From: a virus | DNA length: 64,000 nucleotides | IMG/VR virus record: IMGVR_UViG_3300032308_001297 | Span: 1-64,000 of that record | Strand: one strand, 5' to 3' | Part shown: positions 1-64,000 of the stretch, piece by piece | Layout of the letters: every line of letters begins with the position of its first letter | Numbering within the stretch: position 1 is the stretch's first letter | Notes under the pieces: model-generated | Seen by the model: the letters and a program-made list of their open reading frames with translations, nothing else | Told to the model about the DNA's origin: nothing | Databases searched by the model: none | Translations under genes and position numbers: made by a program

Positions 1-2
1 CT

Positions 3-167
3 GCCAATTTTAAACAGGTATATAATCGCTTAGTTGTGTTTGATGGGAAATCATATCATGGAAGAACAGGTGATAATGTAAAAAGCGAAAGATTAACACA
101 TGTATTCTTTGCTCAACATGTTGATGCTAATATTCCAACTCCATTAAGAAGATTTAAGGTGTTATAA
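3..167 (+). CDS. C-terminal end of a DUF6445-like Fe(II)/2OG oxygenase-like protein (partial)
   Basis: The reading frame is open from the window edge and encodes the last 54 residues of a protein whose start lies outside. The segment FDGKSYHGRTGDN followed by an Arg-containing strand matches the C-terminus of the complete protein at 828-1451 (FDGATWHGRIGDN). The two are therefore paralogues on the same strand, separated by the spanin pair. The visible His and Arg would be the distal iron ligand and co-substrate-binding Arg of a double-stranded beta-helix oxygenase. Substrate is unknown. The last 14 bases overlap the oppositely oriented o-spanin gene. Confidence 0.7.
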   Translation, partial: ANFKQVYNRLVVFDGKSYHGRTGDNVKSERLTHVFFAQHVDANIPTPLRRFKVL

Positions 168-429
168 TTTTATCAGCATCTTTTAAAAATGTTTTAATAC
201 TTTCAATAGAGGATTTACATGTCAAATTGTTTCTCTGAAGCTGAACAATTAATTTTGCCACTTGACTATCCGTCAGAGTTTTCCAATTTGGAAACTCCTT
301 CAGAACTGGACAATAATACATCGCCTCAGCCGGATGAACAACCATATATTTGTATGTTGTCACAACCTGAGTCTGTTCATTACAACCAGCAAGCAGCATT
401 ACAAATAATATTAGAAAAATATTTTTCAT
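154..429 (-). CDS. o-spanin, outer-membrane lysis lipoprotein (Rz1-like)
   Basis: This 91-residue protein has a lipoprotein signal: a basic start, a hydrophobic stretch and the lipobox LLAGC at residues 12-16, so Cys16 would be lipidated. The remaining roughly 75 residues are soluble and periplasmic. Its start overlaps the stop of the upstream coiled-coil membrane protein in an ATGA junction, the usual arrangement of separated i-spanin/o-spanin pairs. In such pairs the two subunits bridge the periplasm and fuse inner and outer membranes at the last step of lysis. The family assignment rests on architecture, since spanins share little sequence. It implies a Gram-negative host. Confidence 0.75.
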   Translation of the reverse strand: MKNIFLILFVMLLAGCNEQTQVVTTYKYMVVHPAEAMYYCPVLKEFPNWKTLTDSQVAKLIVQLQRNNLTCKSSIESIKTFLKDADKIITP

Positions 430-800
430 GGCCCTAACTTTCTTATTGTTTCTTTAAGGATATCGGAAGATGAACGATCGTTACCCTTACCAACCTCCAC
501 GTCGATTGCAGATTCAATTGTTTTTAGTTTACTGTCTAATGTTGCTCTCTGGGTTTCTAATTTCTTTATCGCTTCATCTTTATTTTTAGAAATTGTTTGC
601 TGCTGTTCGATAAATTTTTCTTTATCTTTGACAGATTGTTCAAGCTGTTTTATGTTGTATTCCTGTAAAGCTGTTTGTTTTTCGAGCTCTACTATTTGAC
701 GATGCTTAGAATACAAACCACCAGCTAGTCCTGCGACAATAATAAGTATAGAAAGCCACTTAATGCTTCCGGATGACACAAGGGATATAAATAATTCCAT
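426..800 (-). CDS. i-spanin, inner-membrane lysis protein (Rz-like)
   Basis: The protein has 124 residues from the ATG at 800, which is preceded by a GGAG box; a longer open frame to 881 has no ribosome site and overlaps the divergent gene. It has an N-terminal membrane anchor (about residues 10-32, rich in Ile, Leu, Val, Ala and Gly), then a long Glu/Lys/Gln-rich coiled coil to about residue 105. This is the layout of an i-spanin, anchored in the inner membrane with a periplasmic coiled coil that contacts the o-spanin. The downstream lipoprotein gene is translationally coupled. An AATAAATA late-type box lies just upstream. Confidence 0.75.
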   Translation of the reverse strand: MELFISLVSSGSIKWLSILIIVAGLAGGLYSKHRQIVELEKQTALQEYNIKQLEQSVKDKEKFIEQQQTISKNKDEAIKKLETQRATLDSKLKTIESAIDVEVGKGNDRSSSDILKETIRKLGP

Positions 801-817
801 TTCTAACTCCAAAGGTG

Positions 818-825
818 TATTTATT
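818..825 (-). promoter_or_regulatory. Degenerate T4-type late promoter box for the spanin operon
   Basis: The minus strand reads AATAAATA, one base from the T4 late box TATAAATA. It is placed so that transcription would begin about 10-12 bases before the i-spanin start. It lies within 10 bases of the divergent start at 828. Confidence 0.4.
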
Positions 826-827
826 TT

Positions 828-1451
828 ATGAAAAATATTCCAACTTTTTGTATTGATGATTTTTACGAAAATCCGGATCAAATACGAGATTTTGCATTAA
901 CACAAGAGTTCAAAAAATTACCCACTTGTCTTGGGCTCAGAACTGCCCCCATGAGCGAAGTTAATCCTGAATTTGATGCTTGGTTTACTAAGAAACTATT
1001 ATCTGTTTTTTATAACGTATTAGATCCATCTTTTAAATATAAAATTAATAATGTTTTTCATAAAAATTATATGAACGAAGTAGATAATTACGCCGATTGC
1101 ACTCCGGATAATTTAATAATGGGTAGCGTTTACGGTAGCGATTATCGAAGTAAAAATAGCGCTCATCTAGATAAAAACCTTTTCTCTGGCGTTATTTATC
1201 TCAACAAAGACGAAGAGATGCATGCTGGTACAGCCATTTACAGACCAGTAAAATATTTTGAAGAACATGACGGTGCATTGTTGCAAGAAACAGGGAGATT
1301 TTCTCAGATTTATAATAGACTAGTGGCTTTTGATGGAGCAACATGGCACGGAAGAATTGGTGATAATCGTAAAGAAGATAGATTGTGCCAAGTATTTTTT
1401 GTGCATCATGTATTCGACGAATCTCCATTACACAAAATGAGAAATTTCTAA
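828..1451 (+). CDS. DUF6445-like protein, probable Fe(II)/2-oxoglutarate-type oxygenase
   Basis: The protein has 207 residues. The N-terminus (FCIDDFYENPDQIRDFAL) and the LGLRT segment are typical of the phage DUF6445 family. A putative iron-binding facial triad is visible: His113-Leu-Asp115 in SAHLD, and His174 in ATWHG, with Arg185 downstream as the likely 2-oxoglutarate-binding residue, all set in beta-strand-rich sequence. Substrate is unknown; family members sit near other phage late genes. It is a paralogue of the partial gene at the window edge. The oxygenase role is inferred from the residue pattern. Confidence 0.6.
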   Translation: MKNIPTFCIDDFYENPDQIRDFALTQEFKKLPTCLGLRTAPMSEVNPEFDAWFTKKLLSVFYNVLDPSFKYKINNVFHKNYMNEVDNYADCTPDNLIMGSVYGSDYRSKNSAHLDKNLFSGVIYLNKDEEMHAGTAIYRPVKYFEEHDGALLQETGRFSQIYNRLVAFDGATWHGRIGDNRKEDRLCQVFFVHHVFDESPLHKMRNF

Positions 1452-1478
1452 TAATCAAAATTATTAAGGGAGCTATAA

Positions 1479-1949
1479 ATGATAAAAATAAACAATACTT
1501 ATAGTATAATAAAAGGTTGGCCAAGAGCTACTTTAAAAATTGCTGAAGGTGCACCTTCAGTGTCAGCATATATCGTAGAAAAACAAAGGCTAACTCCTTT
1601 TAAACTTACTTACGAAGAGTATAAAGTAAGAATAGCTGAAAGATTGGAAATAGAGGAACAAATTAAGATTAACGATCAGTTAGCAGCTGAGGGTAATGAT
1701 CCTGAATTTAAAAAGTTTTACAACGTAAAAAATATGATTTATTCCGACACCACCGATCTTCCCTATCCTTCAGTTTATGATGGAGATAAAATAGAAGAAA
1801 TTTTCAAAGCTGAGACAGAAGTTGAGATAGAGATAGACGATTATTTTAAACAGTTAGTTAGAGATTATTTAGAAGATCCAACTGTTTTAAATAAATCCTC
1901 TCTTGATAAAACCGTTGAAGAACCTATTTGGGTTATTAAGAAAACATGA
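1479..1949 (+). CDS. Hypothetical protein, 156 aa
   Basis: I do not recognise this protein. It is acidic, starts after a GGGAG ribosome site, and has alternating charged stretches in residues 60-80 and 105-125 with no membrane segment or signal peptide. Its last four bases overlap the start of the next gene (ATGA), so the two are probably translated together. Confidence 0.6.
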   Translation: MIKINNTYSIIKGWPRATLKIAEGAPSVSAYIVEKQRLTPFKLTYEEYKVRIAERLEIEEQIKINDQLAAEGNDPEFKKFYNVKNMIYSDTTDLPYPSVYDGDKIEEIFKAETEVEIEIDDYFKQLVRDYLEDPTVLNKSSLDKTVEEPIWVIKKT

Positions 1950-2176
1950 ATAAAAAAACTATAAAAAATCTGGAGAATTTAGTTCAAGTACCAGAAGACG
2001 TCGTAAGATTGGCAGCAGCTTATATTCCAGAAGATGAAGAAAGCGGTCTTCGTATAGTTTTAGAAGCAGCTGACGATTATATTGCTGCCAATTTGACTCC
2101 TATCTTTATATTAGATCAGGACAATATGGACATAATGGTGATCTGTAAAGAAACTTTCGGAAAAAAATTACACTAA
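1946..2176 (+). CDS. Hypothetical protein, 76 aa
   Basis: This is a small acidic protein, translationally coupled to the upstream gene by an ATGA overlap. No family is recognised. It appears helical and soluble. It is the last gene before the pmoC promoter. Confidence 0.5.
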   Translation: MNKKTIKNLENLVQVPEDVVRLAAAYIPEDEESGLRIVLEAADDYIAANLTPIFILDQDNMDIMVICKETFGKKLH

Positions 2177-2189
2177 CCAAAAATACTAT

Positions 2190-2220
2190 TTGATTTTTTT
2201 ATCGGGGTATAGTATAAATA
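2190..2220 (+). promoter_or_regulatory. Dual promoter of pmoC: sigma70-like plus T4 late box
   Basis: TTGATT at 2190-2195 is separated by 17 bases from TATAAA at 2213-2218, a good sigma70-type promoter. The same -10 lies inside a perfect T4 late box, TATAAATA, at 2213-2220. This would allow transcription by host-type polymerase early and by the phage late machinery afterwards. Motifs were read by eye. Confidence 0.65.
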
Positions 2221-2276
2221 AACTCAAGAGTGGCGGGAGTAGCCACCAAATTTTAGATGGTTACCAGACCACTTGA
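2221..2276 (+). promoter_or_regulatory. Structured 5' leader of pmoC with two competing stems
   Basis: The roughly 75-base untranslated leader contains a local hairpin, GTGGC (2230-2234) with GCCAC (2242-2246), and a longer-range pairing of TCAAG/TGG (2224-2228 and 2231-2233) with CCACTTGA (2269-2276). Both use the TGG at 2231-2233, so they exclude each other. This could be a regulatory switch or simply a stabilising leader. Confidence 0.35.
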
Positions 2277-2300
2277 TCTTTTCTCTATGGAGAATAATAT

Positions 2301-3062
2301 ATGAGTACAGTAACTAATGTTGCAGTAGCAACTGAGTCTAAGGTAGTTGATCTTCGCGGAATGTGGATAGGATTGGGAGTCCTAAACGTATTCTATCTTA
2401 TCGTTAGAATCTACGAGCAAGTCTTTGGATGGCGAGCAGGTCTAGATTCTTTCGCTCCAGAATTTCAGACATATTGGATGTCCATTCTCTGGACAGAGAT
2501 TCCACTTGAGCTAGTTTCAGGACTAGGTCTTGCAGGTTATCTTTGGAAGACAAGAGATCGCAATCTTGCTGCCGTAACTCCTCGCGAGGAGATGCGTCGT
2601 TTGGTTACTCTTGTTCAGTGGCTTGTTGTGTATGCTGTCGCCATTTATTGGGGCGCATCCTTCTTCACCGAACAGGACGGTACTTGGCATATGACTGTTA
2701 TTCGTGATACCGACTTTACACCAAGTCATATTATCGAGTTCTATATGTCATATCCAATTTACTCAATTATTGCAGTTGGCGCATTCTTCTATGCTCGTAC
2801 TCGTATCCCTTACTTTGCTCAGGGATATAGTCTCGCATTCTTGATTGTTGCCATCGGACCATTTATGATCATTCCAAACGTTGGACTCAACGAATGGGGT
2901 CATACTTTCTGGTTCATGGAAGAACTATTCGTAGCACCATTGCATTGGGGCTTCGTATTCTTCGGCTGGATGGCACTTGGTGTGTTCGGCGTTGTTCTCC
3001 AAATTCTAGGGCGTGTTCATGCTCTTGTTGGGCGTGAAGGAGTAGCTCTACTAGCAAAATAA
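2301..3062 (+). CDS. pmoC: PmoC, particulate methane monooxygenase subunit C
   Basis: This is a full-length 253-residue membrane protein with about six hydrophobic segments, the normal size for PmoC, starting after a GGAG site. PmoC forms, with PmoA and PmoB, the membrane copper enzyme that oxidises methane to methanol. Copper-site ligands are intact: Asp126, His130 and His143 reproduce the D-x3-H-x12-H pattern of the CuC site, and Asn197, His201 and His215 reproduce the N-x3-H-x13-H pattern of CuD, with the same 54-residue gap between sites as in the Methylococcus protein. AmoC is the alternative, but from memory the sequence is closest to type II methanotroph PmoC. No pmoA or pmoB is in the window. 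A dual promoter and structured leader precede it. Its codons look more GC-ending than those of its neighbours, as expected for a host-derived gene. Confidence 0.95.
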   Translation: MSTVTNVAVATESKVVDLRGMWIGLGVLNVFYLIVRIYEQVFGWRAGLDSFAPEFQTYWMSILWTEIPLELVSGLGLAGYLWKTRDRNLAAVTPREEMRRLVTLVQWLVVYAVAIYWGASFFTEQDGTWHMTVIRDTDFTPSHIIEFYMSYPIYSIIAVGAFFYARTRIPYFAQGYSLAFLIVAIGPFMIIPNVGLNEWGHTFWFMEELFVAPLHWGFVFFGWMALGVFGVVLQILGRVHALVGREGVALLAK

Positions 3063-3084
3063 CCCTAACAAAGGAGTGAAAGGA

Positions 3085-3225
3085 ATGAGTATGAAAAAAC
3101 TTTCTGGATTTTTTATCTTGGTTCTTTCCTGCTTAATACTGCAGGTATCTTTTAATACTTCTTACGCTGCTCATGATGATTCAAACGAAAGCGGCGTAGT
3201 GTATGAAGGATCCGGAGGAAAATAA
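3085..3225 (+). CDS. Small exported peptide downstream of pmoC, 46 aa
   Basis: This small gene starts 22 bases after pmoC behind a strong AAAGGAAT ribosome site. It encodes a basic start, a hydrophobic core of about 18 residues and a likely signal peptidase site near TSYAA, leaving a mature tail of about 18 residues rich in Asp, Ser and Gly. It could instead remain as a single-pass membrane peptide. It shares the pmoC transcript and ends before a terminator, so the two form one unit. No family is recognised. Confidence 0.65.
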   Translation: MSMKKLSGFFILVLSCLILQVSFNTSYAAHDDSNESGVVYEGSGGK

Positions 3226-3231
3226 AATTGT

Positions 3232-3257
3232 GAGGGGGGATTGACTTCCCCCCTTTC
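3232..3257 (+). terminator. Terminator-like hairpin after the pmoC unit
   Basis: Six G (3234-3239) pair with six C (3248-3253), flanked by an A-T pair, followed by TTTC. The T tract is short. The 8-base loop contains TTGACT, the -35 element of the next promoter. Confidence 0.6.
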
Positions 3258-3271
3258 GTATATTATATAAT
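3241..3271 (+). promoter_or_regulatory. sigma70-like promoter of hsp20
   Basis: TTGACT at 3241-3246 is followed, after 17 bases, by TATATA (3264-3269), or after 19 by TATAAT (3266-3271). The -35 element sits in the loop of the preceding terminator. Downstream, a GCAA-capped hairpin (about 3277-3296) lies in the hsp20 leader but does not cover its ribosome site. Confidence 0.5.
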
Positions 3272-3325
3272 GTATAGCGTTGCCGCAAGGAACGCAATCT
3301 TAATCTCGCTGAAAAGGAGAAACAA

Positions 3326-3778
3326 ATGACTAATGATGTATTTTCTTTTAATACTGGTAACTTTAACAAATATCTAGTTGGATTTGATAAGGTATTAGAT
3401 ACTTTACATACAGTTGGAGACACTTACGCTAAAGCAGCTTCTCAAACTTGGCCCCCCTACAATATTGTTAAAGAAGATGAAAATCACTACACGGTAGAAA
3501 TTGCTTGTGCTGGTTTTGGTAAACAGAACCTTGACATTGAACTTGCTAATAATACTTTGGTTATTAAAGGCGGTTTTACTTTAGATGATGTAGATCCTAT
3601 TACAAATCCAGTTCAGTATCTATATAAAGGTATAGCTGATCGTGTATTTACTCGTAAGTTTACCCTAGCAGATAATGTAGAAGTGAAAAATGCTGAATAT
3701 ATTAATGGTCTTTTGAAAATATATTTGGAGCACATGATTCCAGAAACGCATAAAAGTCGCAAAGTAGATATTAAATAG
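3326..3778 (+). CDS. Small heat-shock protein, Hsp20/IbpA family
   Basis: This 150-residue protein has an alpha-crystallin domain from about residue 42 (PPYNIVKEDENHYTVEIACAG) to about 135, including the conserved LTLADNVEV-like strand (here FTLADNVEV) and the final NGLLKIYLE strand. The N-terminal arm is short, as in IbpA proteins. Hsp20 proteins bind unfolding proteins without ATP and pass them to host chaperones. Hsp20 genes are common in T4-like phages of cyanobacteria and other aquatic bacteria. It has its own promoter and a terminator directly after the stop. Confidence 0.9.
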   Translation: MTNDVFSFNTGNFNKYLVGFDKVLDTLHTVGDTYAKAASQTWPPYNIVKEDENHYTVEIACAGFGKQNLDIELANNTLVIKGGFTLDDVDPITNPVQYLYKGIADRVFTRKFTLADNVEVKNAEYINGLLKIYLEHMIPETHKSRKVDIK

Positions 3779-3783
3779 TAATT

Positions 3784-3805
3784 GGGGGATTATTCCCCCT
3801 TTTTC
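3784..3805 (+). terminator. Rho-independent terminator of hsp20
   Basis: GGGGGA (3784-3789) pairs with TCCCCC (3794-3799) around a TTAT loop and is followed by five T. It overlaps the 3' end of the converging GIY-YIG gene. Confidence 0.75.
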
Positions 3806-4359
3806 TTACAATTATCAAAATGAAATAATTTCATAAGTCCGCCATACCCAATTTTACCGCATTTTGGACATATTCTTTCTTGTTTTTTACGATATTCTGG
3901 ATCTTTCCATTTATTTTTTACGCCTTCTTTTTGTTTATTTAAAACTTCTGGCCTCGACATAATTTCTTTATGATCGATTTTGTTTTTAATTTTAGTTTCT
4001 TTGCATTTGGCTATCGCTTCTGGAGTGTTGCTTTTACTTGTTCCATTATTTCTTTTTGTTTTCCAAGCTAATTTGGCGGATCTAGAATTGCTTCCGCCTA
4101 CACCGTTTTCTTCTACTAAATTCGCCCATTCTGGGGATTCTACAATATCCCATAGTCTAGAATAATAGATACATTTTTGTTTGAAAATTTCTATATCATC
4201 AGATTGAAATAATATTTCAGTATTTACGTCGTATCCATGTTTATTAATATGTCGTTTCCAATGCGTACCAGAACCTTGATATGTATAAGGATTGTGTTTG
4301 GTTTTGCCGAGGTATTTTAGACCAGTTTTATTGTGAGTTTTTACGTATAAATATTGCAT
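3790..4359 (-). CDS. GIY-YIG family endonuclease (homing/Seg-type)
   Basis: The protein has 189 residues from the ATG at 4359; an upstream in-frame ATG at 4380 lacks a ribosome site. The GIY-YIG core appears at the very N-terminus as YLY (residues 3-5) and LKYLGKT (13-19), followed by a helix-rich segment. The C-terminal half is rich in Lys with a repeated NUMOD-like region (NKQKEGVKNKWKDPEYRKKQ) and a Cys-x2-Cys (CPKCG) possibly pairing with His/Cys at the end, as in DNA-recognition domains of homing endonucleases. It lies reversed between hsp20 and an endolysin, as expected for a free-standing mobile endonuclease gene. Activity is inferred. Confidence 0.75.
   Translation of the reverse strand: MQYLYVKTHNKTGLKYLGKTKHNPYTYQGSGTHWKRHINKHGYDVNTEILFQSDDIEIFKQKCIYYSRLWDIVESPEWANLVEENGVGGSNSRSAKLAWKTKRNNGTSKSNTPEAIAKCKETKIKNKIDHKEIMSRPEVLNKQKEGVKNKWKDPEYRKKQERICPKCGKIGYGGLMKLFHFDNCKKKGE
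4346..4353 (+). promoter_or_regulatory. Possible T4 late promoter for the M15 endolysin
   Basis: A perfect TATAAATA occurs on the plus strand about 90 bases before the endolysin start. It lies inside the N-terminal codons of the opposing GIY-YIG gene, so it may be coincidental. Confidence 0.35.
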
Positions 4360-4363
4360 GCTG

Positions 4364-4380
4364 ATGCTCCTCTTTAGCAT
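4364..4380 (-). promoter_or_regulatory. Hairpin around the GIY-YIG ribosome-binding site
   Basis: On the minus strand ATGCT (4380-4376) can pair with AGCAT (4368-4364), placing AAAGAGG, most of the Shine-Dalgarno sequence, in the loop just before the start at 4359. This resembles translational control of T4 homing endonuclease genes. Confidence 0.35.
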
Positions 4381-4384
4381 TAGA

Positions 4385-4414
4385 GTAGGTAGGGATTGCA
4401 GTCCCGTGACCTAC
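4385..4414. other. Nested stem-loop between divergent genes
   Basis: GTAGGT (4385-4390) pairs with ACCTAC (4409-4414), and inside it GGGA (4392-4395) pairs with TCCC (4402-4405). It has no T tract. The minus strand of the apical part (ACGGGACTGCAA) resembles the anticodon arm of the tRNA-Cys encoded near 54.9 kb. Confidence 0.4.
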
Positions 4415-4442
4415 ACCTATTTAGTCAAAAAAGGATTTTACT

Positions 4443-5108
4443 ATGACTACATTTAAAGAAGCATTCGCTGCTGCGAAAAAATCAGGTAAAGAGACATTCG
4501 TATACGACGGTAAACTTTATAGCACTGAAGTTGCTGTTAAAAATGCTGATGAAAATGATCATCTAGATGTTCTTAATACATCAAAAGTTGAAACTACAAA
4601 ATCAGTTAAATTAAAGAAGAACGTATGGCCACTACAGAGTCAGCTACTTTCTCTTTATGGTTCGCCAAGTTACGTAGTTCCATCATTCAAGAAGAATAAT
4701 ATCGGAGTTGCTGTTCTTCCATATACAATGTGGATGGATAACATTCGTTTCGATAAGTTTGCTATGCATAAGTCATGCGTGGATTCTTTCGTTCGTGTTA
4801 TGACATATATTTGGGAAGCAAACGATAAAGACTACGATAAGATCAAAGCACAACAGCTACATGTATTCTCTGGTTGTTGGAACATCAGAGCAAAGCGTGG
4901 CGGATCTACAGCATCCGTTCATTCATGGGCTCTAGCAGTAGATATTGCTGCTCCATATAATGCTTTGGGTAAAAAGCCAGGATATAACAAATATTCATTC
5001 ACAAATGATTCTTTAATTGTTAAAGCATTTAAGGAAGAAGGTTGGGTTTGGGGTGGCGACTGGTCTAGACCAGATGGTATGCATTTCCAAGCAGCAAGGG
5101 TGGGATAA
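4443..5108 (+). CDS. M15-family peptidase, probable endolysin
   Basis: This 221-residue protein has a C-terminal zinc peptidase domain of the D-Ala-D-Ala carboxypeptidase/VanY (M15) type. SVHSWALAVDIAAP gives the His-x6-Asp metal motif and DGMHFQ near the end gives the third ligand. Such enzymes cut peptide cross-links in peptidoglycan. There is no signal peptide, so release would need a holin. The first 40 residues form a separate short module, TFKEAFAAAKKSG followed by FVYDGKLYST, which recurs inside the virion-module protein at 22640-24703. It is expected to be a late lysis gene. Confidence 0.8.
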   Translation: MTTFKEAFAAAKKSGKETFVYDGKLYSTEVAVKNADENDHLDVLNTSKVETTKSVKLKKNVWPLQSQLLSLYGSPSYVVPSFKKNNIGVAVLPYTMWMDNIRFDKFAMHKSCVDSFVRVMTYIWEANDKDYDKIKAQQLHVFSGCWNIRAKRGGSTASVHSWALAVDIAAPYNALGKKPGYNKYSFTNDSLIVKAFKEEGWVWGGDWSRPDGMHFQAARVG

Positions 5109-5123
5109 TAACGAAGGTATATT

Positions 5124-6752
5124 ATGAAGATTATAGGTGTTACTGGTTTTCATGACAGCAGTGCTGTATTGTTGCAAGATGGCGAAATAAAATTATTCTT
5201 CAAAGAGGAGAGAATCACCAGAAGAAAAAGAGCATATTCTGCTGTTCAATCTGTAGATAGAATATTACAAAATCACAAAGATATAGATTATTTCGCCACT
5301 TGCGATCCATATAATAACGAAGATACATTCTATAAAACATATTCAAGAATTCATAAATCTGAGATGATAGATTACACATCTTCGCATCATCTTTGTCATG
5401 CTAGTTTAGCTTTTTATAATAGTGGTTTCGATAACTGTCTTGTTTTCGTGATTGATAGAAATGGCTCTGTAATTCATGATATAATGAGAGAATCCGAATC
5501 AGTTTTCGAAGCCTCGTATCCTTGTGAGTTTAAACCTTTACATAAAAATTACTGGCTTAATAACATCGGCGCTGATCACGACGCTGTAATTATTAAAGAA
5601 ATCGAAAAATTTAAATCACAAAATAATTTTACATTTAATATTGATAGTTTAATGAGTATAGTTAAAGTATACGAAAGTGCCACCACTTTAATTGGACAAC
5701 ATCCATTAGAAAACGGAAAAACCATGGGGTTGGCTTCGTATGGAGAAGATAAAGAACATGTAAACTTTTTTATTGATGGCCGACCTATAGATAATTACTT
5801 CATTCAAGATTATTTTACAACAAAATATACAGCTTCTGTTTTACTCAAAAAACATCTTGATAAAATAACCAGAGAAGTAACAAAAGAAAATTATAAATTC
5901 TATGCAGATTACGCTTTTCAAGTTCAGAAACAAACACAGCAAGAGGTTTTAAATTTTGTCTCTGAATGGGTTAACAAAACTGGTATTAAGAATGTTTGTT
6001 TGACTGGTGGATATGCATTAAACGTTGTTTGTAACGAATATCTATTAAGAAATCTTCCTGGTGTTAATTTTTATTTCGAACCATTAGCGGACGATACCGG
6101 CAATAGCATTGGCTCTGCTATGTTGTTACATAGACATTTGACCAAAGATAAAACAATCAGAAAAACCAAACACACATTTTTTCATGGTATAAAAACGCCT
6201 CTACAACATGTGGGTGTAGATTGTAATGTTGATGACATAGTTGAAAAAATTCTAGAACAAAAAACTGTCGCAGTATTTAATGGAATGGCAGAATCTGGAC
6301 CAAGAGCTCTCGGTAATAGATCTATTATCTTTGATGCTCGTAATCCAAACGCAAAAGAAATAGTTAATATAATAAAGAAAAGAGAGTGGTATAGACCTTT
6401 TGCTGGGTTTATGTTAGAAGAATATTTTCAAGAGTATTTTGAGACGCATGGATTAAACAAATCGGAATTCATGACTATTTCTTTTGATTGTAAGAAACCA
6501 AATGAAATTCCAGGTATTGTTCATGTTGATAATTCTTGTAGAATACAAACAGTGAACGAAAATATTCCTCACATAAAAGAATTGCTACTAAGATTTTATA
6601 ATAAAACAGGATGCCCTGCTCTTCTTAACACCAGTTTTAATTTAGCAGGGGAAGCATTAATTGATACACAACAAGAAGCCATAGAATGTTTTTATAATTC
6701 TAATTTAGATGTTCTTTGGTTTCCAGAGATTGGAAAATGTTTGACTAAATGA
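5124..6752 (+). CDS. Carbamoyltransferase, NodU/CmcH family
   Basis: This 542-residue protein has the two domains of O-carbamoyltransferases. The N-terminal YrdC/Kae1-like part starts with GVTGFHDSSAVLLQDG and has a SSHHLCHAS metal-binding segment near residue 90. The C-terminal part contains ESGPRALGNRSI (about residues 390-401) and NTSFNLAGEALIDT. These enzymes transfer a carbamoyl group from carbamoyl phosphate, through carbamoyl-AMP, to a hydroxyl of a sugar or other small molecule. In phages the acceptor is usually unknown; a surface glycan or a modified nucleotide are both possible here given the sugar operon at 37.6-43.3 kb. The stop codon falls within the promoter of the polymerase gene. 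Confidence 0.85.
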   Translation: MKIIGVTGFHDSSAVLLQDGEIKLFFKEERITRRKRAYSAVQSVDRILQNHKDIDYFATCDPYNNEDTFYKTYSRIHKSEMIDYTSSHHLCHASLAFYNSGFDNCLVFVIDRNGSVIHDIMRESESVFEASYPCEFKPLHKNYWLNNIGADHDAVIIKEIEKFKSQNNFTFNIDSLMSIVKVYESATTLIGQHPLENGKTMGLASYGEDKEHVNFFIDGRPIDNYFIQDYFTTKYTASVLLKKHLDKITREVTKENYKFYADYAFQVQKQTQQEVLNFVSEWVNKTGIKNVCLTGGYALNVVCNEYLLRNLPGVNFYFEPLADDTGNSIGSAMLLHRHLTKDKTIRKTKHTFFHGIKTPLQHVGVDCNVDDIVEKILEQKTVAVFNGMAESGPRALGNRSIIFDARNPNAKEIVNIIKKREWYRPFAGFMLEEYFQEYFETHGLNKSEFMTISFDCKKPNEIPGIVHVDNSCRIQTVNENIPHIKELLLRFYNKTGCPALLNTSFNLAGEALIDTQQEAIECFYNSNLDVLWFPEIGKCLTK

Positions 6753-6768
6753 TAATTTATAGTATAAT
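6741..6768 (+). promoter_or_regulatory. sigma70-like promoter of the polymerase operon
   Basis: TTGACT (6741-6746), a 16-base spacer and TATAAT (6763-6768) match the sigma70 consensus closely. The -35 overlaps the 3' end of the carbamoyltransferase gene. Confidence 0.65.
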
Positions 6769-6778
6769 GCATAATAGC

Positions 6779-6805
6779 ATCTGTGGGTTCGATTGTGGAC
6801 CGGAT
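6779..6805 (+). promoter_or_regulatory. Hairpin in the gene 43 leader, possible translational operator
   Basis: GGTTC (6786-6790) pairs with GGACC (6797-6801) around a six-base loop, with a weak outer ATC/GAT pairing. It ends about 10 bases before the GGAGG ribosome site of the polymerase. T4 and RB69 gp43 repress their own mRNA through a hairpin at this position; the analogy is an inference. Confidence 0.35.
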
Positions 6806-6824
6806 AGCGTTTATTGGAGGTTAG

Positions 6825-9308
6825 ATGTCATTTTATACGAACGTATATTTAAGAGGTAATAGAGTTTATGTTAGGGGGTTTGATAAAGGATTAAGGTTCA
6901 AAGACGTTGTTAATTATACACCATATTTGTTCATCCCCAAAGCAAATGGTAACTATAAAACATTAGATGGAAAGTCTGTAGGTAAGCTCGATTTTGATTC
7001 TGTAAGTGATGCGAGAGATTTTATTTCTCGATACGAGCAAGTATCAAATATGGAGATCTATGGCCTAACAACATTTTTGTATTTGTATATTTTTGATAAT
7101 TATAAGGGTGATATTGATTACGATCCTAAACTTGTTAACATTGCAACAATAGATATTGAGTGTGCTGCCGATGAAGGGTTTCCAGATATTCAAAGGGCTG
7201 ATAAGCCTCTTACTGCAATCACTCTTCGAAGTAGGAATCGTAATTTTGTTTTCGGTTGTGGTGATTTTAAAACTGATGACGTAAATACGTATTATATGAA
7301 ATGTAAAGATGAGTATGAACTCATACAGAAGTTTCTAGAGTGTTGGGAAAATTTAGATATCGATATTATTACAGGGTGGAACATTGAGTTCTTTGATATT
7401 CCGTATATTGTTAATCGCATTCGCAACCTATTTAACGATACTGAAGCTCGTCGTCTATCTCCATGGCGTATTCTCGACGAGAAGATTGTCGAGTTCAGAG
7501 GCAAAGAAAATCAGAGCTTTAATCCAGCTGGTATCTCCGTTCTTGATTATTATCAGTTATATCGTAAGTTCATGTTTGGTAATCAAGAATCTTATAAGTT
7601 GGATTTTATCGCAAACGTGGAACTGGGCGAAAAGAAGATTGACTACTCTGAGTATGGTAACCTACTCGAGTTATACAAAAATAATCACCAGAAGTTTATT
7701 GAATATAACATTCACGATTGTGTTTTGGTTGATCGTCTAGATGATAAATTAAAATTCCTAGAACAATCTATGGCCATTGCTTATGACGCCAAGGTTAATT
7801 ACCCTGACGTTATGACGACTGTGCGTCCATGGGATATTATTATTCATAACTATCTTCTTGATCAGGGAATTGTTATTCCTCCAATGAAGAAGCAACAGAT
7901 GGATGGTGCACTTATTGGAGGCCACGTTAAAGAGCCAAAGATTGGATTAAGTAAGTGGGTTGTTTCTTTTGACTTGAACAGTCTATATCCTCATTTGATT
8001 ATGCAGTATAATATCAGTCCAGAAACATTTGCTGGTAAAGTTGATATGCCATCGGTTGATGGATTACTAGAGGGTAACTTTAAATTCGTTCATGATGATC
8101 TTTCGCATGCAGCTAATGGTTGTGCATATAGAAAAGATCAGCAGGGTTTCTTACCTGCACTTATGGAGAAGATGTATAACGATCGCACCAAGTATAAGAA
8201 GTTGATGCTTGAGGCCAAACAACGTTATGAGAATAAACCTAACTCTGAAGATGAGAAGTTAGTTGCTCGTTATCATAATATGCAGATGGCCAAAAAGATT
8301 CAGTTAAACTCTGCTTACGGCGCAATGGCTAATCAGTGGTTCCGTTGGTTTAACTTCGATCACGCAGAAGCAATTACAATGTCAGGGCAGCTTTCTATTC
8401 GTTGGATTGAAAAGAAGATGAACCTGTTTATGAATAAGGTTCTTAACAATCATAATATAGCGGATAGAGATTATGTTATCGCATCTGATACAGATTCTAT
8501 TTACGTTGAAATGGATCATTTGGTAGCTCACCTAGATACCGATAACGAATTAGATATTGTCGTTGCTATTGATAAATTCTGCGAACAAAAGATTCAGCCT
8601 TATCTAGATAAGTGTTACGAAGAACTTGCTGTATATATGAATGCGTATCAGCAAAAAATGAAAATGAAGAGGGAAACAATTGCGAACAAAGGTATTTGGC
8701 GTGGCAAAAAAATGTATATCCTCAACGCTTGGAATGTTGAGGGCGTACAATATTCGGAACCCAAACTTAAACTCCAAGGTATTGAAGCGGTACGTTCGAG
8801 CACTCCAAAGGCGTGTAGAGAAAACATTAAAAAATCTTTAGGAATTATTATGAACGGAACTCAGGATGAATTACAAAAATTCATTCAAGATTTCCGCGAA
8901 GAATTTATTTCGTTACCGTTTGAAGATGTTGCTTTCCCAAGAGGCGTAAAATATCTAGGAAAGTATTCTAAAAACAGAAACCAGATATACGATAAGGGAA
9001 CTCCAATTCACATCAAGGGTGCATTAATCTTTAATAATCTATTGAAGAAGCATGGAATTACTAGTATTCCTGCAATCCAAGACGGTGATAAGATTCGTTT
9101 CGCTTATCTAAAGATTCCTAATCCTGTGCAGGAATCTGTTGTTGCAGTTCCTGATGAATTACCAAAGGAACTTGAATTTATCGATAAGTATATTGACAGA
9201 GAAATGCAATTCAATAAATCATTCCTAGAACCGCTCAAATCTATTACAGAAGTAATTGGTTGGGCTACGGAGAAACATTCAAACTTAGAGGATTTTTTCA
9301 ATGACTGA
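6825..9308 (+). CDS. 43: Family B DNA polymerase, T4 gp43-like
   Basis: This 827-residue replicative polymerase has a 3'-5' exonuclease domain: Exo I is Asp110-Ile-Glu112 (TIDIECA) and Exo III is in YNIHDCVLVD near residue 300. The polymerase domain shows motif A with Asp383 in FDLNSLYPHLI, motif B KKIQLNSAYGAMAN near residues 490-505, and motif C Asp555-Thr-Asp557 in IASDTDSIYVE. All catalytic Asp residues are present. It is slightly shorter than T4 gp43 (898). It acts at the replisome with gp45, gp44/62 and gp41/61, all encoded in this window. A GGAGG site precedes the ATG. Its stop overlaps the next gene (ATGA). Confidence 0.97.
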   Translation: MSFYTNVYLRGNRVYVRGFDKGLRFKDVVNYTPYLFIPKANGNYKTLDGKSVGKLDFDSVSDARDFISRYEQVSNMEIYGLTTFLYLYIFDNYKGDIDYDPKLVNIATIDIECAADEGFPDIQRADKPLTAITLRSRNRNFVFGCGDFKTDDVNTYYMKCKDEYELIQKFLECWENLDIDIITGWNIEFFDIPYIVNRIRNLFNDTEARRLSPWRILDEKIVEFRGKENQSFNPAGISVLDYYQLYRKFMFGNQESYKLDFIANVELGEKKIDYSEYGNLLELYKNNHQKFIEYNIHDCVLVDRLDDKLKFLEQSMAIAYDAKVNYPDVMTTVRPWDIIIHNYLLDQGIVIPPMKKQQMDGALIGGHVKEPKIGLSKWVVSFDLNSLYPHLIMQYNISPETFAGKVDMPSVDGLLEGNFKFVHDDLSHAANGCAYRKDQQGFLPALMEKMYNDRTKYKKLMLEAKQRYENKPNSEDEKLVARYHNMQMAKKIQLNSAYGAMANQWFRWFNFDHAEAITMSGQLSIRWIEKKMNLFMNKVLNNHNIADRDYVIASDTDSIYVEMDHLVAHLDTDNELDIVVAIDKFCEQKIQPYLDKCYEELAVYMNAYQQKMKMKRETIANKGIWRGKKMYILNAWNVEGVQYSEPKLKLQGIEAVRSSTPKACRENIKKSLGIIMNGTQDELQKFIQDFREEFISLPFEDVAFPRGVKYLGKYSKNRNQIYDKGTPIHIKGALIFNNLLKKHGITSIPAIQDGDKIRFAYLKIPNPVQESVVAVPDELPKELEFIDKYIDREMQFNKSFLEPLKSITEVIGWATEKHSNLEDFFND

Positions 9309-9561
9309 TACACCAGAGGACGATTTTGAATTTGACTTTGGATTTACTTCTGAAGATGAATTAAAAGCAGGAGAATTAGAGTTACAAGATCAATTAGGAT
9401 CTACGCAAGTAAAACTCGAAGGTCTCCGTAAGATGGTTATGCCGCTTCTTCTTAATCTAAAGAAGAACCCAGACAAAGATATTATTAAATGGGCTGGCGC
9501 CGATCGTGTTAAACAAATTGACACATTCATAAAAAAGATGGACGCCTATATTAAGAGTTGA
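9301..9561 (+). CDS. Conserved small acidic protein between gene 43 and uvsX, 86 aa
   Basis: The start overlaps the last eight bases of the polymerase gene, so it is translationally coupled. The N-terminal 30 residues are strongly acidic (EDDFEFDFGF); the rest is helical with a basic end. I recall similar small proteins beside the polymerase in other T4-like phages but no function. A role linked to replication is only suggested by position. Confidence 0.6.
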   Translation: MTDTPEDDFEFDFGFTSEDELKAGELELQDQLGSTQVKLEGLRKMVMPLLLNLKKNPDKDIIKWAGADRVKQIDTFIKKMDAYIKS

Positions 9562-9586
9562 TTTTTTGCTGTGTTTAAGCTATACT
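9558..9586 (+). promoter_or_regulatory. sigma70-like promoter of uvsX
   Basis: TTGATT (9558-9563), a 17-base spacer and TATACT (9581-9586). The start of uvsX follows at 9611 after a GGAGG site. Confidence 0.65.
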
Positions 9587-9610
9587 ATATGAAATAGTAT
9601 TGGAGGTTTT

Positions 9611-10657
9611 ATGTCGCTAAAAGAACGTTTGATTAAGAATTCTACAATTGATTACACATCTACACTAACTGACTCGAAGATCTATACGAAGAAAGATATG
9701 ATTCAGACTCCAGTGCCAATGATTAACGTGGCATTGTCTGGATCTATTGACGGTGGTGTTACTCCGGGACTGACGATGTTAGCAGGACCATCAAAGCATT
9801 TCAAAACTGGATTTGCTTTGCTGCTAGCATCGTCATTTCTGAAGAAGTATCCAGACGGTGTTATTCTATTCTATGATTCAGAATTTGGTACACCACAGTC
9901 ATACTTTAATAAGTTCAAGATTCCATTAGACTCTGTTGTTCATACACCAATTACTGATGTTGAAGAACTAAAGTTCGACATCATGAAGCAGTTAAAAGAA
10001 ATCAAACGAGAGGATCAAGTTCTAATTATTATTGATTCGATTGGTAATCTTGCATCGAAGAAAGAAGTTGAAGATGCTATGAACGAGAAGTCAGTTGCTG
10101 ATATGTCTCGTGCAAAACAATTAAAGTCTTTATTCAGAATGATCACTCCTCATCTTACGTTGAAAGATATTCCTCTTGTGGCAGTCAATCATACTTACAA
10201 AGAAATTGGTATGTTCCCTAAAGATATCGTTGGTGGTGGCACTGGCGCATATTATGGTGCAGACAATATTTGGATTTTAGGAAGACAGCAGGATAAAGAT
10301 GGCACAGAGATTCAGGGCTACCATTTTGTCATCAATATTGAGAAATCCCGTTACGTTCGTGAAAAATCTAAGGTTCCGATTACCGTTAGCTATGAGGGTG
10401 GTATTAATCGTTGGAGTGGTTTGCTTGACATTGCCATTGAAGGCGGTTACGTGGCTAAACCAAAGGTGGGATGGTATGCCATCGTCAATCGTGAAACTGG
10501 GGAAGTTGATGGAAAGAATTTCCGAGCAGCTGATATCGTGGACTCTAAAGAATTTTGGATGAGCATTTTCGAAACAACCGATTTTGCTGCATATATCAAA
10601 CGCAAATATTCTCTTGATACAGAAGGTAGTTTAGTTTACGACGAAGAAGATGCTTAA
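9611..10657 (+). CDS. uvsX: UvsX recombinase (RecA-like)
   Basis: This 348-residue RecA-family ATPase has a Walker A motif GPSKHFKTG at residues 59-67, the T4 UvsX form rather than the bacterial GPESSGKT, and Walker B VLIIIDSIG near residues 138-146. UvsX coats single-stranded DNA and carries out strand exchange in recombination-dependent replication and repair. It is close to T4 UvsX in length (about 390). It has its own sigma70-like promoter. The next gene starts eight bases before its stop, implying coupling. Confidence 0.95.
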   Translation: MSLKERLIKNSTIDYTSTLTDSKIYTKKDMIQTPVPMINVALSGSIDGGVTPGLTMLAGPSKHFKTGFALLLASSFLKKYPDGVILFYDSEFGTPQSYFNKFKIPLDSVVHTPITDVEELKFDIMKQLKEIKREDQVLIIIDSIGNLASKKEVEDAMNEKSVADMSRAKQLKSLFRMITPHLTLKDIPLVAVNHTYKEIGMFPKDIVGGGTGAYYGADNIWILGRQQDKDGTEIQGYHFVINIEKSRYVREKSKVPITVSYEGGINRWSGLLDIAIEGGYVAKPKVGWYAIVNRETGEVDGKNFRAADIVDSKEFWMSIFETTDFAAYIKRKYSLDTEGSLVYDEEDA

Positions 10658-11237
10658 AGAACATTTTGTTAATCAATTCGACAATTTCATTTGTGGATGG
10701 TATATTGATAAAAATGTTTGTGAAGATCTAATTCAGTATCATAAAAATTGTGCAAATAAAAAACTTGGTACATTTGGAGCCCAAAAGAAAGTTAATAAAA
10801 AAATAAAAGATAGTATAGATTGTGTTCTAGAAGATTCAGAACTCAGTAAAACATACTATGCTGAATTACAAAAATGTGTAGATCTTTATATCGAAAAATA
10901 TAAAGGTTGTAACGTTGGGCCAGCATGGAAAAATACTGAAAATGCAAACTTACAATATTATGAACCAGGAGGAGGCTATCACTCTTGGCATTGCGAAAGA
11001 TATGTTATGTCACCACCAGAAATATACAGACATTTGGTGTTCATGACATATTTAAACGATGTAAATGATGCTGGTGAAACAGAATTTATGTATCAAAAAA
11101 TAAAAATAAAGCCAGAAACAGGATTGACGTTAATCTGGCCAGCAGATTGGACATTTACACACAGAGGGATTGCCTCTCCGACTGAAAAGAAGTATATTTA
11201 CACTGGGTGGTTTAATTTTTACACGGAGGATAAATGA
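10650..11237 (+). CDS. Fe(II)/2-oxoglutarate-dependent oxygenase-like protein
   Basis: This 195-residue protein has a C-terminal double-stranded beta-helix pattern of prolyl-4-hydroxylase type. The metal site appears as His114-x-Glu116 (SWHCER), a variant of His-x-Asp, with His171 in FTHRGIAS. A basic residue about 10 positions later (Lys180 or Lys181) could bind the co-substrate carboxylate. The segment ANLQYYEPGGGYHSWHCE is typical of this family. It sits between uvsX and gene 41 with overlaps on both sides, so it is expressed with the replication genes. The substrate could be a protein or DNA base; nothing in the sequence decides. Confidence 0.75.
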   Translation: MLKEHFVNQFDNFICGWYIDKNVCEDLIQYHKNCANKKLGTFGAQKKVNKKIKDSIDCVLEDSELSKTYYAELQKCVDLYIEKYKGCNVGPAWKNTENANLQYYEPGGGYHSWHCERYVMSPPEIYRHLVFMTYLNDVNDAGETEFMYQKIKIKPETGLTLIWPADWTFTHRGIASPTEKKYIYTGWFNFYTEDK

Positions 11238-12640
11238 ATATTGAGAGAATAATCCTGTCTAATCTTATATTTAACGATAAATATAACAGAAAGGTTATTC
11301 CTTTTCTAAAGAGTGAATATTTCCAGGATTATCCTGAACGTGTTGTCTTTGATCTCATTGACGAATATGTAAAGAAATATAACTCTTTTCCTTCTACAGA
11401 AGCGTTAGCAATAGACCTGTCTAATAAAGAAGGACTAAACGATCAGACATTCAAAAACAGTAAAGATGTAATTACTGCTCTTGAGGCTGATTCTAACACT
11501 CAACTAGATTGGCTCTTGGATCATACAGAAAAATTCTGTCAGGATAAATCGCTTTATCTTGCTATCATGCAGTCAATTAAGATAATGGATGAGAAAAATG
11601 GACAAATCTCCAAAGGAAGTATTCCATCAATACTTACTGACGCTCTCGCTGTCTCTTTTGATACCAGCATTGGTCATGATTTTCTGGATAACAGTGATGA
11701 GAGATACGAATTCTACCATCGTAAAGAGAAAAGAATTCCTTTCGACATTGAATACCTTAACACAATTACAAATGGTGGCTTGCCCGAAAAAACCCTCAAC
11801 ATTGCCTTGGCTGGGACAGGAGTTGGTAAATCCATGTTCATGTGCCACTGCGCAGCAAGTAATCTCACGAGGGGATATAACGTACTGTATATCACGCTAG
11901 AGATGTCAGAGGAACGCATCGCTGAAAGAATCGATGCGAACCTTCTTGATGTTTCTATTGAAGAATTGGAATTGCTTCCTAAACAATCTTATGATACAAA
12001 AATTAATAGACTTAAAGAAAAGTACACAAGTAAACTGATCATCAAGGAATATCCAACAGCTGGTGCTGGTTCTGCTAATTTTCGTCATCTATTAAACGAA
12101 TTAAAGATTAAAAAGAATTTCGTTCCTGATATCATATATATTGATTATCTGAATATTTGTATGTCATCGAGGCTGAAGTATGGATCCAACGTCAATTCTT
12201 ATACCCTTATCAAATCCATCGCAGAAGAGCTCCGTGGGTTGGCCGTTGAGTTCAGCGTCCCTATCGTCAGTGCAACTCAAACAACTAGAAGCGGATATTC
12301 GAACAGCGACGTGGGATTGGAGGATACATCGGAATCCTTTGGACTCCCAGCCACAGCTGATTTTATGTTTGCCCTCATTGGATCAGAGGAACTTGAAAGT
12401 CTCAACCAAATCATGGTTAAGCAACTCAAGAATCGTTATTCCGATCCTAGCTCTAATCGTAGGTTTATTGTTGGGATTGACCGTAGCAAAATGCGACTAT
12501 ATGACGTGGATCAATCTGCTCAAGACGGACTTGTCGACGATCGTCCAGTAATGGATAAAGGCAAGTTCATGGAGGAAGAAAATGAGCGACACAAACCAAA
12601 ACCAAAGTTCGACAGAAGCAAGTTCGAAGGATTCAAGTGA
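11234..12640 (+). CDS. 41: Replicative DNA helicase, T4 gp41-like (DnaB family)
   Basis: This 468-residue protein has a helical N-terminal domain (about 1-165) and a RecA-like DnaB C-terminal domain with Walker A AGTGVGKS at 193-200, ITLEMSEERIAERI (motif H1a-like), and Walker B PDIIYIDYLNIC near 295-305. It unwinds the duplex 5'-3' as a hexamer on the lagging strand and works with primase gp61. The start overlaps the previous stop by four bases (ATGA). The last 59 bases overlap the following small gene. Confidence 0.93.
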   Translation: MNIERIILSNLIFNDKYNRKVIPFLKSEYFQDYPERVVFDLIDEYVKKYNSFPSTEALAIDLSNKEGLNDQTFKNSKDVITALEADSNTQLDWLLDHTEKFCQDKSLYLAIMQSIKIMDEKNGQISKGSIPSILTDALAVSFDTSIGHDFLDNSDERYEFYHRKEKRIPFDIEYLNTITNGGLPEKTLNIALAGTGVGKSMFMCHCAASNLTRGYNVLYITLEMSEERIAERIDANLLDVSIEELELLPKQSYDTKINRLKEKYTSKLIIKEYPTAGAGSANFRHLLNELKIKKNFVPDIIYIDYLNICMSSRLKYGSNVNSYTLIKSIAEELRGLAVEFSVPIVSATQTTRSGYSNSDVGLEDTSESFGLPATADFMFALIGSEELESLNQIMVKQLKNRYSDPSSNRRFIVGIDRSKMRLYDVDQSAQDGLVDDRPVMDKGKFMEEENERHKPKPKFDRSKFEGFK

Positions 12641-12782
12641 AGAATGGATACTTGCTATGGCGGAAGATGTCTGGTTGAAGGTTAAAGGATATCCTATTCC
12701 GGATTGTTACAGTAGAAAAGATCGTTTAGAAATATTCGAAAGATATTATCATCGTGCAGTTGCACAATCACAGGGAGAATGA
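12582..12782 (+). CDS. Small protein with a YPIP-type helical domain, 66 aa
   Basis: The ATG lies inside gene 41 but is preceded by GGAGGAAGAAA, an excellent ribosome site, which decides the start. The region LAMAEDVWLKVKGYPIPD matches LASRLADEFWLEINEYPIPE near the N-terminus of the next protein (12787-13602), so the two share a small helical domain of about 40 residues. The 59-base overlap with gene 41 in another frame is unusual. Function unknown. Confidence 0.6.
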   Translation: MSDTNQNQSSTEASSKDSSEEWILAMAEDVWLKVKGYPIPDCYSRKDRLEIFERYYHRAVAQSQGE

Positions 12783-12786
12783 TTGT

Positions 12787-13602
12787 ATGAATTCGCGTGA
12801 TATATTTGTCAACAATCAATTTATCTTAGACGAACATTTTAACGAACAACGACGTGCTTTATACGCTAAAAGAATTACGCCACAGGAAGTTAATGAAACG
12901 CTTGCTTCAAGATTAGCGGACGAATTCTGGTTGGAAATAAATGAATATCCGATACCAGAATTTGTCTCTAGCGAAGAGAAAAGAAATATATTTCTACACT
13001 TTTTACCATTAGTTTTACAGAAAAGAAAAGAAAAACCACCATTTCAATATTATAAAAAATATGATGTTAAAGATTTAAAAGAAGAAATATTAAATTTAGA
13101 AGAAAATTATTGGGACATGGGATTTAAAAGGTTACAAAGACAAACCGAACAAATTCATAAACATACACAAATTATAGGTAATACTTTATTTTCTCTTGAT
13201 TATAATGGTAATGGTGTTATTAACGTCATAAAAAATGATTTAATCCCTAGTAATATTCAATATATGACAGACGAGATAGTTTCTGATTTAGAACGACAAT
13301 TTGATGGTAAAGTTTTGATATCTGGATACACTAGGTTAAATGTTGGTAATAAAATTAATCCTCATATAGATGATCTTTATTATTTTAAAATTGTTAGAAG
13401 GTTTCAGATAGCCATTTTAACCAATTCAAAAGTGTTTTTTAATATAGACGACCAAACTAAAGTGTTTGACGAAGGAGATTGTTACGAAGTAAATAATCTC
13501 ATAAAGCATTCAATACTTAACGAGGGCGAAACAGACAGAATTAATCTTCTTGTTGATATTCTCCCTAATCAAAAGATAAAATCGTATAATATACATTACT
13601 GA
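12787..13602 (+). CDS. Aspartyl/asparaginyl beta-hydroxylase-like oxygenase with N-terminal YPIP domain
   Basis: The protein has 271 residues from the ATG at 12787 with AGGGAG upstream. The C-terminal third carries a complete oxygenase signature: His193-Ile-Asp195 (NPHIDDLYY), His241 (IKHSILNEG) and Arg251 (TDRINLLVDI), with the spacing of the Asp/Asn beta-hydroxylase family. Residues 38-75 repeat the domain found in the preceding 66-residue protein. In known members the enzyme hydroxylates Asp or Asn side chains; the substrate here is unknown. It is downstream of the helicase gene. Confidence 0.7.
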   Translation: MNSRDIFVNNQFILDEHFNEQRRALYAKRITPQEVNETLASRLADEFWLEINEYPIPEFVSSEEKRNIFLHFLPLVLQKRKEKPPFQYYKKYDVKDLKEEILNLEENYWDMGFKRLQRQTEQIHKHTQIIGNTLFSLDYNGNGVINVIKNDLIPSNIQYMTDEIVSDLERQFDGKVLISGYTRLNVGNKINPHIDDLYYFKIVRRFQIAILTNSKVFFNIDDQTKVFDEGDCYEVNNLIKHSILNEGETDRINLLVDILPNQKIKSYNIHY

Positions 13603-13611
13603 AAGGAAAAT

Positions 13612-13716
13612 ATGATACCTAATTGGTTAAGAATATTCATTCCAGCTATGCTTATTGCAGGATTATTCAGAGTAATTTTGATTCATTTCATACCGTTGAT
13701 TTATCATGAATTTTAA
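13612..13716 (+). CDS. Single-pass membrane peptide, 34 aa
   Basis: A GAAAGGAAAAT ribosome site precedes this short frame, which is nearly all one hydrophobic helix (IFIPAMLIAGLFRVILIHF). Its end overlaps the next small gene. No family is recognised; position suggests co-expression with the ferredoxin downstream. Confidence 0.5.
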   Translation: MIPNWLRIFIPAMLIAGLFRVILIHFIPLIYHEF

Positions 13717-13804
13717 TCCTATAGGAGTAGCTGCTGTTAAAGCAGCATTAATAGCAAACGCATTTTACGTAATTCTAAAAACAGTAGCGGAGCACAAATG
13801 GTAA
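13706..13804 (+). CDS. Small hydrophobic peptide, 32 aa
   Basis: The start overlaps the preceding gene by 11 bases and the stop overlaps the ferredoxin start by seven. It encodes a mildly hydrophobic helix (GVAAVKAALIANAFYVIL). It could be a leader for translational coupling rather than a functional protein. Confidence 0.4.
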   Translation: MNFNPIGVAAVKAALIANAFYVILKTVAEHKW

Positions 13805-13998
13805 TATGTTCTTGTAATATGATAACTACTGATAATATTCGGGCGGTTCTGACATATGCCACAGATCCGAACGTAAGGCAGGTTCTCAACATGTTAAATT
13901 GGGAACCTGGTTGTGCAATCTGTGCTAATAATCTAGCTACAGAGATTCGTAAGGTGATGGAGGAGTTTGAAAATGGCGATGAATTACAAGGTTGTTGA
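13798..13998 (+). CDS. bfd: Bacterioferritin-associated ferredoxin-like [2Fe-2S] protein
   Basis: This 66-residue protein carries the BFD-type [2Fe-2S] motif: Cys4-x-Cys6 and Cys39-x2-Cys42, almost the same positions and spacing as in the bacterial Bfd. The connecting helices (DNIRAVLTY and EIRKVMEEF) fit the BFD fold. Bacterial Bfd docks on bacterioferritin and delivers electrons to release stored iron. The start overlaps the upstream peptide gene. In a phage with many iron-dependent oxygenases and a Dps ferritin (20842), it may mobilise host iron stores; other BFD-fold proteins serve as small electron carriers, so this role is not certain. Confidence 0.8.
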   Translation: MVICSCNMITTDNIRAVLTYATDPNVRQVLNMLNWEPGCAICANNLATEIRKVMEEFENGDELQGC

Positions 13999-14185
13999 GA
14001 TTGGTGGTTCTTATTGCGTAGAGGAAAATACTACAGGTCTTATTATCGAGGCATATAATACTCAGGAAGAAGCCAAAAAAAAGATGAAATTTTTGAATTT
14101 AGGTGGCGCTTTTGATGGTTTTTCTCCTTCTTTTATCCTTAGTGAAAAGGCAAGAAAACTAAATATTACCAGCAGAAATATGTAG
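13973..14185 (+). CDS. Hypothetical small protein, 70 aa
   Basis: The ATG at 13973 follows GGAGGAG; it overlaps the ferredoxin gene by 26 bases. The sequence (YKVVEIGGSYCVEENTTGL) looks like a small beta-alpha-beta fold of the type found in many phage early genes. Function unknown. Confidence 0.55.
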   Translation: MAMNYKVVEIGGSYCVEENTTGLIIEAYNTQEEAKKKMKFLNLGGAFDGFSPSFILSEKARKLNITSRNM

Positions 14186-14290
14186 TCCACTGAAGTGGAA
14201 GCGGCACGAGCCTAAAATAAGAAAGGGCCACGGAATAGTCTGGAGAAAACGGTGGGGTTCCGCCAGACCGTATTTATGCTAGAAGCAATT
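14186..14290 (+). other. Structured untranslated region upstream of the terminator
   Basis: Two hairpins are visible: CCACT/AGTGG (about 14188-14200) and a larger one in which TCTGG pairs with CCAGA and CGG with CCG around TGGGGTT (about 14239-14270). No open frame covers it. It may be the 3' part of the upstream mRNA or a small RNA ending at the terminator. Confidence 0.3.
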
Positions 14291-14291
14291 C

Positions 14292-14318
14292 GGGCGGGGA
14301 GAAATCCTCGCCCTTTTT
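14292..14318 (+). terminator. Rho-independent terminator before the late virion module
   Basis: GGGCGGGGA (14292-14300) pairs with TCCTCGCCC (14305-14313), with one G-T wobble, around a GAAA tetraloop, followed by five T. It closes the polymerase-to-ferredoxin transcript. Confidence 0.85.
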
Positions 14319-14323
14319 CGTAT

Positions 14324-14331
14324 TATAAATA
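14324..14331 (+). promoter_or_regulatory. T4-type late promoter
   Basis: A perfect TATAAATA lies six bases after the terminator T tract and 28 bases before the first virion-module gene, an intergenic position that makes it convincing. Confidence 0.75.
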
Positions 14332-14358
14332 TGATAAAATATTATTTAAGGGGATCCT

Positions 14359-15645
14359 ATGTTAAATTTTTCAACTTTTTTGTTAGAAGCCAGAAGCGCA
14401 GAAACCGAATTGAAAAACGTGGAAGACGCCAAAGGTAAATTGTTCGAAATATTATCTGGTTCTTATCTCCTTCATGGAGCTCATTCTAAAACTGGTCTCC
14501 CTAAAAAATTCCTAGAACATTATAGAGATGAAGATGGATTTCGTCCTCAAGAAATTCATGATAAAATTAAAACAGCATTACAAAAGCTATCCCCAGGAAT
14601 GTATGAGCAAGTGGTTCAACACGCCAAATCAGCTGCTGATCATTTAAAAGGACAATTGCAATCAAGAAATATCCATAACATAGATAATTTGGCTTGGACT
14701 TCACAAAAAGGAGATCATGAAAGGTTTACTGGCACTGATGATCCAAATTCCGATGCCGATTTGATGGTCAAAGGAAGAGATCAAAACGGAACTGTTATTG
14801 ATCCAGTTGGAATGAGTATGAAATATGGAAAACAAAAAGACCCAAACCTAAGAGGTAATGGTCTAGATGCTCTAGAAAAAATTGCTGGTTTAAACAAAGG
14901 CGATTTAGAAGGTTTAAGAGAAGCTCATTATGATCATGTCAGAAGTCTCGGACTTCAAACAGGCAAAGCTGGCGACTCTGAATATAAACGTCTTTCCGCT
15001 CAAAACCATCCAACAGCTAAATCAGTTGACGAACACGCTTTACAAACTCAACAAGAATTATCAAAAAGATTTACTAAAGGTCTTGGTAAATTATCTTCGG
15101 ATGAATTAAGAAATTCAATTAAAAATATTATTGCACCAGAAACAAAATATCTCCACATAAGACATCATACACAAGTTGGTAATGACGGATCTCCAAACCA
15201 TGAAACACATAACGTTCAAGATCACGCTAGTAAAGTTCTTGGCGATTACGAAGAATTTAGAGTAAGACCTCATTCTGGAGGTATTTCTGCAGTTATTGAA
15301 GGTAGAAGAAAAGGTTCTAATGATTTTGAAAGAGCTATGGAAATTGGTATGAAAAAAAACAGAACATATTCTGCTCGTGGTTTCAACTCATTTACTAAAG
15401 CTCCAATGTTAAGAGAAGGCAGAAAAACGAAAGTTAAAAAACTTTCTGATATGCCAGCGATTGCAACTGCAAAAGCCACTAAAGTTAAAGCCAAACCTGC
15501 TGCTCCTGCTCCATCACAGAGTCCAAATCTTGGAGAATTTGGTCAGCACAGAGGCGAAGGACCAAACGTTGGGAAACAATTACCAAGACACTATCAAGCA
15601 TATAAAGATTCGAATCATATGGGTTTTAAGGATAGCGGAATATGA
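14359..15645 (+). CDS. Putative capsid-targeted protein with nuclease-like core, 428 aa
   Basis: The N-terminus MLNFSTFLLEA closely resembles the T4 capsid-targeting peptide of internal proteins (MKTYQEFIAEA), including a cleavage-like Leu-Leu-Glu followed by Ala. Residues 125-165 read NSDADLMVKG, then VGMSMKYGKQK, a spacing of Asp and Ser-x-Lys that resembles PD-(D/E)XK nuclease cores. The C-terminal 80 residues are basic and Ala/Pro-rich. It is the first gene after a T4-type late promoter and overlaps the next gene by four bases. Packaging and nuclease activity are both inferences. Confidence 0.5.
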   Translation: MLNFSTFLLEARSAETELKNVEDAKGKLFEILSGSYLLHGAHSKTGLPKKFLEHYRDEDGFRPQEIHDKIKTALQKLSPGMYEQVVQHAKSAADHLKGQLQSRNIHNIDNLAWTSQKGDHERFTGTDDPNSDADLMVKGRDQNGTVIDPVGMSMKYGKQKDPNLRGNGLDALEKIAGLNKGDLEGLREAHYDHVRSLGLQTGKAGDSEYKRLSAQNHPTAKSVDEHALQTQQELSKRFTKGLGKLSSDELRNSIKNIIAPETKYLHIRHHTQVGNDGSPNHETHNVQDHASKVLGDYEEFRVRPHSGGISAVIEGRRKGSNDFERAMEIGMKKNRTYSARGFNSFTKAPMLREGRKTKVKKLSDMPAIATAKATKVKAKPAAPAPSQSPNLGEFGQHRGEGPNVGKQLPRHYQAYKDSNHMGFKDSGI

Positions 15646-16853
15646 GAATAGATTTTAAGACATTCTTAATAGAACAAGAGGAAGCAAAAGGCAAGCCATT
15701 AAAACATCTTCGTCATATCGAAGATTATGTTATTCATGGTGGTCATGAAGGAGTTGCTACTGCTGACGAGCACCTTCGTGGCATGCATGATATGTTGCTT
15801 GGTAAAAAATCAAGTTTACACGCTTCTACAAAATATGATGGTGCACCTTCAATTGTATTCGGTCAACATCCAGAAACTGGACAGTTTTTCGTAGCGTCAA
15901 AATCTGCTTTCAATAAAACTCCAAAAATAAATTATACTGAAGAAGACATTGAAAAAAATCATGGTCATGCTCCTGGATTGGTTGAGAAACTAAAACAATC
16001 CCTAAGACATCTTCCTGGTATAATGCCAAAAGAGGGTGGGATTTATCAGGGCGATTTAATGCACACAGAAGGCGATGCTGTAACTAAAAACGGTAAAACT
16101 TCTGTAACTCCTAATACATTAACATACTCTGCTCCTGCGGATTCAGCAGAAGGTAAAAATATGAACAAAAAACTTGGCGTTGTTGTTCATACAAAATATG
16201 CTGGTAAAGGTGGATTAGGTAATATGTCTGCTCAACCACTTGACGCCAAAACACGTGCAAAGTTTAAACAACATCCTGATGTTAATAATATAGATCCAAC
16301 TTTAGATGTCAATTCTTCAAATTATACTCCAGAAGAACAAAAAGCATTTTTAAATCATATGGATAAAGCCAAAAGAATTTATGCTTCTATGAAACCAGAA
16401 GCAACAGATGCATTAGATGGGCATGGAGAACATTTAGAAGCTCATGTCAATAGTATGATTAGAACTGGAGGAAATCCTTCTCTTCAAGGTTACATTGATC
16501 ATTTGTCTGCTAGACATCAAAAAGATTTAGATAAAGTCAAAACAGACGTTTCTAAACAGAAAAAAATTCAAGCTCACGGTGATGTATTAACACACATCAG
16601 TAATAACAGAGAACATTTTGAAAAAGCGTTGCAGCTTCATAGTCATTTACAAAATGCTAAAAATGTATTGACTAACGTTTTGGCGAAGAACTCTCCATAT
16701 GAGCATAGTGTTGCTGGCGAGCACACTGGCCCAGAAGGAACAGTTGTTGTTGATAAGAAAGGTAATGCTTCGAAGTTCAATAATAGAAGAGAATTTAATC
16801 GCCTAAATTTCTTGAAGGGCGCATTCCAGAAACAGCAGGTAGAAAATGCTTAA
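15642..16853 (+). CDS. Putative capsid-targeted ATP-dependent ligase-like nucleotidyltransferase
   Basis: This 403-residue protein begins MRIDFKTFLIEQE, again a capsid-targeting-like peptide with Leu-Ile-Glu. The ligase superfamily motif I appears as STKYDGAPSIVFG (about residues 66-78), with Lys as the expected adenylated residue. A later YQGDLMH and LGVVVHTKYAG are candidates for motifs III and IV. Similar proteins occur in T4-like cyanophages as an uncharacterised family. It may seal or nick-repair nucleic acid, perhaps after injection. The C-terminal half is helical and His-rich. It overlaps both neighbours (ATGA and 8 bases). Confidence 0.6.
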   Translation: MRIDFKTFLIEQEEAKGKPLKHLRHIEDYVIHGGHEGVATADEHLRGMHDMLLGKKSSLHASTKYDGAPSIVFGQHPETGQFFVASKSAFNKTPKINYTEEDIEKNHGHAPGLVEKLKQSLRHLPGIMPKEGGIYQGDLMHTEGDAVTKNGKTSVTPNTLTYSAPADSAEGKNMNKKLGVVVHTKYAGKGGLGNMSAQPLDAKTRAKFKQHPDVNNIDPTLDVNSSNYTPEEQKAFLNHMDKAKRIYASMKPEATDALDGHGEHLEAHVNSMIRTGGNPSLQGYIDHLSARHQKDLDKVKTDVSKQKKIQAHGDVLTHISNNREHFEKALQLHSHLQNAKNVLTNVLAKNSPYEHSVAGEHTGPEGTVVVDKKGNASKFNNRREFNRLNFLKGAFQKQQVENA

Positions 16854-17739
16854 ATTCAATAATTATTTTTTAACAGAAGCTGATAAAACCACTCATGTGA
16901 CAACATTCATGAGAACTAATCCTATGACTATCGCCCATGAAGGATTGGTCAATCATGTTAGACAATTAGCGACAGACTTGGACGCTAATCATAGTATCGT
17001 TTTATCTCATACACATGATGGAGATAAAAATCCATTAACACCAGAACAAAAATTAAGACATGCCAAGATTGCATTTCCTGGAGCTAATGTTTCAACTTCT
17101 TCTGTAGATTCTCCAAGTTTAATGCATCACGCTTCAAAATTATATGCAAATGGTGTTAGAAACCTTCATTTGGTTGTTGGAGATGATAGAGTTGATCAAT
17201 TCCGAAACTTGTTGCAGAAATATAATGGTCAAGAAGGAGCGCATGGTCATTTCAATTTTGATAATATAACAGTTCATTCTGCTGGTAGAAGAGATCCTGA
17301 TGCAGAAGGTATGGAAGGCGTTTCTGGTACAAGACAAAGAGAATTTGCAAGAAATGGCGACTTCGAAGGATTCCGTGCAGGTGCACCAAGTCATATGAGT
17401 GACGCTCAAGCAATGAGTCTTTTCAACGATATTCGTAATGCCAAACCACCAGAAAAACCAGTCAAGGCAAAACCAGTAGCAAAAAAGAAACCTATTAAAG
17501 AAAGTCTCACCACAGCTTCTGCAGGAGAAATGGTTAGAGGTTTCGGAGACGTTTCTGGTAATCCAGCAGTAAATGATGCCGAAAAAGAAAAGTATGCTAC
17601 AAACAATACTTCGTCCGGTCTAGCTGACGATGAAAACAATGGCTATATATCTAAGTACCTAGAAAAAAATCAAAATAAAATTGCAAAGCAAATTGGATTC
17701 AAAGAGTTCAGTTTCAAAGACCTTAAAGGCAAAAAATAA
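16846..17739 (+). CDS. Putative capsid-targeted adenylyl/cytidylyltransferase-like protein
   Basis: This 297-residue protein starts MLKFNNYFLTEADK, with Leu-Thr-Glu before Ala as a possible prohead protease site. A nucleotidyltransferase alpha/beta fold follows: RTNPMTIAHEGLVNHV (about residues 24-39) corresponds to the TxxH/GH motif, and SGTRQREFARNGDFEGF (about 162-178) to the C-terminal SSTxxR-type motif of NMN and phosphopantetheine adenylyltransferases. The last 90 residues are low-complexity and basic. It forms one operon with the two preceding proteins. The transferred nucleotide and acceptor are unknown. Confidence 0.65.
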   Translation: MLKFNNYFLTEADKTTHVTTFMRTNPMTIAHEGLVNHVRQLATDLDANHSIVLSHTHDGDKNPLTPEQKLRHAKIAFPGANVSTSSVDSPSLMHHASKLYANGVRNLHLVVGDDRVDQFRNLLQKYNGQEGAHGHFNFDNITVHSAGRRDPDAEGMEGVSGTRQREFARNGDFEGFRAGAPSHMSDAQAMSLFNDIRNAKPPEKPVKAKPVAKKKPIKESLTTASAGEMVRGFGDVSGNPAVNDAEKEKYATNNTSSGLADDENNGYISKYLEKNQNKIAKQIGFKEFSFKDLKGKK

Positions 17740-19685
17740 TGGCAACGTGGAATTCTGGTAATAGTAGTTATCAATCTGGTAATAAAACTTTATTTGAAGT
17801 CCAGATGCTTGCTACTCCTGATGGAGTTGAAGTAAGTAATACGAATCCTTTACCAGTAACTCTTGGTAATGCAACAATTGAAATTACAGGTAGTAACGTA
17901 AATGTTACTATACCAAATACGGTTGTAGTAAACTCCACTCCAGAAAACCCAGTTCACGTTCATCTTACAGAAGTTGGAAACAGCGGACTTCTTACCGTTT
18001 CTTATATGCCAATTGGCGGTAATGTTGTTGTTACTAGTGGTAATTTAGTATTAGGATCAAATGTAACAGCTTTTATTAATAATTTTCCACTAACTCAGAA
18101 TGTATCGTTTTCTAATCAGTCAGTTAATCTAGTTGGTAATGTTTCTGGTATTACTTCTAATGTTGTAGTGTCTGTTAATAATTTTCCATCTGTTTATACT
18201 GTTTCTAATGGTTATCCAACCACTCAGAATGTATCGTTTTCTAATCAGTCAGTAACAATAACAGGTAATGTTTCTGGTATTACTTCTAATGTTACTGTAT
18301 CAGTTAATAATTGGCCAACATATCAAAACACATATATCCATCATAGCAACGGTTCAAACATAACCAATACTGATCCTCTTCCAGTTACTGCAGCTATTAC
18401 TGGCACTGTAACAGCAACACCTGTTGCTGGAGCAGTTGATGCTTTTGGAAGAATGAGAGTTTCCGAAGGATTTACTCTTGGAGATTATAAACATACTTAT
18501 GGTATTGATCCCAATTTTATAGATTCAACTGCTAATGGAGCTACAGTAACACATCAAACAAATCAAGCTGCAGCTAGATTGACAACAACAAGCAATGCTA
18601 CTTCATACGCTATACATCAAACAAAACAGTATCATAATTATATGCCTGGTAAAAGCCAGTTAATAAAAAGCACTATCAATTTTTTTGCAGCTACTGCAAA
18701 TGTAACGAAAAGAACTGGATATTTTGATAATAACAATGGTATTTTCTTCGAACAAACCGGAGATGGTACATTAGCGTTTGTGATTAGAACTGACACTTCT
18801 GGTTCTCCTTCTGATTCTCGTAGAGTAACTCAAGCGCAATGGAATCAAGACACCTGTAACACCAGTATTACTGGAACATCCACAGATGGTTCTAATTATG
18901 GCAAAGCAGGAACTTGGAATTTAGATATTACAAAAACACAAATTTTCTGGATAGATTTCCAATGGCTTGGTGTTGGTAGAGTTCGTTGTGGATTTGTTCA
19001 TGATGGTAATATGATTGTTGCTCATGAATTTTACAATTCAAATCATTTACCAACTGTTTATATGAGTAATCCTAATCTACCAGTTCGTTGTGAGATTAGA
19101 AATACTGGTGCTACTACTGGTGGTTATTTTGATCAAATCTGTTCTACTGTTATTTCAGAAGGTGGATATGTTGAAAGCGGTATTGACTGGGCTATTACAT
19201 CAGGACAAACTGCACAGTCAGTTACAACAGCAAGTAACAATTATCCTATTATAGCAATTAGATTGAAAAATACATTTAGAACATATCCAAACAGAGTTAC
19301 AGTCCGTATGGGTAATATTAATATGTACGCTGAAAATTATCCGGTATACTGGAAATTGATAAAATTAGCTGATAGTAGTTATATAACTTTGGCAAATACA
19401 ACTTGGGTTAGTGCTGATGCTGATTCCGCAGTTGAATATAATTTGTCAGGAACTGCTATTTCAGGTGGCGATGAGATGGATAATGGTCTTGTAGGATCAT
19501 CAAGTCCTGGTGGTTCTGCTAAAGGAACTGGTGTTGCTCCTGTAAATCAACCAAGTAGTGCTAAGAAAAACTTTATCGCTCAAAACATTGATTCGTCTAA
19601 TTCTGAAATATATGTGGTCGCTGCTCAAGCAATTGGCGGAACGGCTGGTGTTTGGACGGCTATTCAATGGAGAGAAATTTACTAA
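17739..19685 (+). CDS. Fibre-like virion protein with beta repeats, 648 aa
   Basis: The N-terminal 240 residues consist of Asn/Val/Thr/Ser-rich beta-strand repeats including two copies of a 43-residue unit (TQNVSFSNQSV, GNVSGITSNV, VNNFP or VNNWP). A longer globular region follows (about 250-648) rich in Thr, Asn and Tyr with no recognised catalytic motif. Low charge, beta-rich sequence and position in the late module suggest a fibre, spike or head-decorating protein. The start overlaps the stop of the upstream gene by one base (TAATG). Confidence 0.65.
   Translation: MATWNSGNSSYQSGNKTLFEVQMLATPDGVEVSNTNPLPVTLGNATIEITGSNVNVTIPNTVVVNSTPENPVHVHLTEVGNSGLLTVSYMPIGGNVVVTSGNLVLGSNVTAFINNFPLTQNVSFSNQSVNLVGNVSGITSNVVVSVNNFPSVYTVSNGYPTTQNVSFSNQSVTITGNVSGITSNVTVSVNNWPTYQNTYIHHSNGSNITNTDPLPVTAAITGTVTATPVAGAVDAFGRMRVSEGFTLGDYKHTYGIDPNFIDSTANGATVTHQTNQAAARLTTTSNATSYAIHQTKQYHNYMPGKSQLIKSTINFFAATANVTKRTGYFDNNNGIFFEQTGDGTLAFVIRTDTSGSPSDSRRVTQAQWNQDTCNTSITGTSTDGSNYGKAGTWNLDITKTQIFWIDFQWLGVGRVRCGFVHDGNMIVAHEFYNSNHLPTVYMSNPNLPVRCEIRNTGATTGGYFDQICSTVISEGGYVESGIDWAITSGQTAQSVTTASNNYPIIAIRLKNTFRTYPNRVTVRMGNINMYAENYPVYWKLIKLADSSYITLANTTWVSADADSAVEYNLSGTAISGGDEMDNGLVGSSSPGGSAKGTGVAPVNQPSSAKKNFIAQNIDSSNSEIYVVAAQAIGGTAGVWTAIQWREIY
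18093..18316 (+). repeat. Two tandem 129-bp repeats inside the fibre-like gene
   Basis: A 32-base segment beginning ACTCAGAATGTATCG occurs at 18093 and again at 18222, and the sequence GGTAATGTTTCTGGTATTAC follows each at the same distance. The period of 129 bases is 43 codons, so the unit can expand or contract in frame. Confidence 0.85.
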
Positions 19686-19688
19686 AAA

Positions 19689-19695
19689 CTAAATA
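19689..19695 (+). promoter_or_regulatory. Possible late promoter box CTAAATA
   Basis: CTAAATA follows the fibre gene stop by five bases and lies 65 bases before the next start. CTAAATA-type boxes are reported as late elements in T4-like cyanophages. Confidence 0.35.
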
Positions 19696-19759
19696 GAAAG
19701 TCAGTGCGATAAGGCTATGGGCAGACTCGCATATATAGGAAAACCCAAGGGAAACTCCG

Positions 19760-20842
19760 ATGAAAAAATATTCTACTTTTGGAACTCAGCTAGGCGAGTC
19801 TGTCCAACTCACTGACAAAGCCAAACTTTCTCTATACAAAAAATCCCAAAATTCAGGCATCTCGACCGATATTCTTGAAGAAGTGTATCGTAGAGGTTAT
19901 CGTTGCTGGACCGAAGCGTTCGGTGGGACTCCAGAACAATTCGCATTCGACAGAGTTAATTCATTTATTGCTGATGGATTTGCTGCACAACTCGATGAAG
20001 ACCTTAAAAAGGCGTGTTGGAAGGGCTACGAAGCCATTGGTATGAAGAAAAAGAATGGCAAGACCGTTCCTAATTGCGTTCCAGTCAAAGAACAGTTGAA
20101 CGCTCCACTTCCACCAATCGAAAAGATTGCTAAGAAATTCGATAAGCCAGTTGATACTATCAAAGATGTAATCAAAACTGGTTCTAAAGTTGAAAAAGAA
20201 CACACCAAAAATCAAAAAACAGCCGAGAAAATTGCTAAGGCGCATGTTAATGAACGCCCAGATTATTACAAGAAACTCGATAAGGCTGGATTAGAAGAGC
20301 AGGAAGAAGCTCGTTCAAAAAATTCTGATAAACCATCATCAAGATTTATTGGTTCTGATGAGTTAGTAACAATTTATAAGTCACAGACTCCAGGTCAAAT
20401 CATTAAAAAAGTTGTTAAAGAGAATTTAGAAGAAGCAACTTATAAGGGTAAAACTGTCCCTCTTAACAAACCAATGAAGGGCGATGTTAAGAAGTCAAAA
20501 GTATTCGTTGATCCTGATGGCGACGGTAAAGCCAAGAAAGTAAACTTCGGCGACAAAAGCCTCTCAATTAAAAAGCATATTCCTGCTCGTAAAAAATCAT
20601 ATTGTGCTAGATCAGGCGGTCAGGGCAATTTAACAGATAAATCAAGCGCCAATTATTGGTCAAGACGTGCATGGAACTGCGAAGAGACAGAAGTAAATGA
20701 ACTTTCTGTTCCAGCAGGAACAACAGGGAAAAGAAAAGAAGTTTCTACTCCGATGGTAGCAATTCGTATGGCTTCTGGTAAAATTGAAAAACATCCACCT
20801 GGAAAGAGCGGTAGCTCTGGCGGTGGCGGAGATGAAGAATAA
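19760..20842 (+). CDS. DUF5872-like virion-module protein, 360 aa
   Basis: The protein begins MKKYSTFGTQLGES, with a Leu-Gly-Glu that fits the prohead protease consensus. It contains phage-typical motifs: SLYKKSQNSGISTDILEEVY, YRRGYRCWTE, CWKGYEAIGMKKKNGKTVPNC (residues about 82-100) and YCARSGGQ with YWSRRAWNC near residues 275-310, each Cys/Trp-rich with Lys/Arg. Similar modules are found in DUF5872-type phage proteins. The C-terminal segment is Gly/Ser-rich. Function unknown; position and sequence suggest a virion or core component. One-base overlap (TAATG) with the Dps gene. Confidence 0.55.
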   Translation: MKKYSTFGTQLGESVQLTDKAKLSLYKKSQNSGISTDILEEVYRRGYRCWTEAFGGTPEQFAFDRVNSFIADGFAAQLDEDLKKACWKGYEAIGMKKKNGKTVPNCVPVKEQLNAPLPPIEKIAKKFDKPVDTIKDVIKTGSKVEKEHTKNQKTAEKIAKAHVNERPDYYKKLDKAGLEEQEEARSKNSDKPSSRFIGSDELVTIYKSQTPGQIIKKVVKENLEEATYKGKTVPLNKPMKGDVKKSKVFVDPDGDGKAKKVNFGDKSLSIKKHIPARKKSYCARSGGQGNLTDKSSANYWSRRAWNCEETEVNELSVPAGTTGKRKEVSTPMVAIRMASGKIEKHPPGKSGSSGGGGDEE

Positions 20843-21288
20843 TGTTCCCTATACTTGAACCATCTGACGCTTTAAAAGTTGCATTAGCTGACAGCTACGT
20901 TTTTGCAGTCAAAACACAACATTTTCATTGGAATGTAACAGGTCCGCATTTTTCCGAATATCATAAATTCTTCGGCTCTGTATACGAAGAAGTAAATGAT
21001 GGGATTGATGTTATTGCAGAAGCAATCAGAACTCTTGGTATGTTTTCTCCAGGTTCTATGAAAAGATTTTTAGATTTAACTACTATTGAAGAAGCAACTA
21101 ATATTCCTGATGGTCTAGTTATGCTTAGTAAACTAGCTGCTGATAACGAAAGAGTTATTGCTTCTCTCAGACTTGCTTATGAAATTTGCGAAAAGCATAA
21201 GCATTTTGGGATTTCAAACGTAATACAAGATCGCATCACTGCTCATGAGAAACATGGCTGGATGCTAAGATCGTTCGTAAAGGCATAA
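20842..21288 (+). CDS. dps: Dps-like mini-ferritin
   Basis: This 148-residue four-helix protein has the Dps ferroxidase signature: His29 (FHWNVTGPHF), His41, Asp56 and Glu60 (DVIAEAIR) at the spacing seen in Listeria and E. coli Dps. One ligand position, four residues after His41, is Gly45 in place of the usual acidic residue, so the site may be altered. Dps assembles as a 12-mer, stores iron, quenches peroxide and can coat DNA. It lies among late virion genes without a targeting peptide. It may protect DNA during infection or be packaged; the window also encodes a Bfd-type ferredoxin. Confidence 0.88.
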   Translation: MFPILEPSDALKVALADSYVFAVKTQHFHWNVTGPHFSEYHKFFGSVYEEVNDGIDVIAEAIRTLGMFSPGSMKRFLDLTTIEEATNIPDGLVMLSKLAADNERVIASLRLAYEICEKHKHFGISNVIQDRITAHEKHGWMLRSFVKA

Positions 21289-21291
21289 CAA

Positions 21292-22611
21292 ATGAAAAGT
21301 TTAGAACATCTTATCAGAGAGATTCAAGAAGGTAAAATCGAAAAGACTGAAAAGAAAAGTCTTGAAGGTTCTATCAGAAACATCATGAGTAAAGAGTCAT
21401 CATATGCTGCTAAGGATAGCAAGCCAGTTGATGAACATTGCGGATGCGAAGACGAAAAGAAAAAGAAGAAAGTAAGCAAGGAAGATGGCGATAAACTTCC
21501 TGGCGCTGAAGATAAGATGGACGAAGCTATTGGCGCTCTTGGTACAGATAAGTATCAAGGAACAGAATTTAAATCAATCAGAACAGCAACTCCGCATATT
21601 CAGCCTCCAAAGGGCGATGAAACACATTCACAAGCACCAGAAAATGCTTCACGTTTAAGAAGTATTGCTAAAGAAAAACAAGGTATTAATAGAGTTACTG
21701 AAGAGTTAGTTGACGAACAAGCAGTTCCTAAATTTTTACCAATTCCAAAATTTACACCAAAAGCTGGTGCAGCGCCAAAAATTAAACCTGTAGAACCAGA
21801 GCCAGTATTACCGGAACCACCACCGATTGAACCAGTGAAACCTGGAAAGGACGTTCCAAGGCCAGATCAAAAACCTGCTAACGATCCAGCACCTGCTCCG
21901 AAACCATCAGAACCAAAACCTGCTAATGATCCTGGAAAACCAGCAACTAAACCTGCTGAAAAACCAACAACAAAACCACAACCAGTAGAGCAACCATCAC
22001 CAGCACCTGCTACTAAACCACAAGTAGCACCAGCACCTGCCATCAAACCACAAGTGGCTCCTGCGCCAGAGTTAGCTCCTGCACCTGCTACTAAACCACA
22101 ACTAGCACCTGCTCCTGCTCCTGCAACCGCTGCAGCACTTGCTCCTGCCCAAGCACCTGCTCAGGGTCCGCAAAGAAAACAAGATCAGACCCCTAAAGAT
22201 AAATGGAAATTTCCTAAAATTTCTTTACCAAGCGCAGACTCTCCTGATATTCCAGGTAAACCACATATACAGGCGCCATGGAGAGTTGAGAAACATTATC
22301 GTCACAGACATTTTAAAGAGAGCACTGAGCAAAGAAAACAAATTGAAGATATGCCACGTAAAGATGCAGGAGAACGTCCTGCTTATGTTGGTAGACCTTC
22401 TGATGATCCAAAAACTGCAGCAGAAAAAACATCAAGACAAGCACAATATAAAATTAAAGTGATTGATGAATCAAAGAAACTTGCATCAATTATAAAGAAA
22501 ACTACTAAAGAATACGAGAGCGGTGGTAAACCTAAAGTATTTGATCGTGGTGAGGATGTTATTGTCATAAACCCTGATCTTAATAAAAATAGTTTAGACA
22601 CGAAACAATAA
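21292..22611 (+). CDS. Pro/Lys/Ala-rich virion-module protein, 439 aa
   Basis: The N-terminus MKSLEHLIREIQEGK contains Ile-Arg-Glu and Ile-Gln-Glu, both fitting a prohead protease consensus. A short Cys pair (HCGCED) near residue 50 is followed by acidic/basic sequence. Residues about 150-300 are low-complexity Pro-Ala-Lys repeats (APAPATKPQ-like), and the C-terminus is basic and His-rich (EKHYRHRHFKES). The composition suggests an extended scaffold, core or DNA-contacting protein. No family is recognised beyond that. Confidence 0.55.
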   Translation: MKSLEHLIREIQEGKIEKTEKKSLEGSIRNIMSKESSYAAKDSKPVDEHCGCEDEKKKKKVSKEDGDKLPGAEDKMDEAIGALGTDKYQGTEFKSIRTATPHIQPPKGDETHSQAPENASRLRSIAKEKQGINRVTEELVDEQAVPKFLPIPKFTPKAGAAPKIKPVEPEPVLPEPPPIEPVKPGKDVPRPDQKPANDPAPAPKPSEPKPANDPGKPATKPAEKPTTKPQPVEQPSPAPATKPQVAPAPAIKPQVAPAPELAPAPATKPQLAPAPAPATAAALAPAQAPAQGPQRKQDQTPKDKWKFPKISLPSADSPDIPGKPHIQAPWRVEKHYRHRHFKESTEQRKQIEDMPRKDAGERPAYVGRPSDDPKTAAEKTSRQAQYKIKVIDESKKLASIIKKTTKEYESGGKPKVFDRGEDVIVINPDLNKNSLDTKQ

Positions 22612-22612
22612 A

Positions 22613-22620
22613 AATAAATA
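22613..22620 (+). promoter_or_regulatory. Possible late promoter box AATAAATA
   Basis: AATAAATA directly follows the previous stop and precedes the next start (22640) by 20 bases, a position matching other late boxes in this window. Confidence 0.4.
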
Positions 22621-22639
22621 GTTAAAACAGGGGAAACAA

Positions 22640-24703
22640 ATGTCCGATAAACCTAAAACAATACAAGAAGCTCTTGCTGAAATTCAACGTAAAGTTAACG
22701 AAGAAAGAGCAAAAAAAGTTGCTGAGATGTATTCATCTTTGGACGAAGCTATGCCTGAAATTAAAGTTGGGGGCAAAAACCTTCAAACCAAAGCTGTGAC
22801 TCCTAAGAATAAAGCACAAGATTATATTGCCAATAAGGAAGGAACTAAGATTCCACCTGCAGAGAATCAAAATCTTCCTGGTTCTCCACCAAAACTATCA
22901 AAACCAGCAACTGTTACTGATTTAACAAAATCTTCTGGTACAACAGCAAAAACCATAGGCAAACTTGGGGCTGCTGCTTCTATTGCCGGAAATGCAGGTC
23001 TCGGAGCAGCTGCTATTGGCGGTATGGCTTCAGGAGCTCTTGGGTATTTAGGAACACAAACACAAACAGGTCGTGATGTCGGTAAATGGATTGGTGACAA
23101 TGTTCCTGGCGCTAAAACAGCTGCTGAATATATGAGACAAGCTGGCGAAGCTATTGGTGTTAGAGAACCAAGACAAACAAAACCAGCAGAAACACCAAAG
23201 CCAACCGAACTTCCTAAAATTGATGTGCCTGCAAAACAAACAACACCTGCTCCAAAACCAGCAGCACCAAAGGCAGAAACTCCCTCTTCTTTTGGCGCAG
23301 CATTCAAAGCTGCTAGAGAAAAAGCAACAGAGTTAGGTAAACCTTCAACAGGACAGTTTGAATATAAGGGCAAACAATATCAGACAAATATTCAAGGCAA
23401 AGGCACACCAAAAGCGCCTGAAGAAAAATACGTTCCTATGACACAACAGACCAAAGTTGATAATGTTTCAACTAAACCTGTTTCAACCACTACATCTAAA
23501 CCAGAGACAACCGCTACTACTACACCAAAATCAGAAACCCCAACTACTACAGCATCAAAACCTTCTGAAACTCCTATCAAGGATTTCGTAAAGAATGCGA
23601 TGACAGGTAATTACGAAACACCAATTAAAGATGCACTTAAATCAAAAACACAACCAGAATACGAATCCGGAGGAAAGAAAAAGAAAATGTCAGAAGAATC
23701 AAATCCATTAATTGCTGCTTTTTTAAAGTTGCAATCAGAAAACTCACAGAATATGTTCGAAGCTGCTAAGAAGGCTAAAAAAGATCACGACGGCGACGGT
23801 AAGATTGAGTCCGAGAAAGATGAAGTTTGGGGTTCACGTTTTGCTGCTGCTAAAAGAGCAGGCAAAATGGAAGAAGCTAACATTGATCCTGTAATCACTG
23901 GCTCAAGTTCAGTTACAAAGAGCAAAACAGGTTATGTTGATCCATCAACACCAAAGGTTCCTTATTCAGAACTTCCAAAGCCAGGTAATGCTGCTGGTGA
24001 TGTTCTTTCAAAGGCAAAGAATGCTCTTGATAAGACAGGCGTTAAAGAAGAAGATGAATCTTTATTCTCAGAAGCAGAACTAGAGCATTTTAAATCGGTT
24101 TTTAATGAAGCCTCTGTAGCTCCAAATAGACCAGAAGTCGCAGCAGAGGCAAGACCAGATTCAGTTAAAGATGGTGTTTCTGCAAATAGTGGCGACACCG
24201 CAACTGAAAGTGGCAAGAAAAAGATTAAAGAAGAATCAGACGCTGCTGATGAAACAAACATGGCTAAGACTCAACTCAAAGCTATGTCATCAAAGGCAAT
24301 GAATCTTCATTCTAAATTAAAAACTTCTAAAAATCTACCAGCTTGGGTTCAGAGTAAATTAGCTGTTGCAAAAGATGGCGTTACAGCTGTTGATGATTAT
24401 ATGACCCATAGCGATAAGATTAAAGAAGAAACTCTTGAAGAAGGTCGTCCAAGAAAGAATCCAGTTGCTTCTGAAGAGGAATCACCAGTTAAGAATATTG
24501 CCGCTCAGGTTAGAACTGCTCGTTCAGTAACTAATGATGGTGGTAAGTCTTACCATATTCCTTTAAAGCATCCAGTTTCTGGAAAAGTTCATCATGTTCC
24601 TCAGAAAGCAGTTGATGATTTTAATAAGTCATACGCTGCTGCAAGAAAAGCTGACGAAAAAGAAGCAGTCGAAACTGCTTTCAAAGCTAAACATATGAGC
24701 TAA
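22640..24703 (+). CDS. Large mosaic virion-module protein, 687 aa
   Basis: The start follows a GGGGAAACAA ribosome site. Residues 1-35 are helical (TIQEALAEIQRKVNEERAK) and include possible protease sites. Residues about 95-140 are Gly/Ala-rich and hydrophobic. Residues about 215-250 repeat the short module found at the endolysin N-terminus (SFGAAFKAAREK followed by FEYKGKQYQT). Residues about 375-395 contain DHDGDGKIESEKDE, an EF-hand-like Asp-rich loop, followed by WGSRFAAAKRAGK. The long linkers are Pro/Thr/Lys-rich. It appears to be a mosaic of small modules. A structural or injected role is inferred from location. Confidence 0.55.
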   Translation: MSDKPKTIQEALAEIQRKVNEERAKKVAEMYSSLDEAMPEIKVGGKNLQTKAVTPKNKAQDYIANKEGTKIPPAENQNLPGSPPKLSKPATVTDLTKSSGTTAKTIGKLGAAASIAGNAGLGAAAIGGMASGALGYLGTQTQTGRDVGKWIGDNVPGAKTAAEYMRQAGEAIGVREPRQTKPAETPKPTELPKIDVPAKQTTPAPKPAAPKAETPSSFGAAFKAAREKATELGKPSTGQFEYKGKQYQTNIQGKGTPKAPEEKYVPMTQQTKVDNVSTKPVSTTTSKPETTATTTPKSETPTTTASKPSETPIKDFVKNAMTGNYETPIKDALKSKTQPEYESGGKKKKMSEESNPLIAAFLKLQSENSQNMFEAAKKAKKDHDGDGKIESEKDEVWGSRFAAAKRAGKMEEANIDPVITGSSSVTKSKTGYVDPSTPKVPYSELPKPGNAAGDVLSKAKNALDKTGVKEEDESLFSEAELEHFKSVFNEASVAPNRPEVAAEARPDSVKDGVSANSGDTATESGKKKIKEESDAADETNMAKTQLKAMSSKAMNLHSKLKTSKNLPAWVQSKLAVAKDGVTAVDDYMTHSDKIKEETLEEGRPRKNPVASEEESPVKNIAAQVRTARSVTNDGGKSYHIPLKHPVSGKVHHVPQKAVDDFNKSYAAARKADEKEAVETAFKAKHMS

Positions 24704-24705
24704 TA

Positions 24706-24945
24706 ATGGGAATTATTGCAAAAAATATTATTATAGGTAATGTTAAAGTGGTGGAGGAAATCCCTCCGCCACCAAAACCTATTACTGTTTTTGAAAAAAT
24801 TAGATCAGAACAAAATATAGTAAAACAAAAACCTGTTGTAGAACCGCCAGTAGAAAAATATCATCATGTTAAAGATGGCGAACTACACAAAATGTATAAC
24901 AAAAAATCAACATATCTTTCAGATATGGCGGCTTTCGAAAATTAA
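24706..24945 (+). CDS. Hypothetical protein, 79 aa
   Basis: It follows the mosaic protein by two bases. It contains a Pro-rich stretch (VVEEIPPPPKP) and a charged C-terminus, with no recognised domain. It probably belongs to the same late transcript. Confidence 0.5.
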   Translation: MGIIAKNIIIGNVKVVEEIPPPPKPITVFEKIRSEQNIVKQKPVVEPPVEKYHHVKDGELHKMYNKKSTYLSDMAAFEN

Positions 24946-24951
24946 TAAATA
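24944..24951 (+). promoter_or_regulatory. Possible late promoter box AATAAATA
   Basis: AATAAATA overlaps the preceding stop and lies 27 bases before the next virion gene, which has an AGGAGG ribosome site. Confidence 0.4.
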
Positions 24952-24977
24952 GAATAAATTCTTTAGGAGGATAACAA

Positions 24978-25964
24978 ATGCCATTATGGGGTAGAAACGA
25001 TCAGTCAGTAACTGCTAATAGCACTACTACTGTAGAATCATCAAACGGCGCACCAATCGGTACTTACGCTCTTGTAAAGGGTGATCAGGTAAACCGTGTT
25101 GATGGCGCAAACGCACACTTCGGTAATACTTCAGCAGGTTCACGTGCTGGCGTTGATGTCAACATGTTCGCCAATACCACTATTGGTGGATTTATTCCAA
25201 ACGCTGCAAAAGGTGTTTTTGGTCTAGATGCAGCTGAAATGTCTGTTACAACTGGTTCAACAAACGGTATTTACCGTGTTGCTACTGGTGGTTCTGGATA
25301 TGGCGCTAACGCTGCTGTAACTTTAACTTTCGCTAATGCATATACTAACGTATCGGTTTCGAATTCAACTATTAACACTACAAGCAATGCTGGTCGTGTT
25401 ACATCTATTCAGGCCAACGGTTCAATCACTGGTATCAACGAAGTTCCAGTTCTAACTATTGCTGCTCCTGCTGCAATTAACATTACAGCTAATACTACTG
25501 GCGTAAGCAATACAACTGACACCATTTTAGTTGCTACTGCTAACTCTAAGTGGCAGGTTGGTGATAGACTTTATTACACTGTTCCAGCTGGCAACACTGC
25601 CATCACTGGTCTAACTGGTAATAGCTATTACTACGTAACATTCGTCAATACAACTGCTCTAGCAGTTTCAAACACTGCTGGTGGCGCAAACGCTAATATT
25701 GCTGAAACCAGAATTGGCGCTGGCGAAGTTCATACTATCACTGGTGACACTGCTACTGGTTACTTAATTCCAACTGGAGCGAAACGTAGAGGTGCTGCTC
25801 ACGCTGGTTGGGTTCTAAGAACCGAAGGAACTGGCGGACGTGCTGGTCGTGTTCAGTATGAAGTTCTAGTTGCTATGGGTTCACTAGGCGCTCAGACAGC
25901 TGCTTATGGAACTCCAGCTAACGTAGCTGACAACGCTGACGATAATATTTTCCACGATTCTTGA
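24978..25964 (+). CDS. Virion structural protein, 328 aa
   Basis: The N-terminus MPLWGRNDQSV resembles the MxLWGNxD start of a family of virion proteins found in T4-like cyanophages. The rest is Ala/Thr/Asn/Gly-rich beta sequence with low charge, ending in an acidic tail (NVADNADDNIFHD). A strong AGGAGG site, higher GC than its neighbours and a preceding late-type box suggest abundant late expression. The exact virion location is unknown. Confidence 0.65.
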   Translation: MPLWGRNDQSVTANSTTTVESSNGAPIGTYALVKGDQVNRVDGANAHFGNTSAGSRAGVDVNMFANTTIGGFIPNAAKGVFGLDAAEMSVTTGSTNGIYRVATGGSGYGANAAVTLTFANAYTNVSVSNSTINTTSNAGRVTSIQANGSITGINEVPVLTIAAPAAINITANTTGVSNTTDTILVATANSKWQVGDRLYYTVPAGNTAITGLTGNSYYYVTFVNTTALAVSNTAGGANANIAETRIGAGEVHTITGDTATGYLIPTGAKRRGAAHAGWVLRTEGTGGRAGRVQYEVLVAMGSLGAQTAAYGTPANVADNADDNIFHDS

Positions 25965-25977
25965 TAGGTATTTTTAA

Positions 25978-26253
25978 ATGACAGATAACAGCAAAAAGGT
26001 TTCAGAATTACCAACAGCTGCTAACATTGCTGCTACTGATAGGCTTTTGATCCTCCGTAGCCCATCAAGTAGCCCATCTGTTAGAACTATTAACGTGAGT
26101 ACTTTTGCTGCTAATCTGCAATTATCGACATCAGTTCCAGCTAATTCTTCTTCTACAGGATTAGCTGGAACCGTAGCTTATGATGCAAATTATCTCTATG
26201 TTTGTGTTGGAACTAACTCGTGGAAAAGGACTGCTCTTAGCACTTGGCCATAA
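25978..26253 (+). CDS. Small virion-associated protein, 91 aa
   Basis: The N-terminal KKVSELPTAANIAATDRLLIL segment is a common module of phage fibre and structural proteins, and the C-terminus (GTVAYDANYLYVCVGTNSWKR) matches the beta-strand motif often found at tips of phage fibre-like proteins. It is probably a small tail or head-decoration component. Confidence 0.6.
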   Translation: MTDNSKKVSELPTAANIAATDRLLILRSPSSSPSVRTINVSTFAANLQLSTSVPANSSSTGLAGTVAYDANYLYVCVGTNSWKRTALSTWP

Positions 26254-26642
26254 TGAATGATTTATTAAATGATAAAAATTTTTTGATATATTGTGCTTCT
26301 CATTATGATAATGCAAGATATATTTCTACAGAAGATTTTTTTGAAGATCTGAATAGAATTAAATATATTAAAAAACTTATTACTAGATATATTGAAAATG
26401 GTGAATTAAAAGAACGTTTGATACTTAATCATATCATCGTATTGAATAATTGTTTTGGGGCGGATGTTTGTTGTAAAATATTATATTTTAAATTGAAATC
26501 ACAGATGAAATATATTAAACCTTTTTTGGTATTGCTTAATATTTTACCAGAAAGACTACTAAACGTTGGTAATGAAAAAGTTGTTGATACTGATTTAATT
26601 GATATGGATCAGGAAATTGTAGCAAAGTTAAGGAAAGTTTAA
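26253..26642 (+). CDS. DUF7207-like conserved phage protein, 129 aa
   Basis: The ATG at 26253 overlaps the preceding stop (TAATG). The sequence MNDLLNDKNFLIY followed by LKERLILNHIIVLNNCFG is, from memory, a conserved family in T4-like phages of aquatic bacteria, always in late gene clusters. It is helical. Function unknown. Confidence 0.65.
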   Translation: MNDLLNDKNFLIYCASHYDNARYISTEDFFEDLNRIKYIKKLITRYIENGELKERLILNHIIVLNNCFGADVCCKILYFKLKSQMKYIKPFLVLLNILPERLLNVGNEKVVDTDLIDMDQEIVAKLRKV

Positions 26643-27187
26643 TGGAAAACATTAACAAATTTATTAAATTTGCTGCAAAAGAATTACAATTGTCTTCTTT
26701 ACCAAAAATACATTTAGTTGGTAAAGAAGAAGATAAATATAATGCTTTTGGTCATTCTAAAGACGATGCAATTTGGGTGAGAGTTACTGGTAGACATCCA
26801 GGTGATATTATGAGAACTATTGCGCATGAATTAACTCATTTTAGTCAGAACCACAAGGGAACAAAAGGCGATAAAATGAGAGAAGATCAAGCTAACGCTC
26901 TTGCTGGTAGAATAATGAGAAAATTTAATACAGAAAATCCAGAAATATTTAAAGACGCTCCTATTCCAGAAGAAGTAGGTTCAATGATCCATAACAACCT
27001 TATGGGCGCTTCATCTTCAACTCAGGGAACTGGTGCTATTGCTACTATTGATCCTCTTATTAAACCTAAAAATAAACAAAATAATTTTCTTACTCAACGT
27101 GTTCATGATATGAAAAAACTTTCCGACATTATTGGTAGTAATTCCACTCTGAAAAAGCTCAACACTAAATTCAAGAGAACACAATAA
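26642..27187 (+). CDS. HExxH metallopeptidase-like protein
   Basis: This 181-residue protein has a zinc-protease motif, AHELTHFSQNHKG (about residues 61-73), followed by DQANALAGRIMRKF in which the acidic residue could be the third ligand, as in gluzincin-type enzymes. The C-terminal 60 residues are Gln/Ser/Lys-rich. It is translationally coupled to both neighbours by one-base overlaps. It could process virion proteins or be a virion-associated enzyme. No signal peptide. Confidence 0.6.
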   Translation: MENINKFIKFAAKELQLSSLPKIHLVGKEEDKYNAFGHSKDDAIWVRVTGRHPGDIMRTIAHELTHFSQNHKGTKGDKMREDQANALAGRIMRKFNTENPEIFKDAPIPEEVGSMIHNNLMGASSSTQGTGAIATIDPLIKPKNKQNNFLTQRVHDMKKLSDIIGSNSTLKKLNTKFKRTQ

Positions 27188-27528
27188 TGCCAGATTTAGA
27201 GTTCAGACAGTCTAAAATAGAAGACGCTATAACAAAACTTACTGAAATCTCTTCTGATCTCAACAAAATGGTTGCGGTCCATGAATTACGTATAACTCAT
27301 CAAGAAAAAATTACTGATAGCATAGAAATAATTCTTGAAAAAAGAAGAGATGAATACGAGGCTCGTGAATCAAAAATATACGACCACGTAGACCAATCTT
27401 ATGACAAATTATCTAAAAAGATAACTGATCTAGAAAAAATGATGTGGATCTATGGTGGTGGTTTTGCGCTTGCTGCTTTCGTTATTGCCAACTGGGGAGA
27501 CGTCGCGAAACTCCTAATAAAAAATTAA
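27187..27528 (+). CDS. Coiled-coil protein with C-terminal membrane segment, 113 aa
   Basis: Residues 1-85 form a charged helical coiled coil and residues about 87-108 a transmembrane helix (WIYGGGFALAAFVIANWG), ending in Lys-Asn. This layout is that of XhlA-type holin-associated proteins. A lysis or membrane-docking role is plausible but not shown by sequence. It is the last gene of the late transcript. Confidence 0.55.
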   Translation: MPDLEFRQSKIEDAITKLTEISSDLNKMVAVHELRITHQEKITDSIEIILEKRRDEYEARESKIYDHVDQSYDKLSKKITDLEKMMWIYGGGFALAAFVIANWGDVAKLLIKN

Positions 27529-27529
27529 T

Positions 27530-27557
27530 TTGTCTTTTTTGAGAAAACCAGTATAAT
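27530..27557 (+). promoter_or_regulatory. sigma70-like promoter of the primase operon
   Basis: TTGTCT (27530-27535), a 16-base spacer and TATAAT (27552-27557), immediately after the late module. Confidence 0.6.
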
Positions 27558-27586
27558 CATATGTGAGGTTATATCATGGAGTTATT

Positions 27587-28612
27587 ATGGATTGGCTTGC
27601 CCACAAGTATATTGGTATTGTTTCTACTCGCTTAGAGAAATTCAGACGTAAGAGTTCTAATCTTTATAATTTTCGCTGTCCTATTTGCGGAGATTCAGAA
27701 ACACATCAAAATAAAGCTCGAGGATACATCTACCAGAAAGACGGTAAGATGATGTTCCACTGTCACAATTGTGGCGCTACAATGGGAATTCCTAACTTTA
27801 TTAAGATGCTAGATGCTAACCTATATAATGAATATCAAATGGAAAGGCTGCAAGATAAAAAGCCTCCAGAGCAAGATGATTATGAAAAGTTTGTAGAAAA
27901 AATGCGTAAGCCAGTGTTTATGACATCTGGTCCATTGAAAGGTCTTAAGAAGGTTAGTCAATTATCTCCTGATCATCCTATTAAGAAATTCGTAGTAGAA
28001 AGAAAGATTCCCAATGTTTACCATTCCAAGTTATTCGCATGTCCTAATTTTAAGCATTATGTTAATAATTTGGTTCCCGACAAGTTTCCAGCTGAGTCTA
28101 TGGCTCGCGATGAGACAAGGTTGCTTATCCCTTTTCTGGATGTTAATAAATCCGTTCATGCCTTCCAAGGAAGAGCTCTTGGGAGATCTAACAAAGTTAA
28201 ATACATTACAATTATACTTAACGATAATATACCTAAACTTTATGGCTTGGACACTGTCGATCGTAACAGAATTATACCTGTCCTTGAGGGTCCGATTGAT
28301 AGTATGTTTGTTCCTAATTCTATTGCTACTGCTGGAGGTGATCTGGTTAGCGCAATTAGAGATTTTGACAAATCCGGACTTACAATCGTATATGACAACG
28401 AGCCTCGGTCTATAGAGACTAAGAAAAAACTTGACAAGGCGATAATGAACGGGTATAATGTCTGCATTTGGCCAGAGAATTTAGATCATAAAGATGTTAA
28501 TGATATGATTCTTGCCGGTATGTCTTCGGAGTTTATTGATTATATCATCAAGCAAAACACTCATAAAGATCTTGCAGCCAAGTTGGCTCTGCAAAAATGG
28601 AGTAAAGTATGA
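27587..28612 (+). CDS. 61: DNA primase, T4 gp61-like
   Basis: The protein has 341 residues from the ATG at 27587, which follows GGAG; this matches T4 gp61 (342). The N-terminal zinc ribbon is CPICGDS with FHCHNCGA (about residues 31-66). A TOPRIM-like core follows with VLEGPIDSMF (acidic Glu and Asp) and IVYDNEPRS. Primase lays down RNA primers on the lagging strand together with helicase gp41. The stop overlaps the next start (ATGA). Confidence 0.92.
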   Translation: MDWLAHKYIGIVSTRLEKFRRKSSNLYNFRCPICGDSETHQNKARGYIYQKDGKMMFHCHNCGATMGIPNFIKMLDANLYNEYQMERLQDKKPPEQDDYEKFVEKMRKPVFMTSGPLKGLKKVSQLSPDHPIKKFVVERKIPNVYHSKLFACPNFKHYVNNLVPDKFPAESMARDETRLLIPFLDVNKSVHAFQGRALGRSNKVKYITIILNDNIPKLYGLDTVDRNRIIPVLEGPIDSMFVPNSIATAGGDLVSAIRDFDKSGLTIVYDNEPRSIETKKKLDKAIMNGYNVCIWPENLDHKDVNDMILAGMSSEFIDYIIKQNTHKDLAAKLALQKWSKV

Positions 28613-28821
28613 AATTCGTTAAATTGACAAACACTGGAAGATATAGAGGCGATCCGTTATATATTAATTTAGATTGGATTGTTAGCGTTTTTGAAGAAGC
28701 TAGTGAACAGTATGGTTCTTTGTCCACAGTAGTTTTTGGTGGTCCTGGTAATGGTACACGTTGGGTTGTGGAAGAATCAGCAAAAGAAGTTTTGAAGAAA
28801 ATTGAAGAGGCTAGTCAATGA
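28609..28821 (+). CDS. FlbD-like small protein, 70 aa
   Basis: The pattern MKFVKLTNTG, then ININ-like strand with WIVSVFEE, and VVEESAKEVLKKI resembles FlbD-type small beta proteins found in bacteria and phages. It is chained by ATGA overlaps between primase and the next gene. Function unknown. Confidence 0.5.
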   Translation: MKFVKLTNTGRYRGDPLYINLDWIVSVFEEASEQYGSLSTVVFGGPGNGTRWVVEESAKEVLKKIEEASQ

Positions 28822-29072
28822 GAGTTCGTAAGAAACCAGTTGAAGTAGAAGCAATGTTTTTTACTGAAAATAAAGCAAAAGAAATTTCTGATTGGTGCAA
28901 TGGTCTTTTAGTTTCTCGTGGAGAAAACACGCAACCATTTATTCAAATCATGACACTAGAAGGTATAATGACTGCACGTCTTGGAGATTATATAATTAAA
29001 GGAGTGTATGGGGAGTTTTATTCATGCACCCCTGCTGTTTTCGAAAAGACTTATGAGGTAATAAATGAATGA
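28818..29072 (+). CDS. PGDYG-domain phage protein, 84 aa
   Basis: RVRKKPVEVEAMFFTEN at the N-terminus and MTARLGDYIIKGVYGEFYSC near residues 50-70 are the hallmarks of a very common small phage family. No enzymatic function is established. It overlaps the thyX start. Confidence 0.75.
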   Translation: MRVRKKPVEVEAMFFTENKAKEISDWCNGLLVSRGENTQPFIQIMTLEGIMTARLGDYIIKGVYGEFYSCTPAVFEKTYEVINE

Positions 29073-29793
29073 AGCTAAGATCATTGCTATTACGCAACCA
29101 TCATTAAGATTAGATTCCCCACATGATAAATCAGGAGAAGCAATGACTGCTGAAGGGTTTATTGCTTACACGGCCAGAGTGTCTAATCCATCCAATCAGC
29201 ATAATACATTAACAGCTTCTAAACTTTTAAGTTATTTGATTAAGAACAAACACTGGTCGCCTTTCGAGATGGTCAGTGTAGTAATGGAAATAAATACCAC
29301 ACGAGATATTGCTAGACAAATTCTTAGACATAGATCGTTTTCATTTCAGGAATTCAGCCAGCGTTATGCTGATCCAACTTCGGACCTTGGGTTTGTTGAA
29401 AGAGAAACAAGACTCCAGGACCAGAAGAACAGACAGAATTCTATTGAAACAAATGATGAAAATTTGCAGAAGTGTTGGTATGCTAAACAGAAGCAACAGA
29501 TACATGAAGCTAAGTTAGCATATAAGTGGGCGATTGAGAATGGTGTTGCAAAAGAACAAGCAAGAGCAGTGTTACCGGAAGGATTGACTGTTTCTAGAAT
29601 GTATATGTCAGGTACACTTCGTTCTTGGATTCATTACATTGACGTTAGAGCAGAAGCTGGCACACAGAAAGAACATCGTGAGGTTGCTATTTCTGCAAGG
29701 GAAGAAATTCTAAAACACTTCCCATCATTAAGTGGATATTGGTATTCTGCTGATATCATTGAAGATAAACCTTGGTGGAGGTTTTGGTCATGA
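29065..29793 (+). CDS. thyX: Flavin-dependent thymidylate synthase ThyX
   Basis: This 242-residue protein carries the ThyX signature RHRSFSFQEFSQRY (about residues 91-104), matching RHRxxSxxxxSxR, which binds FAD and dUMP. It methylates dUMP to dTMP using methylene-tetrahydrofolate and NAD(P)H. With the ribonucleotide reductase and the dCMP deaminase (49256) it provides dTTP for replication. It lies in a run of overlapping genes. Confidence 0.95.
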   Translation: MNEAKIIAITQPSLRLDSPHDKSGEAMTAEGFIAYTARVSNPSNQHNTLTASKLLSYLIKNKHWSPFEMVSVVMEINTTRDIARQILRHRSFSFQEFSQRYADPTSDLGFVERETRLQDQKNRQNSIETNDENLQKCWYAKQKQQIHEAKLAYKWAIENGVAKEQARAVLPEGLTVSRMYMSGTLRSWIHYIDVRAEAGTQKEHREVAISAREEILKHFPSLSGYWYSADIIEDKPWWRFWS

Positions 29794-30083
29794 GCAAAAT
29801 TGTTTTAGTTGAAACTGTTTCTACATTTCGTCATGTTTATGCTATAGAACTAAATGATGATGAACCGAATCATTACGCCCTTGATGATGTTGTATGCGAA
29901 ACATACCCAGTGGGTAAGTTAGAAGAATTTTCACAAGAACATATCAGTGAGGACGTATTTTCGCATAGGGTTGTTACAGAGGATGAATATATAAACCTGT
30001 TCGATGAGATGAATGATTATCTGAAAGAATGGACGCCGGAACAGAAAAAGAAATTTATTTTTAAAAGGAAGAACCAAGAATGA
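29790..30083 (+). CDS. Hypothetical protein, 97 aa
   Basis: The ATG at 29790 overlaps the thyX stop (ATGA) and has GGAGG upstream. The protein is acidic with a beta-rich N-terminal half (IVLVETVSTFRHVYAIEL). No family is recognised. It is coupled to the ribonucleotide reductase gene by another ATGA. Confidence 0.55.
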   Translation: MSKIVLVETVSTFRHVYAIELNDDEPNHYALDDVVCETYPVGKLEEFSQEHISEDVFSHRVVTEDEYINLFDEMNDYLKEWTPEQKKKFIFKRKNQE

Positions 30084-31966
30084 CAGACATGAATGTTTAC
30101 CAGCAATATATCCATAAATCACGCTATGCAAGATATCTTCCAGAAAAGAATCGAAGAGAACATTGGCATGAGACTGTTCAACGTTATGTTGATTACATTT
30201 TTGATAAAGTCAAGATTGACGATGAGAATTTAAAAAAAGAAGTATTCAACGCCATCCATAATCTTGAAGTAATGCCGTCAATGCGTGCATTGATGACTGC
30301 TGGCAAGGCTCTGGATCGTGATAATGTTGCTGGTTATAATTGTTCTTATTTACCTATTGACGACCCTAAAGCATTCGACGAAGCCATGTGTATTCTTATG
30401 AATGGTACTGGTGTTGGTTTCTCTGTTGAGCGTCAATATGTAAATAAACTACCAGAAATTCCTGAACAACTTTATGATTGTGATACTCTTATTACAGTTC
30501 GCGATAGTAAAGAAGGTTGGTCAAAAGCATTGCGTATGCTTATTTCACTTCTATATGCTGGCGAAATACCAAAGTGGGATTTAAGCGCATTAAGACCAGC
30601 TGGTGCTCCACTAAAAACATTTGGTGGACGTTCATCTGGTCCAGAACCATTAAACGATTTGTTTAAGTTTGTTATTCGTATATTTAAAAATGCACACGGT
30701 CGACGTTTGACTTCGTTAGAATGTCATGACATTATGTGTAAGATCGGCGAAGTAGTTGTTGTTGGTGGCGTTCGTCGTTCTGCCATGATTTCTTTATCAA
30801 ATCTTAGTGATGATCGTATGCGTCACGCTAAAGCAGGACAATGGTGGGAAGCAAATGTTCAAAGAGCTCTTTCAAACAATTCAGCAGTTTATACAGAAAA
30901 ACCAGAAGTCGGGCAATTTATGTCAGAATGGCTCGCAATCTATGAATCAAAGTCTGGAGAACGAGGAATCTTCTCAAGAGATGCCTCTCAGCGAGTGGCA
31001 AAGAAAAACGGAAGAAGAGATCCTAATTACGAATTCGGCACTAATCCCTGTTCTGAAATTATCCTCCGACCATATCAATTCTGTAATCTCACGGAAGTCG
31101 TTATCAGAGCTACTGATACTGAAAAAACTCTCGCTAGCAAGATTAGAATTGCAACAATCCTTGGAACGTTCCAATCAACAATGACTCATTTCCCATATCT
31201 ACGTAAGATATGGCAGAAAAATACAGAAGAAGAAAGACTACTTGGTGTTTCATTTACAGGCATTTATGATTGTCCGTTAATGAATGATTATAATGATCCT
31301 AATTTGCCTGAACGTTTAGAAAAGCTACGTCAGGTTGCTGTTGATACAAATAAAGAATGGAGTGAAAAACTTGGAATTAATCAATCAGTTGCAATTACTT
31401 GTGTCAAGCCATCCGGTACTGTTAGTCAACTTGTTCTTAGTCCTAGCGGTATTCATCCTGGTCACGATCGTTATTATGTCAGACGTGTTCGCTCTGACAA
31501 CAAAGATCCTCTTACTAAGCATCTTATTGACGCTGGCGTTCCTAACGAGCCTGATGTCACTAAGCCTCATAGTACTACCGTTTTTTCTTTCCCAATGAAT
31601 TTACCAGAAACTTCAATTACAAGAGAAAGTGTATCAGCTATTGATCATCTAGAACTTTGGTTGAAGTATCAGCGTCATTGGTGTGAGCATAAACCATCAG
31701 TTACCATTAACGTAACAGAAGCAGAATGGCCACGTGTTGGTGCATGGGTTTATGATCACTTTGACGAAATGTCCGGCGTATCATTCCTACCTTATGATGG
31801 AGGAACTTATCGTCAGGCGCCATATGAAACGATCACTAAAGAAGAGTATGATTCTACAATTATAAATATACCAAAATTAGTTGATTGGGATGCTCTTATT
31901 GAAATGCAAGATAATGTGGAAGGAGTACAAACGCTCGCATGCACATCAGGTAATTGCGAAATCTAA
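30080..31966 (+). CDS. nrdJ: Adenosylcobalamin-dependent (class II) ribonucleoside-triphosphate reductase
   Basis: This 628-residue protein matches the monomeric Lactobacillus-type class II enzyme. NCSYLPIDD and QFCNLTEV supply the redox Cys pair, NPCSEIILRP supplies the thiyl-radical Cys, CVKPSGTVSQL is the conserved phosphate-binding region, and the C-terminal CTSGNC (Cys-x4-Cys) is the swinging dithiol pair. It reduces ribonucleotides to deoxyribonucleotides using vitamin B12 coenzyme and no oxygen, so the host must supply cobalamin. A glutaredoxin (36644) may re-reduce it. It overlaps the preceding gene by four bases. Confidence 0.92.
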   Translation: MTDMNVYQQYIHKSRYARYLPEKNRREHWHETVQRYVDYIFDKVKIDDENLKKEVFNAIHNLEVMPSMRALMTAGKALDRDNVAGYNCSYLPIDDPKAFDEAMCILMNGTGVGFSVERQYVNKLPEIPEQLYDCDTLITVRDSKEGWSKALRMLISLLYAGEIPKWDLSALRPAGAPLKTFGGRSSGPEPLNDLFKFVIRIFKNAHGRRLTSLECHDIMCKIGEVVVVGGVRRSAMISLSNLSDDRMRHAKAGQWWEANVQRALSNNSAVYTEKPEVGQFMSEWLAIYESKSGERGIFSRDASQRVAKKNGRRDPNYEFGTNPCSEIILRPYQFCNLTEVVIRATDTEKTLASKIRIATILGTFQSTMTHFPYLRKIWQKNTEEERLLGVSFTGIYDCPLMNDYNDPNLPERLEKLRQVAVDTNKEWSEKLGINQSVAITCVKPSGTVSQLVLSPSGIHPGHDRYYVRRVRSDNKDPLTKHLIDAGVPNEPDVTKPHSTTVFSFPMNLPETSITRESVSAIDHLELWLKYQRHWCEHKPSVTINVTEAEWPRVGAWVYDHFDEMSGVSFLPYDGGTYRQAPYETITKEEYDSTIINIPKLVDWDALIEMQDNVEGVQTLACTSGNCEI

Positions 31967-31978
31967 AAAGGAAAAATA

Positions 31979-32164
31979 ATGAGAATAGATTCGGAACTAT
32001 TTGATTTATGTAAAGACTTCATTAGAGAAAACGAAATAACCTCGAGCGACTCTCTTTACGATAGAGATTCTCTTCAATTACAAGCATTAGAACTATTAGA
32101 ACAAATTTGTGATCTTATTGGTTACCACGAGGATGAAGAAGAATTAGGTTTTGAAGAGGAATAA
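31979..32164 (+). CDS. Hypothetical acidic protein, 61 aa
   Basis: An AAAGGAAAAATA ribosome site precedes the ATG. The protein is strongly acidic, ending in EDEEELGFEEE, and helical. Function unknown. Confidence 0.5.
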   Translation: MRIDSELFDLCKDFIRENEITSSDSLYDRDSLQLQALELLEQICDLIGYHEDEEELGFEEE

Positions 32165-32187
32165 ATATCCCGAAGGAGTTTCGGGAT
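32160..32187 (+). promoter_or_regulatory. Late box embedded in a ribosome-site hairpin upstream of a GIY-YIG gene
   Basis: ATCCCGAA (32167-32174) pairs perfectly with TTCGGGAT (32180-32187), placing the GGAG ribosome site in a five-base loop and the first bases of the start codon in the stem. AATAAATA (32160-32167) overlaps the 5' arm. A late transcript starting about six bases after this box would lack most of that arm, so translation would be blocked from read-through mRNA and free on late mRNA. Confidence 0.5.
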
Positions 32188-32596
32188 GTCATGGATATAT
32201 AATGGTGATGTTGTGGAAGAGATTGGTAATTATATTGGTTTTGTTTATATGATTACCAATCTACGAACAAATAAAAGATACATTGGTAAGAAAAACTTTT
32301 ATTTCTCAAAAACCAAACAAATTAAAGGTAAGAAAAAAAGATTCAAAGTAGAGTCTGATTGGAGAGACTACTTTGGTTCTAATGATGAACTCAATCATCA
32401 CGTTAATATAATCGGCGAAACTCAATTCAAAAGAGAAATCCTTAGATTTTGCACTTCTAAAGGCGAAATGTCATATTTCGAAGCAAAATATCAATTTCAA
32501 TACGATGTTTTAGAATCAGATCAATTTTATAACAGCTGGATCTCTTGTAAGATACATAAAAAGCATTTGACTTTTCTGAAAAAGAAGGTATTATAA
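32186..32596 (+). CDS. GIY-YIG domain protein, conserved T4-like phage nuclease family
   Basis: In this 136-residue protein IGFVYMITNLRTNKRYIGKK (residues 17-36) is a clear GIY-YIG core (VYM and RYIG). It continues with a Lys-rich insert, SDWRDYFGSNDEL, and a Glu in SYFEAKYQFQ that fits the catalytic Glu. Very similar proteins recur in T4-like phages, generally annotated as putative endonucleases. Its start is buried in a hairpin with the ribosome site in the loop. It may be a domesticated or homing nuclease. Confidence 0.75.
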   Translation: MSWIYNGDVVEEIGNYIGFVYMITNLRTNKRYIGKKNFYFSKTKQIKGKKKRFKVESDWRDYFGSNDELNHHVNIIGETQFKREILRFCTSKGEMSYFEAKYQFQYDVLESDQFYNSWISCKIHKKHLTFLKKKVL

Positions 32597-33282
32597 TGTA
32601 TAATTTTGACGATGATGCTTTGGAAAAGGCTATAGTCATAAAAAATGTTTTACCTGTAGATTATTTTAATTATGTCAAATCTTCTATTTGTTATAACCCC
32701 AAATTTCCATGGAATCTTTTTTCTTTAGGTAAAAGAGAAAAACTTATAGAACCTGGATATCCTTTCTTTTATAACTATCAAACAAAACAATATTCTTCTG
32801 AGAACAAATACGAAACTAGCTTTGAACATTTAGCAGTCAAAGACGGAGTTTCTTTAACAGAATATGGAGATCTTGGAAAACAAGTTCTTTGTAAAATATC
32901 TGAAAACATTAGTATGAAACTAAGGCGTATCTTTAGAATAAGATATGGCTTGCTTTTACCAAACGAAGATGGTAAGATAATAAACCATCCCCATGTAGAT
33001 ACAGAACATAAACATTTAGTGGGATTGTTGTATCTCACAACTAGTGATGGTGAAACAGTTTTATACAATCAAACGTATGATTACTCTACTGCAGAATCAA
33101 AAACAAGCGTTCATACTTTTAAACAAATTTTAGAAGATGGAGGATTTACTGTTAGAGAGAAAATCAAATCTGTAGAAAACACTTTTGTTATTTTTCAAGG
33201 ATGGCGATTTCATTCTAGTACTTGCCCTACAGACGTTGAAGAAAGAATGACTATCAATTTTAACTTTGATTTGGAGGTGTGA
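32596..33282 (+). CDS. Fe(II)/2-oxoglutarate oxygenase-like protein, 228 aa
   Basis: A putative iron site is visible as His133-Val-Asp135 (NHPHVDTEHKH), His206 (WRFHSSTC) and Arg217 (EERMTINFNF), set in a beta-helix-like C-terminal half. The N-terminal half (NPKFPWNLF and PFFYNYQT) matches phage oxygenase-like proteins of unknown substrate. The start overlaps the upstream stop (TAATG), so it is coupled to the GIY-YIG gene. Confidence 0.7.
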   Translation: MYNFDDDALEKAIVIKNVLPVDYFNYVKSSICYNPKFPWNLFSLGKREKLIEPGYPFFYNYQTKQYSSENKYETSFEHLAVKDGVSLTEYGDLGKQVLCKISENISMKLRRIFRIRYGLLLPNEDGKIINHPHVDTEHKHLVGLLYLTTSDGETVLYNQTYDYSTAESKTSVHTFKQILEDGGFTVREKIKSVENTFVIFQGWRFHSSTCPTDVEERMTINFNFDLEV

Positions 33283-33283
33283 G

Positions 33284-33382
33284 ATGTCATGGCCACACAA
33301 GAATCGTCCTCGTAAGGGACGTAGAAAGATCGGCTCAACAAAACGTAAATCACGTAGGTTGAAAGGTCGTAAGAAGAAGTAA
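33284..33382 (+). CDS. Very basic small protein, 32 aa
   Basis: A GGAGG site lies nine bases before the ATG. Almost half of the residues are Arg or Lys (for example RPRKGRRKIGSTKRK), with a Ser/Gly minority and no hydrophobic core. It resembles extended ribosomal or nucleic-acid-binding peptides. It probably binds RNA or DNA; exact role unknown. Confidence 0.6.
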   Translation: MSWPHKNRPRKGRRKIGSTKRKSRRLKGRKKK

Positions 33383-33383
33383 A

Positions 33384-33839
33384 ATGAAACTGAATCTGGA
33401 CCATGTTAGAGAATATATTAATGAAACTTCTTTATCGACTAGAATCTATATTGGTTCAGATTCAGCAAGATTTAAAAAAGGTGATGTTTGGTTTGCTGAG
33501 TATGCTACTGTTGTTGTCATTCATTACGATGGCTGTAGAGGTTGTAAAATATTTGGCCAACTAGAAAAAGAGAGAGATTATGATCAGAAACGTGATAAGC
33601 CACGTATGCGTCTTATGAATGAAGTTATAAAGACGGCGCAAATGTATATTGAACTAGAAGAATCAATTGGGCAACGTCACGTAGAAATACATTTGGATAT
33701 TAATCCAAACGAGAAATATGGTTCTCATTGTGTGATTTCAGAAGCAGTAGGTTATATTAAAGGGATGTGCAACGTAACTCCTTTTGTTAAACCAAAAGCC
33801 TTCGCTGCCAGCATAGCGGCCGACCGTTTATTGGCATAA
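33384..33839 (+). CDS. YkuK/DUF458-like RNase H-fold protein
   Basis: This 151-residue protein has the YkuK family pattern: IYIGSDSARF (first acidic residue) at residues 20-29, EIHLDINPNEKYGS near 105-118, and KPKAFAASIAADRL at the end with a last acidic residue. These fit an RNase H-like fold with conserved acidic residues. The biochemical function of the family is not well defined. It starts one base after the stop of the basic peptide. Confidence 0.75.
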   Translation: MKLNLDHVREYINETSLSTRIYIGSDSARFKKGDVWFAEYATVVVIHYDGCRGCKIFGQLEKERDYDQKRDKPRMRLMNEVIKTAQMYIELEESIGQRHVEIHLDINPNEKYGSHCVISEAVGYIKGMCNVTPFVKPKAFAASIAADRLLA

Positions 33840-33842
33840 TTA

Positions 33843-33919
33843 GGGAATGTAGCACAATTGGTTAGTGCCGTTCGCTCATAACGGACTGGTTGTAGGTTCG
33901 AGTCCTACCGTTCCCACCA
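33843..33919 (+). tRNA. tRNA-Met (CAT anticodon)
   Basis: A full cloverleaf is visible: acceptor GGGAATG with CGTTCCC, D stem GCAC/GTGC, anticodon stem GTTCG/CGGAC with loop CTCATAA, T arm GTAGG-TTCGAGT-CCTAC, and an encoded CCA. A G1-C72 pair argues for elongator Met rather than initiator; tRNA-Ile2 with a modified C is an alternative. Confidence 0.95.
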
Positions 33920-33936
33920 ATCATAAAGGAAAAAGT

Positions 33937-34350
33937 ATGAAATATATTATTGCACTAGTAGCAATACTAGTAACTACAACTGCGCAAGCAGGGTTTATAG
34001 ATGATCTATTTGGTGGATTCGAACAATCACAGGTTCGAAATTCCAAATATAATAAGCATTCCAAGCATATAAATAATTATTCCACTGGTGGCGGACACAA
34101 CGCCTCGTGGTATAATGACCGGAGCGGACGGACAGCATCCGGTATGCGTCACCATTATGGTGTTGCGCATAAAACCTTACCGTTTGGTGCAAGGGTTTGT
34201 ATCCACAATCCCTCAAATGGTAGGCAAGTAGAAGCCGTTGTAACCGATAGAGGGCCATTCGTCAAAGGAAGAACTATTGACGTCAATCAAAATGTGGCTC
34301 GTGCCCTTGGTTTCTCAGGAACCGCACATCTAAATTACCATCCGTGTTGA
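33937..34350 (+). CDS. Exported RlpA-like double-psi beta-barrel protein
   Basis: The protein has 137 residues from the ATG at 33937 behind AAAGGA; the frame also runs back through the tRNA but without a start signal. A signal peptide (MKYIIALVAILVTTTAQA) precedes the RlpA-type barrel: ASWYNDRSGRTASG, LPFGARVCIHNPSNGR, VTDRGPFVKGRTIDV and ARALGF. The catalytic-type Asp of VTDRGPF is present. RlpA proteins cleave glycan strands lacking stem peptides or act at the septum. It would act in the periplasm, together with the exported M15-like protein encoded next. Confidence 0.85.
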   Translation: MKYIIALVAILVTTTAQAGFIDDLFGGFEQSQVRNSKYNKHSKHINNYSTGGGHNASWYNDRSGRTASGMRHHYGVAHKTLPFGARVCIHNPSNGRQVEAVVTDRGPFVKGRTIDVNQNVARALGFSGTAHLNYHPC

Positions 34351-34385
34351 GGGTCGGTTGCACATAACAGAAAGGTAAATTCCAT

Positions 34386-34913
34386 ATGAAGAAGATTATT
34401 CTAGCTGCGATGACAGCAGCTGCTATGCTTGCATTTGCAAGTTCGGCGGAAGCAAGAGTTCATTACGGCAAACGTAGTCAGTATTCAGCAAATCTCGAAG
34501 AACCAGATACACTAGTATCGATCTTCGATGGTTGGGGGGATGTTACTCCTCAGCTACGTTTTAAAAACAAACGACAGGCTCGCGAATACGGCGAGCGTAG
34601 AGAAGCAAACTATGGTTTTGAGCGTGCCGATGAATCTTATTCGGGTTCAATCGTAGCTCTTGGTCATCAGCTTCAGCATCAGGGTCTCCGTGTGTCTGAG
34701 CATCCATCATTTGGTGGAGTGCACCATGTTCATCATGGCTGGGCGCACTACGCAGGACGTGCGATCGACATAAATGTTGGTCGTGGAGTTTACGAGGCTC
34801 ATTCAGCGTATGCACATAATTTTGATCATCTCGCTGCACAATTAAGGTCAGAGGGATACACAGTCCTTTGGCGTGTTCCTGGTCATTATAACCATATGCA
34901 CGTTCAAAAATAA
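34386..34913 (+). CDS. Exported M15-like peptidoglycan peptidase
   Basis: This 175-residue protein has a signal peptide (cleavage near SSAEA, residue 23). The mature part has HYAGRAIDINVG (His-x6-Asp, residues about 121-132) and HYNHMHV at the C-terminus, the metal ligands of M15-type peptidases. It would cut peptide cross-links in the periplasm. The window also has a non-secreted M15 enzyme at 4443, so the phage holds two unrelated copies. It lies between RlpA and a terminator. Confidence 0.75.
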   Translation: MKKIILAAMTAAAMLAFASSAEARVHYGKRSQYSANLEEPDTLVSIFDGWGDVTPQLRFKNKRQAREYGERREANYGFERADESYSGSIVALGHQLQHQGLRVSEHPSFGGVHHVHHGWAHYAGRAIDINVGRGVYEAHSAYAHNFDHLAAQLRSEGYTVLWRVPGHYNHMHVQK

Positions 34914-34919
34914 CAACGA

Positions 34920-34947
34920 GGGTGGCAATGTCCGTGCCACCCTTTTT
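34920..34947 (+). terminator. Rho-independent terminator
   Basis: GGGTGGCA (34920-34927) pairs with TGCCACCC (34935-34942) around a seven-base loop, followed by TTTTT. It ends the exported hydrolase unit. Confidence 0.9.
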
Positions 34948-34964
34948 CTTAACGGGAGGATAAT

Positions 34965-35531
34965 TTGAATATAGAAAAAGAAAAAGACGCTCAAGATATT
35001 CCTGATATTGAAGCACATCACTATTATCTATTCAATTCTACATTCGATGCAAGTTCTACTGGCGATGCTTTGAAATTCATTCTTGCCCGTAATCTAATAA
35101 AAAAAGATCGCCCGAAGTTTATGAAATTTATCATTAATTCTCCAGGTGGTGAAGTTCCTTCTGCATTTGCTCTCATCGACACGATGAAGGGTTCAAAGAT
35201 TCCGGTATACACATATGGTCTTGGTGAAATTGCTTCTTGTGGTTTACTTACGTTTATGTCTGGAGAAAAAGGACATCGTTACATTACTCGAAATACCGCA
35301 ATTCTATCCCACCAGTTCTCATGGGGATCTATGGGTAAAGAACACGAATTGATGGCATCGGTTAAAGAGTTTAACAATACCAGTCAGCGTATCGTAGATC
35401 ACTATCGTAAATGCACTGGACAGACAGAAGCAGTTATTAAGAAATTTTTACTACCACCAGAAGATGTTTGGCTAACTCCCAAGGAGGCAATAAAATATGG
35501 CATCGCGGATCACATTGTGGATTTTTATTGA
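34965..35531 (+). CDS. ClpP-like serine protease
   Basis: This 188-residue protein starts at a TTG behind GGGAGGA; no ATG occurs nearby. ClpP features are FIINSPGGEVPSAFALIDTM (oxyanion-side strand), the nucleophile region GEIASCGLLTFMSG, the His in ILSHQFSWGS, and an Asp in EDVWLTPKEAIKYGIAD. Phage ClpP-like proteins may act as head-maturation proteases or associate with host ClpX. The following membrane protein gene overlaps by 35 bases. Confidence 0.8.
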   Translation: MNIEKEKDAQDIPDIEAHHYYLFNSTFDASSTGDALKFILARNLIKKDRPKFMKFIINSPGGEVPSAFALIDTMKGSKIPVYTYGLGEIASCGLLTFMSGEKGHRYITRNTAILSHQFSWGSMGKEHELMASVKEFNNTSQRIVDHYRKCTGQTEAVIKKFLLPPEDVWLTPKEAIKYGIADHIVDFY

Positions 35532-35733
35532 GTGGCTAGCAACTGTAGTTTTGATAGTTGGAGTGGCGCTAACGTCATGGAACATATATCCAGCTAATAT
35601 ATACGTAAGTGCTGCTGGAAATTTACTATGGTTTGTAGTGGGTTGGCTCTGGAGAAAATGGTCTCTTATTACCATCCAAATCATAGTTACTGGTATATAC
35701 TTGGTAGGAATGTGGAAGTATTGGTTCTTATAA
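35497..35733 (+). CDS. Small membrane protein, 78 aa
   Basis: It has two or three transmembrane helices (residues about 8-26, 32-50 and 55-75) with Trp-rich interfaces. It starts inside the ClpP-like gene with AAGGAGG upstream, so it is translationally coupled. Holin-like topology is possible but unproven. Confidence 0.6.
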   Translation: MASRITLWIFIEWLATVVLIVGVALTSWNIYPANIYVSAAGNLLWFVVGWLWRKWSLITIQIIVTGIYLVGMWKYWFL

Positions 35734-35736
35734 ATA
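35729..35736 (+). promoter_or_regulatory. T4-type late promoter
   Basis: A perfect TATAAATA overlaps the membrane protein stop and lies 19 bases before the start at 35755, a gene with a capsid-targeting-like N-terminus. Confidence 0.65.
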
Positions 35737-35754
35737 ATGCAAAAAGGAATCAGT

Positions 35755-36477
35755 ATGCATAACTTCTCAGAATTTATTGCCGAGTTAAAAATAACTCTAC
35801 AGTGCCACGACGAACTCAATCCTAAACTCTGGGATGGCGAGAAACTAAAGCCAGAAGTTCGTAAGGCTCTAATTAAATTCGGAGAAACTTGGGCTGAGTT
35901 CGCAAAGATTCCCAAGAGTATGATTGAAGATATCGTAATGACAGGCGGTAATACTAATTTTAATTATACTTCTAAATCAGATATCGACGTTCATCTTATC
36001 GTAGATCGATCTAAACTTTTTAGTGACGCAAAATTCGTCGAAGAATATCTACAAGATAAAAAGTCTTTATGGACTTTATCACACGATGTTAATGTATATG
36101 GTTATCCTCTAGAACCATACGCCCAAGACAAGAGCATTAAGTATCCAAAAGATCAGGGCGTTTATTCTCTTAAAAACGATGAATGGTTAAAGAAACCTGG
36201 TAAGTGCGAATATGACTATCAGGGAGACAATCTTCTAAAGCAGAAGGTTAAGCATTATATGCATGCTATTGATCATCTAATAAAACATAAGATGGGTGAA
36301 GGTGCAGTTAATCTTTTAAAAACAAAACTAAAAAACATGCGAGCCGCTGGTATCCAGCAATATGGAGAATATTCCAGAGAGAACCTAGTATTCAAAGAGC
36401 TCCGTAACAGAGGCTATCTTGATAAAATGAATGCATACGACAAAGGTGTGCAAGATCAAGAGCTCTCTCTTAAATAA
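35755..36477 (+). CDS. Putative capsid-targeted nucleotidyltransferase (pol-beta fold)
   Basis: The protein has 240 residues from the ATG at 35755 behind AAGGA. The N-terminus MHNFSEFIAEL is the best match in the window to the T4 capsid-targeting peptide (MKTYQEFIAEA), with Ile-Ala-Glu as cleavage site. MTGGNTNFNYTSKSDIDVHLIVD (about residues 62-84) is the metal-binding Gly-Gly and Asp-x-Asp motif of the pol-beta nucleotidyltransferase superfamily. A late promoter precedes it directly. Acceptor unknown; nucleotidylation of host RNA or protein after injection would fit. Confidence 0.65.
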   Translation: MHNFSEFIAELKITLQCHDELNPKLWDGEKLKPEVRKALIKFGETWAEFAKIPKSMIEDIVMTGGNTNFNYTSKSDIDVHLIVDRSKLFSDAKFVEEYLQDKKSLWTLSHDVNVYGYPLEPYAQDKSIKYPKDQGVYSLKNDEWLKKPGKCEYDYQGDNLLKQKVKHYMHAIDHLIKHKMGEGAVNLLKTKLKNMRAAGIQQYGEYSRENLVFKELRNRGYLDKMNAYDKGVQDQELSLK

Positions 36478-36480
36478 ATA

Positions 36481-36509
36481 TTGCTTTTCTACTAAAAATA
36501 AGTTATAAT
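36481..36509 (+). promoter_or_regulatory. sigma70-like promoter
   Basis: TTGCTT (36481-36486), a 17-base spacer and TATAAT (36504-36509), upstream of a small gene and the glutaredoxin. Confidence 0.6.
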
Positions 36510-36534
36510 GTTCTTGACTTAAATGGAGGTTATT

Positions 36535-36654
36535 ATGCATATGAGCAGCGAATTAGAATATATGGTTGAGACAGATATGCTTCTGCTAGGTTATAATCCT
36601 TATAACCCTGCAGATGTTAATAAGTATTGGGAGATTTATTTCTATGGCTATTGA
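36535..36654 (+). CDS. Hypothetical small protein, 39 aa
   Basis: It starts after TGGAGGTTATT and ends inside the glutaredoxin gene. It contains LGYNPYNPADV and an aromatic C-terminus. No family is recognised; it may be a leader coupling translation of the glutaredoxin. Confidence 0.5.
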   Translation: MHMSSELEYMVETDMLLLGYNPYNPADVNKYWEIYFYGY

Positions 36655-36919
36655 GATTTATTCGAAGAACAATTGCTCTTTTTGCGAACAAGCAAAACAA
36701 ATCTTACGCACACACGGAAAAGATTATATCGAGTATAAGCTCGACGAAGATTTCACACGCGAGATCCTTCTATCAAAGTTTCCAGAAGCTAAGACGTTTC
36801 CTGTGATTGTTCTCGACGGTTTCAATATCGGTGGGTTTGAACAATTGAAGCGCCATCTCACAGAAGAGACTTCAGACCCTAGAAAGATTCTATTGGAAGA
36901 TAATTACTACGGAGCATAA
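36644..36919 (+). CDS. Glutaredoxin
   Basis: The protein has 91 residues from the ATG at 36644 behind GGGAG. The active site is CSFC (residues 11-14) after IEIYSKNN, followed by the Thr-Phe-Pro cis-proline segment (KTFPVIV) and the GGF glutathione-binding loop. Glutaredoxins reduce ribonucleotide reductase and mixed disulfides, and the window encodes a class II reductase with a C-terminal Cys pair. Confidence 0.9.
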   Translation: MAIEIYSKNNCSFCEQAKQILRTHGKDYIEYKLDEDFTREILLSKFPEAKTFPVIVLDGFNIGGFEQLKRHLTEETSDPRKILLEDNYYGA

Positions 36920-36922
36920 ATT

Positions 36923-37204
36923 ATGGCTACTTATGATCGCGACACTCTGATGAAAGATTTGCAGAAAAATGTTGTTGCAGTTTATTTCACAAAAGTTAAT
37001 GGCGAAAAACGAGAGATGCGTTGCACTCTCATGCCAGGTTTGCTTCCTCCAACATATGTCCAAGAAGAAGCAGATGTAAAGAAATTCCATGATGAGAACA
37101 GAGAAGTTCTTGCTGTGTGGGATGTGATGAAGGGTGGATGGCGTTCGTTTCGCATCGACTCTATAGAGTATGTTCAGGTCTTAGATCCGTATCAATACTT
37201 TTAA
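36923..37204 (+). CDS. WYL_2/DUF2693-like small protein, 93 aa
   Basis: The strands VVAVYFTKVNGEKREMRCTLMPGLLP and VWDVMKGGWRSFRIDSIEYV match a Sm-like beta-barrel family common in T4-like phages (DUF2693). It is possibly nucleic-acid or protein binding; no function is established. Confidence 0.7.
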   Translation: MATYDRDTLMKDLQKNVVAVYFTKVNGEKREMRCTLMPGLLPPTYVQEEADVKKFHDENREVLAVWDVMKGGWRSFRIDSIEYVQVLDPYQYF

Positions 37205-37214
37205 GGAGATGTAA

Positions 37215-37577
37215 ATGAACGAAAACGCTTACTGGGGTTATCACCTAATCGTTAATGCGGGAGGCTGCAACAAGGCTGCTATTACCGATCATGGAACGAT
37301 TTACGATTTCGCCAAGGAACTTGTAGAGAAAATAGAAATGGTGGCTTATGGAGAGCCACAGATTGTTTTCTTTGGAGAAGGTAATAAAGAAGGTTACACT
37401 CTTGTTCAATTAATAGAAACAAGTAACATTTGTGCGCATTTTGTTAACGAAACTGGTGATATGTACCTGGATGTTTTTTCGTGTAAAACATTCGATAAGG
37501 ATGTTGTCTTAAATCTTGTTGATGATTATTTCCTACCGTCAAGGGTAAATACTACATACCTCGAAAGACAAGCATAA
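37215..37577 (+). CDS. speD: S-adenosylmethionine decarboxylase proenzyme (SpeD/SpeH)
   Basis: This 120-residue protein has the pattern of the prokaryotic AdoMet decarboxylase: GYHLIVNAGGCN at the N-terminus, a Ser in ETSNICAHF at the position where self-cleavage makes the pyruvoyl cofactor, and DMYLDVFSCKTFD with the catalytic Cys. It makes decarboxylated AdoMet for spermidine synthesis. SpeD genes are frequent in aquatic T4-like phages. It directly precedes the sugar operon. Confidence 0.85.
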   Translation: MNENAYWGYHLIVNAGGCNKAAITDHGTIYDFAKELVEKIEMVAYGEPQIVFFGEGNKEGYTLVQLIETSNICAHFVNETGDMYLDVFSCKTFDKDVVLNLVDDYFLPSRVNTTYLERQA

Positions 37578-37592
37578 CAACTGGAGTTTGTA

Positions 37593-38423
37593 ATGAATAT
37601 TATTTGGTCTGATTTTGATGCCGATTCAGAATGGTCTGTGAAACAACGCGAAGCAAAACAAGTAAATGGTCCAGAATATTGGCCAACGATGCGGGAAGTG
37701 TTCAAGCATGATTGTGCTACGCTCCCGCTAAATCGTTTTCGTTTATGGGCTAGTATCCATAACGTTCCTCTTGTAACTCAATATCGCACTTCTCGTTTCT
37801 TTGGCGAAGCATTTTATCATGCTTATCGCGACTCAGAAATCTATGAGGCTCTAGTAGAAAATTGGATTGGTATACCAGAAGCAATGGCTGGTGCACTTCG
37901 TCCAACTAATGATTTTGATACTTCAACACAGCGTATTCAGAACCTTGGTCATCTTATGATTACTGGGTTTGGTAAAGAGAAGCTACGTTCAATCAAGTCA
38001 ATTGTTGAGATTGGTGCTGGATATGGTGATATGTGTTCGCTTATCCACGATCTTGGATTCCAAGGCGAATATACTATCGTTGACATTCCAGAGACTCAGC
38101 CAGTTCAAGAGTTCTATCTTGGCAAGCAGGGCATCACGCCTAAGTGGTCATTTGAAGATGATAATGTAACACATGCTGATCTAGTTATTGCTACATGGTC
38201 ATTGTCTGAGACTCCACTCGAATATCGTGCGCAGCTGATGCCAAAGATTGATCAGTCAAAGAACTGGTTAATCATGGCGCAGTCTGAAGTTTTTGGTCAG
38301 AAAGTCAATGACGAATACTTCACTAACTTCTTCAAGGATAAGAACCTAACAAAGATTCCTCTTGGTTCTGAAGATATGAAGCAGTGGGATGGAGACAATA
38401 ATTATTATGTTGTGAGGGATTAA
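37593..38423 (+). CDS. Putative sugar O-methyltransferase
   Basis: This 276-residue protein has an AdoMet-binding motif VEIGAGYGDMCSLIHDLGF (about residues 137-155) and an IVDIPETQPVQEFYL segment typical of the putative sugar O-methyltransferase family. The N-terminal part (YWPTMREVF, YRTSRFFGEAFYH) fits the same family. It is the first gene of the heptose operon, coupled to the next by a TAATG junction. It would methylate a sugar of the product glycan. Confidence 0.75.
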   Translation: MNIIWSDFDADSEWSVKQREAKQVNGPEYWPTMREVFKHDCATLPLNRFRLWASIHNVPLVTQYRTSRFFGEAFYHAYRDSEIYEALVENWIGIPEAMAGALRPTNDFDTSTQRIQNLGHLMITGFGKEKLRSIKSIVEIGAGYGDMCSLIHDLGFQGEYTIVDIPETQPVQEFYLGKQGITPKWSFEDDNVTHADLVIATWSLSETPLEYRAQLMPKIDQSKNWLIMAQSEVFGQKVNDEYFTNFFKDKNLTKIPLGSEDMKQWDGDNNYYVVRD

Positions 38424-38932
38424 TGCTTAATAATGGTTCAACGCCATCAACTGATATGTATTATGGATGTACCGAAAAAAATGTTTGGCGTCCGGGTAGC
38501 GGTATTACATTCGGCACCTTTGATCTATTACATTCTGGTCATATTACTATGCTTGAGCAGTGTAGAAGTCAGTGCGATTATTTAATTGTTGGGTTACAAT
38601 CTGACCCAACAATCGATCGTCCTGATACTAAGAACCGTCCAGTTCAGTCTCTTTTTGAAAGATATGCGCAGTTATCTTCTAGCCGCTTTGTCGACCAAAT
38701 TATTCCCTATGATACAGAAGAGGACTTGGCAAATATGCTAAGTATCCTGGATGTTAAAAAGAGATTCCTTGGCGAAGAATATAATGGCCAGTTTATCTAT
38801 GCTGGTGATGTTTGCAAGCTAAGAAATATTGAATTAGTTTACATCGAACGCAAACACAATTATTCATCATCAAATCTAAGGACCAGAGTATATGCTAGAG
38901 AGTTGTCAAAACGCACCAATAATCCATCTTGA
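38423..38932 (+). CDS. Cytidylyltransferase-like sugar nucleotidyltransferase (RfaE/HldE C-domain type)
   Basis: This 169-residue protein contains GITFGTFDLLHSGHITMLEQC (HxGH motif) followed by YLIVGLQSDP and the C-terminal NYSSSNLRTRV in the place of the RTxGISTT motif. Proteins of this fold activate heptose-1-phosphate (HldE C-domain) or glycerol-3-phosphate. In the middle of gmhA, gmhB and hddA homologues, activation of heptose is the most likely role. The last 41 bases overlap the next gene. Confidence 0.75.
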   Translation: MLNNGSTPSTDMYYGCTEKNVWRPGSGITFGTFDLLHSGHITMLEQCRSQCDYLIVGLQSDPTIDRPDTKNRPVQSLFERYAQLSSSRFVDQIIPYDTEEDLANMLSILDVKKRFLGEEYNGQFIYAGDVCKLRNIELVYIERKHNYSSSNLRTRVYARELSKRTNNPS

Positions 38933-39446
38933 ATATTTTGCACAGCAAGCACAAAATCTTGAAGGTCTAATATTAGAATTTGGTGTAGCCAAAGGCAGAA
39001 CAATCACAAAGATCGCTCAAACATTACCAGAAAGAACGGTATATGGATTTGATTGGTTTCAAGGGTTGCCAGAAGATTGGGCAAATGGATATATGGCTGG
39101 GCATTTTGCTTGCGATAAACCAACAGATCTACCAGAGAACGTAGTAATCGTAGAAGGATTATTCAAGAAAACAGTTCCAGGATTTATTAAAGAACATAAA
39201 GATGAGAAGGTTGCTTTCATGCATGTTGATTGCGACATCTATTCATCCGCCAAATATGTTCTTGATAAGTTCGAAAAGAAATTCCAAGATGGTTCAATTG
39301 TTGTCTTTGATGAGTTTATCATATATAATAATTATCAACATCATGAATGGAAAGCATGGCATGAGTTCTTAGAAAAAACTAAGTATAATTACGAAGTGCT
39401 CGGAAGAGCTCACCAAGAAAGTGTAGCATTTAGAATTTACAAGTGA
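38892..39446 (+). CDS. TylF/MycF-like AdoMet methyltransferase
   Basis: This 184-residue protein has a class I methyltransferase fold: LILEFGVAKGRTITKIA (about residues 26-42), VYGFDWFQGLPEDW, and VAFMHVDCDIYSSAKYVL with metal-binding Asp residues as in TylF/MycF sugar O-methyltransferases. It starts inside the preceding gene. It is a second methyltransferase of the operon, probably acting on a deoxy- or heptose sugar. Confidence 0.75.
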   Translation: MLESCQNAPIIHLEYFAQQAQNLEGLILEFGVAKGRTITKIAQTLPERTVYGFDWFQGLPEDWANGYMAGHFACDKPTDLPENVVIVEGLFKKTVPGFIKEHKDEKVAFMHVDCDIYSSAKYVLDKFEKKFQDGSIVVFDEFIIYNNYQHHEWKAWHEFLEKTKYNYEVLGRAHQESVAFRIYK

Positions 39447-39453
39447 GGATATT

Positions 39454-40038
39454 ATGTCATTTACTGATCAGTATTTTAATGAAGTAGTAGATATTGCCAA
39501 TGAAATCGATAAAAACAAAATTGAGATCATGGCTCGTGGTCTTGCAGACATCACTGCACATGCTGGGCGTGTGTTTGTGCTTGGCGTGGGTGGTAGCGCT
39601 GGTAACGCTTCCCATATGGTTAATGATCTTCGAAAGCTATGTGGGATCGAAGCATACTGCCCCACAGACAACGTTCCAGAACTTACAGCTAGAACGAACG
39701 ACGAAGGGTTTGACACCGTTTTCGAAGGATATCTCAGAGTAAGTAATCTAAACAAGTATGATTGTATCTTTATTCTATCAGTTGGTGGTGGTAATAAAGA
39801 AAAGAATGTATCAGTTGGGCTAGTAAAGGCAATTGATTATGCGAATTATGTTGGCGCTCATGTTTACGGTATTGTCGGCAAGGCAGATGGATACACTGCT
39901 GAAAAAGGGAATTGTGTGGTGGTTATTCCTCAGCTGGCTCCAGACAGAGTCACACCACACTCAGAAGCATTCCAAGGAACAGTCTGGCATTGTTTAGTTT
40001 CTAATCCTGTTTTGCAGAAAAATAAAACAAAATGGTAA
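39454..40038 (+). CDS. gmhA: Sedoheptulose-7-phosphate isomerase GmhA (SIS domain)
   Basis: This 194-residue protein has the SIS-domain signature VLGVGGSAGNASHMVNDL (about residues 42-59), and VGGGNKEKNVS plus HSEAFQGTVWHCLV at the end, matching GmhA. The enzyme converts sedoheptulose 7-phosphate to D-glycero-D-manno-heptose 7-phosphate, the first step of activated heptose synthesis. An AGGAT ribosome site precedes it, and the phosphatase gene overlaps its end. Confidence 0.88.
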   Translation: MSFTDQYFNEVVDIANEIDKNKIEIMARGLADITAHAGRVFVLGVGGSAGNASHMVNDLRKLCGIEAYCPTDNVPELTARTNDEGFDTVFEGYLRVSNLNKYDCIFILSVGGGNKEKNVSVGLVKAIDYANYVGAHVYGIVGKADGYTAEKGNCVVVIPQLAPDRVTPHSEAFQGTVWHCLVSNPVLQKNKTKW

Positions 40039-40574
40039 AGGCAGTATTCATTGATCGTGATGGTACGATCAACAAACTTATCCATGGCAGAGAACAAGAA
40101 AAACATGTGTGCCCTTGGTTGTATTCAGAGTTCGAATATATTGCTGGAGCTCATGAAGCTGTTGCTAAATTTAAAAGTTTAGGTTATACTACACATCTAG
40201 TAACAAATCAACCTGACGTTGATGATGGTTATACAACCGAAGAAACTATGAACGCTATCCATGACACTATCAAGAAAGATTTAAAACTTGATACTATCAA
40301 CGTAGCAAGAACACGTAACACACCCGAATACAAACCAAACTCAGGTATGATAGATAGTATAGTTGAAAAATGGGTTGTGACCAGAGAACGTAGTTGGATG
40401 ATTGGTGATACATGGCGTGATGTTGTTGCTGGTCATCGTGCTGGTTTAATCACTATATATATTGGTATTACATATAGAGCACCAAAAGAATATCCTAATA
40501 TTTTTCCTGATTATTGTGCAGTAGATCTACTTGAGGCGAGTAAGATCATAGAACAAAACGAGGCTGGAAGATGA
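40032..40574 (+). CDS. gmhB: Heptose bisphosphate phosphatase GmhB-like (HAD family)
   Basis: This 180-residue protein has the HAD nucleophile motif FIDRDGTINKL with Asp8 and Asp10, LVTNQPDVDDG (motif II), and MIGDTWRDVVAGHRAGL (motif IV). HisB-N/GmhB proteins remove the 7-phosphate from heptose 1,7-bisphosphate. The Cys-rich zinc loop of E. coli GmhB is reduced or absent. It overlaps gmhA by seven bases and the transaldolase by four. Confidence 0.85.
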   Translation: MVKAVFIDRDGTINKLIHGREQEKHVCPWLYSEFEYIAGAHEAVAKFKSLGYTTHLVTNQPDVDDGYTTEETMNAIHDTIKKDLKLDTINVARTRNTPEYKPNSGMIDSIVEKWVVTRERSWMIGDTWRDVVAGHRAGLITIYIGITYRAPKEYPNIFPDYCAVDLLEASKIIEQNEAGR

Positions 40575-41311
40575 ACATTGAGATTTATGCTGATGGAGCA
40601 GATTATAAAGGTATTATTGAATCTGCAAAAAATGAAAAAATTACTGGTTTTACTACTAATCCAACACTAATGAAGCAAGCTGGTATTAGCGACTATGAAG
40701 GGTTTGCTAGGAGAATCATTACTGATCTAAAAACAATGCGTCCAGGCACAAATATTTCTCTAGAAGTATTTGCTGATGATGTAGAAGGAATGTATGCTCA
40801 GGCAAAGAAGATCGCTGCTTGGGGCAAAAAAGCAGAATATGATGTTTACGTTAAGATTCCAATTACTAACACTCATGGCGAGTCAAACGCTGGTCTAGTT
40901 AGACTTCTAAACGAAGAAGGTGTTAAGGTAAATGTTACTGCTGTGTTTACTCCAGAGCAGACAAAGGGCATTCTAGAAAACATTAATACGAATACACCAA
41001 TTATTATTTCTATTTTTGCTGGTCGTATTGCTGACACTCTAAGAGATCCGGTTCGTTCTACAATAGATTGCGTCAATCAGACATGGAATTTTGAACCAAA
41101 GAATATGGAAAACGTAAAGTTCCTTTGGGCTTCATGTCGTGAACAGTATCATTTGATCATGGCTGAACAAGCTGGTTGTCACATTATTACAATGCTTCAC
41201 GATCAAATCAAGAAGCTACATCTAACTGACAAAAACCTTGAAGAGTTTTCTAGAGAAACTGTTCAGATGTTTTATAACGATGCTACTGCATCAGGATTTA
41301 GGATTGACTAA
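40571..41311 (+). CDS. talC: Transaldolase, TalC/fructose-6-phosphate aldolase type
   Basis: This 246-residue TIM-barrel protein has TTNPTLMKQAG (residues 28-38), the Schiff-base Lys95 in VYVKIPIT, and VTAVFTPEQTKGIL. Small transaldolases of this type are known in cyanophages, where they redirect carbon to the pentose phosphate pathway. Here the gene lies inside the heptose operon, so it could produce sedoheptulose 7-phosphate, the substrate of GmhA. It is coupled to neighbours by ATGA and TAATG junctions. Confidence 0.88.
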   Translation: MNIEIYADGADYKGIIESAKNEKITGFTTNPTLMKQAGISDYEGFARRIITDLKTMRPGTNISLEVFADDVEGMYAQAKKIAAWGKKAEYDVYVKIPITNTHGESNAGLVRLLNEEGVKVNVTAVFTPEQTKGILENINTNTPIIISIFAGRIADTLRDPVRSTIDCVNQTWNFEPKNMENVKFLWASCREQYHLIMAEQAGCHIITMLHDQIKKLHLTDKNLEEFSRETVQMFYNDATASGFRID

Positions 41312-42315
41312 TGAAGGGTTTTGAAGAGAACGAAATTTCCGAGAAGGCTAACGGCGGAACTGAGATCGCCAAGCGCAAACTAGCAGAGATTCTTCCTGAT
41401 GAATTGCTAGAAAATTTTCAAATTATTTGTTCACGCCCACGTGATTTAGATGGAAGTAAGATTCGTTTGTTCTGGTGTCATGATCTACCAGAAGATCCAG
41501 AGTCTGCTAAGTTTCGTGATGTAAAATGGCGTAACAAGTTTCATAAGTTTATCTTTATTTCTAACTGGCAGTATCAACGCTATCAGTTAGTTCATGGTCT
41601 ACCTTATGACCAAAAATCAATTATTCTAGAATCAGGTATTATTCCTGCTCCGGAAAGTTGTTTTGATAAGCCAGACGATAAGATTCGTTTAGTTTATACA
41701 TCAACCCCGCAGCGTGGTCTTGATATTCTTGTTCATGTATTTAAGGAACTAGCAAAAGACAATCCAGATATTCATCTTGATGTGTTTTCTTCTTTTAAGA
41801 TCTATGGTTGGGACGACGCTGATAAACAGTTTGAACATTTGTATGATGAAATTCGTAATCATCCACAAATGACCTATCATGGATTCGTTCCGAATGATCA
41901 ACTCAAAGAACATCTTAACAAGTCTCATATCTTTGCTTACCCCTCTGTTTGGACAGAAACATCCTGCAGGGCCATGCTCGAAGCTATGTCCGCTGGTTTG
42001 GTATGTGTTCATCCTAATCTTGGCGCTCTGCCGGAATCTTCCGGTGGTTTGAACGTTATGTTCCATGGTGATCTTAACGATATCAATAATCATGCAGCTG
42101 CATTTGCTGGTAATCTAAACGCTGCTATTGATTTCGTAAGAACAAAGAACCATGATAAGATGATCCGCTTCAATAAGATATTTGTTGACAGCAGATATAA
42201 TATCGATTATGTTAAGAATCGTTGGCAAGCAACTCTAGAAAAGTTACTTACAATATATCCTGACGATGAATCTCGTTGGTTTCCAAAGGAAATGTTTACA
42301 TATAAGGTAGAATAA
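41311..42315 (+). CDS. Glycosyltransferase, GT-B fold (GT4-like)
   Basis: This 334-residue protein has an N-terminal ANGGTEIAKRKLAE loop and LFWCHDLPEDPE, a central VYTSTPQRGLDILVHVF, and a C-terminal nucleotide-sugar site FAYPSVWTETSCRAMLEAMSAGLV with the Glu-x7-Glu-type acidic pair. It would transfer a nucleotide-activated sugar, most simply the heptose made by this operon, to an unknown acceptor. No membrane segment. Confidence 0.82.
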   Translation: MKGFEENEISEKANGGTEIAKRKLAEILPDELLENFQIICSRPRDLDGSKIRLFWCHDLPEDPESAKFRDVKWRNKFHKFIFISNWQYQRYQLVHGLPYDQKSIILESGIIPAPESCFDKPDDKIRLVYTSTPQRGLDILVHVFKELAKDNPDIHLDVFSSFKIYGWDDADKQFEHLYDEIRNHPQMTYHGFVPNDQLKEHLNKSHIFAYPSVWTETSCRAMLEAMSAGLVCVHPNLGALPESSGGLNVMFHGDLNDINNHAAAFAGNLNAAIDFVRTKNHDKMIRFNKIFVDSRYNIDYVKNRWQATLEKLLTIYPDDESRWFPKEMFTYKVE

Positions 42316-42317
42316 TT

Positions 42318-43310
42318 ATGATTCTTACAAGAACTCCACTGCGTGTTTCATTCTTTAGTGGGGGAAGTGACATGCCATCCTTCTACGAACAGGAGGATGG
42401 CGCTGCTCTTTCTGTAACTATTGATAAATTCATTTATGTAATTGCACACAAAGTTCCACATATGGGTGTGCGTTGTATGTATGATGACGTCGAAGAACAG
42501 CACGACATTGAACAAATGCAGCATGCTATTACTCGTGAAACCTTAAAGTATTATGGTTATACAAAGGAGATCACAGTTGCATCTATTTCAGATATTATTA
42601 CTAAGGGTTCTGGGCTCGGTTCTTCTTCTGCTTTTACTGTGGGTTTGGTAAAAGCAGTATCTTGTTCCAAGTATGATAACAGTACACGTAGATATGTTGC
42701 TGATATTGCATGCGAAATAGAAATGAACAAGTGCGGATATCCTGTTGGTAAGCAAGATCAATACGCTGCAGCATGGGGAGGAATGAATTTATTTAAATTT
42801 AAGAAAAATGGGGAAGTAACAGTAGACGAATTACGTTTAACTAATCCTCACGTCCAAGCTCTTGAGAAAAATCTAATGCTTGTTTATTCTGGGCGTTCTA
42901 GAAATGCTAATAATATTCTCCAGAAACAACAGAAAGCCATGTTAGACATAGACAAATTTAACAAAGTTAAACGTTCTAAAGATAAGGCGTTCGAAGCAGT
43001 AGATCTTCTACACAAAGGTAAGATCGACGATTTCGGTAAACTATTACACGAATCTTGGCTCGACAAGAAAGGTGTCTGTGAAGAAATTACGCAAGACTAT
43101 TTCGACGAAATCTATGAAACAGCTATAAAGGCTGGAGCTCTTGGTGGTAAACTACTAGGTGCTGGTGGTGGTGGTTTCTTTATCTTCTACGTGCCGGAAA
43201 AGTATAGAACTTCTGTAGAGGGTGCAATCTCTACAAACCATACTGATTGTAGGATCTATGATTTTCAGTTTTATGGATCTGGATCTCACATTGTTTATCA
43301 TACTGGATAA
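42318..43310 (+). CDS. hddA: D-glycero-D-manno-heptose 7-phosphate kinase HddA-like (GHMP family)
   Basis: This 330-residue GHMP kinase starts with RTPLRVSFFSGGSDMP, has the ATP-binding GSGLGSSSAFTVGLVKA (about residues 96-112), and motif 3 GALGGKLLGAGGGGFFIFY (about 275-293). This is the HddA subgroup that phosphorylates heptose 7-phosphate at C1. It completes the sequence isomerase, kinase, phosphatase, nucleotidyltransferase. It ends the operon. Confidence 0.87.
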   Translation: MILTRTPLRVSFFSGGSDMPSFYEQEDGAALSVTIDKFIYVIAHKVPHMGVRCMYDDVEEQHDIEQMQHAITRETLKYYGYTKEITVASISDIITKGSGLGSSSAFTVGLVKAVSCSKYDNSTRRYVADIACEIEMNKCGYPVGKQDQYAAAWGGMNLFKFKKNGEVTVDELRLTNPHVQALEKNLMLVYSGRSRNANNILQKQQKAMLDIDKFNKVKRSKDKAFEAVDLLHKGKIDDFGKLLHESWLDKKGVCEEITQDYFDEIYETAIKAGALGGKLLGAGGGGFFIFYVPEKYRTSVEGAISTNHTDCRIYDFQFYGSGSHIVYHTG

Positions 43311-43316
43311 ATAATA

Positions 43317-43348
43317 TTGACTTTTTGATAACAATAAGGTATTATAAT
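43317..43348 (+). promoter_or_regulatory. sigma70-like promoter candidate upstream of RNase H region
   Basis: TTGACT (43317-43322) with TATTAT after 17 bases (43340-43345) or TATAAT after 20 (43343-43348), in the only gap between the heptose operon and the next gene. The start codon proposed for that gene lies at or before the predicted transcript start, so the element may serve the genes further downstream. Confidence 0.4.
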
Positions 43349-43741
43349 TTGTCAGTAAGTAATAACGTTATCTCTTTTCCTAGACCTAACTCTAGAATAA
43401 ACTTAGCAGCACAAACTGTAGAGAATATTCAGAACAATCTAGATATGATGAAACATTATCATATTCAAGAGACTATCTTAGCAATGGCTCCTATACTTTT
43501 CAACCAGTTAGATCTTGCTGGTTTTGGTATGATGGATGATGAAGATGAAGATGTCAGAGATGGCGCATTTATTGTAGAAGCATTACGAGCTATAATGTGT
43601 AAGCACTATGGTATCTATCATCCTTTTAATACTCTTATCGAAAACATTTTTGAAGAAGAGCTTACAGAGAATGGTGCTTACAAAGTAGTAGATAGAATAG
43701 AATTAGATCTAACAGAACCGGAAGAAACCGAAAACGAATAG
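43349..43741 (+). CDS. Conserved hypothetical protein upstream of RNase H, 130 aa
   Basis: The likely start is TTG at 43349, with AAGG upstream; no ATG is available near the conserved start (VSNNVISFPRPNSRINLAAQ). The protein is helical and acidic (DDEDEDVRDGAF). Similar proteins are, from memory, found beside replication genes in other T4-like phages. Function unknown. Confidence 0.6.
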   Translation: MSVSNNVISFPRPNSRINLAAQTVENIQNNLDMMKHYHIQETILAMAPILFNQLDLAGFGMMDDEDEDVRDGAFIVEALRAIMCKHYGIYHPFNTLIENIFEEELTENGAYKVVDRIELDLTEPEETENE

Positions 43742-43748
43742 GTGATTT

Positions 43749-44606
43749 GTGATTATTGTTGACTTGAATCAAGTTATGTTATCTAATCTTCTTATGCAAC
43801 TTGGTAATCATACCAACGCCCAGGTAGAAGAAAATATGGTTCGCCATATGATTTTAAACTCCCTCCGATCTTATAAAGTAAAGTTTGGTGAAGACTATGG
43901 CGAGATGATTATCGCTTGTGATAATACAAATTACTGGCGTAAACAGCGTTTTCCTTATTATAAGGCTAATCGCAAAAAGAATATTGAGTCCTCAGAACTT
44001 AACTGGAAAAATATCTTCGAGTGCATGAATAAGATTCGTGCAGAACTAAAAGAATACTTCCCTTATAGGGTTATAGATGTCGAGTCTGCAGAGGCTGATG
44101 ATGTAATCGCCACACTAGTTTCTAAATTCGGCTCTGAACTAAATACTGGCGAAAAGATTCTTATTCTTTCTGGCGACAAGGATTTCATACAGCTGCATAC
44201 ATATGCTAATGTTGAGCAATATGATCCGACCCGTAAGAAATGGATAAAACATGACGATCCAGAGAGATTCTTACACGAACATATCCTTAAAGGAGATGCT
44301 GGGGATGGAGTTCCTAATGTTCTTTCTCCTGATAATGTTTTTGTTGTAGGCGATAGACAAAGACCTTTGACAGCTAAGAAACTAGAAAAGATTATGGGCA
44401 CAGAGTTAGAAGAAATGGATACAACTCTTGCTCGAAATTATTCTCGTAATGCATACTTGATTGATTTGAGTTTCACCCCGAATGTTATTCGAGAGAAAGT
44501 TATGGAACAATATATCGCTCAAGAAAATCGTGATCGCAGTAAACTACTAAATTACTTTATCGCAAATAAACTCAAGAATCTAACCGAACATTTGAGTGAG
44601 TTCTAA
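43749..44606 (+). CDS. rnh: RNase H / 5'-3' exonuclease, T4 Rnh-like
   Basis: This 285-residue FEN-family nuclease starts at GTG with AGGTGA upstream. Acidic active-site clusters are visible: IIVDLNQ at the N-terminus, IIACDNTNYWRK, ESAEADDVIATL and ILSGDKDFIQL, followed by GDAGDGVPNV, a helix-hairpin-like K-ion site. T4 Rnh removes RNA primers from Okazaki fragments. Length matches T4 (305). Confidence 0.9.
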   Translation: MIIVDLNQVMLSNLLMQLGNHTNAQVEENMVRHMILNSLRSYKVKFGEDYGEMIIACDNTNYWRKQRFPYYKANRKKNIESSELNWKNIFECMNKIRAELKEYFPYRVIDVESAEADDVIATLVSKFGSELNTGEKILILSGDKDFIQLHTYANVEQYDPTRKKWIKHDDPERFLHEHILKGDAGDGVPNVLSPDNVFVVGDRQRPLTAKKLEKIMGTELEEMDTTLARNYSRNAYLIDLSFTPNVIREKVMEQYIAQENRDRSKLLNYFIANKLKNLTEHLSEF

Positions 44607-44616
44607 GGAGAAATTA

Positions 44617-45036
44617 ATGGCTGTCCTCGGCATGTATGAATTTTTACATCGTGTATCCAAACTTAAAAAGACACAAGAAAAAGTTGACAATTTAAAAGCT
44701 AATGACACATTCGCACTAAGAGCGATTCTTCAGGCAGCTTTTGACCCATCAATTAAGTTCCTTCTTCCAGAAGGCGAGCCTCCATATAAACCAACAGAAG
44801 TAGTTGATCAACAGCATGTTCTTCATAGAGAAGCTGAGAAACTACGATACTTTGTAGAAGGTTTCTATCCGGATCTTAATCAGAATAAGCGAGAGATGAT
44901 GTTCATTGAACTACTTGAACGTGTAGATCCTCTCGATGCAAAACTTCTAGTCGCAATTAAAGACAAGAAGATGCCATTTCCAGGCATTACAGTTGGACAT
45001 GTTAAAGAAGCACTACCAGGATTGATTGTAGAATGA
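44617..45036 (+). CDS. DUF6433-like conserved phage protein, 139 aa
   Basis: The ATG at 44617 follows AAGGAG. The sequence YEFLHRVSKLKKTQEK, FDPSIKFLLPEGEPPY and QNKREMMFIELLERVDP is typical of the DUF6433 family of T4-like phages of aquatic hosts. Function is unknown; constant linkage to replication genes suggests a role there. It overlaps the next gene (ATGA). Confidence 0.7.
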   Translation: MAVLGMYEFLHRVSKLKKTQEKVDNLKANDTFALRAILQAAFDPSIKFLLPEGEPPYKPTEVVDQQHVLHREAEKLRYFVEGFYPDLNQNKREMMFIELLERVDPLDAKLLVAIKDKKMPFPGITVGHVKEALPGLIVE

Positions 45037-45233
45037 GCAAATCAGCTATTAAGAAATTTAAAAAGAACGATTATTCGGATCGCGACGAGTTTCATGATGA
45101 TCCTCGTGAACGTGAACAGAAGCGTAACGCAAAGCGTGTAGAACGTGCGTTACGTACAAAAGACATTTCAGCTTTCGTTGAAGATGAAGATCAATATAAT
45201 GACGATCTTATCGATAATAATTGGAAATACTGA
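45033..45233 (+). CDS. Charged small protein, 66 aa
   Basis: It is basic in the middle (REREQKRNAKRVERALR) and acidic at the end, with no hydrophobic core. It is chained to both neighbours by ATGA/TGATG overlaps. Function unknown. Confidence 0.55.
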   Translation: MSKSAIKKFKKNDYSDRDEFHDDPREREQKRNAKRVERALRTKDISAFVEDEDQYNDDLIDNNWKY

Positions 45234-45475
45234 TGCCAACGTATCGATTTTTAAATAATGAAACTGGCGAAGAGTATGAAAACTTCATGTCGATATCGGA
45301 ACTTGATGCATACTTGCAAGAAAATCCGAAAATCACTCAACTCGTAAACGGCGCTCCTATGATCCATTCTGGCAGAGGTATGGGTAAACCTGATCAGGGT
45401 TTCCGTGATCTGTTAAAACATATGAAGAAGGGAAACAATAAAGGTATAACAAGGAGCACCATAAACACATTCTAG
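45233..45475 (+). CDS. FmdB-like small protein lacking zinc ligands, 80 aa
   Basis: MPTYRFLNNETGEEYENFMS and a Gly-rich MIHSGRGMGKPDQGFRDLL resemble phage relatives of the FmdB zinc-ribbon family, but no Cys is present, so the zinc site is lost. The ATG at 45233 overlaps the preceding stop. Function unknown. Confidence 0.6.
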   Translation: MPTYRFLNNETGEEYENFMSISELDAYLQENPKITQLVNGAPMIHSGRGMGKPDQGFRDLLKHMKKGNNKGITRSTINTF

Positions 45476-45485
45476 TAGGGGTATA

Positions 45486-46244
45486 ATGCAAGAAGAATCA
45501 ACAAAAAGATTAACCCGTAGAGAAAAAAGATTACTTCGACAACAAGGAAAAGAACCAAAGGAAAATTATCAAGAGAAAATAAATTTTCATCTTAAACATT
45601 TTCATCCTCTAACAGACAATCAAAGATTGGCATTCAATTCTTTTGAGGATGATAAAAATTTGATGCTTCATGGTATTGCCGGAACAGGTAAATCCTTTAT
45701 GGCGTTATACCTTTCTTTGAAGCAAATCCTTAGTGATCCTGAATGTGTTTATAAGAAAGTTGTTATCGTAAGATCAGTGGTCCCAACGAGAGACATGGGA
45801 TTTCTTCCTGGCAGCGATAAAGAAAAAACTAAAGTATATGAAGCGCCTTACTATGCGATCTGCACTGAATTGTTTGGTAGAGGCGATTCGTACGAGTATA
45901 TGAAAAAGAGAAACGTAATTGAATTTATTTCTACTTCTTTTATTAGAGGCATTACACTTAACGATTGTATCGTTATCGTGGATGAAATGCAAAACGCTAC
46001 TCTTCATGAGCTTGACTCTGTTATTACTCGTATTGGCCACAACTGCAAAGTAGTATTCTGTGGCGACTTTAGACAGTCAGATTTTACAAGAGATCACGAA
46101 CGTAGTGGATTAACAGATTTCATGCGTGTTGTTAAAAACATGAAATCGTTTGATCTTATTGAGTTCGAAGCAAAAGATATTGTAAGATCTTCTCTGGTTA
46201 AAGAATATATTATTCTCAAAGATAAAATGAGAATCATAACATAG
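45486..46244 (+). CDS. phoH: PhoH-like ATPase
   Basis: This 252-residue protein has a basic N-terminus, LTDNQRLAFNSF, the Walker A GIAGTGKSF (about residues 62-70) and Walker B IVIVDEMQNAT, with GDFRQSDF near residue 195. PhoH proteins are NTPases often in the host Pho regulon and common in marine phages; the function may be RNA-related. The gene directly precedes the plcP-agt pair, in the same direction with an eight-base gap. Confidence 0.9.
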   Translation: MQEESTKRLTRREKRLLRQQGKEPKENYQEKINFHLKHFHPLTDNQRLAFNSFEDDKNLMLHGIAGTGKSFMALYLSLKQILSDPECVYKKVVIVRSVVPTRDMGFLPGSDKEKTKVYEAPYYAICTELFGRGDSYEYMKKRNVIEFISTSFIRGITLNDCIVIVDEMQNATLHELDSVITRIGHNCKVVFCGDFRQSDFTRDHERSGLTDFMRVVKNMKSFDLIEFEAKDIVRSSLVKEYIILKDKMRIIT

Positions 46245-46252
46245 GAGGAATT

Positions 46253-46996
46253 GTGTCAAAAGATAAAAAGAAAAGATATCGTTCAATCTTTATATCTGAT
46301 GTGCACCTTGGAACCCGTCACTCTAACGCAGAAAAGCTATTAGAATTTCTTAAATCCACTGAAGCTGATAGGTATTATCTTATCGGTGATATTATAGATG
46401 GTTGGATGATGAGAAAGAAAGTTTATTGGCCACAAGAGCACAACAATGTGGTTCAATTCTTTTTGAAACAATCTAAAAAAGATATTAAAGTTATTTACAT
46501 AACAGGAAACCATGATGAATTCCTCAGAGAATACTCAGGAACTGTCATGGGTAACATTCAGATAGTAGATAATATTATACACACTGGTGTTGATGGTAAA
46601 AGATATCTTGTTATTCATGGAGATCAGTTTGATCTTGTAACAATGAATGCTAAATGGCTTGCTATGATTGGTGGTTGGTTATATGATAGAATGATTGATT
46701 TTAATAGACATCTACAATCTATATACAATATACTGGGAATTAATGGATTTTCTCTTTCTGCTTGGGCAAAATCTAGCGTAAAAGAAGCAGTAAACTTTAT
46801 CGGCGATTACGAAAAAGTAGTTGCTGATGCTGCCAAAAGGAGATGCGTCGATGGGGTGGTTTGCGGCCATATTCATCATGCTAATATATGTTCTTTTGAT
46901 AATATTGAATACATGAACTGTGGCGATTGGGTAGAATCATGCACTGCAATCGTAGAATACGACAATGGAAAGTTTGAGATTATAAGGAAACTATAA
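46253..46996 (+). CDS. plcP: PlcP-like phospholipase C (LpxH-like metallophosphoesterase)
   Basis: This 247-residue protein starts at GTG behind GGAGG. Metallophosphoesterase motifs are complete: Asp16-Val-His18, Gly-Asp46 with Asp49 (IGDIIDGW), Gly-Asn86-His-Asp88 (GNHDEF), VIHGDQFD and CGHIHHA. The family is annotated as UDP-2,3-diacylglucosamine hydrolase, but this sequence, with WPQEHNNVVQ and CGDWVESCTAIVE, matches the PlcP branch known from Sinorhizobium and marine heterotrophs, which splits membrane phospholipids into diacylglycerol and phosphate head group under phosphate limitation. The overlapping downstream Agt-like gene supports this. LpxH activity is the alternative. Confidence 0.82.
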   Translation: MSKDKKKRYRSIFISDVHLGTRHSNAEKLLEFLKSTEADRYYLIGDIIDGWMMRKKVYWPQEHNNVVQFFLKQSKKDIKVIYITGNHDEFLREYSGTVMGNIQIVDNIIHTGVDGKRYLVIHGDQFDLVTMNAKWLAMIGGWLYDRMIDFNRHLQSIYNILGINGFSLSAWAKSSVKEAVNFIGDYEKVVADAAKRRCVDGVVCGHIHHANICSFDNIEYMNCGDWVESCTAIVEYDNGKFEIIRKL

Positions 46997-47985
46997 TGAA
47001 TATTACTATTTTTACTGATGCGTGGGATCCGCAAATCAATGGTGTTGTTACAACATTAAAAACAACTGTCAAACATCTTGAGTCCCGTGGACATGAAGTT
47101 AAAGTAATTCATCCTGGTCTTTATAAATTGACTATTCCATTACAACCATCAACTGGCATTTTCATGCCAGTTTTGCCTATGGGTATTGCTGACGAAGAAG
47201 TAAAGAATGCTGACAAGATTCACATCGCAACAGAAGGAGCAATAGGTCTTGCCGCTAGATATAGCTGTAAAAAGTACAAGAAGTCTTTTACAACTTCCTT
47301 TCACACAAAATATCCGGAATACGTTAAGATACATACTGGTATTTCACCAAGAGTTAGCGGTGAGTATTTTCGTTGGTTCCATAGAGACAGCAGTGCTGTT
47401 ATGGTTACAACCCCCAGTATGGTTGATTACTGTAAGGAGTTGGATATCAAACATCTGAAAATTTGGTCTCGTGGAGTGGATACAAATCTATTCCATCCAA
47501 TGTATCCGAAACCAAAGGGTGAATTTATTTCTGCTGTTTATTGTGGTAGAATATCTGCAGAAAAGAATCTCGAAGCATTTCTTTCTATTGATAATCCAAC
47601 GATCACCAAAACTCTTATTGGCGATGGACCGCAATTAGAAGAATACAAAGCAAAATATCCAGATGCTATATTCCTTGGTAAAATGGATGCTAAAAGAATT
47701 GCTGCAGAGTTACCTAAACATGATGTGTTTGCTTGGCCTTCGCTAACAGATACATTTGGACTTGTTGTGTTGGAAGGAATGGCTTGTGGACTACCTGTTG
47801 CTGCATTCGATAACGAAGTTAATCGTTACATTATTGAAGACTCTGTTTCTGGTTTCTTAGTAAAAGAACATTTAGAATTAGCTATTGAAGATGCTATACA
47901 TTTAAAACCAGAAGATGCAGTAGCAAGAGCAGCTAAGTTCTCTTGGGAAGCAGCAACCGATCAATTCTTGGAGAATATAGCATGA
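46996..47985 (+). CDS. agt: Agt-like diacylglycerol glycosyltransferase (GT4)
   Basis: This 329-residue GT-B enzyme starts MNITIFTDAWDPQINGVVTT, has IHIATEGAIGLAARYSCKK and FTTSFHTKYPEY, a central LKIWSRGVDTNLF, and the C-terminal donor site AWPSLTDTFGLVVLEGMACG. These are the hallmarks of the alpha-glycosyltransferases (MgtA/Agt group) that glycosylate diacylglycerol in alphaproteobacteria. Its start overlaps the plcP stop by one base, the same gene order as in bacterial lipid-remodelling operons. Together they would replace phospholipid by glycolipid. The sugar donor is not predictable. Confidence 0.8.
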   Translation: MNITIFTDAWDPQINGVVTTLKTTVKHLESRGHEVKVIHPGLYKLTIPLQPSTGIFMPVLPMGIADEEVKNADKIHIATEGAIGLAARYSCKKYKKSFTTSFHTKYPEYVKIHTGISPRVSGEYFRWFHRDSSAVMVTTPSMVDYCKELDIKHLKIWSRGVDTNLFHPMYPKPKGEFISAVYCGRISAEKNLEAFLSIDNPTITKTLIGDGPQLEEYKAKYPDAIFLGKMDAKRIAAELPKHDVFAWPSLTDTFGLVVLEGMACGLPVAAFDNEVNRYIIEDSVSGFLVKEHLELAIEDAIHLKPEDAVARAAKFSWEAATDQFLENIA

Positions 47986-48635
47986 CAGGAAGAACATTCT
48001 TCGTTCTTGACTATTGGCCAAAACCAGAGTATGGTAAGATTTATAACTTTCATTATGTAACAGTAGATGGATCAATGCCAGATCTACAAGTAAAGTTTGT
48101 TCTTTCTGATGATAGAAAAGATATTCTTTATGTCGACTACGACGCCGAAGGTAAGTGGGTTGATACTTGGTATATGAGATACATTCCAGGTCAAGGATTA
48201 ATGGAATGGAGAGACGACTATCCTACAGGCGGATGGTTTACTAAACGTAAAAAGATTGTTATGAATCCTGGCATTGGCTGGGGAGAGACCGGAACAATTG
48301 GTAGCTTCTATCAGAACTTTCCTAAGATGGATCCATTATCTTCTAATCCTCCGCAGTTTATGTCTGGAACTCAAACTGTTATTTGGGAGTCATGGTTACC
48401 AGAAATGATCCTCAGCAACGGGGATAAGTATACTGATATTGTAACAATGGTCTACCAGCAGTCTTGGGGAAAGAAAACTTCTGGCGCTCGTTATTATATG
48501 GCGAAAGGAATTGGTCCTATCGCAGTTCAGTGGATTGCTCCTCATCCATTCAAACCAGGACAGTTTGTCACTACGGCTAGAATGGATGCGAAATATACGG
48601 TGACTTATGGCACGCAGAAAGATATTCAAACATAA
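47982..48635 (+). CDS. Hypothetical protein in the plcP-agt operon, 217 aa
   Basis: The ATG at 47982 overlaps the agt stop (ATGA). The protein is beta-rich with many Trp, Tyr and Gly residues (VLDYWPKPEYGKIY, GWGETGTIGSFYQNFP) and no signal peptide or membrane helix; it may be a calycin- or lipocalin-like barrel that binds lipid or sugar, but no family is recognised. Its position suggests a part in the glycolipid pathway. Confidence 0.5.
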   Translation: MTGRTFFVLDYWPKPEYGKIYNFHYVTVDGSMPDLQVKFVLSDDRKDILYVDYDAEGKWVDTWYMRYIPGQGLMEWRDDYPTGGWFTKRKKIVMNPGIGWGETGTIGSFYQNFPKMDPLSSNPPQFMSGTQTVIWESWLPEMILSNGDKYTDIVTMVYQQSWGKKTSGARYYMAKGIGPIAVQWIAPHPFKPGQFVTTARMDAKYTVTYGTQKDIQT

Positions 48636-49269
48636 TCTAGTTCCAGAAGTAGAGATTACTACTGAAACAATTGACGGTAAAAGACACTATGTGTTACCGA
48701 GTGGAGAAAAATTTCGCTCGGTAACAACTGTATTGTCAGACGCTTTAGATAAAACAGCACTACTAGAGTGGAGAAAGAAAGTTGGTGAGGAAGAAGCTCA
48801 AAAGATTTCTACACAAGCTGCTCGTCGTGGAACCGCCGTACATTCCATCGCAGAGCGTTATGTGCTCAATGAAGAGGAATATCTTCGGGATTCTATGCCT
48901 TCTGGAATTGATTCTTTTAAAAGCATTCAAACGCTTTTAGATAAACATGTAGATAACATTCTTGGTATTGAGTTACCTTTGTATTCTACTGTTTTAAAAA
49001 CAGCAGGAAGATGCGATCTTATTGCAGAGTTTGATGGCGTTCCTTCTATAATTGATTTTAAAACAAGTCGCAGATTAAAAGAGGAAAGCTGGATTGAGTC
49101 CTACTTCCTACAAACAACTGTCTATTCTATGATGTTTGAGTATATGTATAAAATAGAAATTCCCCAGATCGCAATACTAATAGCAGTGGATCATGAAGAG
49201 CCACAACTATTTGTAAAGGATCGTGGAGAATATGTTAATAGAGTTATAGAGATCTTTACTGCCAGCTAA
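48607..49269 (+). CDS. RecB/Cas4-like PD-(D/E)XK exonuclease
   Basis: This 220-residue protein has RGTAVHSIAERY (His in motif I), AGRCDLIAEFDGVPSIIDFKTS (Asp, then Asp-x-Lys, about residues 137-158) and a YFLQTTVYSMMFE motif with Gln-x3-Tyr, the RecB-family nuclease signature. Similar exonucleases are found in cyanophages. It probably degrades host DNA or processes ends. It starts within the upstream gene and its tail overlaps the converging deaminase by 14 bases. Confidence 0.8.
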   Translation: MARRKIFKHNLVPEVEITTETIDGKRHYVLPSGEKFRSVTTVLSDALDKTALLEWRKKVGEEEAQKISTQAARRGTAVHSIAERYVLNEEEYLRDSMPSGIDSFKSIQTLLDKHVDNILGIELPLYSTVLKTAGRCDLIAEFDGVPSIIDFKTSRRLKEESWIESYFLQTTVYSMMFEYMYKIEIPQIAILIAVDHEEPQLFVKDRGEYVNRVIEIFTAS

Positions 49270-49672
49270 CGCCAAACATTCCTTCTTCGTCTGTAGAGTA
49301 TACTGTTTTTTTGATACCAAAATGCTCAATGGCTTTAGAACACCCAGAGCAAGGTTCGGCCAAACCGCTAACCCAGTTTACATCTCCCTTATTAGTTTTC
49401 TTGACACGATAAACATAAAGGGTTGCATCTTTTAGATCCTCTTGTTCTACGATCCTCAATGCATTGATGATACAATCTACCTCTGCATGTTTAAAAATCG
49501 CATCGTTGTTCTTAGAAAATCTTTTCTGCAAAGGATGAGATTTATCGGAGTTAAGACCAACAGAAATTACCTCGTTACGAAGAACGAGGCAAGCAGCAAG
49601 TTTCATTCTCATATTATTGTTAATGGCAATTCGACGAACGAAAGCCATATATTTCAAATCACGTGAATTCAT
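49256..49672 (-). CDS. dCMP/cytidine deaminase family protein
   Basis: This 138-residue zinc deaminase has HAEVDCI (His, catalytic Glu) near residue 75 and PCSGC near residue 112 as the zinc-binding Cys pair. T4-like phages use dCMP deaminase to feed dUMP to thymidylate synthase; the window's ThyX fits. The N-terminus lacks the extra zinc site of T4 Cd, and another substrate cannot be excluded. It converges with the nuclease gene and overlaps the sulfotransferase start side by 14 bases. Confidence 0.8.
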   Translation of the reverse strand: MNSRDLKYMAFVRRIAINNNMRMKLAACLVLRNEVISVGLNSDKSHPLQKRFSKNNDAIFKHAEVDCIINALRIVEQEDLKDATLYVYRVKKTNKGDVNWVSGLAEPCSGCSKAIEHFGIKKTVYSTDEEGMFGVSWQ

Positions 49673-50177
49673 CAGAGTATCCTAAATTGCGGAAGTCTCG
49701 AGCATAGATAATTCGAACTCTATCAATCAAATAAGAAGTATAGTCTTTATAATACTGTTCTTTCGAGTAAGAGCCAACATTTATTTTTGGTAAGGCTATA
49801 TTCATATCTCTCTCTAAATCTGAGATGTTTTCAAATCTATAGATCTTATCCATTTCTGTTTTACCATCTTCAAAGATATAAAAAGATTGATCATATTTAA
49901 TAAGCGGAGTTTTCTCCGTAGCCATTCCTTGTTCTATCATAGATAAAAAGTTTTTGAAAGATATGCTAGACGTATTAAATCTGCGAAAATGATGATAATA
50001 ACTATACGCTCTCGTAAAAGGATTTCTTACGACAGAGAATTTAAATGTGTCAGAAGGTATGTTATTATTCTGTTTAATTACATGGTAAGGATCATGACCG
50101 ATATGCCATGTCCTTACCCATTTATCTTTACCTATAGATTCTCTTAATGCAATCCCTGCAGTTTTAGGAATGTGCAC
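49659..50177 (-). CDS. Sulfotransferase
   Basis: The open frame continues upstream through the tRNA-Gly gene, but no ATG lies between; the first plausible start is GTG at 50177, giving 172 residues beginning VHIPKTAG. This is the PAPS 5'-phosphosulfate-binding motif itself, so the N-terminal strand is shortened. FSVVRNPFTRAYSYYHHF (about residues 47-64) is the 3'-phosphate-binding motif. Such enzymes move sulfate from PAPS to sugars or other acceptors. No ribosome site is visible, so the gene may be degraded or translated from within the tRNA-containing transcript. Confidence 0.7.
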   Translation of the reverse strand: MHIPKTAGIALRESIGKDKWVRTWHIGHDPYHVIKQNNNIPSDTFKFSVVRNPFTRAYSYYHHFRRFNTSSISFKNFLSMIEQGMATEKTPLIKYDQSFYIFEDGKTEMDKIYRFENISDLERDMNIALPKINVGSYSKEQYYKDYTSYLIDRVRIIYARDFRNLGYSDEFT

Positions 50178-50188
50178 AAAAAGAAAAT

Positions 50189-50263
50189 TGGAGCGGGAGA
50201 TGGGAATCGAACCCACTACGAACAGCTTGGAAGGCTGACACTCTACCAATGAGTTACACCCGC
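50189..50263 (-). tRNA. tRNA-Gly (TCC anticodon)
   Basis: The cloverleaf has acceptor GCGGGTG with CTCCCGC (one U-U mismatch at position 6-67), anticodon loop CTTCCAA, T arm GTGGG-TTCGATT-CCCAT and encoded CCA. The stop codon of the upstream membrane protein lies in the 5' acceptor strand. Confidence 0.93.
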
Positions 50264-50463
50264 AAACCCCATTTAATCTTTAACCATATTCTCTCATGAA
50301 TATAATAATCGATACTCAAAAGAATATGTAAGATTGTAGCAAATCCTGTCGACTTACCAATGTCTCCAGTAAATACGAAAGTCCAGAATATCGTAAACAA
50401 CCATGCGGTTAAACGATAACTAATCATTCTTACTACTGTACGTTTATGAGTTTCTTGTATCAT
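50254..50463 (-). CDS. DUF2061 membrane protein
   Basis: This 69-residue protein matches DUF2061: KRTVVRMISYRLTAWLFTI followed by FTGDIGKSTGFATILHILLS and YYIHERIWLKI. It has two membrane helices. Bacterial members are often linked to stress or sulfate-assimilation genes. The start overlaps the upstream peptide gene (ATGA), and its last codons extend 10 bases into the tRNA-Gly gene. Confidence 0.8.
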   Translation of the reverse strand: MIQETHKRTVVRMISYRLTAWLFTIFWTFVFTGDIGKSTGFATILHILLSIDYYIHERIWLKIKWGLRV

Positions 50464-50561
50464 TCGGATAACATGTTTATATCAGAAGCCACAAAGCCAA
50501 TGATAATTGTAATCAAAAAGAAACAAACAATCTTAATGATTGCACTTGTTTTGTGATCCAT
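50460..50561 (-). CDS. Single-pass membrane peptide, 33 aa
   Basis: It begins after AAAAGGATATAGATT and encodes MDHKTS followed by one hydrophobic helix (IIKIVCFFLITIIIGFVA). It is coupled to the DUF2061 gene. No family is recognised. Confidence 0.5.
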   Translation of the reverse strand: MDHKTSAIIKIVCFFLITIIIGFVASDINMLSE

Positions 50562-50576
50562 AATCTATATCCTTTT

Positions 50577-51713
50577 CTAGATCAACATTCTAAATTTATC
50601 GTATAAATCTAGACCTTCAAAATTTACATCCAAAGAATGAGCCGTCCATATATCATGCGTGGCTGTTTTGGGGTATCTATTTTCTCTAAAAGCTCTATCA
50701 TAAAACACAGGCGATTGTATCGCCTTTCTCATACAATTTGCACCTTTTTCATGTGCCATTTTCCAGAAATCGTTTTCGAAAACAGAACCAGCAAAATAGT
50801 GCATCATAATAAGATCTTCATTTCCACTTATTCTTTGATGGTATTTAAGATTAACTTCTTCTTCTGTTTGATTATTTTCCACCCAGTATTCCCAAGCGAG
50901 TCTCTGAACGTAGTCAGTAGTATTAATAGTCGTGGCTTCTAAAGGTTCCAAGAAGAAAGAAGCATTGCCATTATATGCTACTCTACCATCAAAGTTTTTC
51001 TTTCTAATAAAACTTTTAAAAGGAAATGTAATAGTATCTTCGCTAGGAGTTAGATCGTATTCTCTGAATATATTATTACTATCTTCTTTAATCTGATCAA
51101 GAGTAGCATAATTATCGTTATACATATAACCTATGCTACATCTATTTTTCAAAGGTATACCAAAGAACCAACCATGTGGTCTTGCTTCGGTACGAGTATA
51201 ACTAAACTTTGGATAATCCCAATAACACTGAGTAACATGAACAGCGTTCACAGGAATATTCATCAAATCAATCTTTGAAAGATCTTTAGGAAACCCAGAA
51301 CAGTCAAATATATAATCAGAATCAATTTGATCGTGTAAGATATTTTGTTCTATGGTATTAATTCTTGGATCAAATCTTAGTTTTTCAAAAATATAATTCT
51401 GCAACTTAACTGCATTCACATGCCAAGCAATCATCGGCGTAGCAAAAGCATGATGAAATGTGTTCTTAGACCAATTCTTTTTAAAAATAGAATATTTAAA
51501 AGAACCGTCTACTTTATCTAGATCATAATGTTCAAACCCCAAGTTCTCATACAAACTCTTACAAACAAGAGGAGTAAGACCTTCTCCTACTGATTGTGTT
51601 TTAACATTAGGATCATAGTACCAATCTATTTCCCAATCAGTCCATTTTAGAAAGTGTGCTGCAGCAAAACAACCTGCAGTCCCTCTACCAATAATAGCTA
51701 ATTTTTTTGTCAT
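50577..51713 (-). CDS. Flavin-dependent tryptophan-halogenase-like protein (short form)
   Basis: The protein has 378 residues from the ATG at 51713 (ATGA overlap with the upstream gene). The FAD-binding loop is IIGRGTAGCFAA, the SVGEGLTPLV strap segment follows, and the catalytic Lys lies in GSFKYSIF, equivalent to the Lys of PrnA. The diagnostic W-x-W-x-I-P motif reads WFFGIP, with the second Trp replaced by Phe. Known enzymes have about 450-540 residues, so this is a reduced version. A related cyanophage halogenase has been shown to accept many substrates; the present substrate is unknown. Confidence 0.8.
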   Translation of the reverse strand: MTKKLAIIGRGTAGCFAAAHFLKWTDWEIDWYYDPNVKTQSVGEGLTPLVCKSLYENLGFEHYDLDKVDGSFKYSIFKKNWSKNTFHHAFATPMIAWHVNAVKLQNYIFEKLRFDPRINTIEQNILHDQIDSDYIFDCSGFPKDLSKIDLMNIPVNAVHVTQCYWDYPKFSYTRTEARPHGWFFGIPLKNRCSIGYMYNDNYATLDQIKEDSNNIFREYDLTPSEDTITFPFKSFIRKKNFDGRVAYNGNASFFLEPLEATTINTTDYVQRLAWEYWVENNQTEEEVNLKYHQRISGNEDLIMMHYFAGSVFENDFWKMAHEKGANCMRKAIQSPVFYDRAFRENRYPKTATHDIWTAHSLDVNFEGLDLYDKFRMLI

Positions 51714-52081
51714 TGACAAACTGTAATCATATATGGATCGCCAAAGATATATCCGAAAGTATCCCAAGGATCTGGGTATGTTGTGCACACAGGACGAGGG
51801 ACAGGAACCTGTTCAATAATTACCTGTGGTGTTACTGGCATCATATAAACTTGATTAGTAACAATACCAACACCATTTGGAACATACTGCGGAGGAATAA
51901 CCTCCACAACAGGAGCAGGAGCCACGGGAACTGGAACAGGAACAGTCTTAACAACTTTCTTTACGACTGTTTTTGGACGAGTGTAATAAATCTTACAATC
52001 GTTACAGACATCGATCTCTTGACCTGCATAAGCAGGAGTAATCAAAAGACAAAGAGCAAGAGAGAGTTTCTTAATATCCAT
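51710..52081 (-). CDS. Exported Pro/Val-rich protein, 123 aa
   Basis: Starting at the ATG at 52081, the protein has a signal peptide (MDIKKLSLALCLLITPAYA) and a mature part with a Cys pair (CNDC), a Pro/Val stretch (VKTVPVPVPVAPAPVVEV) and aromatic C-terminus with two Cys. Extended, periplasm-spanning proteins have this composition. It overlaps the upstream Gly/Tyr-rich gene by 11 bases and the halogenase by four. Confidence 0.6.
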   Translation of the reverse strand: MDIKKLSLALCLLITPAYAGQEIDVCNDCKIYYTRPKTVVKKVVKTVPVPVPVAPAPVVEVIPPQYVPNGVGIVTNQVYMMPVTPQVIIEQVPVPRPVCTTYPDPWDTFGYIFGDPYMITVCQ

Positions 52082-52376
52082 AGTAGTAACCCGATGGGCC
52101 AGAGTAATACTGATAGCGAACTCCCGGATAGGGGCCATACGCATATCCTGGACCAGTCGAGTAATATGGATATGGAGCACCACGATAATATCCGCCACCA
52201 TAACCACCAGCAGCTAGTCCACCAAGTAGTCCAAGACCAAGACCGATAGCAGCACCTGCACCGTATCCACCCCAACCACCATAATATCCACCGCCCCATC
52301 CACCACGATACCAAGCATTGGCAGGAGTTGAAGCTAGAACACTGAGAATTGCTAATGCTGCTACAAATTTTTTCAT
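52071..52376 (-). CDS. Exported Gly/Tyr-rich protein, 101 aa
   Basis: Starting at the ATG at 52376 behind GGAGAG, it has a signal peptide ending near TPANA and a mature part almost entirely of Gly, Tyr, Trp, Ala and Pro (for example GGWGGGYYGGWGGYGAG). A short Gly/Leu-rich stretch may insert in membranes. Such proteins resemble structural cell-surface or sulfur-globule envelope proteins; no function can be named. A dual-type promoter lies upstream. Confidence 0.65.
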   Translation of the reverse strand: MKKFVAALAILSVLASTPANAWYRGGWGGGYYGGWGGYGAGAAIGLGLGLLGGLAAGGYGGGYYRGAPYPYYSTGPGYAYGPYPGVRYQYYSGPSGYYYGY

Positions 52377-52445
52377 TTTTCTCTCCATAAAGAAAAGGAC
52401 TAACCTTTGGTCCTCGCGAATCTATTTCTGGCGATCAACCCAGTA

Positions 52446-52479
52446 TATTTATAATACTACACTAATCTTAATTAGTCAA
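52446..52479 (-). promoter_or_regulatory. Dual promoter of the secreted protein-halogenase operon
   Basis: On the minus strand TTGACT (52479-52474) is followed after 17 bases by TATTAT, and a perfect late box TATAAATA occupies 52453-52446. This is the same combination as at pmoC. A short AGGAC/GTCCT hairpin lies in the leader. Confidence 0.6.
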
Positions 52480-53398
52480 CACTTAATTGTCTTTTTGTTT
52501 GTAAAAGATACTGTTCTCTAATTTTATCGCCGAGTTCTATATAACAGCAATCGCCACAATTTCGACCAGTAACAAGATAGTTAAGAACAGCGTTTTTGTA
52601 ATTCTCTACAGGACTTTTATTAGTAAGTTCAGAAACATCTACATCGAAGTTATGTAACAAAACCACAGCATTATAAACATAAGACATATCATTGTTATGT
52701 TTGAGTTCACTCTCTCTGAGAAATTCATAGTATTTATCAGGACGTAGCTTACCAAGACTATAAAGAACAGAATAAACGGTGCCGAGTTTATTACCCAGGT
52801 TTCCGGATTTAAAAATGTCACCCACGTCCGATACAAAACCATTGAAAGATATATCCTCTATAGAAGTTTTATCCCAAATAAAATTCCAATCATTCTTAAT
52901 CATATACTCCAGAAGGTATAAAAGTTCTCCTGGGTTTCCTTCGTCTAGATATTTTATCCTACCACAAGTATAATCAAGAACGAAATAATACTGCTGATTT
53001 TCTTTATCGTAGTTCTCTGCTTTAATAATCTCTACAGAGGACATTTCAAACTCTTCTGAGTTCTCGATGATAGAAAGTTCTTTTACTCCACAAGATCCAA
53101 TAAAGTCAGTAAACTGTGGCTGGTATTTCTCTTGGAAGATACCAACCTTTCCCTCGAAGCATCTCTTGCTTACATATGGACCCATATAGAAAACGTCTGA
53201 GAAAGAAAGAATGTTATAGCCATAAAGGTTTAATTGTGGATCATTACTAAGGAACTGACCATGATATGGAGCTCCTGCTCCTTTATAATAATACTTATCG
53301 CCTTTTGATACTCTACCATTAACGTGATGTAGATTGTCTTTAAAATCTAAGACATTAGTTTTTTCGCCATATTGATTGTAAATTGGAACAGTTGTCAT
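52472..53398 (-). CDS. Hypothetical protein, 308 aa
   Basis: This is a soluble acidic protein with many Tyr, Asn and Asp residues and a C-terminal Cys cluster (RNCGDCCYIEL). The ATG at 53398 follows the upstream oxygenase stop by two bases; a GTG four bases earlier is an alternative. I do not recognise the family. Co-transcription with the oxygenase at 53401 hints that it could be a substrate or partner. Confidence 0.55.
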   Translation of the reverse strand: MTTVPIYNQYGEKTNVLDFKDNLHHVNGRVSKGDKYYYKGAGAPYHGQFLSNDPQLNLYGYNILSFSDVFYMGPYVSKRCFEGKVGIFQEKYQPQFTDFIGSCGVKELSIIENSEEFEMSSVEIIKAENYDKENQQYYFVLDYTCGRIKYLDEGNPGELLYLLEYMIKNDWNFIWDKTSIEDISFNGFVSDVGDIFKSGNLGNKLGTVYSVLYSLGKLRPDKYYEFLRESELKHNNDMSYVYNAVVLLHNFDVDVSELTNKSPVENYKNAVLNYLVTGRNCGDCCYIELGDKIREQYLLQTKRQLSVD

Positions 53399-53400
53399 AT

Positions 53401-53964
53401 TCACTCGCTATAATGCAGATAAGAACTCAATAGATACTTATCGCCTTTTAATACCGGAGCACCAGCGTGAGGATACATCCAGAAAGGAGGAAACATCAAT
53501 AGATTTCCTTTGATTGCTTGGAAATGCATATTCATGTTTGTGATAATAGTATCTCCTCCATCTTCTGGAGTGTTTAGATACCAAAAGAAAATCATAAACC
53601 GTTTACCGGAAATAAGATCGTTCGAATCAATGTGTTCATCGAAACGATCTTGCCCTCCTTCGCGATAATGTTTAATTCTAAACTGTTCAAATGCGAAATT
53701 CTTTGGCCAGAATTTAGTTTCTGTAACATCCTTACGATACTTTTCGATACCATCGAACGCACGTTCAACCAAATGCTGATGGAGTTGGGGGTGTATTAAT
53801 TTATGTCTACTGAAATTTAATTGTGTCATATTGGGAAATCCACCATCATCATATCTGATATGAAGATCTGGTTTCCATTTAAACATCGCTATCAATTCAT
53901 CACAAATATCTTCTTCTAAATGATTAGAATAAGACTTACAATAATCGTGAAGAAAAGAAGACAT
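53401..53964 (-). CDS. Prolyl-4-hydroxylase-like Fe(II)/2-oxoglutarate oxygenase
   Basis: This 187-residue protein contains a complete P4H-type site: His111-Ile-Asp113 (FDEHIDSND), His166 (YPHAGAPV) and Lys175 (KGDKYLLSSY), with PPFWMYPHAG in the usual strand and RFMIFFWYLNTPEDGGDT as the core beta-helix. Phage P4H-like proteins are common in aquatic T4-like phages, but substrates are unknown. Confidence 0.85.
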   Translation of the reverse strand: MSSFLHDYCKSYSNHLEEDICDELIAMFKWKPDLHIRYDDGGFPNMTQLNFSRHKLIHPQLHQHLVERAFDGIEKYRKDVTETKFWPKNFAFEQFRIKHYREGGQDRFDEHIDSNDLISGKRFMIFFWYLNTPEDGGDTIITNMNMHFQAIKGNLLMFPPFWMYPHAGAPVLKGDKYLLSSYLHYSE

Positions 53965-53978
53965 AATATATCCTATAA

Positions 53979-54054
53979 TGGCTCCCCGAGAAGGACTCGA
54001 ACCTCCGACCCAGGCATTAACAGTGCCTTGCTCTACCGGCTGAGCTATCGGGGA
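53979..54054 (-). tRNA. tRNA-Asn (GTT anticodon)
   Basis: Acceptor TCCCCGA with TCGGGGA, anticodon stem AGGCA/TGCCT with loop CTGTTAA, T arm GGAGG-TTCGAGT-CCTTC and an encoded CCA give a normal cloverleaf. Confidence 0.95.
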
Positions 54055-54058
54055 ATAA

Positions 54059-54286
54059 TCATAATTTATCTTTAATAATTGCTGTTGAAGTTTCTCTATC
54101 TATTAGCATTTTTCCATAACAACAGATATTCCAATCATGTCCATCATATTCGCTAAATGATGGAACATTTATTTGCACATGCTTAAAAAGATATTCTTTA
54201 TCTTCTTCGAACACACGCCAAACATGTTCAGCAGTTCCTCTTCCTGACATACCTCTAGTTTTATTAAACCTTATACGGTATTTCAT
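54059..54286 (-). CDS. Conserved small phage protein, 75 aa
   Basis: MKYRIRFNKTRGMSGRGT and EHVWRVFEEDKEYLFKHV followed by WNICCYGKMLIDRET are, from memory, conserved in small proteins of T4-like cyanophages. It is basic at the N-terminus. The ATGA junction with the upstream oxygenase implies coupling. Function unknown. Confidence 0.65.
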   Translation of the reverse strand: MKYRIRFNKTRGMSGRGTAEHVWRVFEEDKEYLFKHVQINVPSFSEYDGHDWNICCYGKMLIDRETSTAIIKDKL

Positions 54287-54882
54287 ATTACCTCTGCTGG
54301 CGGCGGAGGAGGAATATAATCTTTAACAGTTATATTAAAGTGTAATACTTTCATATATTCTTTATTAAGATGATCAGCAATCCCATGAGGAATCCATGAA
54401 TTTGATAAAACCAATAATCCAGGATATGGTTCTAATGATACCATTTCACTAGCATATGTAATATCATTTTTATTCTTTTGTGGTAAGTTTATCTGATTCT
54501 TACCAGGTCTAGGATCGAAGAATAATATTCTACCGCAATTTATAGGAACGTCAATAAAATAAAACCCAGACATATGAACATAACCAGAATGAACATGTTG
54601 CGCCATATAGCTATGTTTAGGGTATACCTGTAACCACATCTCGTTTAAACGAGTTTGTAATCTATTCATCGCATAACCCTGAGAGTCTAATATATCCCAA
54701 GCATTCTGCGCTACATGACTAGCAAAATTCTGCACCCTAATATCAAAAGCAAAGTTTTCTGATTGAAACATTTGTTCACCAGAAAAATTGTCATAATTTT
54801 TAGAAACTTCTTTTATAGATTCTAAAAATATTTTACAATCTTCTGTATATATTGAACTATGAAAACAATCAAATTTTTCCAT
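54283..54882 (-). CDS. 2OG-Fe(II) oxygenase-like protein (TIGR02466 type)
   Basis: This 199-residue protein matches the phage family with HxH-containing core: His96-Val-His98 followed by SGYVHMSGFYFIDVP and ILFFDPRPG, then VLSNSWIPHGI with His166. The family is placed in the Fe(II)/2-oxoglutarate superfamily by fold prediction; here the first ligand pair is His-x-His rather than His-x-Asp. The N-terminal helices (SHVAQNAWDILD) fit. The C-terminus is a Pro run. Confidence 0.75.
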   Translation of the reverse strand: MEKFDCFHSSIYTEDCKIFLESIKEVSKNYDNFSGEQMFQSENFAFDIRVQNFASHVAQNAWDILDSQGYAMNRLQTRLNEMWLQVYPKHSYMAQHVHSGYVHMSGFYFIDVPINCGRILFFDPRPGKNQINLPQKNKNDITYASEMVSLEPYPGLLVLSNSWIPHGIADHLNKEYMKVLHFNITVKDYIPPPPPAEVI

Positions 54883-54898
54883 ATTTACTTTCGTTTTA

Positions 54899-54973
54899 TG
54901 GAGGAACTAGTCGGATTCGAACCAACACCCCAAGGATTTGCAGTCCCGTGCATTACCGTTTTGCTATAGTTCC
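54899..54973 (-). tRNA. tRNA-Cys (GCA anticodon)
   Basis: Acceptor GGAACTA with TAGTTCC, anticodon stem GGGA/TCCT region with loop CTGCAAA, T arm GTTGG-TTCGAAT-CCGAC and an encoded CCA form a normal cloverleaf. Confidence 0.94.
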
Positions 54974-54975
54974 AT

Positions 54976-55000
54976 AAAAAAGGCGGTCGCTAGGACCGCC
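54976..55000 (-). terminator. Rho-independent terminator
   Basis: On the minus strand GGCGGTCC pairs with GACCGCC around TAGC and is followed by six T. It ends the transcript of the 87-residue DNA-binding-like protein. Confidence 0.85.
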
Positions 55001-55007
55001 CTCTTGA

Positions 55008-55271
55008 TTAGAGACCAGCGGCCAGTGCTCGATAACCAGCGGCAATCAATGCACGGCTAGGTTTACCTGCACGATATTTACTGACAGTTTCGCCCTTTGA
55101 ATTTGTCTTATTGTTGAGATAGATAGCATAACCCATCTGACGGATCTGATAAACAGCGTCATGTGGATTAGCAACACCATAACGAGTCTTAATCTGCTGA
55201 GCAGTAAGTTCCTCGCCACGCTCAACTAGAGCAGTAAAAACCTTCTCAACCTTAGTAGCATTCTGTACCAT
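55008..55271 (-). CDS. Winged-helix-like small protein, 87 aa
   Basis: The pattern KVEKVFTALVERGEELTAQQIKTRYGVANPHDAVYQIRQMGYAI fits a winged helix-turn-helix, and the basic C-terminus (SKYRAGKPSRALIAAGYRALA) would contact DNA. GC is higher than in the neighbours and the gene has its own strong terminator, suggesting high expression. Probably a transcription or nucleoid factor of the phage. Confidence 0.65.
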   Translation of the reverse strand: MVQNATKVEKVFTALVERGEELTAQQIKTRYGVANPHDAVYQIRQMGYAIYLNNKTNSKGETVSKYRAGKPSRALIAAGYRALAAGL

Positions 55272-55299
55272 ATTGTATTTCTCCTTAGTTTCACAACAA

Positions 55300-55473
55300 T
55301 TAGAGGATGTTAACTAACGATCCTCTCTCATCTACAGCCCTGATTCTCTTATCTGGGAACTGTGTTTTGAGTTGGTTCATAGCTGAAATGATCAGCAGAT
55401 CTTGGTCATTAGTAACGGTATATGTACGCCAATTTCCAGTATCATCTTGAACTTGGATGTAAATATTACCCAT
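55300..55473 (-). CDS. Hypothetical small protein, 57 aa
   Basis: An AGGAGAAAGTA site precedes the ATG at 55473. The protein (IYIQVQDDTGNWRTYTVT, then FPDKRIRAVDERGSLVNIL) has a small alpha/beta layout common in phage early genes. Function unknown. Confidence 0.6.
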   Translation of the reverse strand: MGNIYIQVQDDTGNWRTYTVTNDQDLLIISAMNQLKTQFPDKRIRAVDERGSLVNIL

Positions 55474-55485
55474 TACTTTCTCCTG

Positions 55486-55686
55486 TTAATTCAGTTTAAT
55501 CTTACTATATTCTTCGATAAAAGTCAATACCGTTTTTAGATCAGAGAAGATAAACTTCTTATTCTGCCAACGATCTTCATGATCATTACCAGAGATCTCT
55601 ACCATCCAACCGTTTTCATAACGATTAATCGTCAGAGAATCTGAGACATTATCGAATATGTCCGAAAGTTTACTATTCGTTGCCAT
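55486..55686 (-). CDS. Conserved small phage protein, 66 aa
   Basis: The sequence RYENGWMVEISGNDHEDRWQNKKFIF and a C-terminal helix recur in small T4-like phage proteins near replication genes, from memory. AATAAATA lies directly before the start on the minus strand. Function unknown. Confidence 0.6.
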   Translation of the reverse strand: MATNSKLSDIFDNVSDSLTINRYENGWMVEISGNDHEDRWQNKKFIFSDLKTVLTFIEEYSKIKLN

Positions 55687-55693
55687 TATTTAT

Positions 55694-56107
55694 TCATCCT
55701 CTTCGAGATTTGGTTCCAACAGTAGTAAGATCTACGTTGGGGCCAGCATATTGTAATCCGCCCTTGTTATAGAGCGGCATTACCAGACTAGCTTTCTTCA
55801 GAATTTCTTTCTGAACATGCTCTGGTTCTTTGTGAAGGTTGGTCATGATGTCTCGTTTTGCGCAAGAAGACTTAGAACCTGACAATCCTGAGGAAACATA
55901 ACCCTCACGATCAACCTTCATACTATTAGTATACTCGGTTTTCCAATTTTTGTCAACTCCTTTTTTGATCTTTATTTGATCAGGATGAAGACCTTTTGAT
56001 AACAACCATCTATCGTGATCGGAGATCAACTTGGTTTTAGTCTTACTCTTTCGTTTACGATTACTGACAGTGGTTGTGTAATAGGCAGGAAGAATGTGCA
56101 TACTCAT
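55694..56107 (-). CDS. Basic conserved phage protein, 137 aa
   Basis: It starts after AGGAGATTCTT. It has a basic N-terminus (SNRKRKSKTKTKL), HDRWLLSKGLHPDQIKIKK, and AKRDIMTNLHKEPEHVQ. Related proteins occur in T4-like cyanophages with unknown function. A strong sigma70-like promoter precedes it. Confidence 0.6.
   Translation of the reverse strand: MSMHILPAYYTTTVSNRKRKSKTKTKLISDHDRWLLSKGLHPDQIKIKKGVDKNWKTEYTNSMKVDREGYVSSGLSGSKSSCAKRDIMTNLHKEPEHVQKEILKKASLVMPLYNKGGLQYAGPNVDLTTVGTKSRRG
55928..55956 (-). promoter_or_regulatory. sigma70-like promoter inside the 137-aa gene
   Basis: On the minus strand TTGACA is followed after 17 bases by TATACT, an almost perfect consensus. It would transcribe the downstream small genes toward the tRNA cluster, unless coincidental with coding sequence. 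Confidence 0.5.
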
Positions 56108-56128
56108 AAGAATCTCCTATGTTCTTAT

Positions 56129-56157
56129 AGTATACTATAGAATCAGAAAAAAGTCAA
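56129..56157 (-). promoter_or_regulatory. sigma70-like promoter before the 137-aa gene
   Basis: On the minus strand TTGACT is followed after 17 bases by TATACT in an intergenic gap, the same form as other early-type promoters in the window. Confidence 0.65.
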
Positions 56158-56357
56158 GCAATAATTTCAAGTATCTGTTTCAGCTTTTCCACAGAAGGTT
56201 TATATTCTTCTTCTAGAATTTTACTTGCATATCTAACGTTTTCATATTCCATTTCTTTTAGATATCTAAATCTAGAATCAATGACAGCTTCTAATACTGT
56301 TGGTAATAATTCTGAAATCTCAACGAATACTTTACCGTCACTGTATGTCTTCGACAT
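56154..56357 (-). CDS. Hypothetical helical protein, 67 aa
   Basis: It starts after AAGGATACTACAG, inside the end of the upstream gene (20-base overlap). It is a charged helical protein (FRYLKEMEYENVRYASKILEEE region) with no recognised family. Confidence 0.5.
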   Translation of the reverse strand: MSKTYSDGKVFVEISELLPTVLEAVIDSRFRYLKEMEYENVRYASKILEEEYKPSVEKLKQILEIIA

Positions 56358-56688
56358 CTGTAGTATCCTTACTGCTCTCGACCATAATATACTTGGCCTC
56401 TGGATCTAATTCCATATAAGCATCAAGTATATGTCTAACGCTGTATAATCTTTTTGAAATATCTTTGATAGTGTTATGGACCGCCGGATCATTGACGCCT
56501 TCTTCGAGGTCTGTCAAAGCAGCATCGAGATTCATATCGACAGAATAATCAACCTGCCACTTAAAAATACTACCATCTTTATCCATTTCCTCGTTTAGTT
56601 TACTAGGAGGAAATAAAATATTTTTAATTTGCTCCAACTTTTCTTCTGCTGGAGTAGGAGGAGTTCTTTCAATAGTAAATGGCCACAT
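56338..56688 (-). CDS. Hypothetical acidic protein, 116 aa
   Basis: It is soluble and acidic with a Pro-rich N-terminus (ERTPPTPAEEKLEQI) and helical remainder. It follows regA on the same strand. No family is recognised. Confidence 0.55.
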   Translation of the reverse strand: MWPFTIERTPPTPAEEKLEQIKNILFPPSKLNEEMDKDGSIFKWQVDYSVDMNLDAALTDLEEGVNDPAVHNTIKDISKRLYSVRHILDAYMELDPEAKYIMVESSKDTTDVEDIQ

Positions 56689-56705
56689 AATATATCACCT
56701 TTCAA

Positions 56706-57107
56706 TTATTTTTTCTTACGACCCATGTTATATTTTGTCTCTAAAGTCCAATCATTTTTTTCTTTATGATTGATAATTTTGATCTGACTCATTGATGCTT
56801 GAGGATCAAGAACACGATCTGAATCTACAATTTTTAATAGACCCCAATCCTGTAACAAGGTTGCGATTTTATTTCTGCGACCCTTATCCTCTTCTGAGAA
56901 ATCTGATGGTTTACCGTCTATTAAAAACATTTCTTTGAAATGGACAATATAATATCTGCCCTGTTTATGAAAAATATGACAAGATTGATAAAGTTTTCTT
57001 TCCTTACGAGAAGCAACACCAATACGAGTGAGCGTCTCTTTAATCTTTAGGAAGTCTTCCTCTTCAGCAATTTTGACTTCTACTAGAGAGTCTAAGAGTT
57101 CGTTCAT
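56706..57107 (-). CDS. regA: RegA translational repressor
   Basis: This 133-residue protein aligns with T4 RegA (122): EDFLKIKETLTRIGVASRKERKLY, QSCHIFHKQGRYYIVHFKEMF and the LLQDWGLLKIV segment are all conserved. RegA binds the start regions of many early mRNAs and blocks translation, including those for the clamp and loader. It lies in the T4 order after genes 45, 44 and 62, with an ATGA overlap with gene 62. An eight-residue basic tail is extra. Confidence 0.95.
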   Translation of the reverse strand: MNELLDSLVEVKIAEEEDFLKIKETLTRIGVASRKERKLYQSCHIFHKQGRYYIVHFKEMFLIDGKPSDFSEEDKGRRNKIATLLQDWGLLKIVDSDRVLDPQASMSQIKIINHKEKNDWTLETKYNMGRKKK

Positions 57108-57598
57108 TTCATCCCACCTTTTTCTTGTTTATTTTTTATTTCATTAATTTGAGCTTCCGTAAGAATTTTTAATGCTTCTTTCGCACGGATTGCGTTGTAT
57201 TTATAATGTCTAGAAATTAGGTCGATGAGTTGCTCTTGTTTCTCTCTTACTTTCTTTTCTTCTTTAGATTCTGGTTTGGTATAACGTTTTGCTTTGCGAA
57301 TACTATTAAACAAATAATCATAATGCATTTGATCCGTTACACCATAATGCCTATTCATTGCGTTGGCGTAGTGGATCGTGTCCTTATAATTCGAAAGTAT
57401 GTTATTGGTTCTCCATTGACTATAATCACCGTCAATCTCGATCCTTTTCCCACTCGTAATTGAATTTTCATAGCGCCAATCGTACCTCGATTTTGTTTTT
57501 TGTTCCCCTGACCACTTGCCCCAGTTACCGAAACCCCCTACTGCTTCTTTTTCAAAATCTCTTTTCTCTCCTAATACGTTGACGAAATCCTTAGTCAT
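57104..57598 (-). CDS. 62: Clamp loader small subunit, T4 gp62-like
   Basis: This 164-residue protein lies between genes 44 and regA exactly as in T4 and is coupled to both by overlaps (TAATG and ATGA). DYLFNSIRKAKRYTKP and a helical C-terminus fit gp62, which is poorly conserved. It joins four gp44 subunits to open and load the gp45 clamp. Assignment rests mainly on gene order and size. Confidence 0.85.
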   Translation of the reverse strand: MTKDFVNVLGEKRDFEKEAVGGFGNWGKWSGEQKTKSRYDWRYENSITSGKRIEIDGDYSQWRTNNILSNYKDTIHYANAMNRHYGVTDQMHYDYLFNSIRKAKRYTKPESKEEKKVREKQEQLIDLISRHYKYNAIRAKEALKILTEAQINEIKNKQEKGGMK

Positions 57599-58536
57599 TA
57601 GTTAAACTCACAATTAATCATTACATCAACTAGGAACGCCACGAAATTAATTTCTGGATTGGCAGAAAAAGCATTCTGATATTGATACTTAGCAAGATTA
57701 AGGACTAATACTGGAGCCGTATTCTTTGTGCAAATCTCTGACGAAATTTCATAGAACTGATTATACAAAGCATTAACATCTGTATCGATATTGTTCTTCG
57801 CCCACTTACGGATCTCTGTATAATTCTGCTCTTTCAGAAGCCCAACCAATTCTTTGATTGAAGTTTCCTGTAGGTTTATAAGAATGCCAGTGTCGATCTT
57901 ACCTGTTGCAGAATAGCGCTGAAGCTCGTTAAGAACTCGGCGCCAATCTGGGAAATGCTTGTTGATTACTTCCGCAACAACTTTCTGGTCATATTCAATC
58001 TTTTCCTGCTCTAGAATAAAAGTAACACGCTTAAAGAATTGAGTTGCAAGTTTGGCGATCGCCTTCTTGCTGATCTTAAAATCAATTACTGAGCACCTTG
58101 AATGAAGCGGTTCAATGATGCGGTTTTTGAAATTACAGGTAAGAATGAAGCCGCAATTCCTCGAGAATTCCTCCATAAAATTTCGAAGTGCGGGTTGAGT
58201 AGAATTGGCATTAAGATAATCCGCTTCGTCAAGGATGACATATTTCCTCCCCCCTGAAAGAGATACGCTGCTTGCAAAGTTAAGGATTTCGTTTCTGAGA
58301 GTGTCGATGTTTCCATTCATAGATCCATTAATGACGATATAATCGCAACCAAGCTGTTCAAGCATGGCTCTGGCTACGGTCGTCTTGCCGACACCAGCTG
58401 TTCCGGATAAAATAAGATTAGGGATATTCTTTTGATCAACAAACTGTTGGAATGTTGCTTTTAAATCGCAAGGAAGAATAGTCTCTTCAATAGTTTTTGG
58501 TCTGTAGCGTTCGACCCACAAAAATTCTTCGTTCAT
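57598..58536 (-). CDS. 44: Clamp loader ATPase, T4 gp44-like
   Basis: This 312-residue AAA+ protein has the N-terminal WVERYRPKTIEE, Walker A GTAGVGKT (residues 45-52), Walker B VILDEADYLN, sensor 1 LTCNFKNRI and the SRC arginine-finger motif (HSRCSVIDF). It loads the sliding clamp at primer ends. Length matches T4 gp44 (319). A stable hairpin separates it from gene 45. Confidence 0.95.
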   Translation of the reverse strand: MNEEFLWVERYRPKTIEETILPCDLKATFQQFVDQKNIPNLILSGTAGVGKTTVARAMLEQLGCDYIVINGSMNGNIDTLRNEILNFASSVSLSGGRKYVILDEADYLNANSTQPALRNFMEEFSRNCGFILTCNFKNRIIEPLHSRCSVIDFKISKKAIAKLATQFFKRVTFILEQEKIEYDQKVVAEVINKHFPDWRRVLNELQRYSATGKIDTGILINLQETSIKELVGLLKEQNYTEIRKWAKNNIDTDVNALYNQFYEISSEICTKNTAPVLVLNLAKYQYQNAFSANPEINFVAFLVDVMINCEFN

Positions 58537-58550
58537 AATTTACCTCATAT

Positions 58551-58576
58551 CAAAAATAGGGGAGCCGAAGCTCCCC
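58551..58576 (-). terminator. UUCG-capped hairpin between genes 45 and 44
   Basis: On the minus strand GGGGAGC, a TTCG tetraloop and GCTCCCC are followed by TATTTTTG. It could act as a partial terminator or an mRNA 3' stabiliser that keeps clamp synthesis above loader synthesis. Confidence 0.65.
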
Positions 58577-58583
58577 ATTCAAA

Positions 58584-59237
58584 TTAGAAAGTTGAGTGCT
58601 GCTCAACTGCAATAAAGTATTCTATATCCTTTCCAATGAACTTGGAAATACCTCTAGAAGAAATTGTTACCTCGTAATCTCCTGGAAGCATCTTGAAGTT
58701 CTCAAACTTAAACACTGCATTGAATGACTTGTTTGTTTCTCCAATCGGAATAGAATATTCACTACCTGGATTCTTAGAATTAATTGCCTTTAGATGAACC
58801 TTACTACCATCACCAGCAACAACAATCTCTGGCAAACTCCAAACACCAGCTGCTTTCTCGACCTTAATAAGGTCTTCATTCTTTAGTGTGAACGTAACGT
58901 CAACTGATGGGATATTAATATCCTTATCTGGAGCCTTTGTGATTGTGCTTTCGTCTGATAGAAGGAACTTACCCTGCTCTGACGAAGAGTCCTTCATATA
59001 AATGAAAGTGTCATCGATTTCCAAATCAGGATCATTGTATAGACTTAGACCAGAAAGAAACTGGTTAAGATCATAGATGGCAAACTTCTTAGTAAACTCT
59101 GTCGGAACAGTAGCCTTTGCCATGATAGTCTTATTTGGGGAAATGGTTTTAAGAACATTTCCCTGTTGAACAACAATAGAAGGATTAATCTTAGAGAAAT
59201 TCTTCAAAACATTTACTGTATTAACATCAATCTTCAT
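58584..59237 (-). CDS. 45: Sliding clamp, T4 gp45-like
   Basis: This 217-residue protein has the gp45 layout: MKIDVNTVNVLKNFSKINPS at the N-terminus, FAIYDLNQFLSGLSLY near residue 55, and a C-terminal half of beta strands ending DIEYFIAVEQHSTF. T4 gp45 is 228 residues and forms a trimeric ring that holds the polymerase on DNA and, in T4, also activates late transcription, which fits the late boxes seen here. A GGAG site precedes it. Confidence 0.93.
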   Translation of the reverse strand: MKIDVNTVNVLKNFSKINPSIVVQQGNVLKTISPNKTIMAKATVPTEFTKKFAIYDLNQFLSGLSLYNDPDLEIDDTFIYMKDSSSEQGKFLLSDESTITKAPDKDINIPSVDVTFTLKNEDLIKVEKAAGVWSLPEIVVAGDGSKVHLKAINSKNPGSEYSIPIGETNKSFNAVFKFENFKMLPGDYEVTISSRGISKFIGKDIEYFIAVEQHSTF

Positions 59238-59251
59238 TATATAATCTCCAC

Positions 59252-60118
59252 TTACTTCTTTTTGCCTTTATCTTTAAACTTACCTAGTGCACCTGGGTCG
59301 GCAGTAGCAGACACACCAACTGAAGCAAGATCAGCAAGAGAACCACCAAAGATATAAGTTCCAACATGCTGCATCTTCATCCATGGACAGAACCAAGTAC
59401 GCAGTCCAATGTCTTGAGCTTTCTGACAGAACCAATAATCTTCTGATAGATAACGTTTTGACTTCGGATCAATTTCTGCCTGAAAGAACATCATAATCTC
59501 ACGAGTGCCATCAAAGTGCTCGGTGCGAACATGATCTGGTTTATAGTTATATTGCGGATAAGAATCCACAAACTTTTGCATTGCGTTCTTAGAAACCATC
59601 ATGAAGCCAGTTCCAATCTCAAGAACCTCAACTGGTTCATTAAGAGGAATAGACTGCTGACCGCCCTTTGGATTGAAGACATAATCACCAACGAACTTTT
59701 CAAGAACGTTTGGATCTTCATCAGCAACACCCTTATCAACAGCGTGCTTAACCTTCTCCCAAGAAATACACTTCTTTGGATATGGTCCACCAATGATGTC
59801 ATACTTATCTTCTTCTTGTGCCTGAAGAGCCATAAGAGCAATAACATCTTGTGGATTGAAGCCAATATCAGCATCAATAAACATCATATGTTGTGCTTTC
59901 GAACGCATGAATTCGTCGCAACAATAGTTACGTGCACGTGGAATCAATGATTCGTTGAACAAATAATAAAACTGTAGAGGAATACCATACTGCGTACAAA
60001 GAGCAGATAGATCTGCCGATGACTTGGCAAACATACCTGCACATTGCCCACCATACATTGGTGTTGCAACGAACAATCCTCTTTCTCTAAGTTTCTCAAT
60101 TGGGATCTGAATTTCCAT
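59252..60118 (-). CDS. GT-A fold glycosyltransferase-like protein
   Basis: This 288-residue protein has the donor-metal motif MFIDADIGF (Asp-x-Asp, about residues 81-89) after SLIPRARNYCCDEF, plus EVLEIGTGFMMVSK and YLSEDYWFCQKAQDIG typical of GT-A enzymes (Gly-x-Gly and Glu-Asp). Homologues are, from memory, placed near gene 45 in T4-like cyanophages. The acceptor may be a host surface sugar or modified DNA; unknown. Confidence 0.75.
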   Translation of the reverse strand: MEIQIPIEKLRERGLFVATPMYGGQCAGMFAKSSADLSALCTQYGIPLQFYYLFNESLIPRARNYCCDEFMRSKAQHMMFIDADIGFNPQDVIALMALQAQEEDKYDIIGGPYPKKCISWEKVKHAVDKGVADEDPNVLEKFVGDYVFNPKGGQQSIPLNEPVEVLEIGTGFMMVSKNAMQKFVDSYPQYNYKPDHVRTEHFDGTREIMMFFQAEIDPKSKRYLSEDYWFCQKAQDIGLRTWFCPWMKMQHVGTYIFGGSLADLASVGVSATADPGALGKFKDKGKKK

Positions 60119-60130
60119 TATATACCTTTC

Positions 60131-60340
60131 TTATGCTACAATAAAACTTTTAAATTTACAAGTGTTACAATGAACTGCTCTTTGCGGAGGAATTGAAGCT
60201 GTTACTACTGAGGGATTAGTGTCTTGTAACTCATCTCCGCAATGGGGACAAGCAATACCTGTTCCCAAATTAATAAAATGAGACATATATTCTCTGCGAC
60301 GTCGTTCGTTATAATCTTCAAAAGATTTCAATTCTTTCAT
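60131..60340 (-). CDS. Zinc-ribbon small protein, 69 aa
   Basis: Two Cys pairs, CPHCGDE near residue 32 and CNTC near residue 59, could bind one zinc. The N-terminus is charged and basic. It is coupled to the upstream gene (ATGA). Function unknown; nucleic acid binding is possible. Confidence 0.6.
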   Translation of the reverse strand: MKELKSFEDYNERRRREYMSHFINLGTGIACPHCGDELQDTNPSVVTASIPPQRAVHCNTCKFKSFIVA

Positions 60341-60729
60341 TTCAAATCCTTATAATGATCTGCATACAACATCATTAATACGTAATGAAGAACCTTTAAT
60401 AGATCTGCTTTATTGGCGCCTTTCTTTTTACCATAGCGCCAAAGATATTTGATAGCAGTATTTCGGAAGGTTGGCATAGAATCACCAAGAGCTAACCACA
60501 CATCGAAACATTCTATATTCTGCTCTTCAGTCATATAATGTTGCCCATATGTCTTGTCAATATAGGCATGGAAGTCACGAATAATTTCGTCTTCCTTGTA
60601 TTTATATTTAGGCGGGACGGTTCCAGAAGAATTTATTGTTGCATTAAATCTTTGACCATTTTCAAACATATAATCTGAACCAACAGCTCCAGTTGATCCA
60701 GTTGGTCCTAACGAAAATCTATTTGTCAT
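60337..60729 (-). CDS. DUF3310-like protein with collagen-like N-terminus, 130 aa
   Basis: Residues 48-130 (YIDKTYGQHYMTEEQNIECFD, TFRNTAIKYLWRYGKKKGANKADLLKVLHYV) match DUF3310, a helical family from phages often linked to nucleotide metabolism. The first 20 residues carry Gly-x-y triplets (LGPTGSTGAVGS). It lies directly after the nucleotide kinase gene and may work with it. Confidence 0.75.
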   Translation of the reverse strand: MTNRFSLGPTGSTGAVGSDYMFENGQRFNATINSSGTVPPKYKYKEDEIIRDFHAYIDKTYGQHYMTEEQNIECFDVWLALGDSMPTFRNTAIKYLWRYGKKKGANKADLLKVLHYVLMMLYADHYKDLK

Positions 60730-61265
60730 TTTACCTCCAATTGTTTCATAATATGTTCAATAATCTTCTCTTGATCCATAAAACAATTATTATTAAAACG
60801 TTCAACATTAAACATTAACATCATATTTGAAAGAATATTAGCAATCTTGGTTTCACGACCCTGTAACCAAGTTTCGTTCTGATTACTACCACGCTGTCTG
60901 TAACGATCTTTTCGAATTTCACTCTCAGTCTGCAGATAAATGATCTCTAATTCATAATTCTCTAAACAATGTTCAAGGAAAGATGATGTGAAAAGGCGAT
61001 CGCCTTCATAAAGAACGACTGCATCTTTATTTAAACTTGCTAGGAATTTAATTGCTTCTGGCTGAACAGCCATTGACATACGATCAGTCCCAGAGAACGT
61101 TTCGCCTTCGTCATACTTACCAAGGATATAATTATAATCGTATTGTAGATACGGAACAAGTTTTACTTCATCATAAACTTTGAGCCAATTATATTTCTCA
61201 ATAATCTTCTTCATAAGAGTGGACTTACCGGAACCTGGTTCGCCACCAATCGCAATAACTTTCAT
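60726..61265 (-). CDS. P-loop nucleotide/base kinase, possible HMdU DNA kinase
   Basis: This 179-residue protein has Walker A GGEPGSGKST (residues 7-16), a VVLYEGDRLF Walker B-like strand, and an Arg-rich lid (EIRKDRYRQRGSNQNETW). It overlaps by one base the amino-acid:DNA-transferase-like gene upstream. In phages with hypermodified thymidine a P-loop kinase phosphorylates 5-hydroxymethyluracil in DNA before amino-acid transfer, and the two genes are neighbours. A dNMP kinase is the alternative. Confidence 0.65.
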   Translation of the reverse strand: MKVIAIGGEPGSGKSTLMKKIIEKYNWLKVYDEVKLVPYLQYDYNYILGKYDEGETFSGTDRMSMAVQPEAIKFLASLNKDAVVLYEGDRLFTSSFLEHCLENYELEIIYLQTESEIRKDRYRQRGSNQNETWLQGRETKIANILSNMMLMFNVERFNNNCFMDQEKIIEHIMKQLEVK

Positions 61266-62251
61266 TATGTAAACCTTTCAAGTCCGACCAACTCAGGCTC
61301 AACAAACAAACCTGTGCAATCTAGAATGCCACTTTCACTATATAAAGCCATTTTACTATTGTTTATCTGATTTGTCAACAGTTTATTATTTAGAGTCTCA
61401 TTACGAGCATCCCACATTGGTTGCCAATCAATACCACTCCATCCATCAGATTCGCACTTAGCAATTTCTTCAGCTTGACGATCAAGATAATATCCAAGGT
61501 AACGACCATGCTTTACTCGGAATAGTTTCTTGAAAGAACACAAGCATGTTTCCATATCAAAGTAATCAGTGTCAGGATAATCTTTCTTTACCTCTTGCAG
61601 AATTTCTCTTGCAGATTCATCTAGATAATTTAGTTCTTTTGAAGTTAGTTTGGCATCATACCAATCAGGTCTACCAACAGCCATACAAAGACCATTACGA
61701 TGGGAACGAGAACCAGAATAATCTTCTAGCATTAAACTACCAGGTTCTAATGGAAGTTCGCAACATTGTTTCAATGTCTGCATATAGAACCAAGTAGAAT
61801 ACCTGCCGAACTTATGGAACTTGGTCTTAACCTCATCCCATAATCTATTAAAGTTTTCATCAGGATTTTGAAGAAGGAATGGTCTGAATGCTTCTATCTG
61901 CGAACGATTGCCAATCCATTCCTTATAAGATATAAATTGTGCAGGAAGATGACCTTTATTCCATTTAGTGTCTATTTGGTAACGGAGTCTTTTGTAATTG
62001 TGGTTGTTCCATTCTTTTAGACGGTCAACGCCAACTAACTCCATATCAGGAAACTCGTTCCATATCACCCATGTTGTAGGAAAGAAATATGTTGTTCCAT
62101 AGATCCAAGCAATCCAGAGTTTCTGCTCTGTATTATGCTCGAATCTATCGAACAAGTAATTGGTCATAAAGATAGCGGGGTCGCAATCTTTAATGGAAAG
62201 CGACCACCGATACCAGTTTATGAAGTCTTGCTTACGCTGCTCTGAATTCAT
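61265..62251 (-). CDS. Putative amino acid:DNA transferase (alpha-glutamyl/putrescinyl-thymine pyrophosphorylase family)
   Basis: The protein has 328 residues from the ATG at 62251; the frame opens 15 bases earlier at a TTG. The segment DPAIFMTNYLFDRFEHNTEQKLWIAWIYGTTYF, split over residues about 25-58, with WVIWNEFPDME and NYKRLRYQTDT-like continuation, resembles helical proteins found in phages with thymidine hypermodification. The C-terminal half has LEDYSGSRSHRNGLC and CLCSFKKLF. It would displace pyrophosphate from modified uracil by an amino acid or amine. The family call is from memory and moderate. Confidence 0.55.
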   Translation of the reverse strand: MNSEQRKQDFINWYRWSLSIKDCDPAIFMTNYLFDRFEHNTEQKLWIAWIYGTTYFFPTTWVIWNEFPDMELVGVDRLKEWNNHNYKRLRYQIDTKWNKGHLPAQFISYKEWIGNRSQIEAFRPFLLQNPDENFNRLWDEVKTKFHKFGRYSTWFYMQTLKQCCELPLEPGSLMLEDYSGSRSHRNGLCMAVGRPDWYDAKLTSKELNYLDESAREILQEVKKDYPDTDYFDMETCLCSFKKLFRVKHGRYLGYYLDRQAEEIAKCESDGWSGIDWQPMWDARNETLNNKLLTNQINNSKMALYSESGILDCTGLFVEPELVGLERFT

Positions 62252-63527
62252 ACGTTTTTGTATCAATAAAAGAAGGAAGATATCGAATTTCGATATCGAT
62301 ATCGGATCTTACATACTTCAGAGCGTTCTTTAACTTGCGTTCATGGTCATGTCTCTTCTCATAATTATCTAAAGAATTATGACTGATTAGCATAATACCT
62401 TTAGTAACTCCCATTTCGCCCAGCTTATTAAGAATAGCACCAACACCATTATTGTAACTGGCGTTCGAACTGATACCAATGATCGCTATATTTTTCTCTG
62501 ATCCAGGATTATACTTTTTGTCAAGTTTCTTTACTTCTGCAGAAACCTCATCGTTTGTCCACTTCTTAAAGTTATGAGTCTTGAGAATTTCTTCTTCCTT
62601 AATATTCTTTTTAATAGCAAGAAGATTACCAGAAATTTCGTTAGGACTCCAATACCTGTTTAGGTTGGCTAAACATACATCAGAAAAATACTTAGAATTA
62701 ATATCACCACCAATACGATCGTAAAGATTCAATATTGCTTTTTTACAATCTTCTTTAGTGTTTCCTTTTTTAATTTTTTCCTGATGATTCATCTCGTAAC
62801 CAAAATCATCATAATTGGCTTGAGAGTCTTCAAACTCAGAACTGTTAATGTAGATTGCTGGAATATTTGTCCATCCTGCTTTAAGAGCAGCATAGCTAGT
62901 ATGATTGCCATCCAAAATTAATTGGCGATCAATTTCAACACAAATAATGATAGGAGAAATACTGTTTCTAGCTCGAGCAGGATCAGAAACCATTCTTTCT
63001 TCAATCGAGTCTACATGTTTCTGATCAAATTGCTCCAAACGAACTTGGTTTCTTGGCAAGATAGATAGTTCTTCGACATTAGCTTCTACAATATCATAAT
63101 AACCACTTTCGATTCGTTGTTTGACCCGCATAACCAAATTGTGGTTTGCGACCCTCAGTGCGCTATTGTCTTCGTTAATAACTTCTTTAGTATTAAGCCA
63201 CTTAGTTGCTGAAGAAATAGCTGATTCTGAAAGATCTTCAACGCTACCCATTCCTTTACCGCCACCCTGATTATTGTTATACCATTTTGGGTTAGAAGCA
63301 GCCTTTACTTTTGAAAGAATATAATGTTCTAGAGCCAAACATTCTTCTCTAGATCCACGCCAAATAACGCTCTTACGTAGTAGCCCATTAGACCATGCAT
63401 GTTTTAATTCAAAGTCTTTAGAGGAAAAGTTATAGTTGTCATCTTCGTTTTCTGTTTGATGAAAACCTACGTATCTTTTACCATTATTAATATTAAACCA
63501 GCCATAGACGATAGCTTCGTATGTCAC
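62232..63527 (-). CDS. GIY-YIG and ParB-like domain fusion protein
   Basis: The protein has 431 residues from a GTG with GGAG upstream. The N-terminal 95 residues have a GIY-YIG-like core (IVYGWFNINNGKRYVGFH) continuing to CLALEHYIL with a possible catalytic Glu. Residues about 155-240 form a ParB/sulfiredoxin-like domain (LDGNHTSYAALKAGWTNIPAIYI). The C-terminal part is helical. ParB-type domains accompany DNA modification and restriction systems in phages, matching the transferase and kinase just downstream. Its end overlaps the transferase start by about 20 bases. Confidence 0.65.
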   Translation of the reverse strand: MTYEAIVYGWFNINNGKRYVGFHQTENEDDNYNFSSKDFELKHAWSNGLLRKSVIWRGSREECLALEHYILSKVKAASNPKWYNNNQGGGKGMGSVEDLSESAISSATKWLNTKEVINEDNSALRVANHNLVMRVKQRIESGYYDIVEANVEELSILPRNQVRLEQFDQKHVDSIEERMVSDPARARNSISPIIICVEIDRQLILDGNHTSYAALKAGWTNIPAIYINSSEFEDSQANYDDFGYEMNHQEKIKKGNTKEDCKKAILNLYDRIGGDINSKYFSDVCLANLNRYWSPNEISGNLLAIKKNIKEEEILKTHNFKKWTNDEVSAEVKKLDKKYNPGSEKNIAIIGISSNASYNNGVGAILNKLGEMGVTKGIMLISHNSLDNYEKRHDHERKLKNALKYVRSDIDIEIRYLPSFIDTKTYEFRAA

Positions 63528-63554
63528 TTGAGTTCTCCATTAACTTAGAGATAT

Positions 63555-63582
63555 AGTATACTACATTTTTAAAAATTTTCAA
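63555..63582 (-). promoter_or_regulatory. sigma70-like promoter of the DNA modification-like operon
   Basis: On the minus strand TTGAAA is followed after 16 bases by TATACT, 28 bases before the GIY-YIG/ParB start. It overlaps the end of the acetyltransferase gene. Confidence 0.5.
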
Positions 63583-64000
63583 CACCTTTATACTCGACGA
63601 AACATTCGATACATCCACCTTTACCTTTACGATTCATTTGTTTCCAAATATACGAATCAATATTATCCATATCATTTTCTAGAATGTCTGGTCTCAATAG
63701 AACAAACATTGCAAGCTGTGCTGTTTTCTGTCTGCAGATCATTTTAAATCCGTATTTCTCATAGAATGGAACAGCGTCTAGTTCTGCGGACACTCTGAAA
63801 TAATCAGCCTTATTATCAAAAGCGTATTGTAATGCGTAGTCACAGAGAAGAGATCCAACTCCTCTGCCACGAAACTTATAGAAGGTATGAAGTAATTGTA
63901 GATTAGCTACTAATGGTTGACGTTTAGAAACAGTAACAACGATAGCACCAGCTAACTCGTCGCCGTCCCAAGCTCCCATCAATAGACTCCAATCATTCAT
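63569..64000 (-). CDS. GNAT acetyltransferase (possibly incomplete at the window edge)
   Basis: These 143 residues show the GNAT fold: GAIVVTVSKRQPLVANLQLLHT strand region, FRGRGVGSLLCDYAL as the acetyl-CoA loop (Arg/Gly-x-x-Gly-x-Gly), and VPFYEKYGFKMI near the end of the domain. A Cys-containing tail (KGGCIECFVEYKG) follows. The first Met is at the very edge, so the true start may lie outside. Such enzymes acetylate amines; no target is suggested. Confidence 0.8.
   Translation of the reverse strand: MNDWSLLMGAWDGDELAGAIVVTVSKRQPLVANLQLLHTFYKFRGRGVGSLLCDYALQYAFDNKADYFRVSAELDAVPFYEKYGFKMICRQKTAQLAMFVLLRPDILENDMDNIDSYIWKQMNRKGKGGCIECFVEYKGVENF

Follow-up and report, generated by a model that had tools for sequence, protein, structure and literature searches.

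The 64,000-nucleotide stretch of viral DNA analysed here (the window; positions 1 to 64,000 of IMG/VR record IMGVR_UViG_3300032308_001297) encodes a Bfd-type ferredoxin, a member of a family of small iron-sulfur proteins whose normal role is to make bacteria let go of stored iron. We incline, with some caution, to the view that this protein, an alpha-type Bfd found in T4-like phages that infect Methylocystaceae-like methanotrophs, is produced alongside the replication proteins and releases Fe(II) from the host bacterioferritin (Bfr), and that the Dps mini-ferritin encoded nearby is a separate, late function. This view is built on the homology, fold, genomic position and distribution of the protein, on the purifying selection that acts on it, on the type of host and on host bfr genes whose products have the matching residues, and it is from these that we infer cluster binding, docking, electron transfer, timing and a benefit to the phage. 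With a Bfd of its own, the virus could perhaps open the host iron store during infection. Phage manipulation of host iron has been suspected, mostly by indirect argument, and a conserved phage gene for a bacterioferritin-unlocking protein, linked to pmoC and to a single host group, allows the control of iron in infected methane-consuming bacteria to be tested directly. The features discussed are listed in Table 1.

Table 1. Features of the window that bear on the phage Bfd and Dps proteins.
Feature	Position	Strand	Remarks
PmoC, methane monooxygenase subunit C	2301..3062	+	Host marker; TATAAATA at 2213
UvsX recombinase	9611..10657	+	Replication module 5' of bfd
Replicative helicase, presumed gp41-type	11234..12640	+	Conserved upstream neighbour of bfd in relatives
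Bfd-type [2Fe-2S] ferredoxin, 66 aa	13798..13998	+	Fer2_BFD match slightly below cut-off, four Cys, predicted fold
72-aa ORF overlapping the end of bfd	13967..14185	+	Conserved next gene in relatives
Predicted intrinsic terminator hairpin	14292..14313	+	9-bp stem then T-run; ends replication-side transcription unit
T4-type late promoter motif TATAAATA	14324..14331	+	27 nt 5' of ORF 14359, head of dps-containing unit
Virion structural (head) protein, PHROG 1645	17739..19685	+	Within predicted late unit holding dps
Dps mini-ferritin, 148 aa	20842..21288	+	Ligands H29, H41, D56 and E60 kept; Gly45 at usual Asp position

The earlier note on this DNA had named the ferredoxin as Bfd-like from the sequence, and the cysteines and the fold bear this out. 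The ORF matches Pfam Fer2_BFD with an E-value of 1.8e-5 and 25.4 bits, 0.6 bits short of the curated cut-off of 26, and phage relatives in contigs G054 and G061 score above that cut-off. A CxC...CxxC motif is formed by C4, C6, C39 and C42, which are invariant across the aligned relatives and are the predicted ligands of a [2Fe-2S] cluster. When an AF2 model built from ten relatives (mean pLDDT 82) was compared with the PDB using Foldseek, the confident matches were to Pseudomonas aeruginosa Bfd only (6e6s, 6e6r and 4e6k, prob 1.00), and the Bfd chain of the BfrB-Bfd complex (4e6k_G) aligns to the model with a VIA Z of 8.2 and an rmsd of 1.4 over 55 residues. Structure search alone recovered Bfd, as phmmer found no Bfd match among PDB sequences; no PHROGs family matches the window protein either. 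Pairwise NG86 dN/dS values among the phage Bfds are about 0.03–0.25, indicating purifying selection.

The phage proteins are about 30–40% identical to bacterial alpha Bfds, from which they differ in the absence of the Cys-rich C-terminal tail, in the replacement of a Cys by W35, and in being phage-borne without bfr, no bfr gene having been found in the phage. The second half of the window Bfd has diverged, with the GCxxxCGRC motif of alpha Bfds lost in the window group (which has NWEPGCAIC there), and the phage domains are more acidic, with net charges of -5.5 to +0.5 versus +1.6 to +2.6 for methanotroph Bfds. Loss of CGRC together with the acidic shift could weaken or alter docking.

The link to bacterioferritin is drawn from the bacterial relatives and from the residues at the docking surface. 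Among genome contigs, the closest bacterial Bfds are alphaproteobacterial, chiefly Rhizobiales/Hyphomicrobiales, and bfr lies within 3 kb of bfd in 67 of the 80 nearest relatives, Methylosinus and Methylocystis among them. Two types of contact have been described: in the alpha-type pair of Brucella, Bfd L2/S5 face Bfr F68/Q81, and in the Pseudomonas pair, Bfd Y2/L5 lie against Bfr L68/E81 (PMC13136788). The phage Bfds keep the alpha-type residues, with I or V at position 2 and S at position 5 (V2 and S5 in the window), and Y2/L5 are missing from phage and host-type Bfds alike. The Brucella abortus protein Ba-Bfd (PMC13136788) likewise has the four cysteines, the Bfd fold, the MxxCSCN segment, and an aliphatic residue 2 and Ser5 matched to Bfr F68/Q81; the conservation of MxxCSCN in our set is partly ascertainment, the sequences having been gathered in part with N-terminal patterns. 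On the other side of the interface, Methylosinus and Methylocystis Bfr have the heme ligand M52 plus F68, P69, N70, Q72, Q81 and E85, in a numbering that follows E. coli Bfr. The earlier note had made the proposal depend on conserved Bfr-contact residues and on a host with bacterioferritin; because the phage keeps the alpha-type positions 2 and 5 and the host family has bfr (6/6 Methylocystaceae genomes examined), with the alpha-type F68/Q81 site, the Bfd half of that proposal survives.

An alphaproteobacterial methanotroph is the most likely host, as judged from the window PmoC, which is 86% identical to that of a Methylocystaceae MAG over nearly the full length, 80–85% identical to Methylosinus and 88% identical to a fragment from a Methylocystis MAG, from a permuted tmRNA matching alpha_tmRNA at 101.5 bits, and from the assignment of several pmoC-phages to Methylocystis by Chen et al. 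2020 (PMC7674155). The permuted alphaproteobacterial-type tmRNA (L086:10100-10418, genome ~134100-134418, - strand) carries the tag ANDNDASFGTFALAA and adjoins a tRNA-Arg gene. A copy of TATAAATA at 2213-2220 of the window is about 80 nt 5' of the pmoC ORF and fits late expression of phage pmoC, which is reportedly expressed late.

In the release reading, phage Bfd would be produced together with the replication proteins and its N-terminal MxxCSCN segment would dock on the heme-bearing dimer face of host Bfr, at the F68/Q81 pocket; electrons would pass from a host reductase through the phage [2Fe-2S] cluster to host Bfr, and stored Fe(II) would be freed during infection, with Dps a separate and more widespread phage gene. 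Fer2_BFD domains are found in other redox proteins too, and we give a distinctly smaller, though real, chance to a Bfd that, as a small [2Fe-2S] protein, carries electrons for some other redox enzyme of phage or host and not for bacterioferritin. The lost CGRC motif and altered charge would suit such a carrier, as would the several oxidoreductases of the genome, e.g. Fe/2OG oxygenases, but the latter normally have no need for a ferredoxin, residues 2 and 5 fit the alpha Bfd type, the confident fold matches are confined to Bfd, and the neighbours of bfd vary between phage backbones. Improbable in our estimation is a decoy that fills the Bfd site on host Bfr, transfers electrons poorly and blocks the host Bfd so that iron stays locked; such a protein might well keep its N-terminal contacts and change in charge and in the second cluster-binding half, as seen here, but every aligned phage sequence has the four cluster cysteines, for which a decoy would have no need.

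The release reading places bfd among the early functions, and the genome organization agrees with this. The window backbone has the order pmoC-hsp20-gp43-uvsX-gp41-bfd (gp41 being named as in T4-like phages), and in a second backbone bfd is located directly before gp43; bfd thus belongs to the replication cluster in both, with different neighbours. The hairpin downstream of bfd has a folding z of -3.7. Among 19 bfd loci tested, which come partly from overlapping contigs, TATAAATA is found within 1.5 kb downstream of bfd in 16 and a hairpin was detected in 10. The motif is not enriched window-wide (10 found versus 8 expected), so what speaks for a late promoter is its conserved position behind the terminator. 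Because the terminator and the motif intervene, bfd and dps are predicted to be in different transcription units, and the succession of uvsX/gp41, bfd, terminator, TATAAATA, head protein and dps accords with the assignment in the earlier note of bfd to the replication transcript and of dps to the virion module.

The further suggestion that the two genes form an iron management pair finds little support: they are 7 kb apart and in separate predicted units, and each occurs without the other. Many T4-like phages of freshwater have Dps and lack Bfd, as do 17 of the 32 phage contigs sampled; Bfd is present without Dps in the long contigs G058 (172 kb), G061 (174 kb) and G064 (96 kb), which may be incomplete. 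The two are found together in 11/11 window-type contigs with enough DNA downstream of bfd. Co-residence in the window lineage is therefore supported and a dedicated Bfd-Dps pair weakly supported. A coordinated two-gene iron system, in which iron freed from the host store by Bfd is stored again by phage Dps or carried by it into virions, would account for this co-residence and for the early/late layout, but the contigs holding one gene without the other make it doubtful, and we think it improbable.

The identification of the second gene as Dps is secure (Ferritin PF00210, 4e-23; P. aeruginosa Dps 8ff9 by sequence, 1.2e-25), and the glycine remarked on at an expected metal-ligand position is real, being Gly45, at the site of an Asp in E. 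coli-type Dps. Of the 80 phage Dps holding the region (the window included), 56 have G at this position and none has D, and Methylosinus Dps retain D there; the H, H, D and E ligands are invariant in the same 80. The closest solved Dps, P. aeruginosa PA0962, has peroxide-dependent ferroxidase and DNA cleavage activities, and its iron ligands H37, H49, D64 and E68 (PMC10002758) map to the four ligands of the window Dps with an offset of 8. It differs in having E53 at the position of Gly45, and since E53 is not among its iron ligands, Gly45 is compatible with a working centre. A broken ferroxidase centre is rejected as the meaning of Gly45, which is the family norm in phage Dps and affects no P. 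aeruginosa ligand. A basic DNA-binding tail occurs in some Dps only and is not a defining feature; no Lys-rich tail was found in the window Dps (pI 6.0, net charge -3.8), and its sequence does not suggest tail-mediated DNA binding. The phage Dps probably binds Fe(II), acts as a ferroxidase and gives protection from peroxide, and is probably expressed late.

Relatives of the window Bfd are encoded at 62 IMG/VR loci, and broadening the alphaproteobacterial profile and anchoring a search on pmoC brought out additional Bfd sequence groups. Among long viral contigs, Bfd is present in 15 of the 20 with alpha-type pmoC (at least 89% identity to the window PmoC) and in 0/9 with gamma-type pmoC (59–64%), a general Pfam model search included; the Fisher p is 2e-4, computed with kinship ignored on contigs that are related and not independent. 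Of these 15 copies, that of G057 has an in-frame TGA inside the alignment and that of G070 is cut by the contig end. Isolated phages gave no match to the window Bfd (tblastn) or to group B Bfd; a P. aeruginosa Bfd query recovered Klebsiella phage FBKp34, Stenotrophomonas phages and apparent host contamination.

Because gene order differs, it is clear that Bfd has spread across at least two phage backbones. A 54-row tree places group B beside Methylocystaceae Bfds and the window group apart, and would by itself suggest two separate acquisitions; the tree including group C joins all phage rows on one side of one branch (100/100). On an alignment of 62 columns, phage Bfd may have had one origin followed by spread between backbones. 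We put at about an even chance the broader proposal that a Bfd of their own, sited in the replication module, is general among phages infecting alphaproteobacterial methanotrophs. On that proposal, infection of these methane oxidizers would commonly involve a controlled opening (or a blocking) of the host iron store.

Annotated phage Bfd and virus-encoded bacterioferritin are already known. Klebsiella phage vB_KpM_FBKp34 (MW394390) has a gene annotated as bacterioferritin-associated ferredoxin (QQV91961), which differs in its gamma-type sequence, in belonging to another phage subfamily and in its location near class III RNR and ter genes; as an isolated phage with an annotated bfd, FBKp34 (L263) lends itself to laboratory study of what phage Bfd does. 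A lake-sediment virus bacterioferritin (PMC10904782) is likewise a virus gene acting on host iron storage, with purifying selection reported, but is a storage protein and not a release factor, and the host is archaeal. The freshwater pmoC-phages of Chen et al. 2020 (PMC7674155) resemble the window phage in being T4-like, in coding for pmoC and Hsp20, and in the alphaproteobacterial methanotroph hosts of some; ferredoxin, ferritin, Dps and iron are all unmentioned in the main text of that paper. The texts searched contained no report of a Bfd carried by pmoC-phages of alphaproteobacterial methanotrophs.

The many iron enzymes claimed for the window are only partly present: there are several Fe(II)/2OG-oxygenase families, but the ribonucleotide reductase (RNR) depends on B12, and thymidylate synthase is represented by ThyX. 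Iron for RNR, a class II enzyme, is rejected as the reason for Bfd, and a phage need for iron is not explained by an RNR that is not iron-dependent. The genes of positions 1-63500 include families of amino acid:DNA transferase (ADDT), P-loop nucleotide kinase 3, AdoMet decarboxylase and tryptophan halogenase, a combination that suggests DNA hypermodification or other tailoring chemistry. A halogenase-like gene is also present in the L132 contig, which carries a group B Bfd and codes for a protein with a 4Fe-4S ferredoxin-like motif (L132:580-1584) that by eye resembles epoxyqueuosine reductase. Finally, a small protein with VWLKVKGYPIPDCYS..DRLxIFERYYHRAV is encoded near or directly 5' of bfd in several phages of both backbones (window 12582-12782, the N-terminal part of 12754-13602, and L144:2800-2973), and in the window a stretch related to it is fused to an Asp/Arg-hydroxylase-like domain.

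Follow-up and report, generated by a model that had tools for sequence, protein, structure and literature searches.

The window, a stretch of 64,000 nucleotides covering positions 1 to 64,000 of the virus record IMGVR_UViG_3300032308_001297, is part of a record of 162,364 bases with a GC content of 36.9%. Two adjacent plus-strand genes within it, plcP and agt, are placed among replication genes and not with tail or lysis genes. The pair and the features that bear on its interpretation are listed by position in the window.

2301–3062, plus strand: pmoC, particulate methane monooxygenase subunit C, 253 aa (PF04896, 363.2 bits)
41311–42315: second GT4 glycosyltransferase, in a sugar cassette upstream of the pair
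43749–44606, plus strand: RNase H / 5'-3' exonuclease, part of the replication block that precedes the pair on its strand (PF02739, PF09293)
45486–46244, plus strand: phoH, PhoH-like ATPase, upstream neighbour of plcP (PF02562, 154.7 bits; phrog_170)
46253–46996, plus strand: plcP, predicted PlcP-type metallophosphoesterase (phospholipase C), 247 aa, full length, GTG start
46996–47985, plus strand: agt, predicted Agt-type GT4 diacylglycerol glycosyltransferase, 329 aa, full length, ATG start
47982–48635, plus strand: open reading frame of 217 aa, sharing an ATGA overlap with the end of agt
48607–49269, plus strand: PD-(D/E)XK exonuclease, part of the replication block that follows the pair on its strand (PF12705, phrog_298)

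The two genes have a single base in common, the A of the agt ATG being the last base of the plcP TAA. The plcP start is preceded by a Shine-Dalgarno-like AGGAGGA (46243–46249), and purine-rich sequence is found ahead of both starts; a scan for sigma-70 promoters and terminators returned sites no commoner than in shuffled sequence. Matches above the curated Pfam cut-offs were obtained for plcP (Metallophos), agt (Glyco_transf_4 and Glycos_transf_1) and PhoH, while the 217-aa open reading frame 3' of agt had no Pfam match and its searched portion, 48036–48635, no PHROG match. A DUF6433 gene lies on the strand of the plcP-agt block, as do both exonucleases, and the sugar cassette just upstream of the pair contains genes for a GmhA-like SIS protein, a HAD phosphatase, a transaldolase, the GT4 enzyme and a GHMP kinase. 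All of the open reading frames named in an earlier sequence-only reading, including plcP, agt and their one-base overlap, are present as described. The span that it delimited (45486–48635) does contain the pair, but the unit proper is 46253–47985, with PhoH and the third open reading frame as neighbours in close relatives only.

The window PlcP is 44–56% identical to bacterial PlcP and 19–21% identical to LpxH. Its nearest bacterial proteins among those found, at 50–56% identity, are from Bradyrhizobium, Rhizobium, Mesorhizobium, Methylocystis, Pseudomonas and others, and PlcP has already been studied in groups such as these. In a phylogenetic tree whose bootstrap values are not fully settled, LpxH is split from phage and bacterial PlcP at 100/100, and 26 phage PlcPs, including that of the window, form one clade (95/87) inside PlcP. 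The predicted metal ligands D16, H18, D46, N86, H122, H206 and H208 are kept in 32/32 phage rows, and H87, E89, F126 and N222 set phage and bacterial PlcP apart from LpxH; the window protein accordingly has the motif GNHDE in place of the GNRDF of LpxH, in which R and F are found in five LpxH rows. Against the LpxH model TIGR01854, the window protein scored 42.7 bits, with a curated cut-off of 190.35. When the same model was applied to ten bacterial genomes, true LpxH scored 335–339 bits and PlcP 38.5–52.8, and the Pseudomonas genomes hold both proteins. The phage protein thus scores like PlcP, since its value falls within the bacterial PlcP range.

These comparisons bear directly on whether the first protein is instead LpxH, or an LpxH-like enzyme that hydrolyses lipid A precursors. 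The records of some relatives are indeed named UDP-2,3-diacylglucosamine hydrolase, and LpxH provides the best solved-structure matches of the protein; its own structure model, which carries no evidential weight, has an LpxH-like fold (TM about 0.56) with a lid at about residues 121–190 modelled at low confidence. An identity to LpxH of only about 20%, a TIGR01854 score far under the cut-off, the tree split and the differing residues at 87, 89, 126 and 222 together exclude LpxH itself and leave a lipid A-directed hydrolase scarcely credible. By tree, identity and residues, the first protein is of the PlcP type, with phospholipid hydrolysis as its predicted activity. The identification made in the sequence-only reading holds, with the metal site intact and the protein on the PlcP side of the tree and not grouped with true LpxH.

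For the second protein, mutational work on the SAR11 enzyme GTcp provides a reference for the active site. Mutants of GTcp have defined a His-Asp dyad, contacts to the UDP-sugar and contacts to diacylglycerol, and an Asp at the site where GT4 enzymes usually have Glu proved essential (PMC8231724); the D256E substitution caused more than 90% loss of activity (PMC8231724). When GTcp positions were equated by motif, and not by aligning the GTcp sequence, 13/13 mutation-tested positions were found to be kept in the window Agt and in 25/25 phage rows, which represent non-redundant proteins (G16, G81, G84, H103, R159, R185, K190, D252, T253, F254, G255, E260 and W317). The His-Asp dyad, H103 and D252, is present in all 25 of these rows, while Glu is found in 11/13 aligned other GT4 proteins. 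Nearly all 13 positions are also kept in bacterial Agt and are not kept in unrelated GT4 proteins from the same genomes. The motifs GRISAEKN (compare GRVAXEKN) and WPSLTDTFG (compare FPSXTDTFG) each differ by one or two letters from the reference. In the tree, phage Agt joins the bacterial Agt encoded beside plcP and stands away from unrelated GT4, with poorly resolved inner branches. Structure prediction gives, with high confidence (pLDDT 89), a GT-B fold of a generic kind that resembles many GT4 enzymes and is not diagnostic.

Among the diverse GT4 enzymes, this glycosyltransferase receives no Agt-level name from NCBIfam, all of whose models score below cut-off on it, and the upstream cassette holds the second GT4. 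It might therefore be supposed that PlcP is genuine and that the glycosyltransferase modifies a different acceptor, perhaps in the service of a phage heptose or surface-sugar cassette, so that the two genes form no single pathway. We regard this as improbable given that all of the Agt residues are kept, including H103, R159 and W317, which contact diacylglycerol, and that plcP and agt stay together across different neighbourhoods. The second protein is, on its residues and tree position, an Agt-type diacylglycerol glycosyltransferase with predicted transfer activity; the sequence-only reading had named it as such, and the same evidence places it apart from the LPS-core transferases that were its suggested alternative.

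Viral contigs yielded 63 loci with a PlcP relative and 53 with an Agt relative. Among the 58 viral loci followed by 1.1 kb or more of sequence, agt lies directly 3' of plcP on the same strand in 52, though several of these contigs could be near-duplicates of a single phage and the 58 loci do not represent 58 independent events. The same order is seen in 40/80 bacterial loci, and in one class at all 19 PlcP loci sampled. The neighbours of the viral pair vary by lineage, being PhoH in close relatives and elsewhere YkuD, NAD epimerases, a curli-like region or an AmoC gene. Because agt follows plcP while the neighbours differ, the pair is evidently kept as a unit through changing surroundings. In comparisons with relatives, pN/pS was 0.13–0.20 for plcP and 0.14–0.27 for agt, and both genes look to be under purifying selection, as would be expected of working proteins. 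In a single related phage sequence, shared without difference by L005 and L006 over this stretch, Agt codon 29 is an in-frame TAA, and Agt may be dispensable in that phage. The full-length proteins, kept catalytic residues, low pN/pS and recurrent gene order place the plcP-agt locus far beyond chance.

The adjacent PhoH had been taken as support for a phosphate theme, a view that the wider comparison does not bear out. Both PhoH and the conserved 217-aa open reading frame after agt accompany the pair in close relatives only, and in most other lineages the pair is kept with no PhoH beside it, which rules out PhoH as evidence of such a theme; it is probably an incidental neighbour, merely co-transcribed. 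A Pho box scan of the window gave 5 matches, with 6.6 expected, none of them upstream of the pair, and a search of the phage for a PstS-type protein gave no match. Phosphate supply is thus not otherwise advertised in the phage, and the lack of Pho boxes above chance suggests that it may bypass host phosphate control. The Pho box result bears on regulation and not on the identity of the enzymes.

This large freshwater virus carries relatives of the T4-like myovirus markers gp43, UvsX, helicase, gp23, gp44 and gp45, and its DNA polymerase and major capsid proteins group it with T4-like phages. Its PmoC is 91–92% identical to that of genomes in the family of Methylocystis silviterrae and at most 66% identical to that of 369 sampled gammaproteobacteria. 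With a stand-alone pmoC near that of a methanotroph and a T4-like myovirus gene set, the virus is, by its sequence, a pmoC-phage. From pmoC, its host is probably a type II, Methylocystis-like methanotroph, and the same argument from pmoC similarity was used for published pmoC-phages (PMC7674155). The sequence-only interpretation, sound in its PlcP and Agt identities and mistaken in its PhoH theme, missed this pmoC in the same window. Nine of the 24 viral records searched, nearly all of them carriers of the pair, contain pmoC, and many of the other 15 are fragments.

In the candidate host family, agt adjoins plcP in 7/7 genomes that have plcP and pmoC. The phage PlcP is 52–55% identical to the PlcP of this family, which, set against the 91–92% identity of PmoC, indicates that the pair, unlike pmoC, is probably no recent acquisition from the present host. 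Methylosinus trichosporium OB3b depends on plcP-agt to make the glycolipid GADG and to grow normally at low phosphate (PMC9239053).

The phage pair has its closest parallel in the proteobacterial plcP-agt operon of Pelagibacter HTCC7211, M. trichosporium OB3b, Agrobacterium and Pseudomonas (PMC4796936, PMC9239053, PMC8528852), with which it shares protein families, gene order and catalytic residues; the SAR11 Agt makes MGDG or GADG when expressed in E. coli (PMC4796936). It differs in being phage-borne, in its one-base overlap, in the lack of a detected Pho box and in that phage PlcPs are mostly in a clade of their own. The freshwater pmoC-phages of Chen et al. (2020; PMC7674155) likewise combine a stand-alone Methylocystis-type pmoC with a T4-like myovirus genome, and range from 159 to 527 kb and 32 to 44% GC, compared with 162 kb and 37% here. 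The terms 'lipid', 'glycosyl', 'LpxH' and 'phospholipase' have zero occurrences in the main text of that paper, whose supplement may list such genes under other names. Stand-alone PlcP homologues are found in Pelagibacter phage Mosig EXVC030M (43% identity), where the gene adjoins a putative phosphate ABC transporter gene, and in Synechococcus phage S-SRM01 (36% identity); neither has an adjacent agt, and both were deposited as UDP-2,3-diacylglucosamine hydrolase/diphosphatase and not as PlcP. Other lipid genes of aquatic phages include an acyl-CoA desaturase in Lake Baikal Nitrospirota viruses (PMC7678222) and fabF with a stearoyl-CoA desaturase in Fonsibacter pelagimyophages (PMC7029224), but these act on acyl chains and do not exchange phospholipid for glycolipid.

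The model that we favour, and consider reasonably probable, is that a T4-like phage infecting a Methylocystis-like methanotroph uses its own plcP-agt to convert phospholipid to glycolipid with release of phosphorus. Host phospholipids would be the substrate of PlcP, which would split them into diacylglycerol and a phosphorylated head group; Agt would then transfer a sugar from a UDP-sugar to the diacylglycerol to give glucosyl-, galactosyl- or glucuronosyl-diacylglycerol. Diacylglycerol alone would disturb membranes, and its conversion to glycolipid is predicted to keep the membrane intact as phosphorus leaves; host enzymes would then free phosphate from the released head group. The pair would be expressed along with the replication genes. 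Its place in a block of replication and nucleotide genes, where no Pho box can be recognised, suggests that remodelling would run during infection whether or not phosphate is scarce. Methanotrophs have large internal membranes, a big phosphorus store that under this model would be tapped for phage DNA; each phage genome contains about 325,000 phosphorus atoms (2 x 162,364). We infer the activity of the phage enzymes, its timing, the direction of phosphorus flow and the benefit to the phage.

Several observations sit awkwardly with phosphorus supply. The PlcP product is a head-group phosphate ester, from which additional host enzymes would have to liberate the phosphate, the probable host already owns a plcP-agt pathway, and one related phage has the codon-29 stop in Agt. 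The main rival accepts a real PlcP and Agt and assigns them chiefly to a change of membrane or surface, whether to alter receptors, block superinfection, tune lysis or keep pMMO membranes working with phage PmoC. Such an envelope change is made plausible by pmoC in the same genome and by the upstream sugar cassette, and glycolipids changed the polymyxin sensitivity of Pseudomonas aeruginosa (PMC8528852), while phosphate limitation altered the internal membranes of OB3b (PMC9239053). The PstS and Pho box results are also in its favour. The lack of pmoC in 15 of the 24 records that carry the pair or PlcP, many of them fragments, and the siting of the pair away from tail and lysis genes weigh against it, and we judge it somewhat unlikely as the main use of the pair, though sequence alone cannot separate a benefit of this kind from phosphorus supply. 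Returning to phosphorus release, a broader and more tentative possibility, which falls short of even likelihood, is that methanotroph phages run a two-part membrane programme in which pmoC would sustain methane oxidation and plcP-agt would strip phosphorus from the internal membranes of the host, which are kept intact. Such a programme would replace phospholipid by glycolipid regardless of phosphate status and would link infection, phosphorus and methane oxidation in lakes.

The sequence-only reading knew of no described phage with the pair, which agrees with our searches. No annotated phage record matched both proteins, those matching PlcP being different from those matching Agt, and the main texts of the open-access literature searched contained no report of phage plcP-agt or of a phage diacylglycerol glycosyltransferase; an earlier mention is possible. 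The plcP-agt pathway and pmoC-phages are each known, and their combination and the phage-borne plcP-agt operon appear to be new.

The locus represents a phage copy of the whole of a known phospholipid-to-glycolipid route, present in many viral contigs, some of which belong to pmoC-phages. Phage proteins deposited as LpxH-type hydrolases may need new names. If the pair is active, host membranes would be a phosphorus source for phage replication, and plcP would be less safe as a marker of host phosphate stress than has been proposed (PMC9239053). How phages meet their phosphorus demand would then become testable with two genes.

Because it carries pmoC, the phage of the window is a pmoC-phage, like the published freshwater methanotroph phages with stand-alone pmoC. 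Features of the window relevant here are:

2301–3062, + strand: pmoC (methane monooxygenase subunit C), 91–92% identity to genomes from the family that includes Methylocystis silviterrae
5124–6752, + strand: Nol-like carbamoyltransferase (phrog_1601, 397.6 bits)
29065–29793, + strand: ThyX-type thymidylate synthase (Thy1)
39454–43310, + strand: possible sugar cassette of SIS-domain (GmhA-like), HAD phosphatase, transaldolase/FSA, second GT4 and GHMP-family kinase genes
49659–50249, − strand: sulfotransferase-like protein (PF03567; phrog_3347, galactose-3-O-sulfotransferase), overlapped by a tRNA-Gly call at 50189–50263
50577–51788, − strand: tryptophan-halogenase-like flavoprotein (PF04820, phrog_2928)
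61265–62266, − strand: amino acid:DNA transferase (ADDT; PF18724)

The sugar cassette is positioned just upstream of the plcP-agt pair and has a possible role in heptose or surface-sugar metabolism. A second Metallophos-family protein is encoded elsewhere in the phage genome (G000:C1:72334–72903, − strand; 36.6 bits), and it was not matched by the PlcP query.

In a close relative, agt is interrupted by an in-frame TAA at codon 29, with the rest of the gene conserved (L005:2848–3840 and L006:1641–2640); since L005 and L006 do not differ across 2380 bases around the stop, they represent one variant rather than two.

The neighbors of plcP differ among viral loci. A methyltransferase gene and two genes of the NAD epimerase/dehydratase type, which might supply UDP-sugars, lie upstream of the pair in L045 (4837–7945). 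In L066 (3651–9720), where agt is also present, and L057 (6279–8726) plcP adjoins genes for proteins that resemble, as judged by eye, curli subunits and CHASE2/cyclases. The stand-alone PlcP homologue of Pelagibacter phage Mosig (L001:4897–6732), deposited as a putative UDP-2,3-diacylglucosamine hydrolase, is next to an opposite-strand gene for a putative phosphate ABC transporter. Another viral PlcP without agt (L065:7279–8717) overlaps by 4 bases an upstream family-2 glycosyltransferase, possibly an alternative partner enzyme of PlcP.

The ADDT and the ThyX-type synthase are consistent with the possibility that the phage DNA contains hypermodified thymine.

Follow-up and report, generated by a model that had tools for sequence, protein, structure and literature searches.

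A predicted thymine-hypermodification operon in a T4-like phage, with a TET/JBP dioxygenase, a base kinase, an amino acid transferase and a putative amide-forming gene set

In the Salmonella phage ViI, hypermodified thymine is made by way of 5-hydroxymethyluracil (5hmU) and a kinase intermediate (PMC6449724), and a 5-phosphomethyl-dU (5-PmdU) glycinyltransferase, PUGT (gp46 of Pseudomonas phage PaMx11), has been crystallized (structure 8z2m). For the Rhodococcus phage Tonitrus, a scheme of thymine hypermodification by a ParB protein, a TET-like protein, a base transferase and a kinase has been put forward (PMC11955845), and gp2 of Mycobacterium phage Cooper has been counted among the TET/JBP proteins (PMC12730594). 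On the cytosine side, CmoY of Synechococcus phage S-B43 is an ATP-dependent amide ligase for the carboxylate of a DNA base, the modification concerned being 5-carboxymethylcytosine-glycine (PMC12783734). The phage TETs shown to work act on methylcytosine, and thymine hypermodification as studied at the bench begins with a hydroxymethylase operating at the nucleotide level. Here we describe a viral locus encoding a kinase and a transferase that, as we consider likely, constitute the middle of a post-replicative pathway for DNA thymine hypermodification. The scheme combining TET, ParB, transferase and kinase is already proposed; less known are its amide-forming branch and the swapping of its modules. 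In the literature searched, we found no description of an amide-forming set in such an operon, of recurrent swapping of the module next to an unchanging TET or of an inositol branch.

The analyzed DNA (the window) is the first 64,000 nt of a 162,364-base virus record, which shares its numbering; the record is classed as linear and may be incomplete, and gene absences from it are accordingly not final. The original prediction centered on an overlapping pair of open reading frames for a kinase and an amino acid:DNA transferase (ADDT), and both are indeed present on the minus strand, in an operon that continues past the window. In minus-strand order, its genes and downstream flank are as follows:

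65641-67014, minus strand (beyond the window): TET/JBP dioxygenase, 457-aa ORF (PF12851)
64958-65641, minus strand (beyond the window): class-II glutamine amidotransferase (PF13522 and motifs)
64074-64961, minus strand (beyond the window): amidoligase (weak PF12224 match; GS/YbdK fold)
63569-64174, minus strand (window part 63569-64000): GNAT acyltransferase (PF13673, 50.5 bits, over the cut-off)
62232-63527, minus strand: GIY-YIG/ParB-like fusion protein, predicted DNA-acting partner (weak ParB match; profile match to a Melnitz protein)
61265-62251, minus strand: ADDT, predicted amino acid:5-phosphomethyl-dU transferase (PF18724 and predicted fold)
60726-61265, minus strand: P-loop kinase, predicted 5-hydroxymethyl-dU (DNA) kinase (PF18751)
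60337-60729, minus strand: DUF3310-like small protein, downstream flank (phrog_480, 5e-24)
60131-60340, minus strand: small zinc-ribbon-like protein, downstream flank (phrog_30869, 9e-9; weak zinc-ribbon matches)
59252-60118, minus strand: glycosyltransferase-like protein, downstream boundary of the swapped module (phrog_1574, 5e-60; weak Anp1/GT-A match)

Adjacent frames in the operon overlap in most cases: the start of the kinase and the stop of the ADDT share one base at 61265, and the stop of the kinase overlaps the following gene by four bases. The ADDT was originally taken to begin at the ATG at 62251; its frame has a further TTG start upstream, at 62266. The glycosyltransferase-like gene is followed by a T4-type clamp and clamp loader, named by their sequence and by the gene order of Caulobacter phage Cr30. 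The source is a T4-like phage, and its compact operon is predicted to hypermodify thymine.

Profile searches upheld both proposed family assignments above the curated Pfam cut-offs. The ADDT matches PF18724 with 83.8 bits (cut-off, 26.2; E = 2e-23) over profile positions 12 to 229 of 232, and the kinase matches PF18751 (Ploopntkinase3) with 49.4 bits (cut-off, 27; E = 5e-13). The motifs GxxxxGK (Walker A), GTD and EGxR of the kinase are invariant in 18 relatives, including those of Cr30, Melnitz and Zemanar. A profile search of PDB sequences with the ADDT gave no meaningful match, and fold comparison alone brought up PUGT: an AlphaFold model of the ADDT (44 sequences; pLDDT, 93) aligns with 8z2m with a Z score of 18.6 over 253 residues at just 11% sequence identity, the next matches being DNA glycosylases with Z scores of about 10 and below (5 to 10). 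Going by this model, the ADDT shares a DNA-glycosylase-like fold with the 5-PmdU transferase, and we predict that it transfers an amino acid to 5-PmdU. Residues conserved in the ADDT include D94, K96, R150, N186, E234 and C238. From its sequence, the kinase is predicted to phosphorylate 5hmU in DNA. Close ADDT relatives are encoded in 300 viral contigs, and every dereplicated locus with an ADDT-family gene also has the kinase (32/32), which together exclude a chance pairing. The same kinase family also occurs beside a C5-methyltransferase and a TET in Melnitz-type phages; hence, the kinase alone is no proof that thymine is the modified base.

The hydroxymethyl group that the kinase would act upon needs a source. 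As originally noted for the window, there is no dUMP hydroxymethylase, and a search of the whole record for PF00303 likewise found none, leading us to reject a hydroxymethylase elsewhere in it. It had been suggested that a base oxygenase could take its place. This holds in that a TET/JBP gene lies in the same operon, five genes upstream of the ADDT and 1.6 kb past the window end, but it is not among the 2-oxoglutarate (2OG) oxygenases seen at the time. The latter (53401-53964 and 54283-54882) give generic 2OG-FeII_Oxy_3/_5 matches and, given the TET/JBP gene, were rejected as the base oxygenase. The TET/JBP domain (65860-66303, minus strand, within the ORF 65641-67014) matches PF12851 with 79.9 bits (cut-off, 34.9); its Fe/2OG-binding residues (HxD...H...R) are invariant in eight aligned phage copies, and a profile built from it and its relatives recovers human TET2 from the PDB (E = 1e-6). 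It is thus strongly supported that a TET/JBP base oxygenase stands in for the missing hydroxymethylase. This sets the locus apart from ViI, whose ADDT is of the same family (27% identity) and whose hypermodified nucleoside is 5-(2-aminoethoxy)methyl-dU: ViI has a thymidylate synthase (TS)-type gene (PF00303) and no TET, whereas our phage has a TET and no TS-type gene and additionally possesses the amidotransferase, amidoligase and GNAT genes. The ViI pathway ends with a decarboxylase, in systems of this type a PLP-dependent enzyme for the transferred amino acid.

The presence of a TET raises the alternative that it oxidizes 5-methylcytosine to 5-hydroxymethylcytosine (5hmC), which the kinase and ADDT then decorate, as in phages that couple a C5-methyltransferase to TET. 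Such systems share the TET/JBP enzyme and the decoration of a hydroxymethyl group with our locus, and phage TET/JBP enzymes described so far are reported to work on 5-methylcytosine (Burke 2021, via PMC12730594). Melnitz-type phages, which carry the same kinase family, have the C5-methyltransferase adjoining TET in 66 of 71 contigs. Against this, the cytosine-C5 methyltransferase domain (PF00145) is absent from the entire 162-kb record in a search that recovered it from Melnitz as a control. The same holds for 20 related viral records, all of which have PF12851 (20/20) and none of which has PF00303 or PF00145 (0/20 each), and for the whole records of the TET-encoding phages Cr30, DLP6, C48C1, S-CBWM1, HTVC112P and Zemanar, among which only Cr30 has a TS-family gene, a canonical thymidylate synthase. 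Five ADDT phages from the phage collection were examined as whole records: ViI, Vibrio 144E46.1 and Cygsa01 lack a TET and encode a divergent TS-type gene, Zemanar encodes a TET and lacks a TS, and Cr30 combines a TET with its canonical TS. Further, the C5-methyltransferase-linked TETs are distant from the clade of the window TET and have an aspartate in place of its arginine at the position aligned to His1904 of TET2, a base-contacting residue. Another base-contact position, D+3, was rejected as a discriminator of thymine and 5-methylcytosine, with an aspartate found in both clades. With neither a TS-type hydroxymethylase nor a C5-methyltransferase in the record, thymine is the likelier substrate, and ViI, which has an ADDT relative, builds its hypermodified thymine from 5hmU (PMC6449724). 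The evidence hence favors thymine over 5-methylcytosine as the substrate of the window TET, and we regard the cytosine route as unlikely. As a separate observation, marine Melnitz-type phages (L170 to L240) carry a TET close to the C5-methyltransferase and to a kinase of the family found in our phage, a gene set from which a phosphorylated 5hmC intermediate can be predicted.

The operon further encodes a potential amide-forming set. The amidotransferase matches PF13522 with 42.4 bits (cut-off, 27) and retains an N-terminal cysteine (Cys2) and HxR, HNG and ND motifs that are invariant in 17 relatives. The amidoligase copy in our phage matches PF12224 (Amidoligase_2) weakly, with 19.3 bits against a cut-off of 22 (E = 0.001); of its 27 relatives, 9 match at an E value of 0.01 (best, 3e-8), one of them above the cut-off. 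A structural model of a 99%-identical copy finds YbdK first (Z = 10.5), the 50 matches listed being glutamine synthetases and related carboxylate-amine ligases, and the modeled fold of the amidoligase is that of the glutamine synthetase/carboxylate-amine ligase class. The proposed amide bond on the carboxylate of a DNA base parallels the CmoX/CmoY system; however, CmoY is asparagine synthetase-like and acts on 5cxmC, as opposed to a ligase of the glutamine synthetase fold and a predicted thymine-derived base. An alternative reading is that the pair modifies the base, with the amidotransferase, amidoligase and GNAT being mere neighbors drawn from a peptide or cell-wall modification pathway. Indeed, in LUZ24-like phages the amidoligase and a similar class-II amidotransferase adjoin genes for RimK and gamma-glutamyl cyclotransferase, and the annotations of the stretch around them include no TET, ADDT or kinase; the two genes are therefore not diagnostic of base modification. 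Nevertheless, the amidotransferase is confined to loci with an ADDT (24/24) and never accompanies the glycosyltransferase-only module, and the amide set moves together with the ADDT in module exchanges and stays with it when the gene order shifts (L090 to L092). We hold the neighbor-only reading to be rather unlikely.

A GIY-YIG/ParB protein had also been noted beside the pair. Of this dual designation, the ParB part drew a weak PHROG match (E = 1e-4), and the GIY-YIG part found no match in Pfam. In a profile comparison, the protein matches over its full length (probability, 100; E = 1e-50) the Melnitz protein situated between TET and the kinase; profile comparison with Zemanar gp1 and HTVC112P gp17 returned no significant match. 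Such a protein hence occurs beside a TET and a kinase in two unrelated phage lineages (62232-63527 of the window and L004:6269-7552), and ParB-like genes adjoin TET in Zemanar, Tonitrus and HTVC112P. In Zemanar, the consecutive genes gp1 to gp4 encode ParB, TET, ADDT and the kinase. These actinophage clusters of Zemanar and Tonitrus follow the same logic as our operon (ParB-like protein, TET/JBP, base transferase and kinase) but belong to smaller genomes, and the genes annotated next to them include neither an amidotransferase nor an amidoligase or a GNAT. Cr30, which is likewise T4-like, has a TET 47% identical to that of our phage, along with ADDT-family and kinase genes, but possesses an inositol-1-phosphate synthase and a gene resembling the TET-associated glycosyltransferase (TAGT) where our phage has the amide set.

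Taking the preferred thymine reading, a route from T through 5hmU and 5-PmdU to aminoacyl-methyl-dU is well supported, with the product then probably being amidated or acylated. The sequences show the genes, their families and folds, their order and their linkage; the substrate, the order of steps, the amino acid, the amide and the protective effect are inferred as follows. The TET/JBP enzyme would act on thymine within the DNA of the phage itself, hydroxylating its 5-methyl group to give 5hmU and replacing the dUMP hydroxymethylase of ViI-type phages; the P-loop kinase would phosphorylate the 5-hydroxymethyl group to produce 5-PmdU; and the ADDT, with its DNA-glycosylase fold, would flip out the base and exchange the phosphate for an amino acid. 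The carboxylate and/or the amine of the attached amino acid could then be tailored, with the amidotransferase supplying ammonia, the amidoligase forming an amide and the GNAT carrying out an acylation. The GIY-YIG/ParB-like protein might assist on the DNA, and the end product is likely to protect the phage DNA against host nucleases. At about even chances, we propose that the virion DNA contains a new thymine derivative, an aminoacyl-methyl-dU made via TET action on thymine, with an amide (or peptide) formed at its carboxylate and/or an acyl group on its amine, and that TET-made 5hmU is in this lineage a common platform for exchangeable sets adding amino acid amides, sugars and perhaps inositol. 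If TET does produce 5hmU in the DNA of phages, it would join base-J-type chemistry to phage hypermodification and offer a tool enzyme for the oxidation of T in DNA.

We sampled 80 ADDT and 80 TET relatives from viral contigs, labeling their genes with custom-built profiles, and counted modules in 47 clusters (TET at 95% identity) that span the interval from TET to the downstream flank. An exchangeable module lies between the constant TET and a constant flank (DUF3310, glycosyltransferase and clamp), and was found in these forms:

amidotransferase set, ADDT and kinase: 24 of 47 clusters
TAGT (PF20691) alone: 9 of 47
N4/N6 methyltransferase, ADDT and kinase: 3 of 47
ADDT paralogue, myo-inositol-1-phosphate synthase, small HAD-like protein and kinase: 3 of 47
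GT4: 3 of 47
kinase only: 2 of 47
aGPT-PPlase3 or another ADDT, with an unknown 261-aa protein: 2 of 47
no module: 1 of 47

In the flank, the glycosyltransferase-like gene (59252-60118) is constant across relatives, the DUF3310-like gene stays beside the kinase or module in most of them, and the zinc-ribbon-like gene is found in some. The kinase occurs in 0 of 9 clusters with TAGT versus 34 of 38 without it (Fisher P = 5e-7, relatedness ignored), and in clusters selected by TET alone the figures are 0 of 9 versus 19 of 22 (P = 1e-5, relatedness again ignored). A phylogeny-aware test of the kinase against the glycosyltransferase module gave four of four informative pairs in the expected direction, too few for more than P = 0.125. 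Outside the 47-cluster count, L144 and Cr30 have a TAGT-like gene alongside an ADDT and a kinase. On the TET tree, the module switches at least 16 times, the amide set alone requiring at least nine changes on well-supported branches; the TET nearest to ours (L096; 88% identical) has a glycosyltransferase module. These exchanges also bear on the prospect of a decayed or inactive operon and unmodified DNA: the source is a metagenomic record, and modification is predicted from its genes, but the catalytic motifs are intact and conserved in tens of relatives, the reading frames overlap, and modules have been repeatedly exchanged rather than lost, making an inactive operon highly improbable. The combination of a constant TET with swapped modules makes it possible to compare, among close relatives, how each decoration fares against individual host nucleases, and the modules point to specific undescribed bases bearing an amide or inositol.

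Some of the rarer modules merit separate mention. The ADDT paralogue, myo-inositol-1-phosphate synthase (PF01658), small HAD-like protein and kinase occur together in L107:2914-5771 (plus strand), and in Cr30 (gp121 to gp123; L003:14209-17656) an ADDT paralogue lies beside a myo-inositol-1-phosphate synthase (PF01658). This suggests inositol or inositol phosphate as the group placed on the base in such modules. On one branch, a gene with an N6_N4_Mtase domain (PF01555; L142:11374-12036) lies between TET and the ADDT, and the target of its product might be either the group added to the base or the DNA itself. The TET genes of Cr30, DLP6 and S-CBWM1 (L003, L007 and L009) are misannotated as SNF2 DNA repair proteins, and the TET/JBP protein gp2 of Zemanar (L011:785-1759) is misannotated in the public record as a queuine tRNA-ribosyltransferase.

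Among the other genes to which the original prediction drew attention, the identities of ThyX, the dCMP deaminase and the oxygenases stood, but ThyX, described as nearby, is about 31 kb away:

29146-29727, plus strand: ThyX (PF02511, E = 7e-42)
49256-49672: dCMP deaminase (PF00383)
53401-53964 and 54283-54882: the two 2OG oxygenases (2OG-FeII_Oxy_3/_5)

The window additionally encodes a tryptophan-halogenase-like protein (50577-51788; PF04820, E = 1.5e-27) and a sulfotransferase-like protein (49659-50249); the replication region of DLP6 likewise has a sulfotransferase gene.
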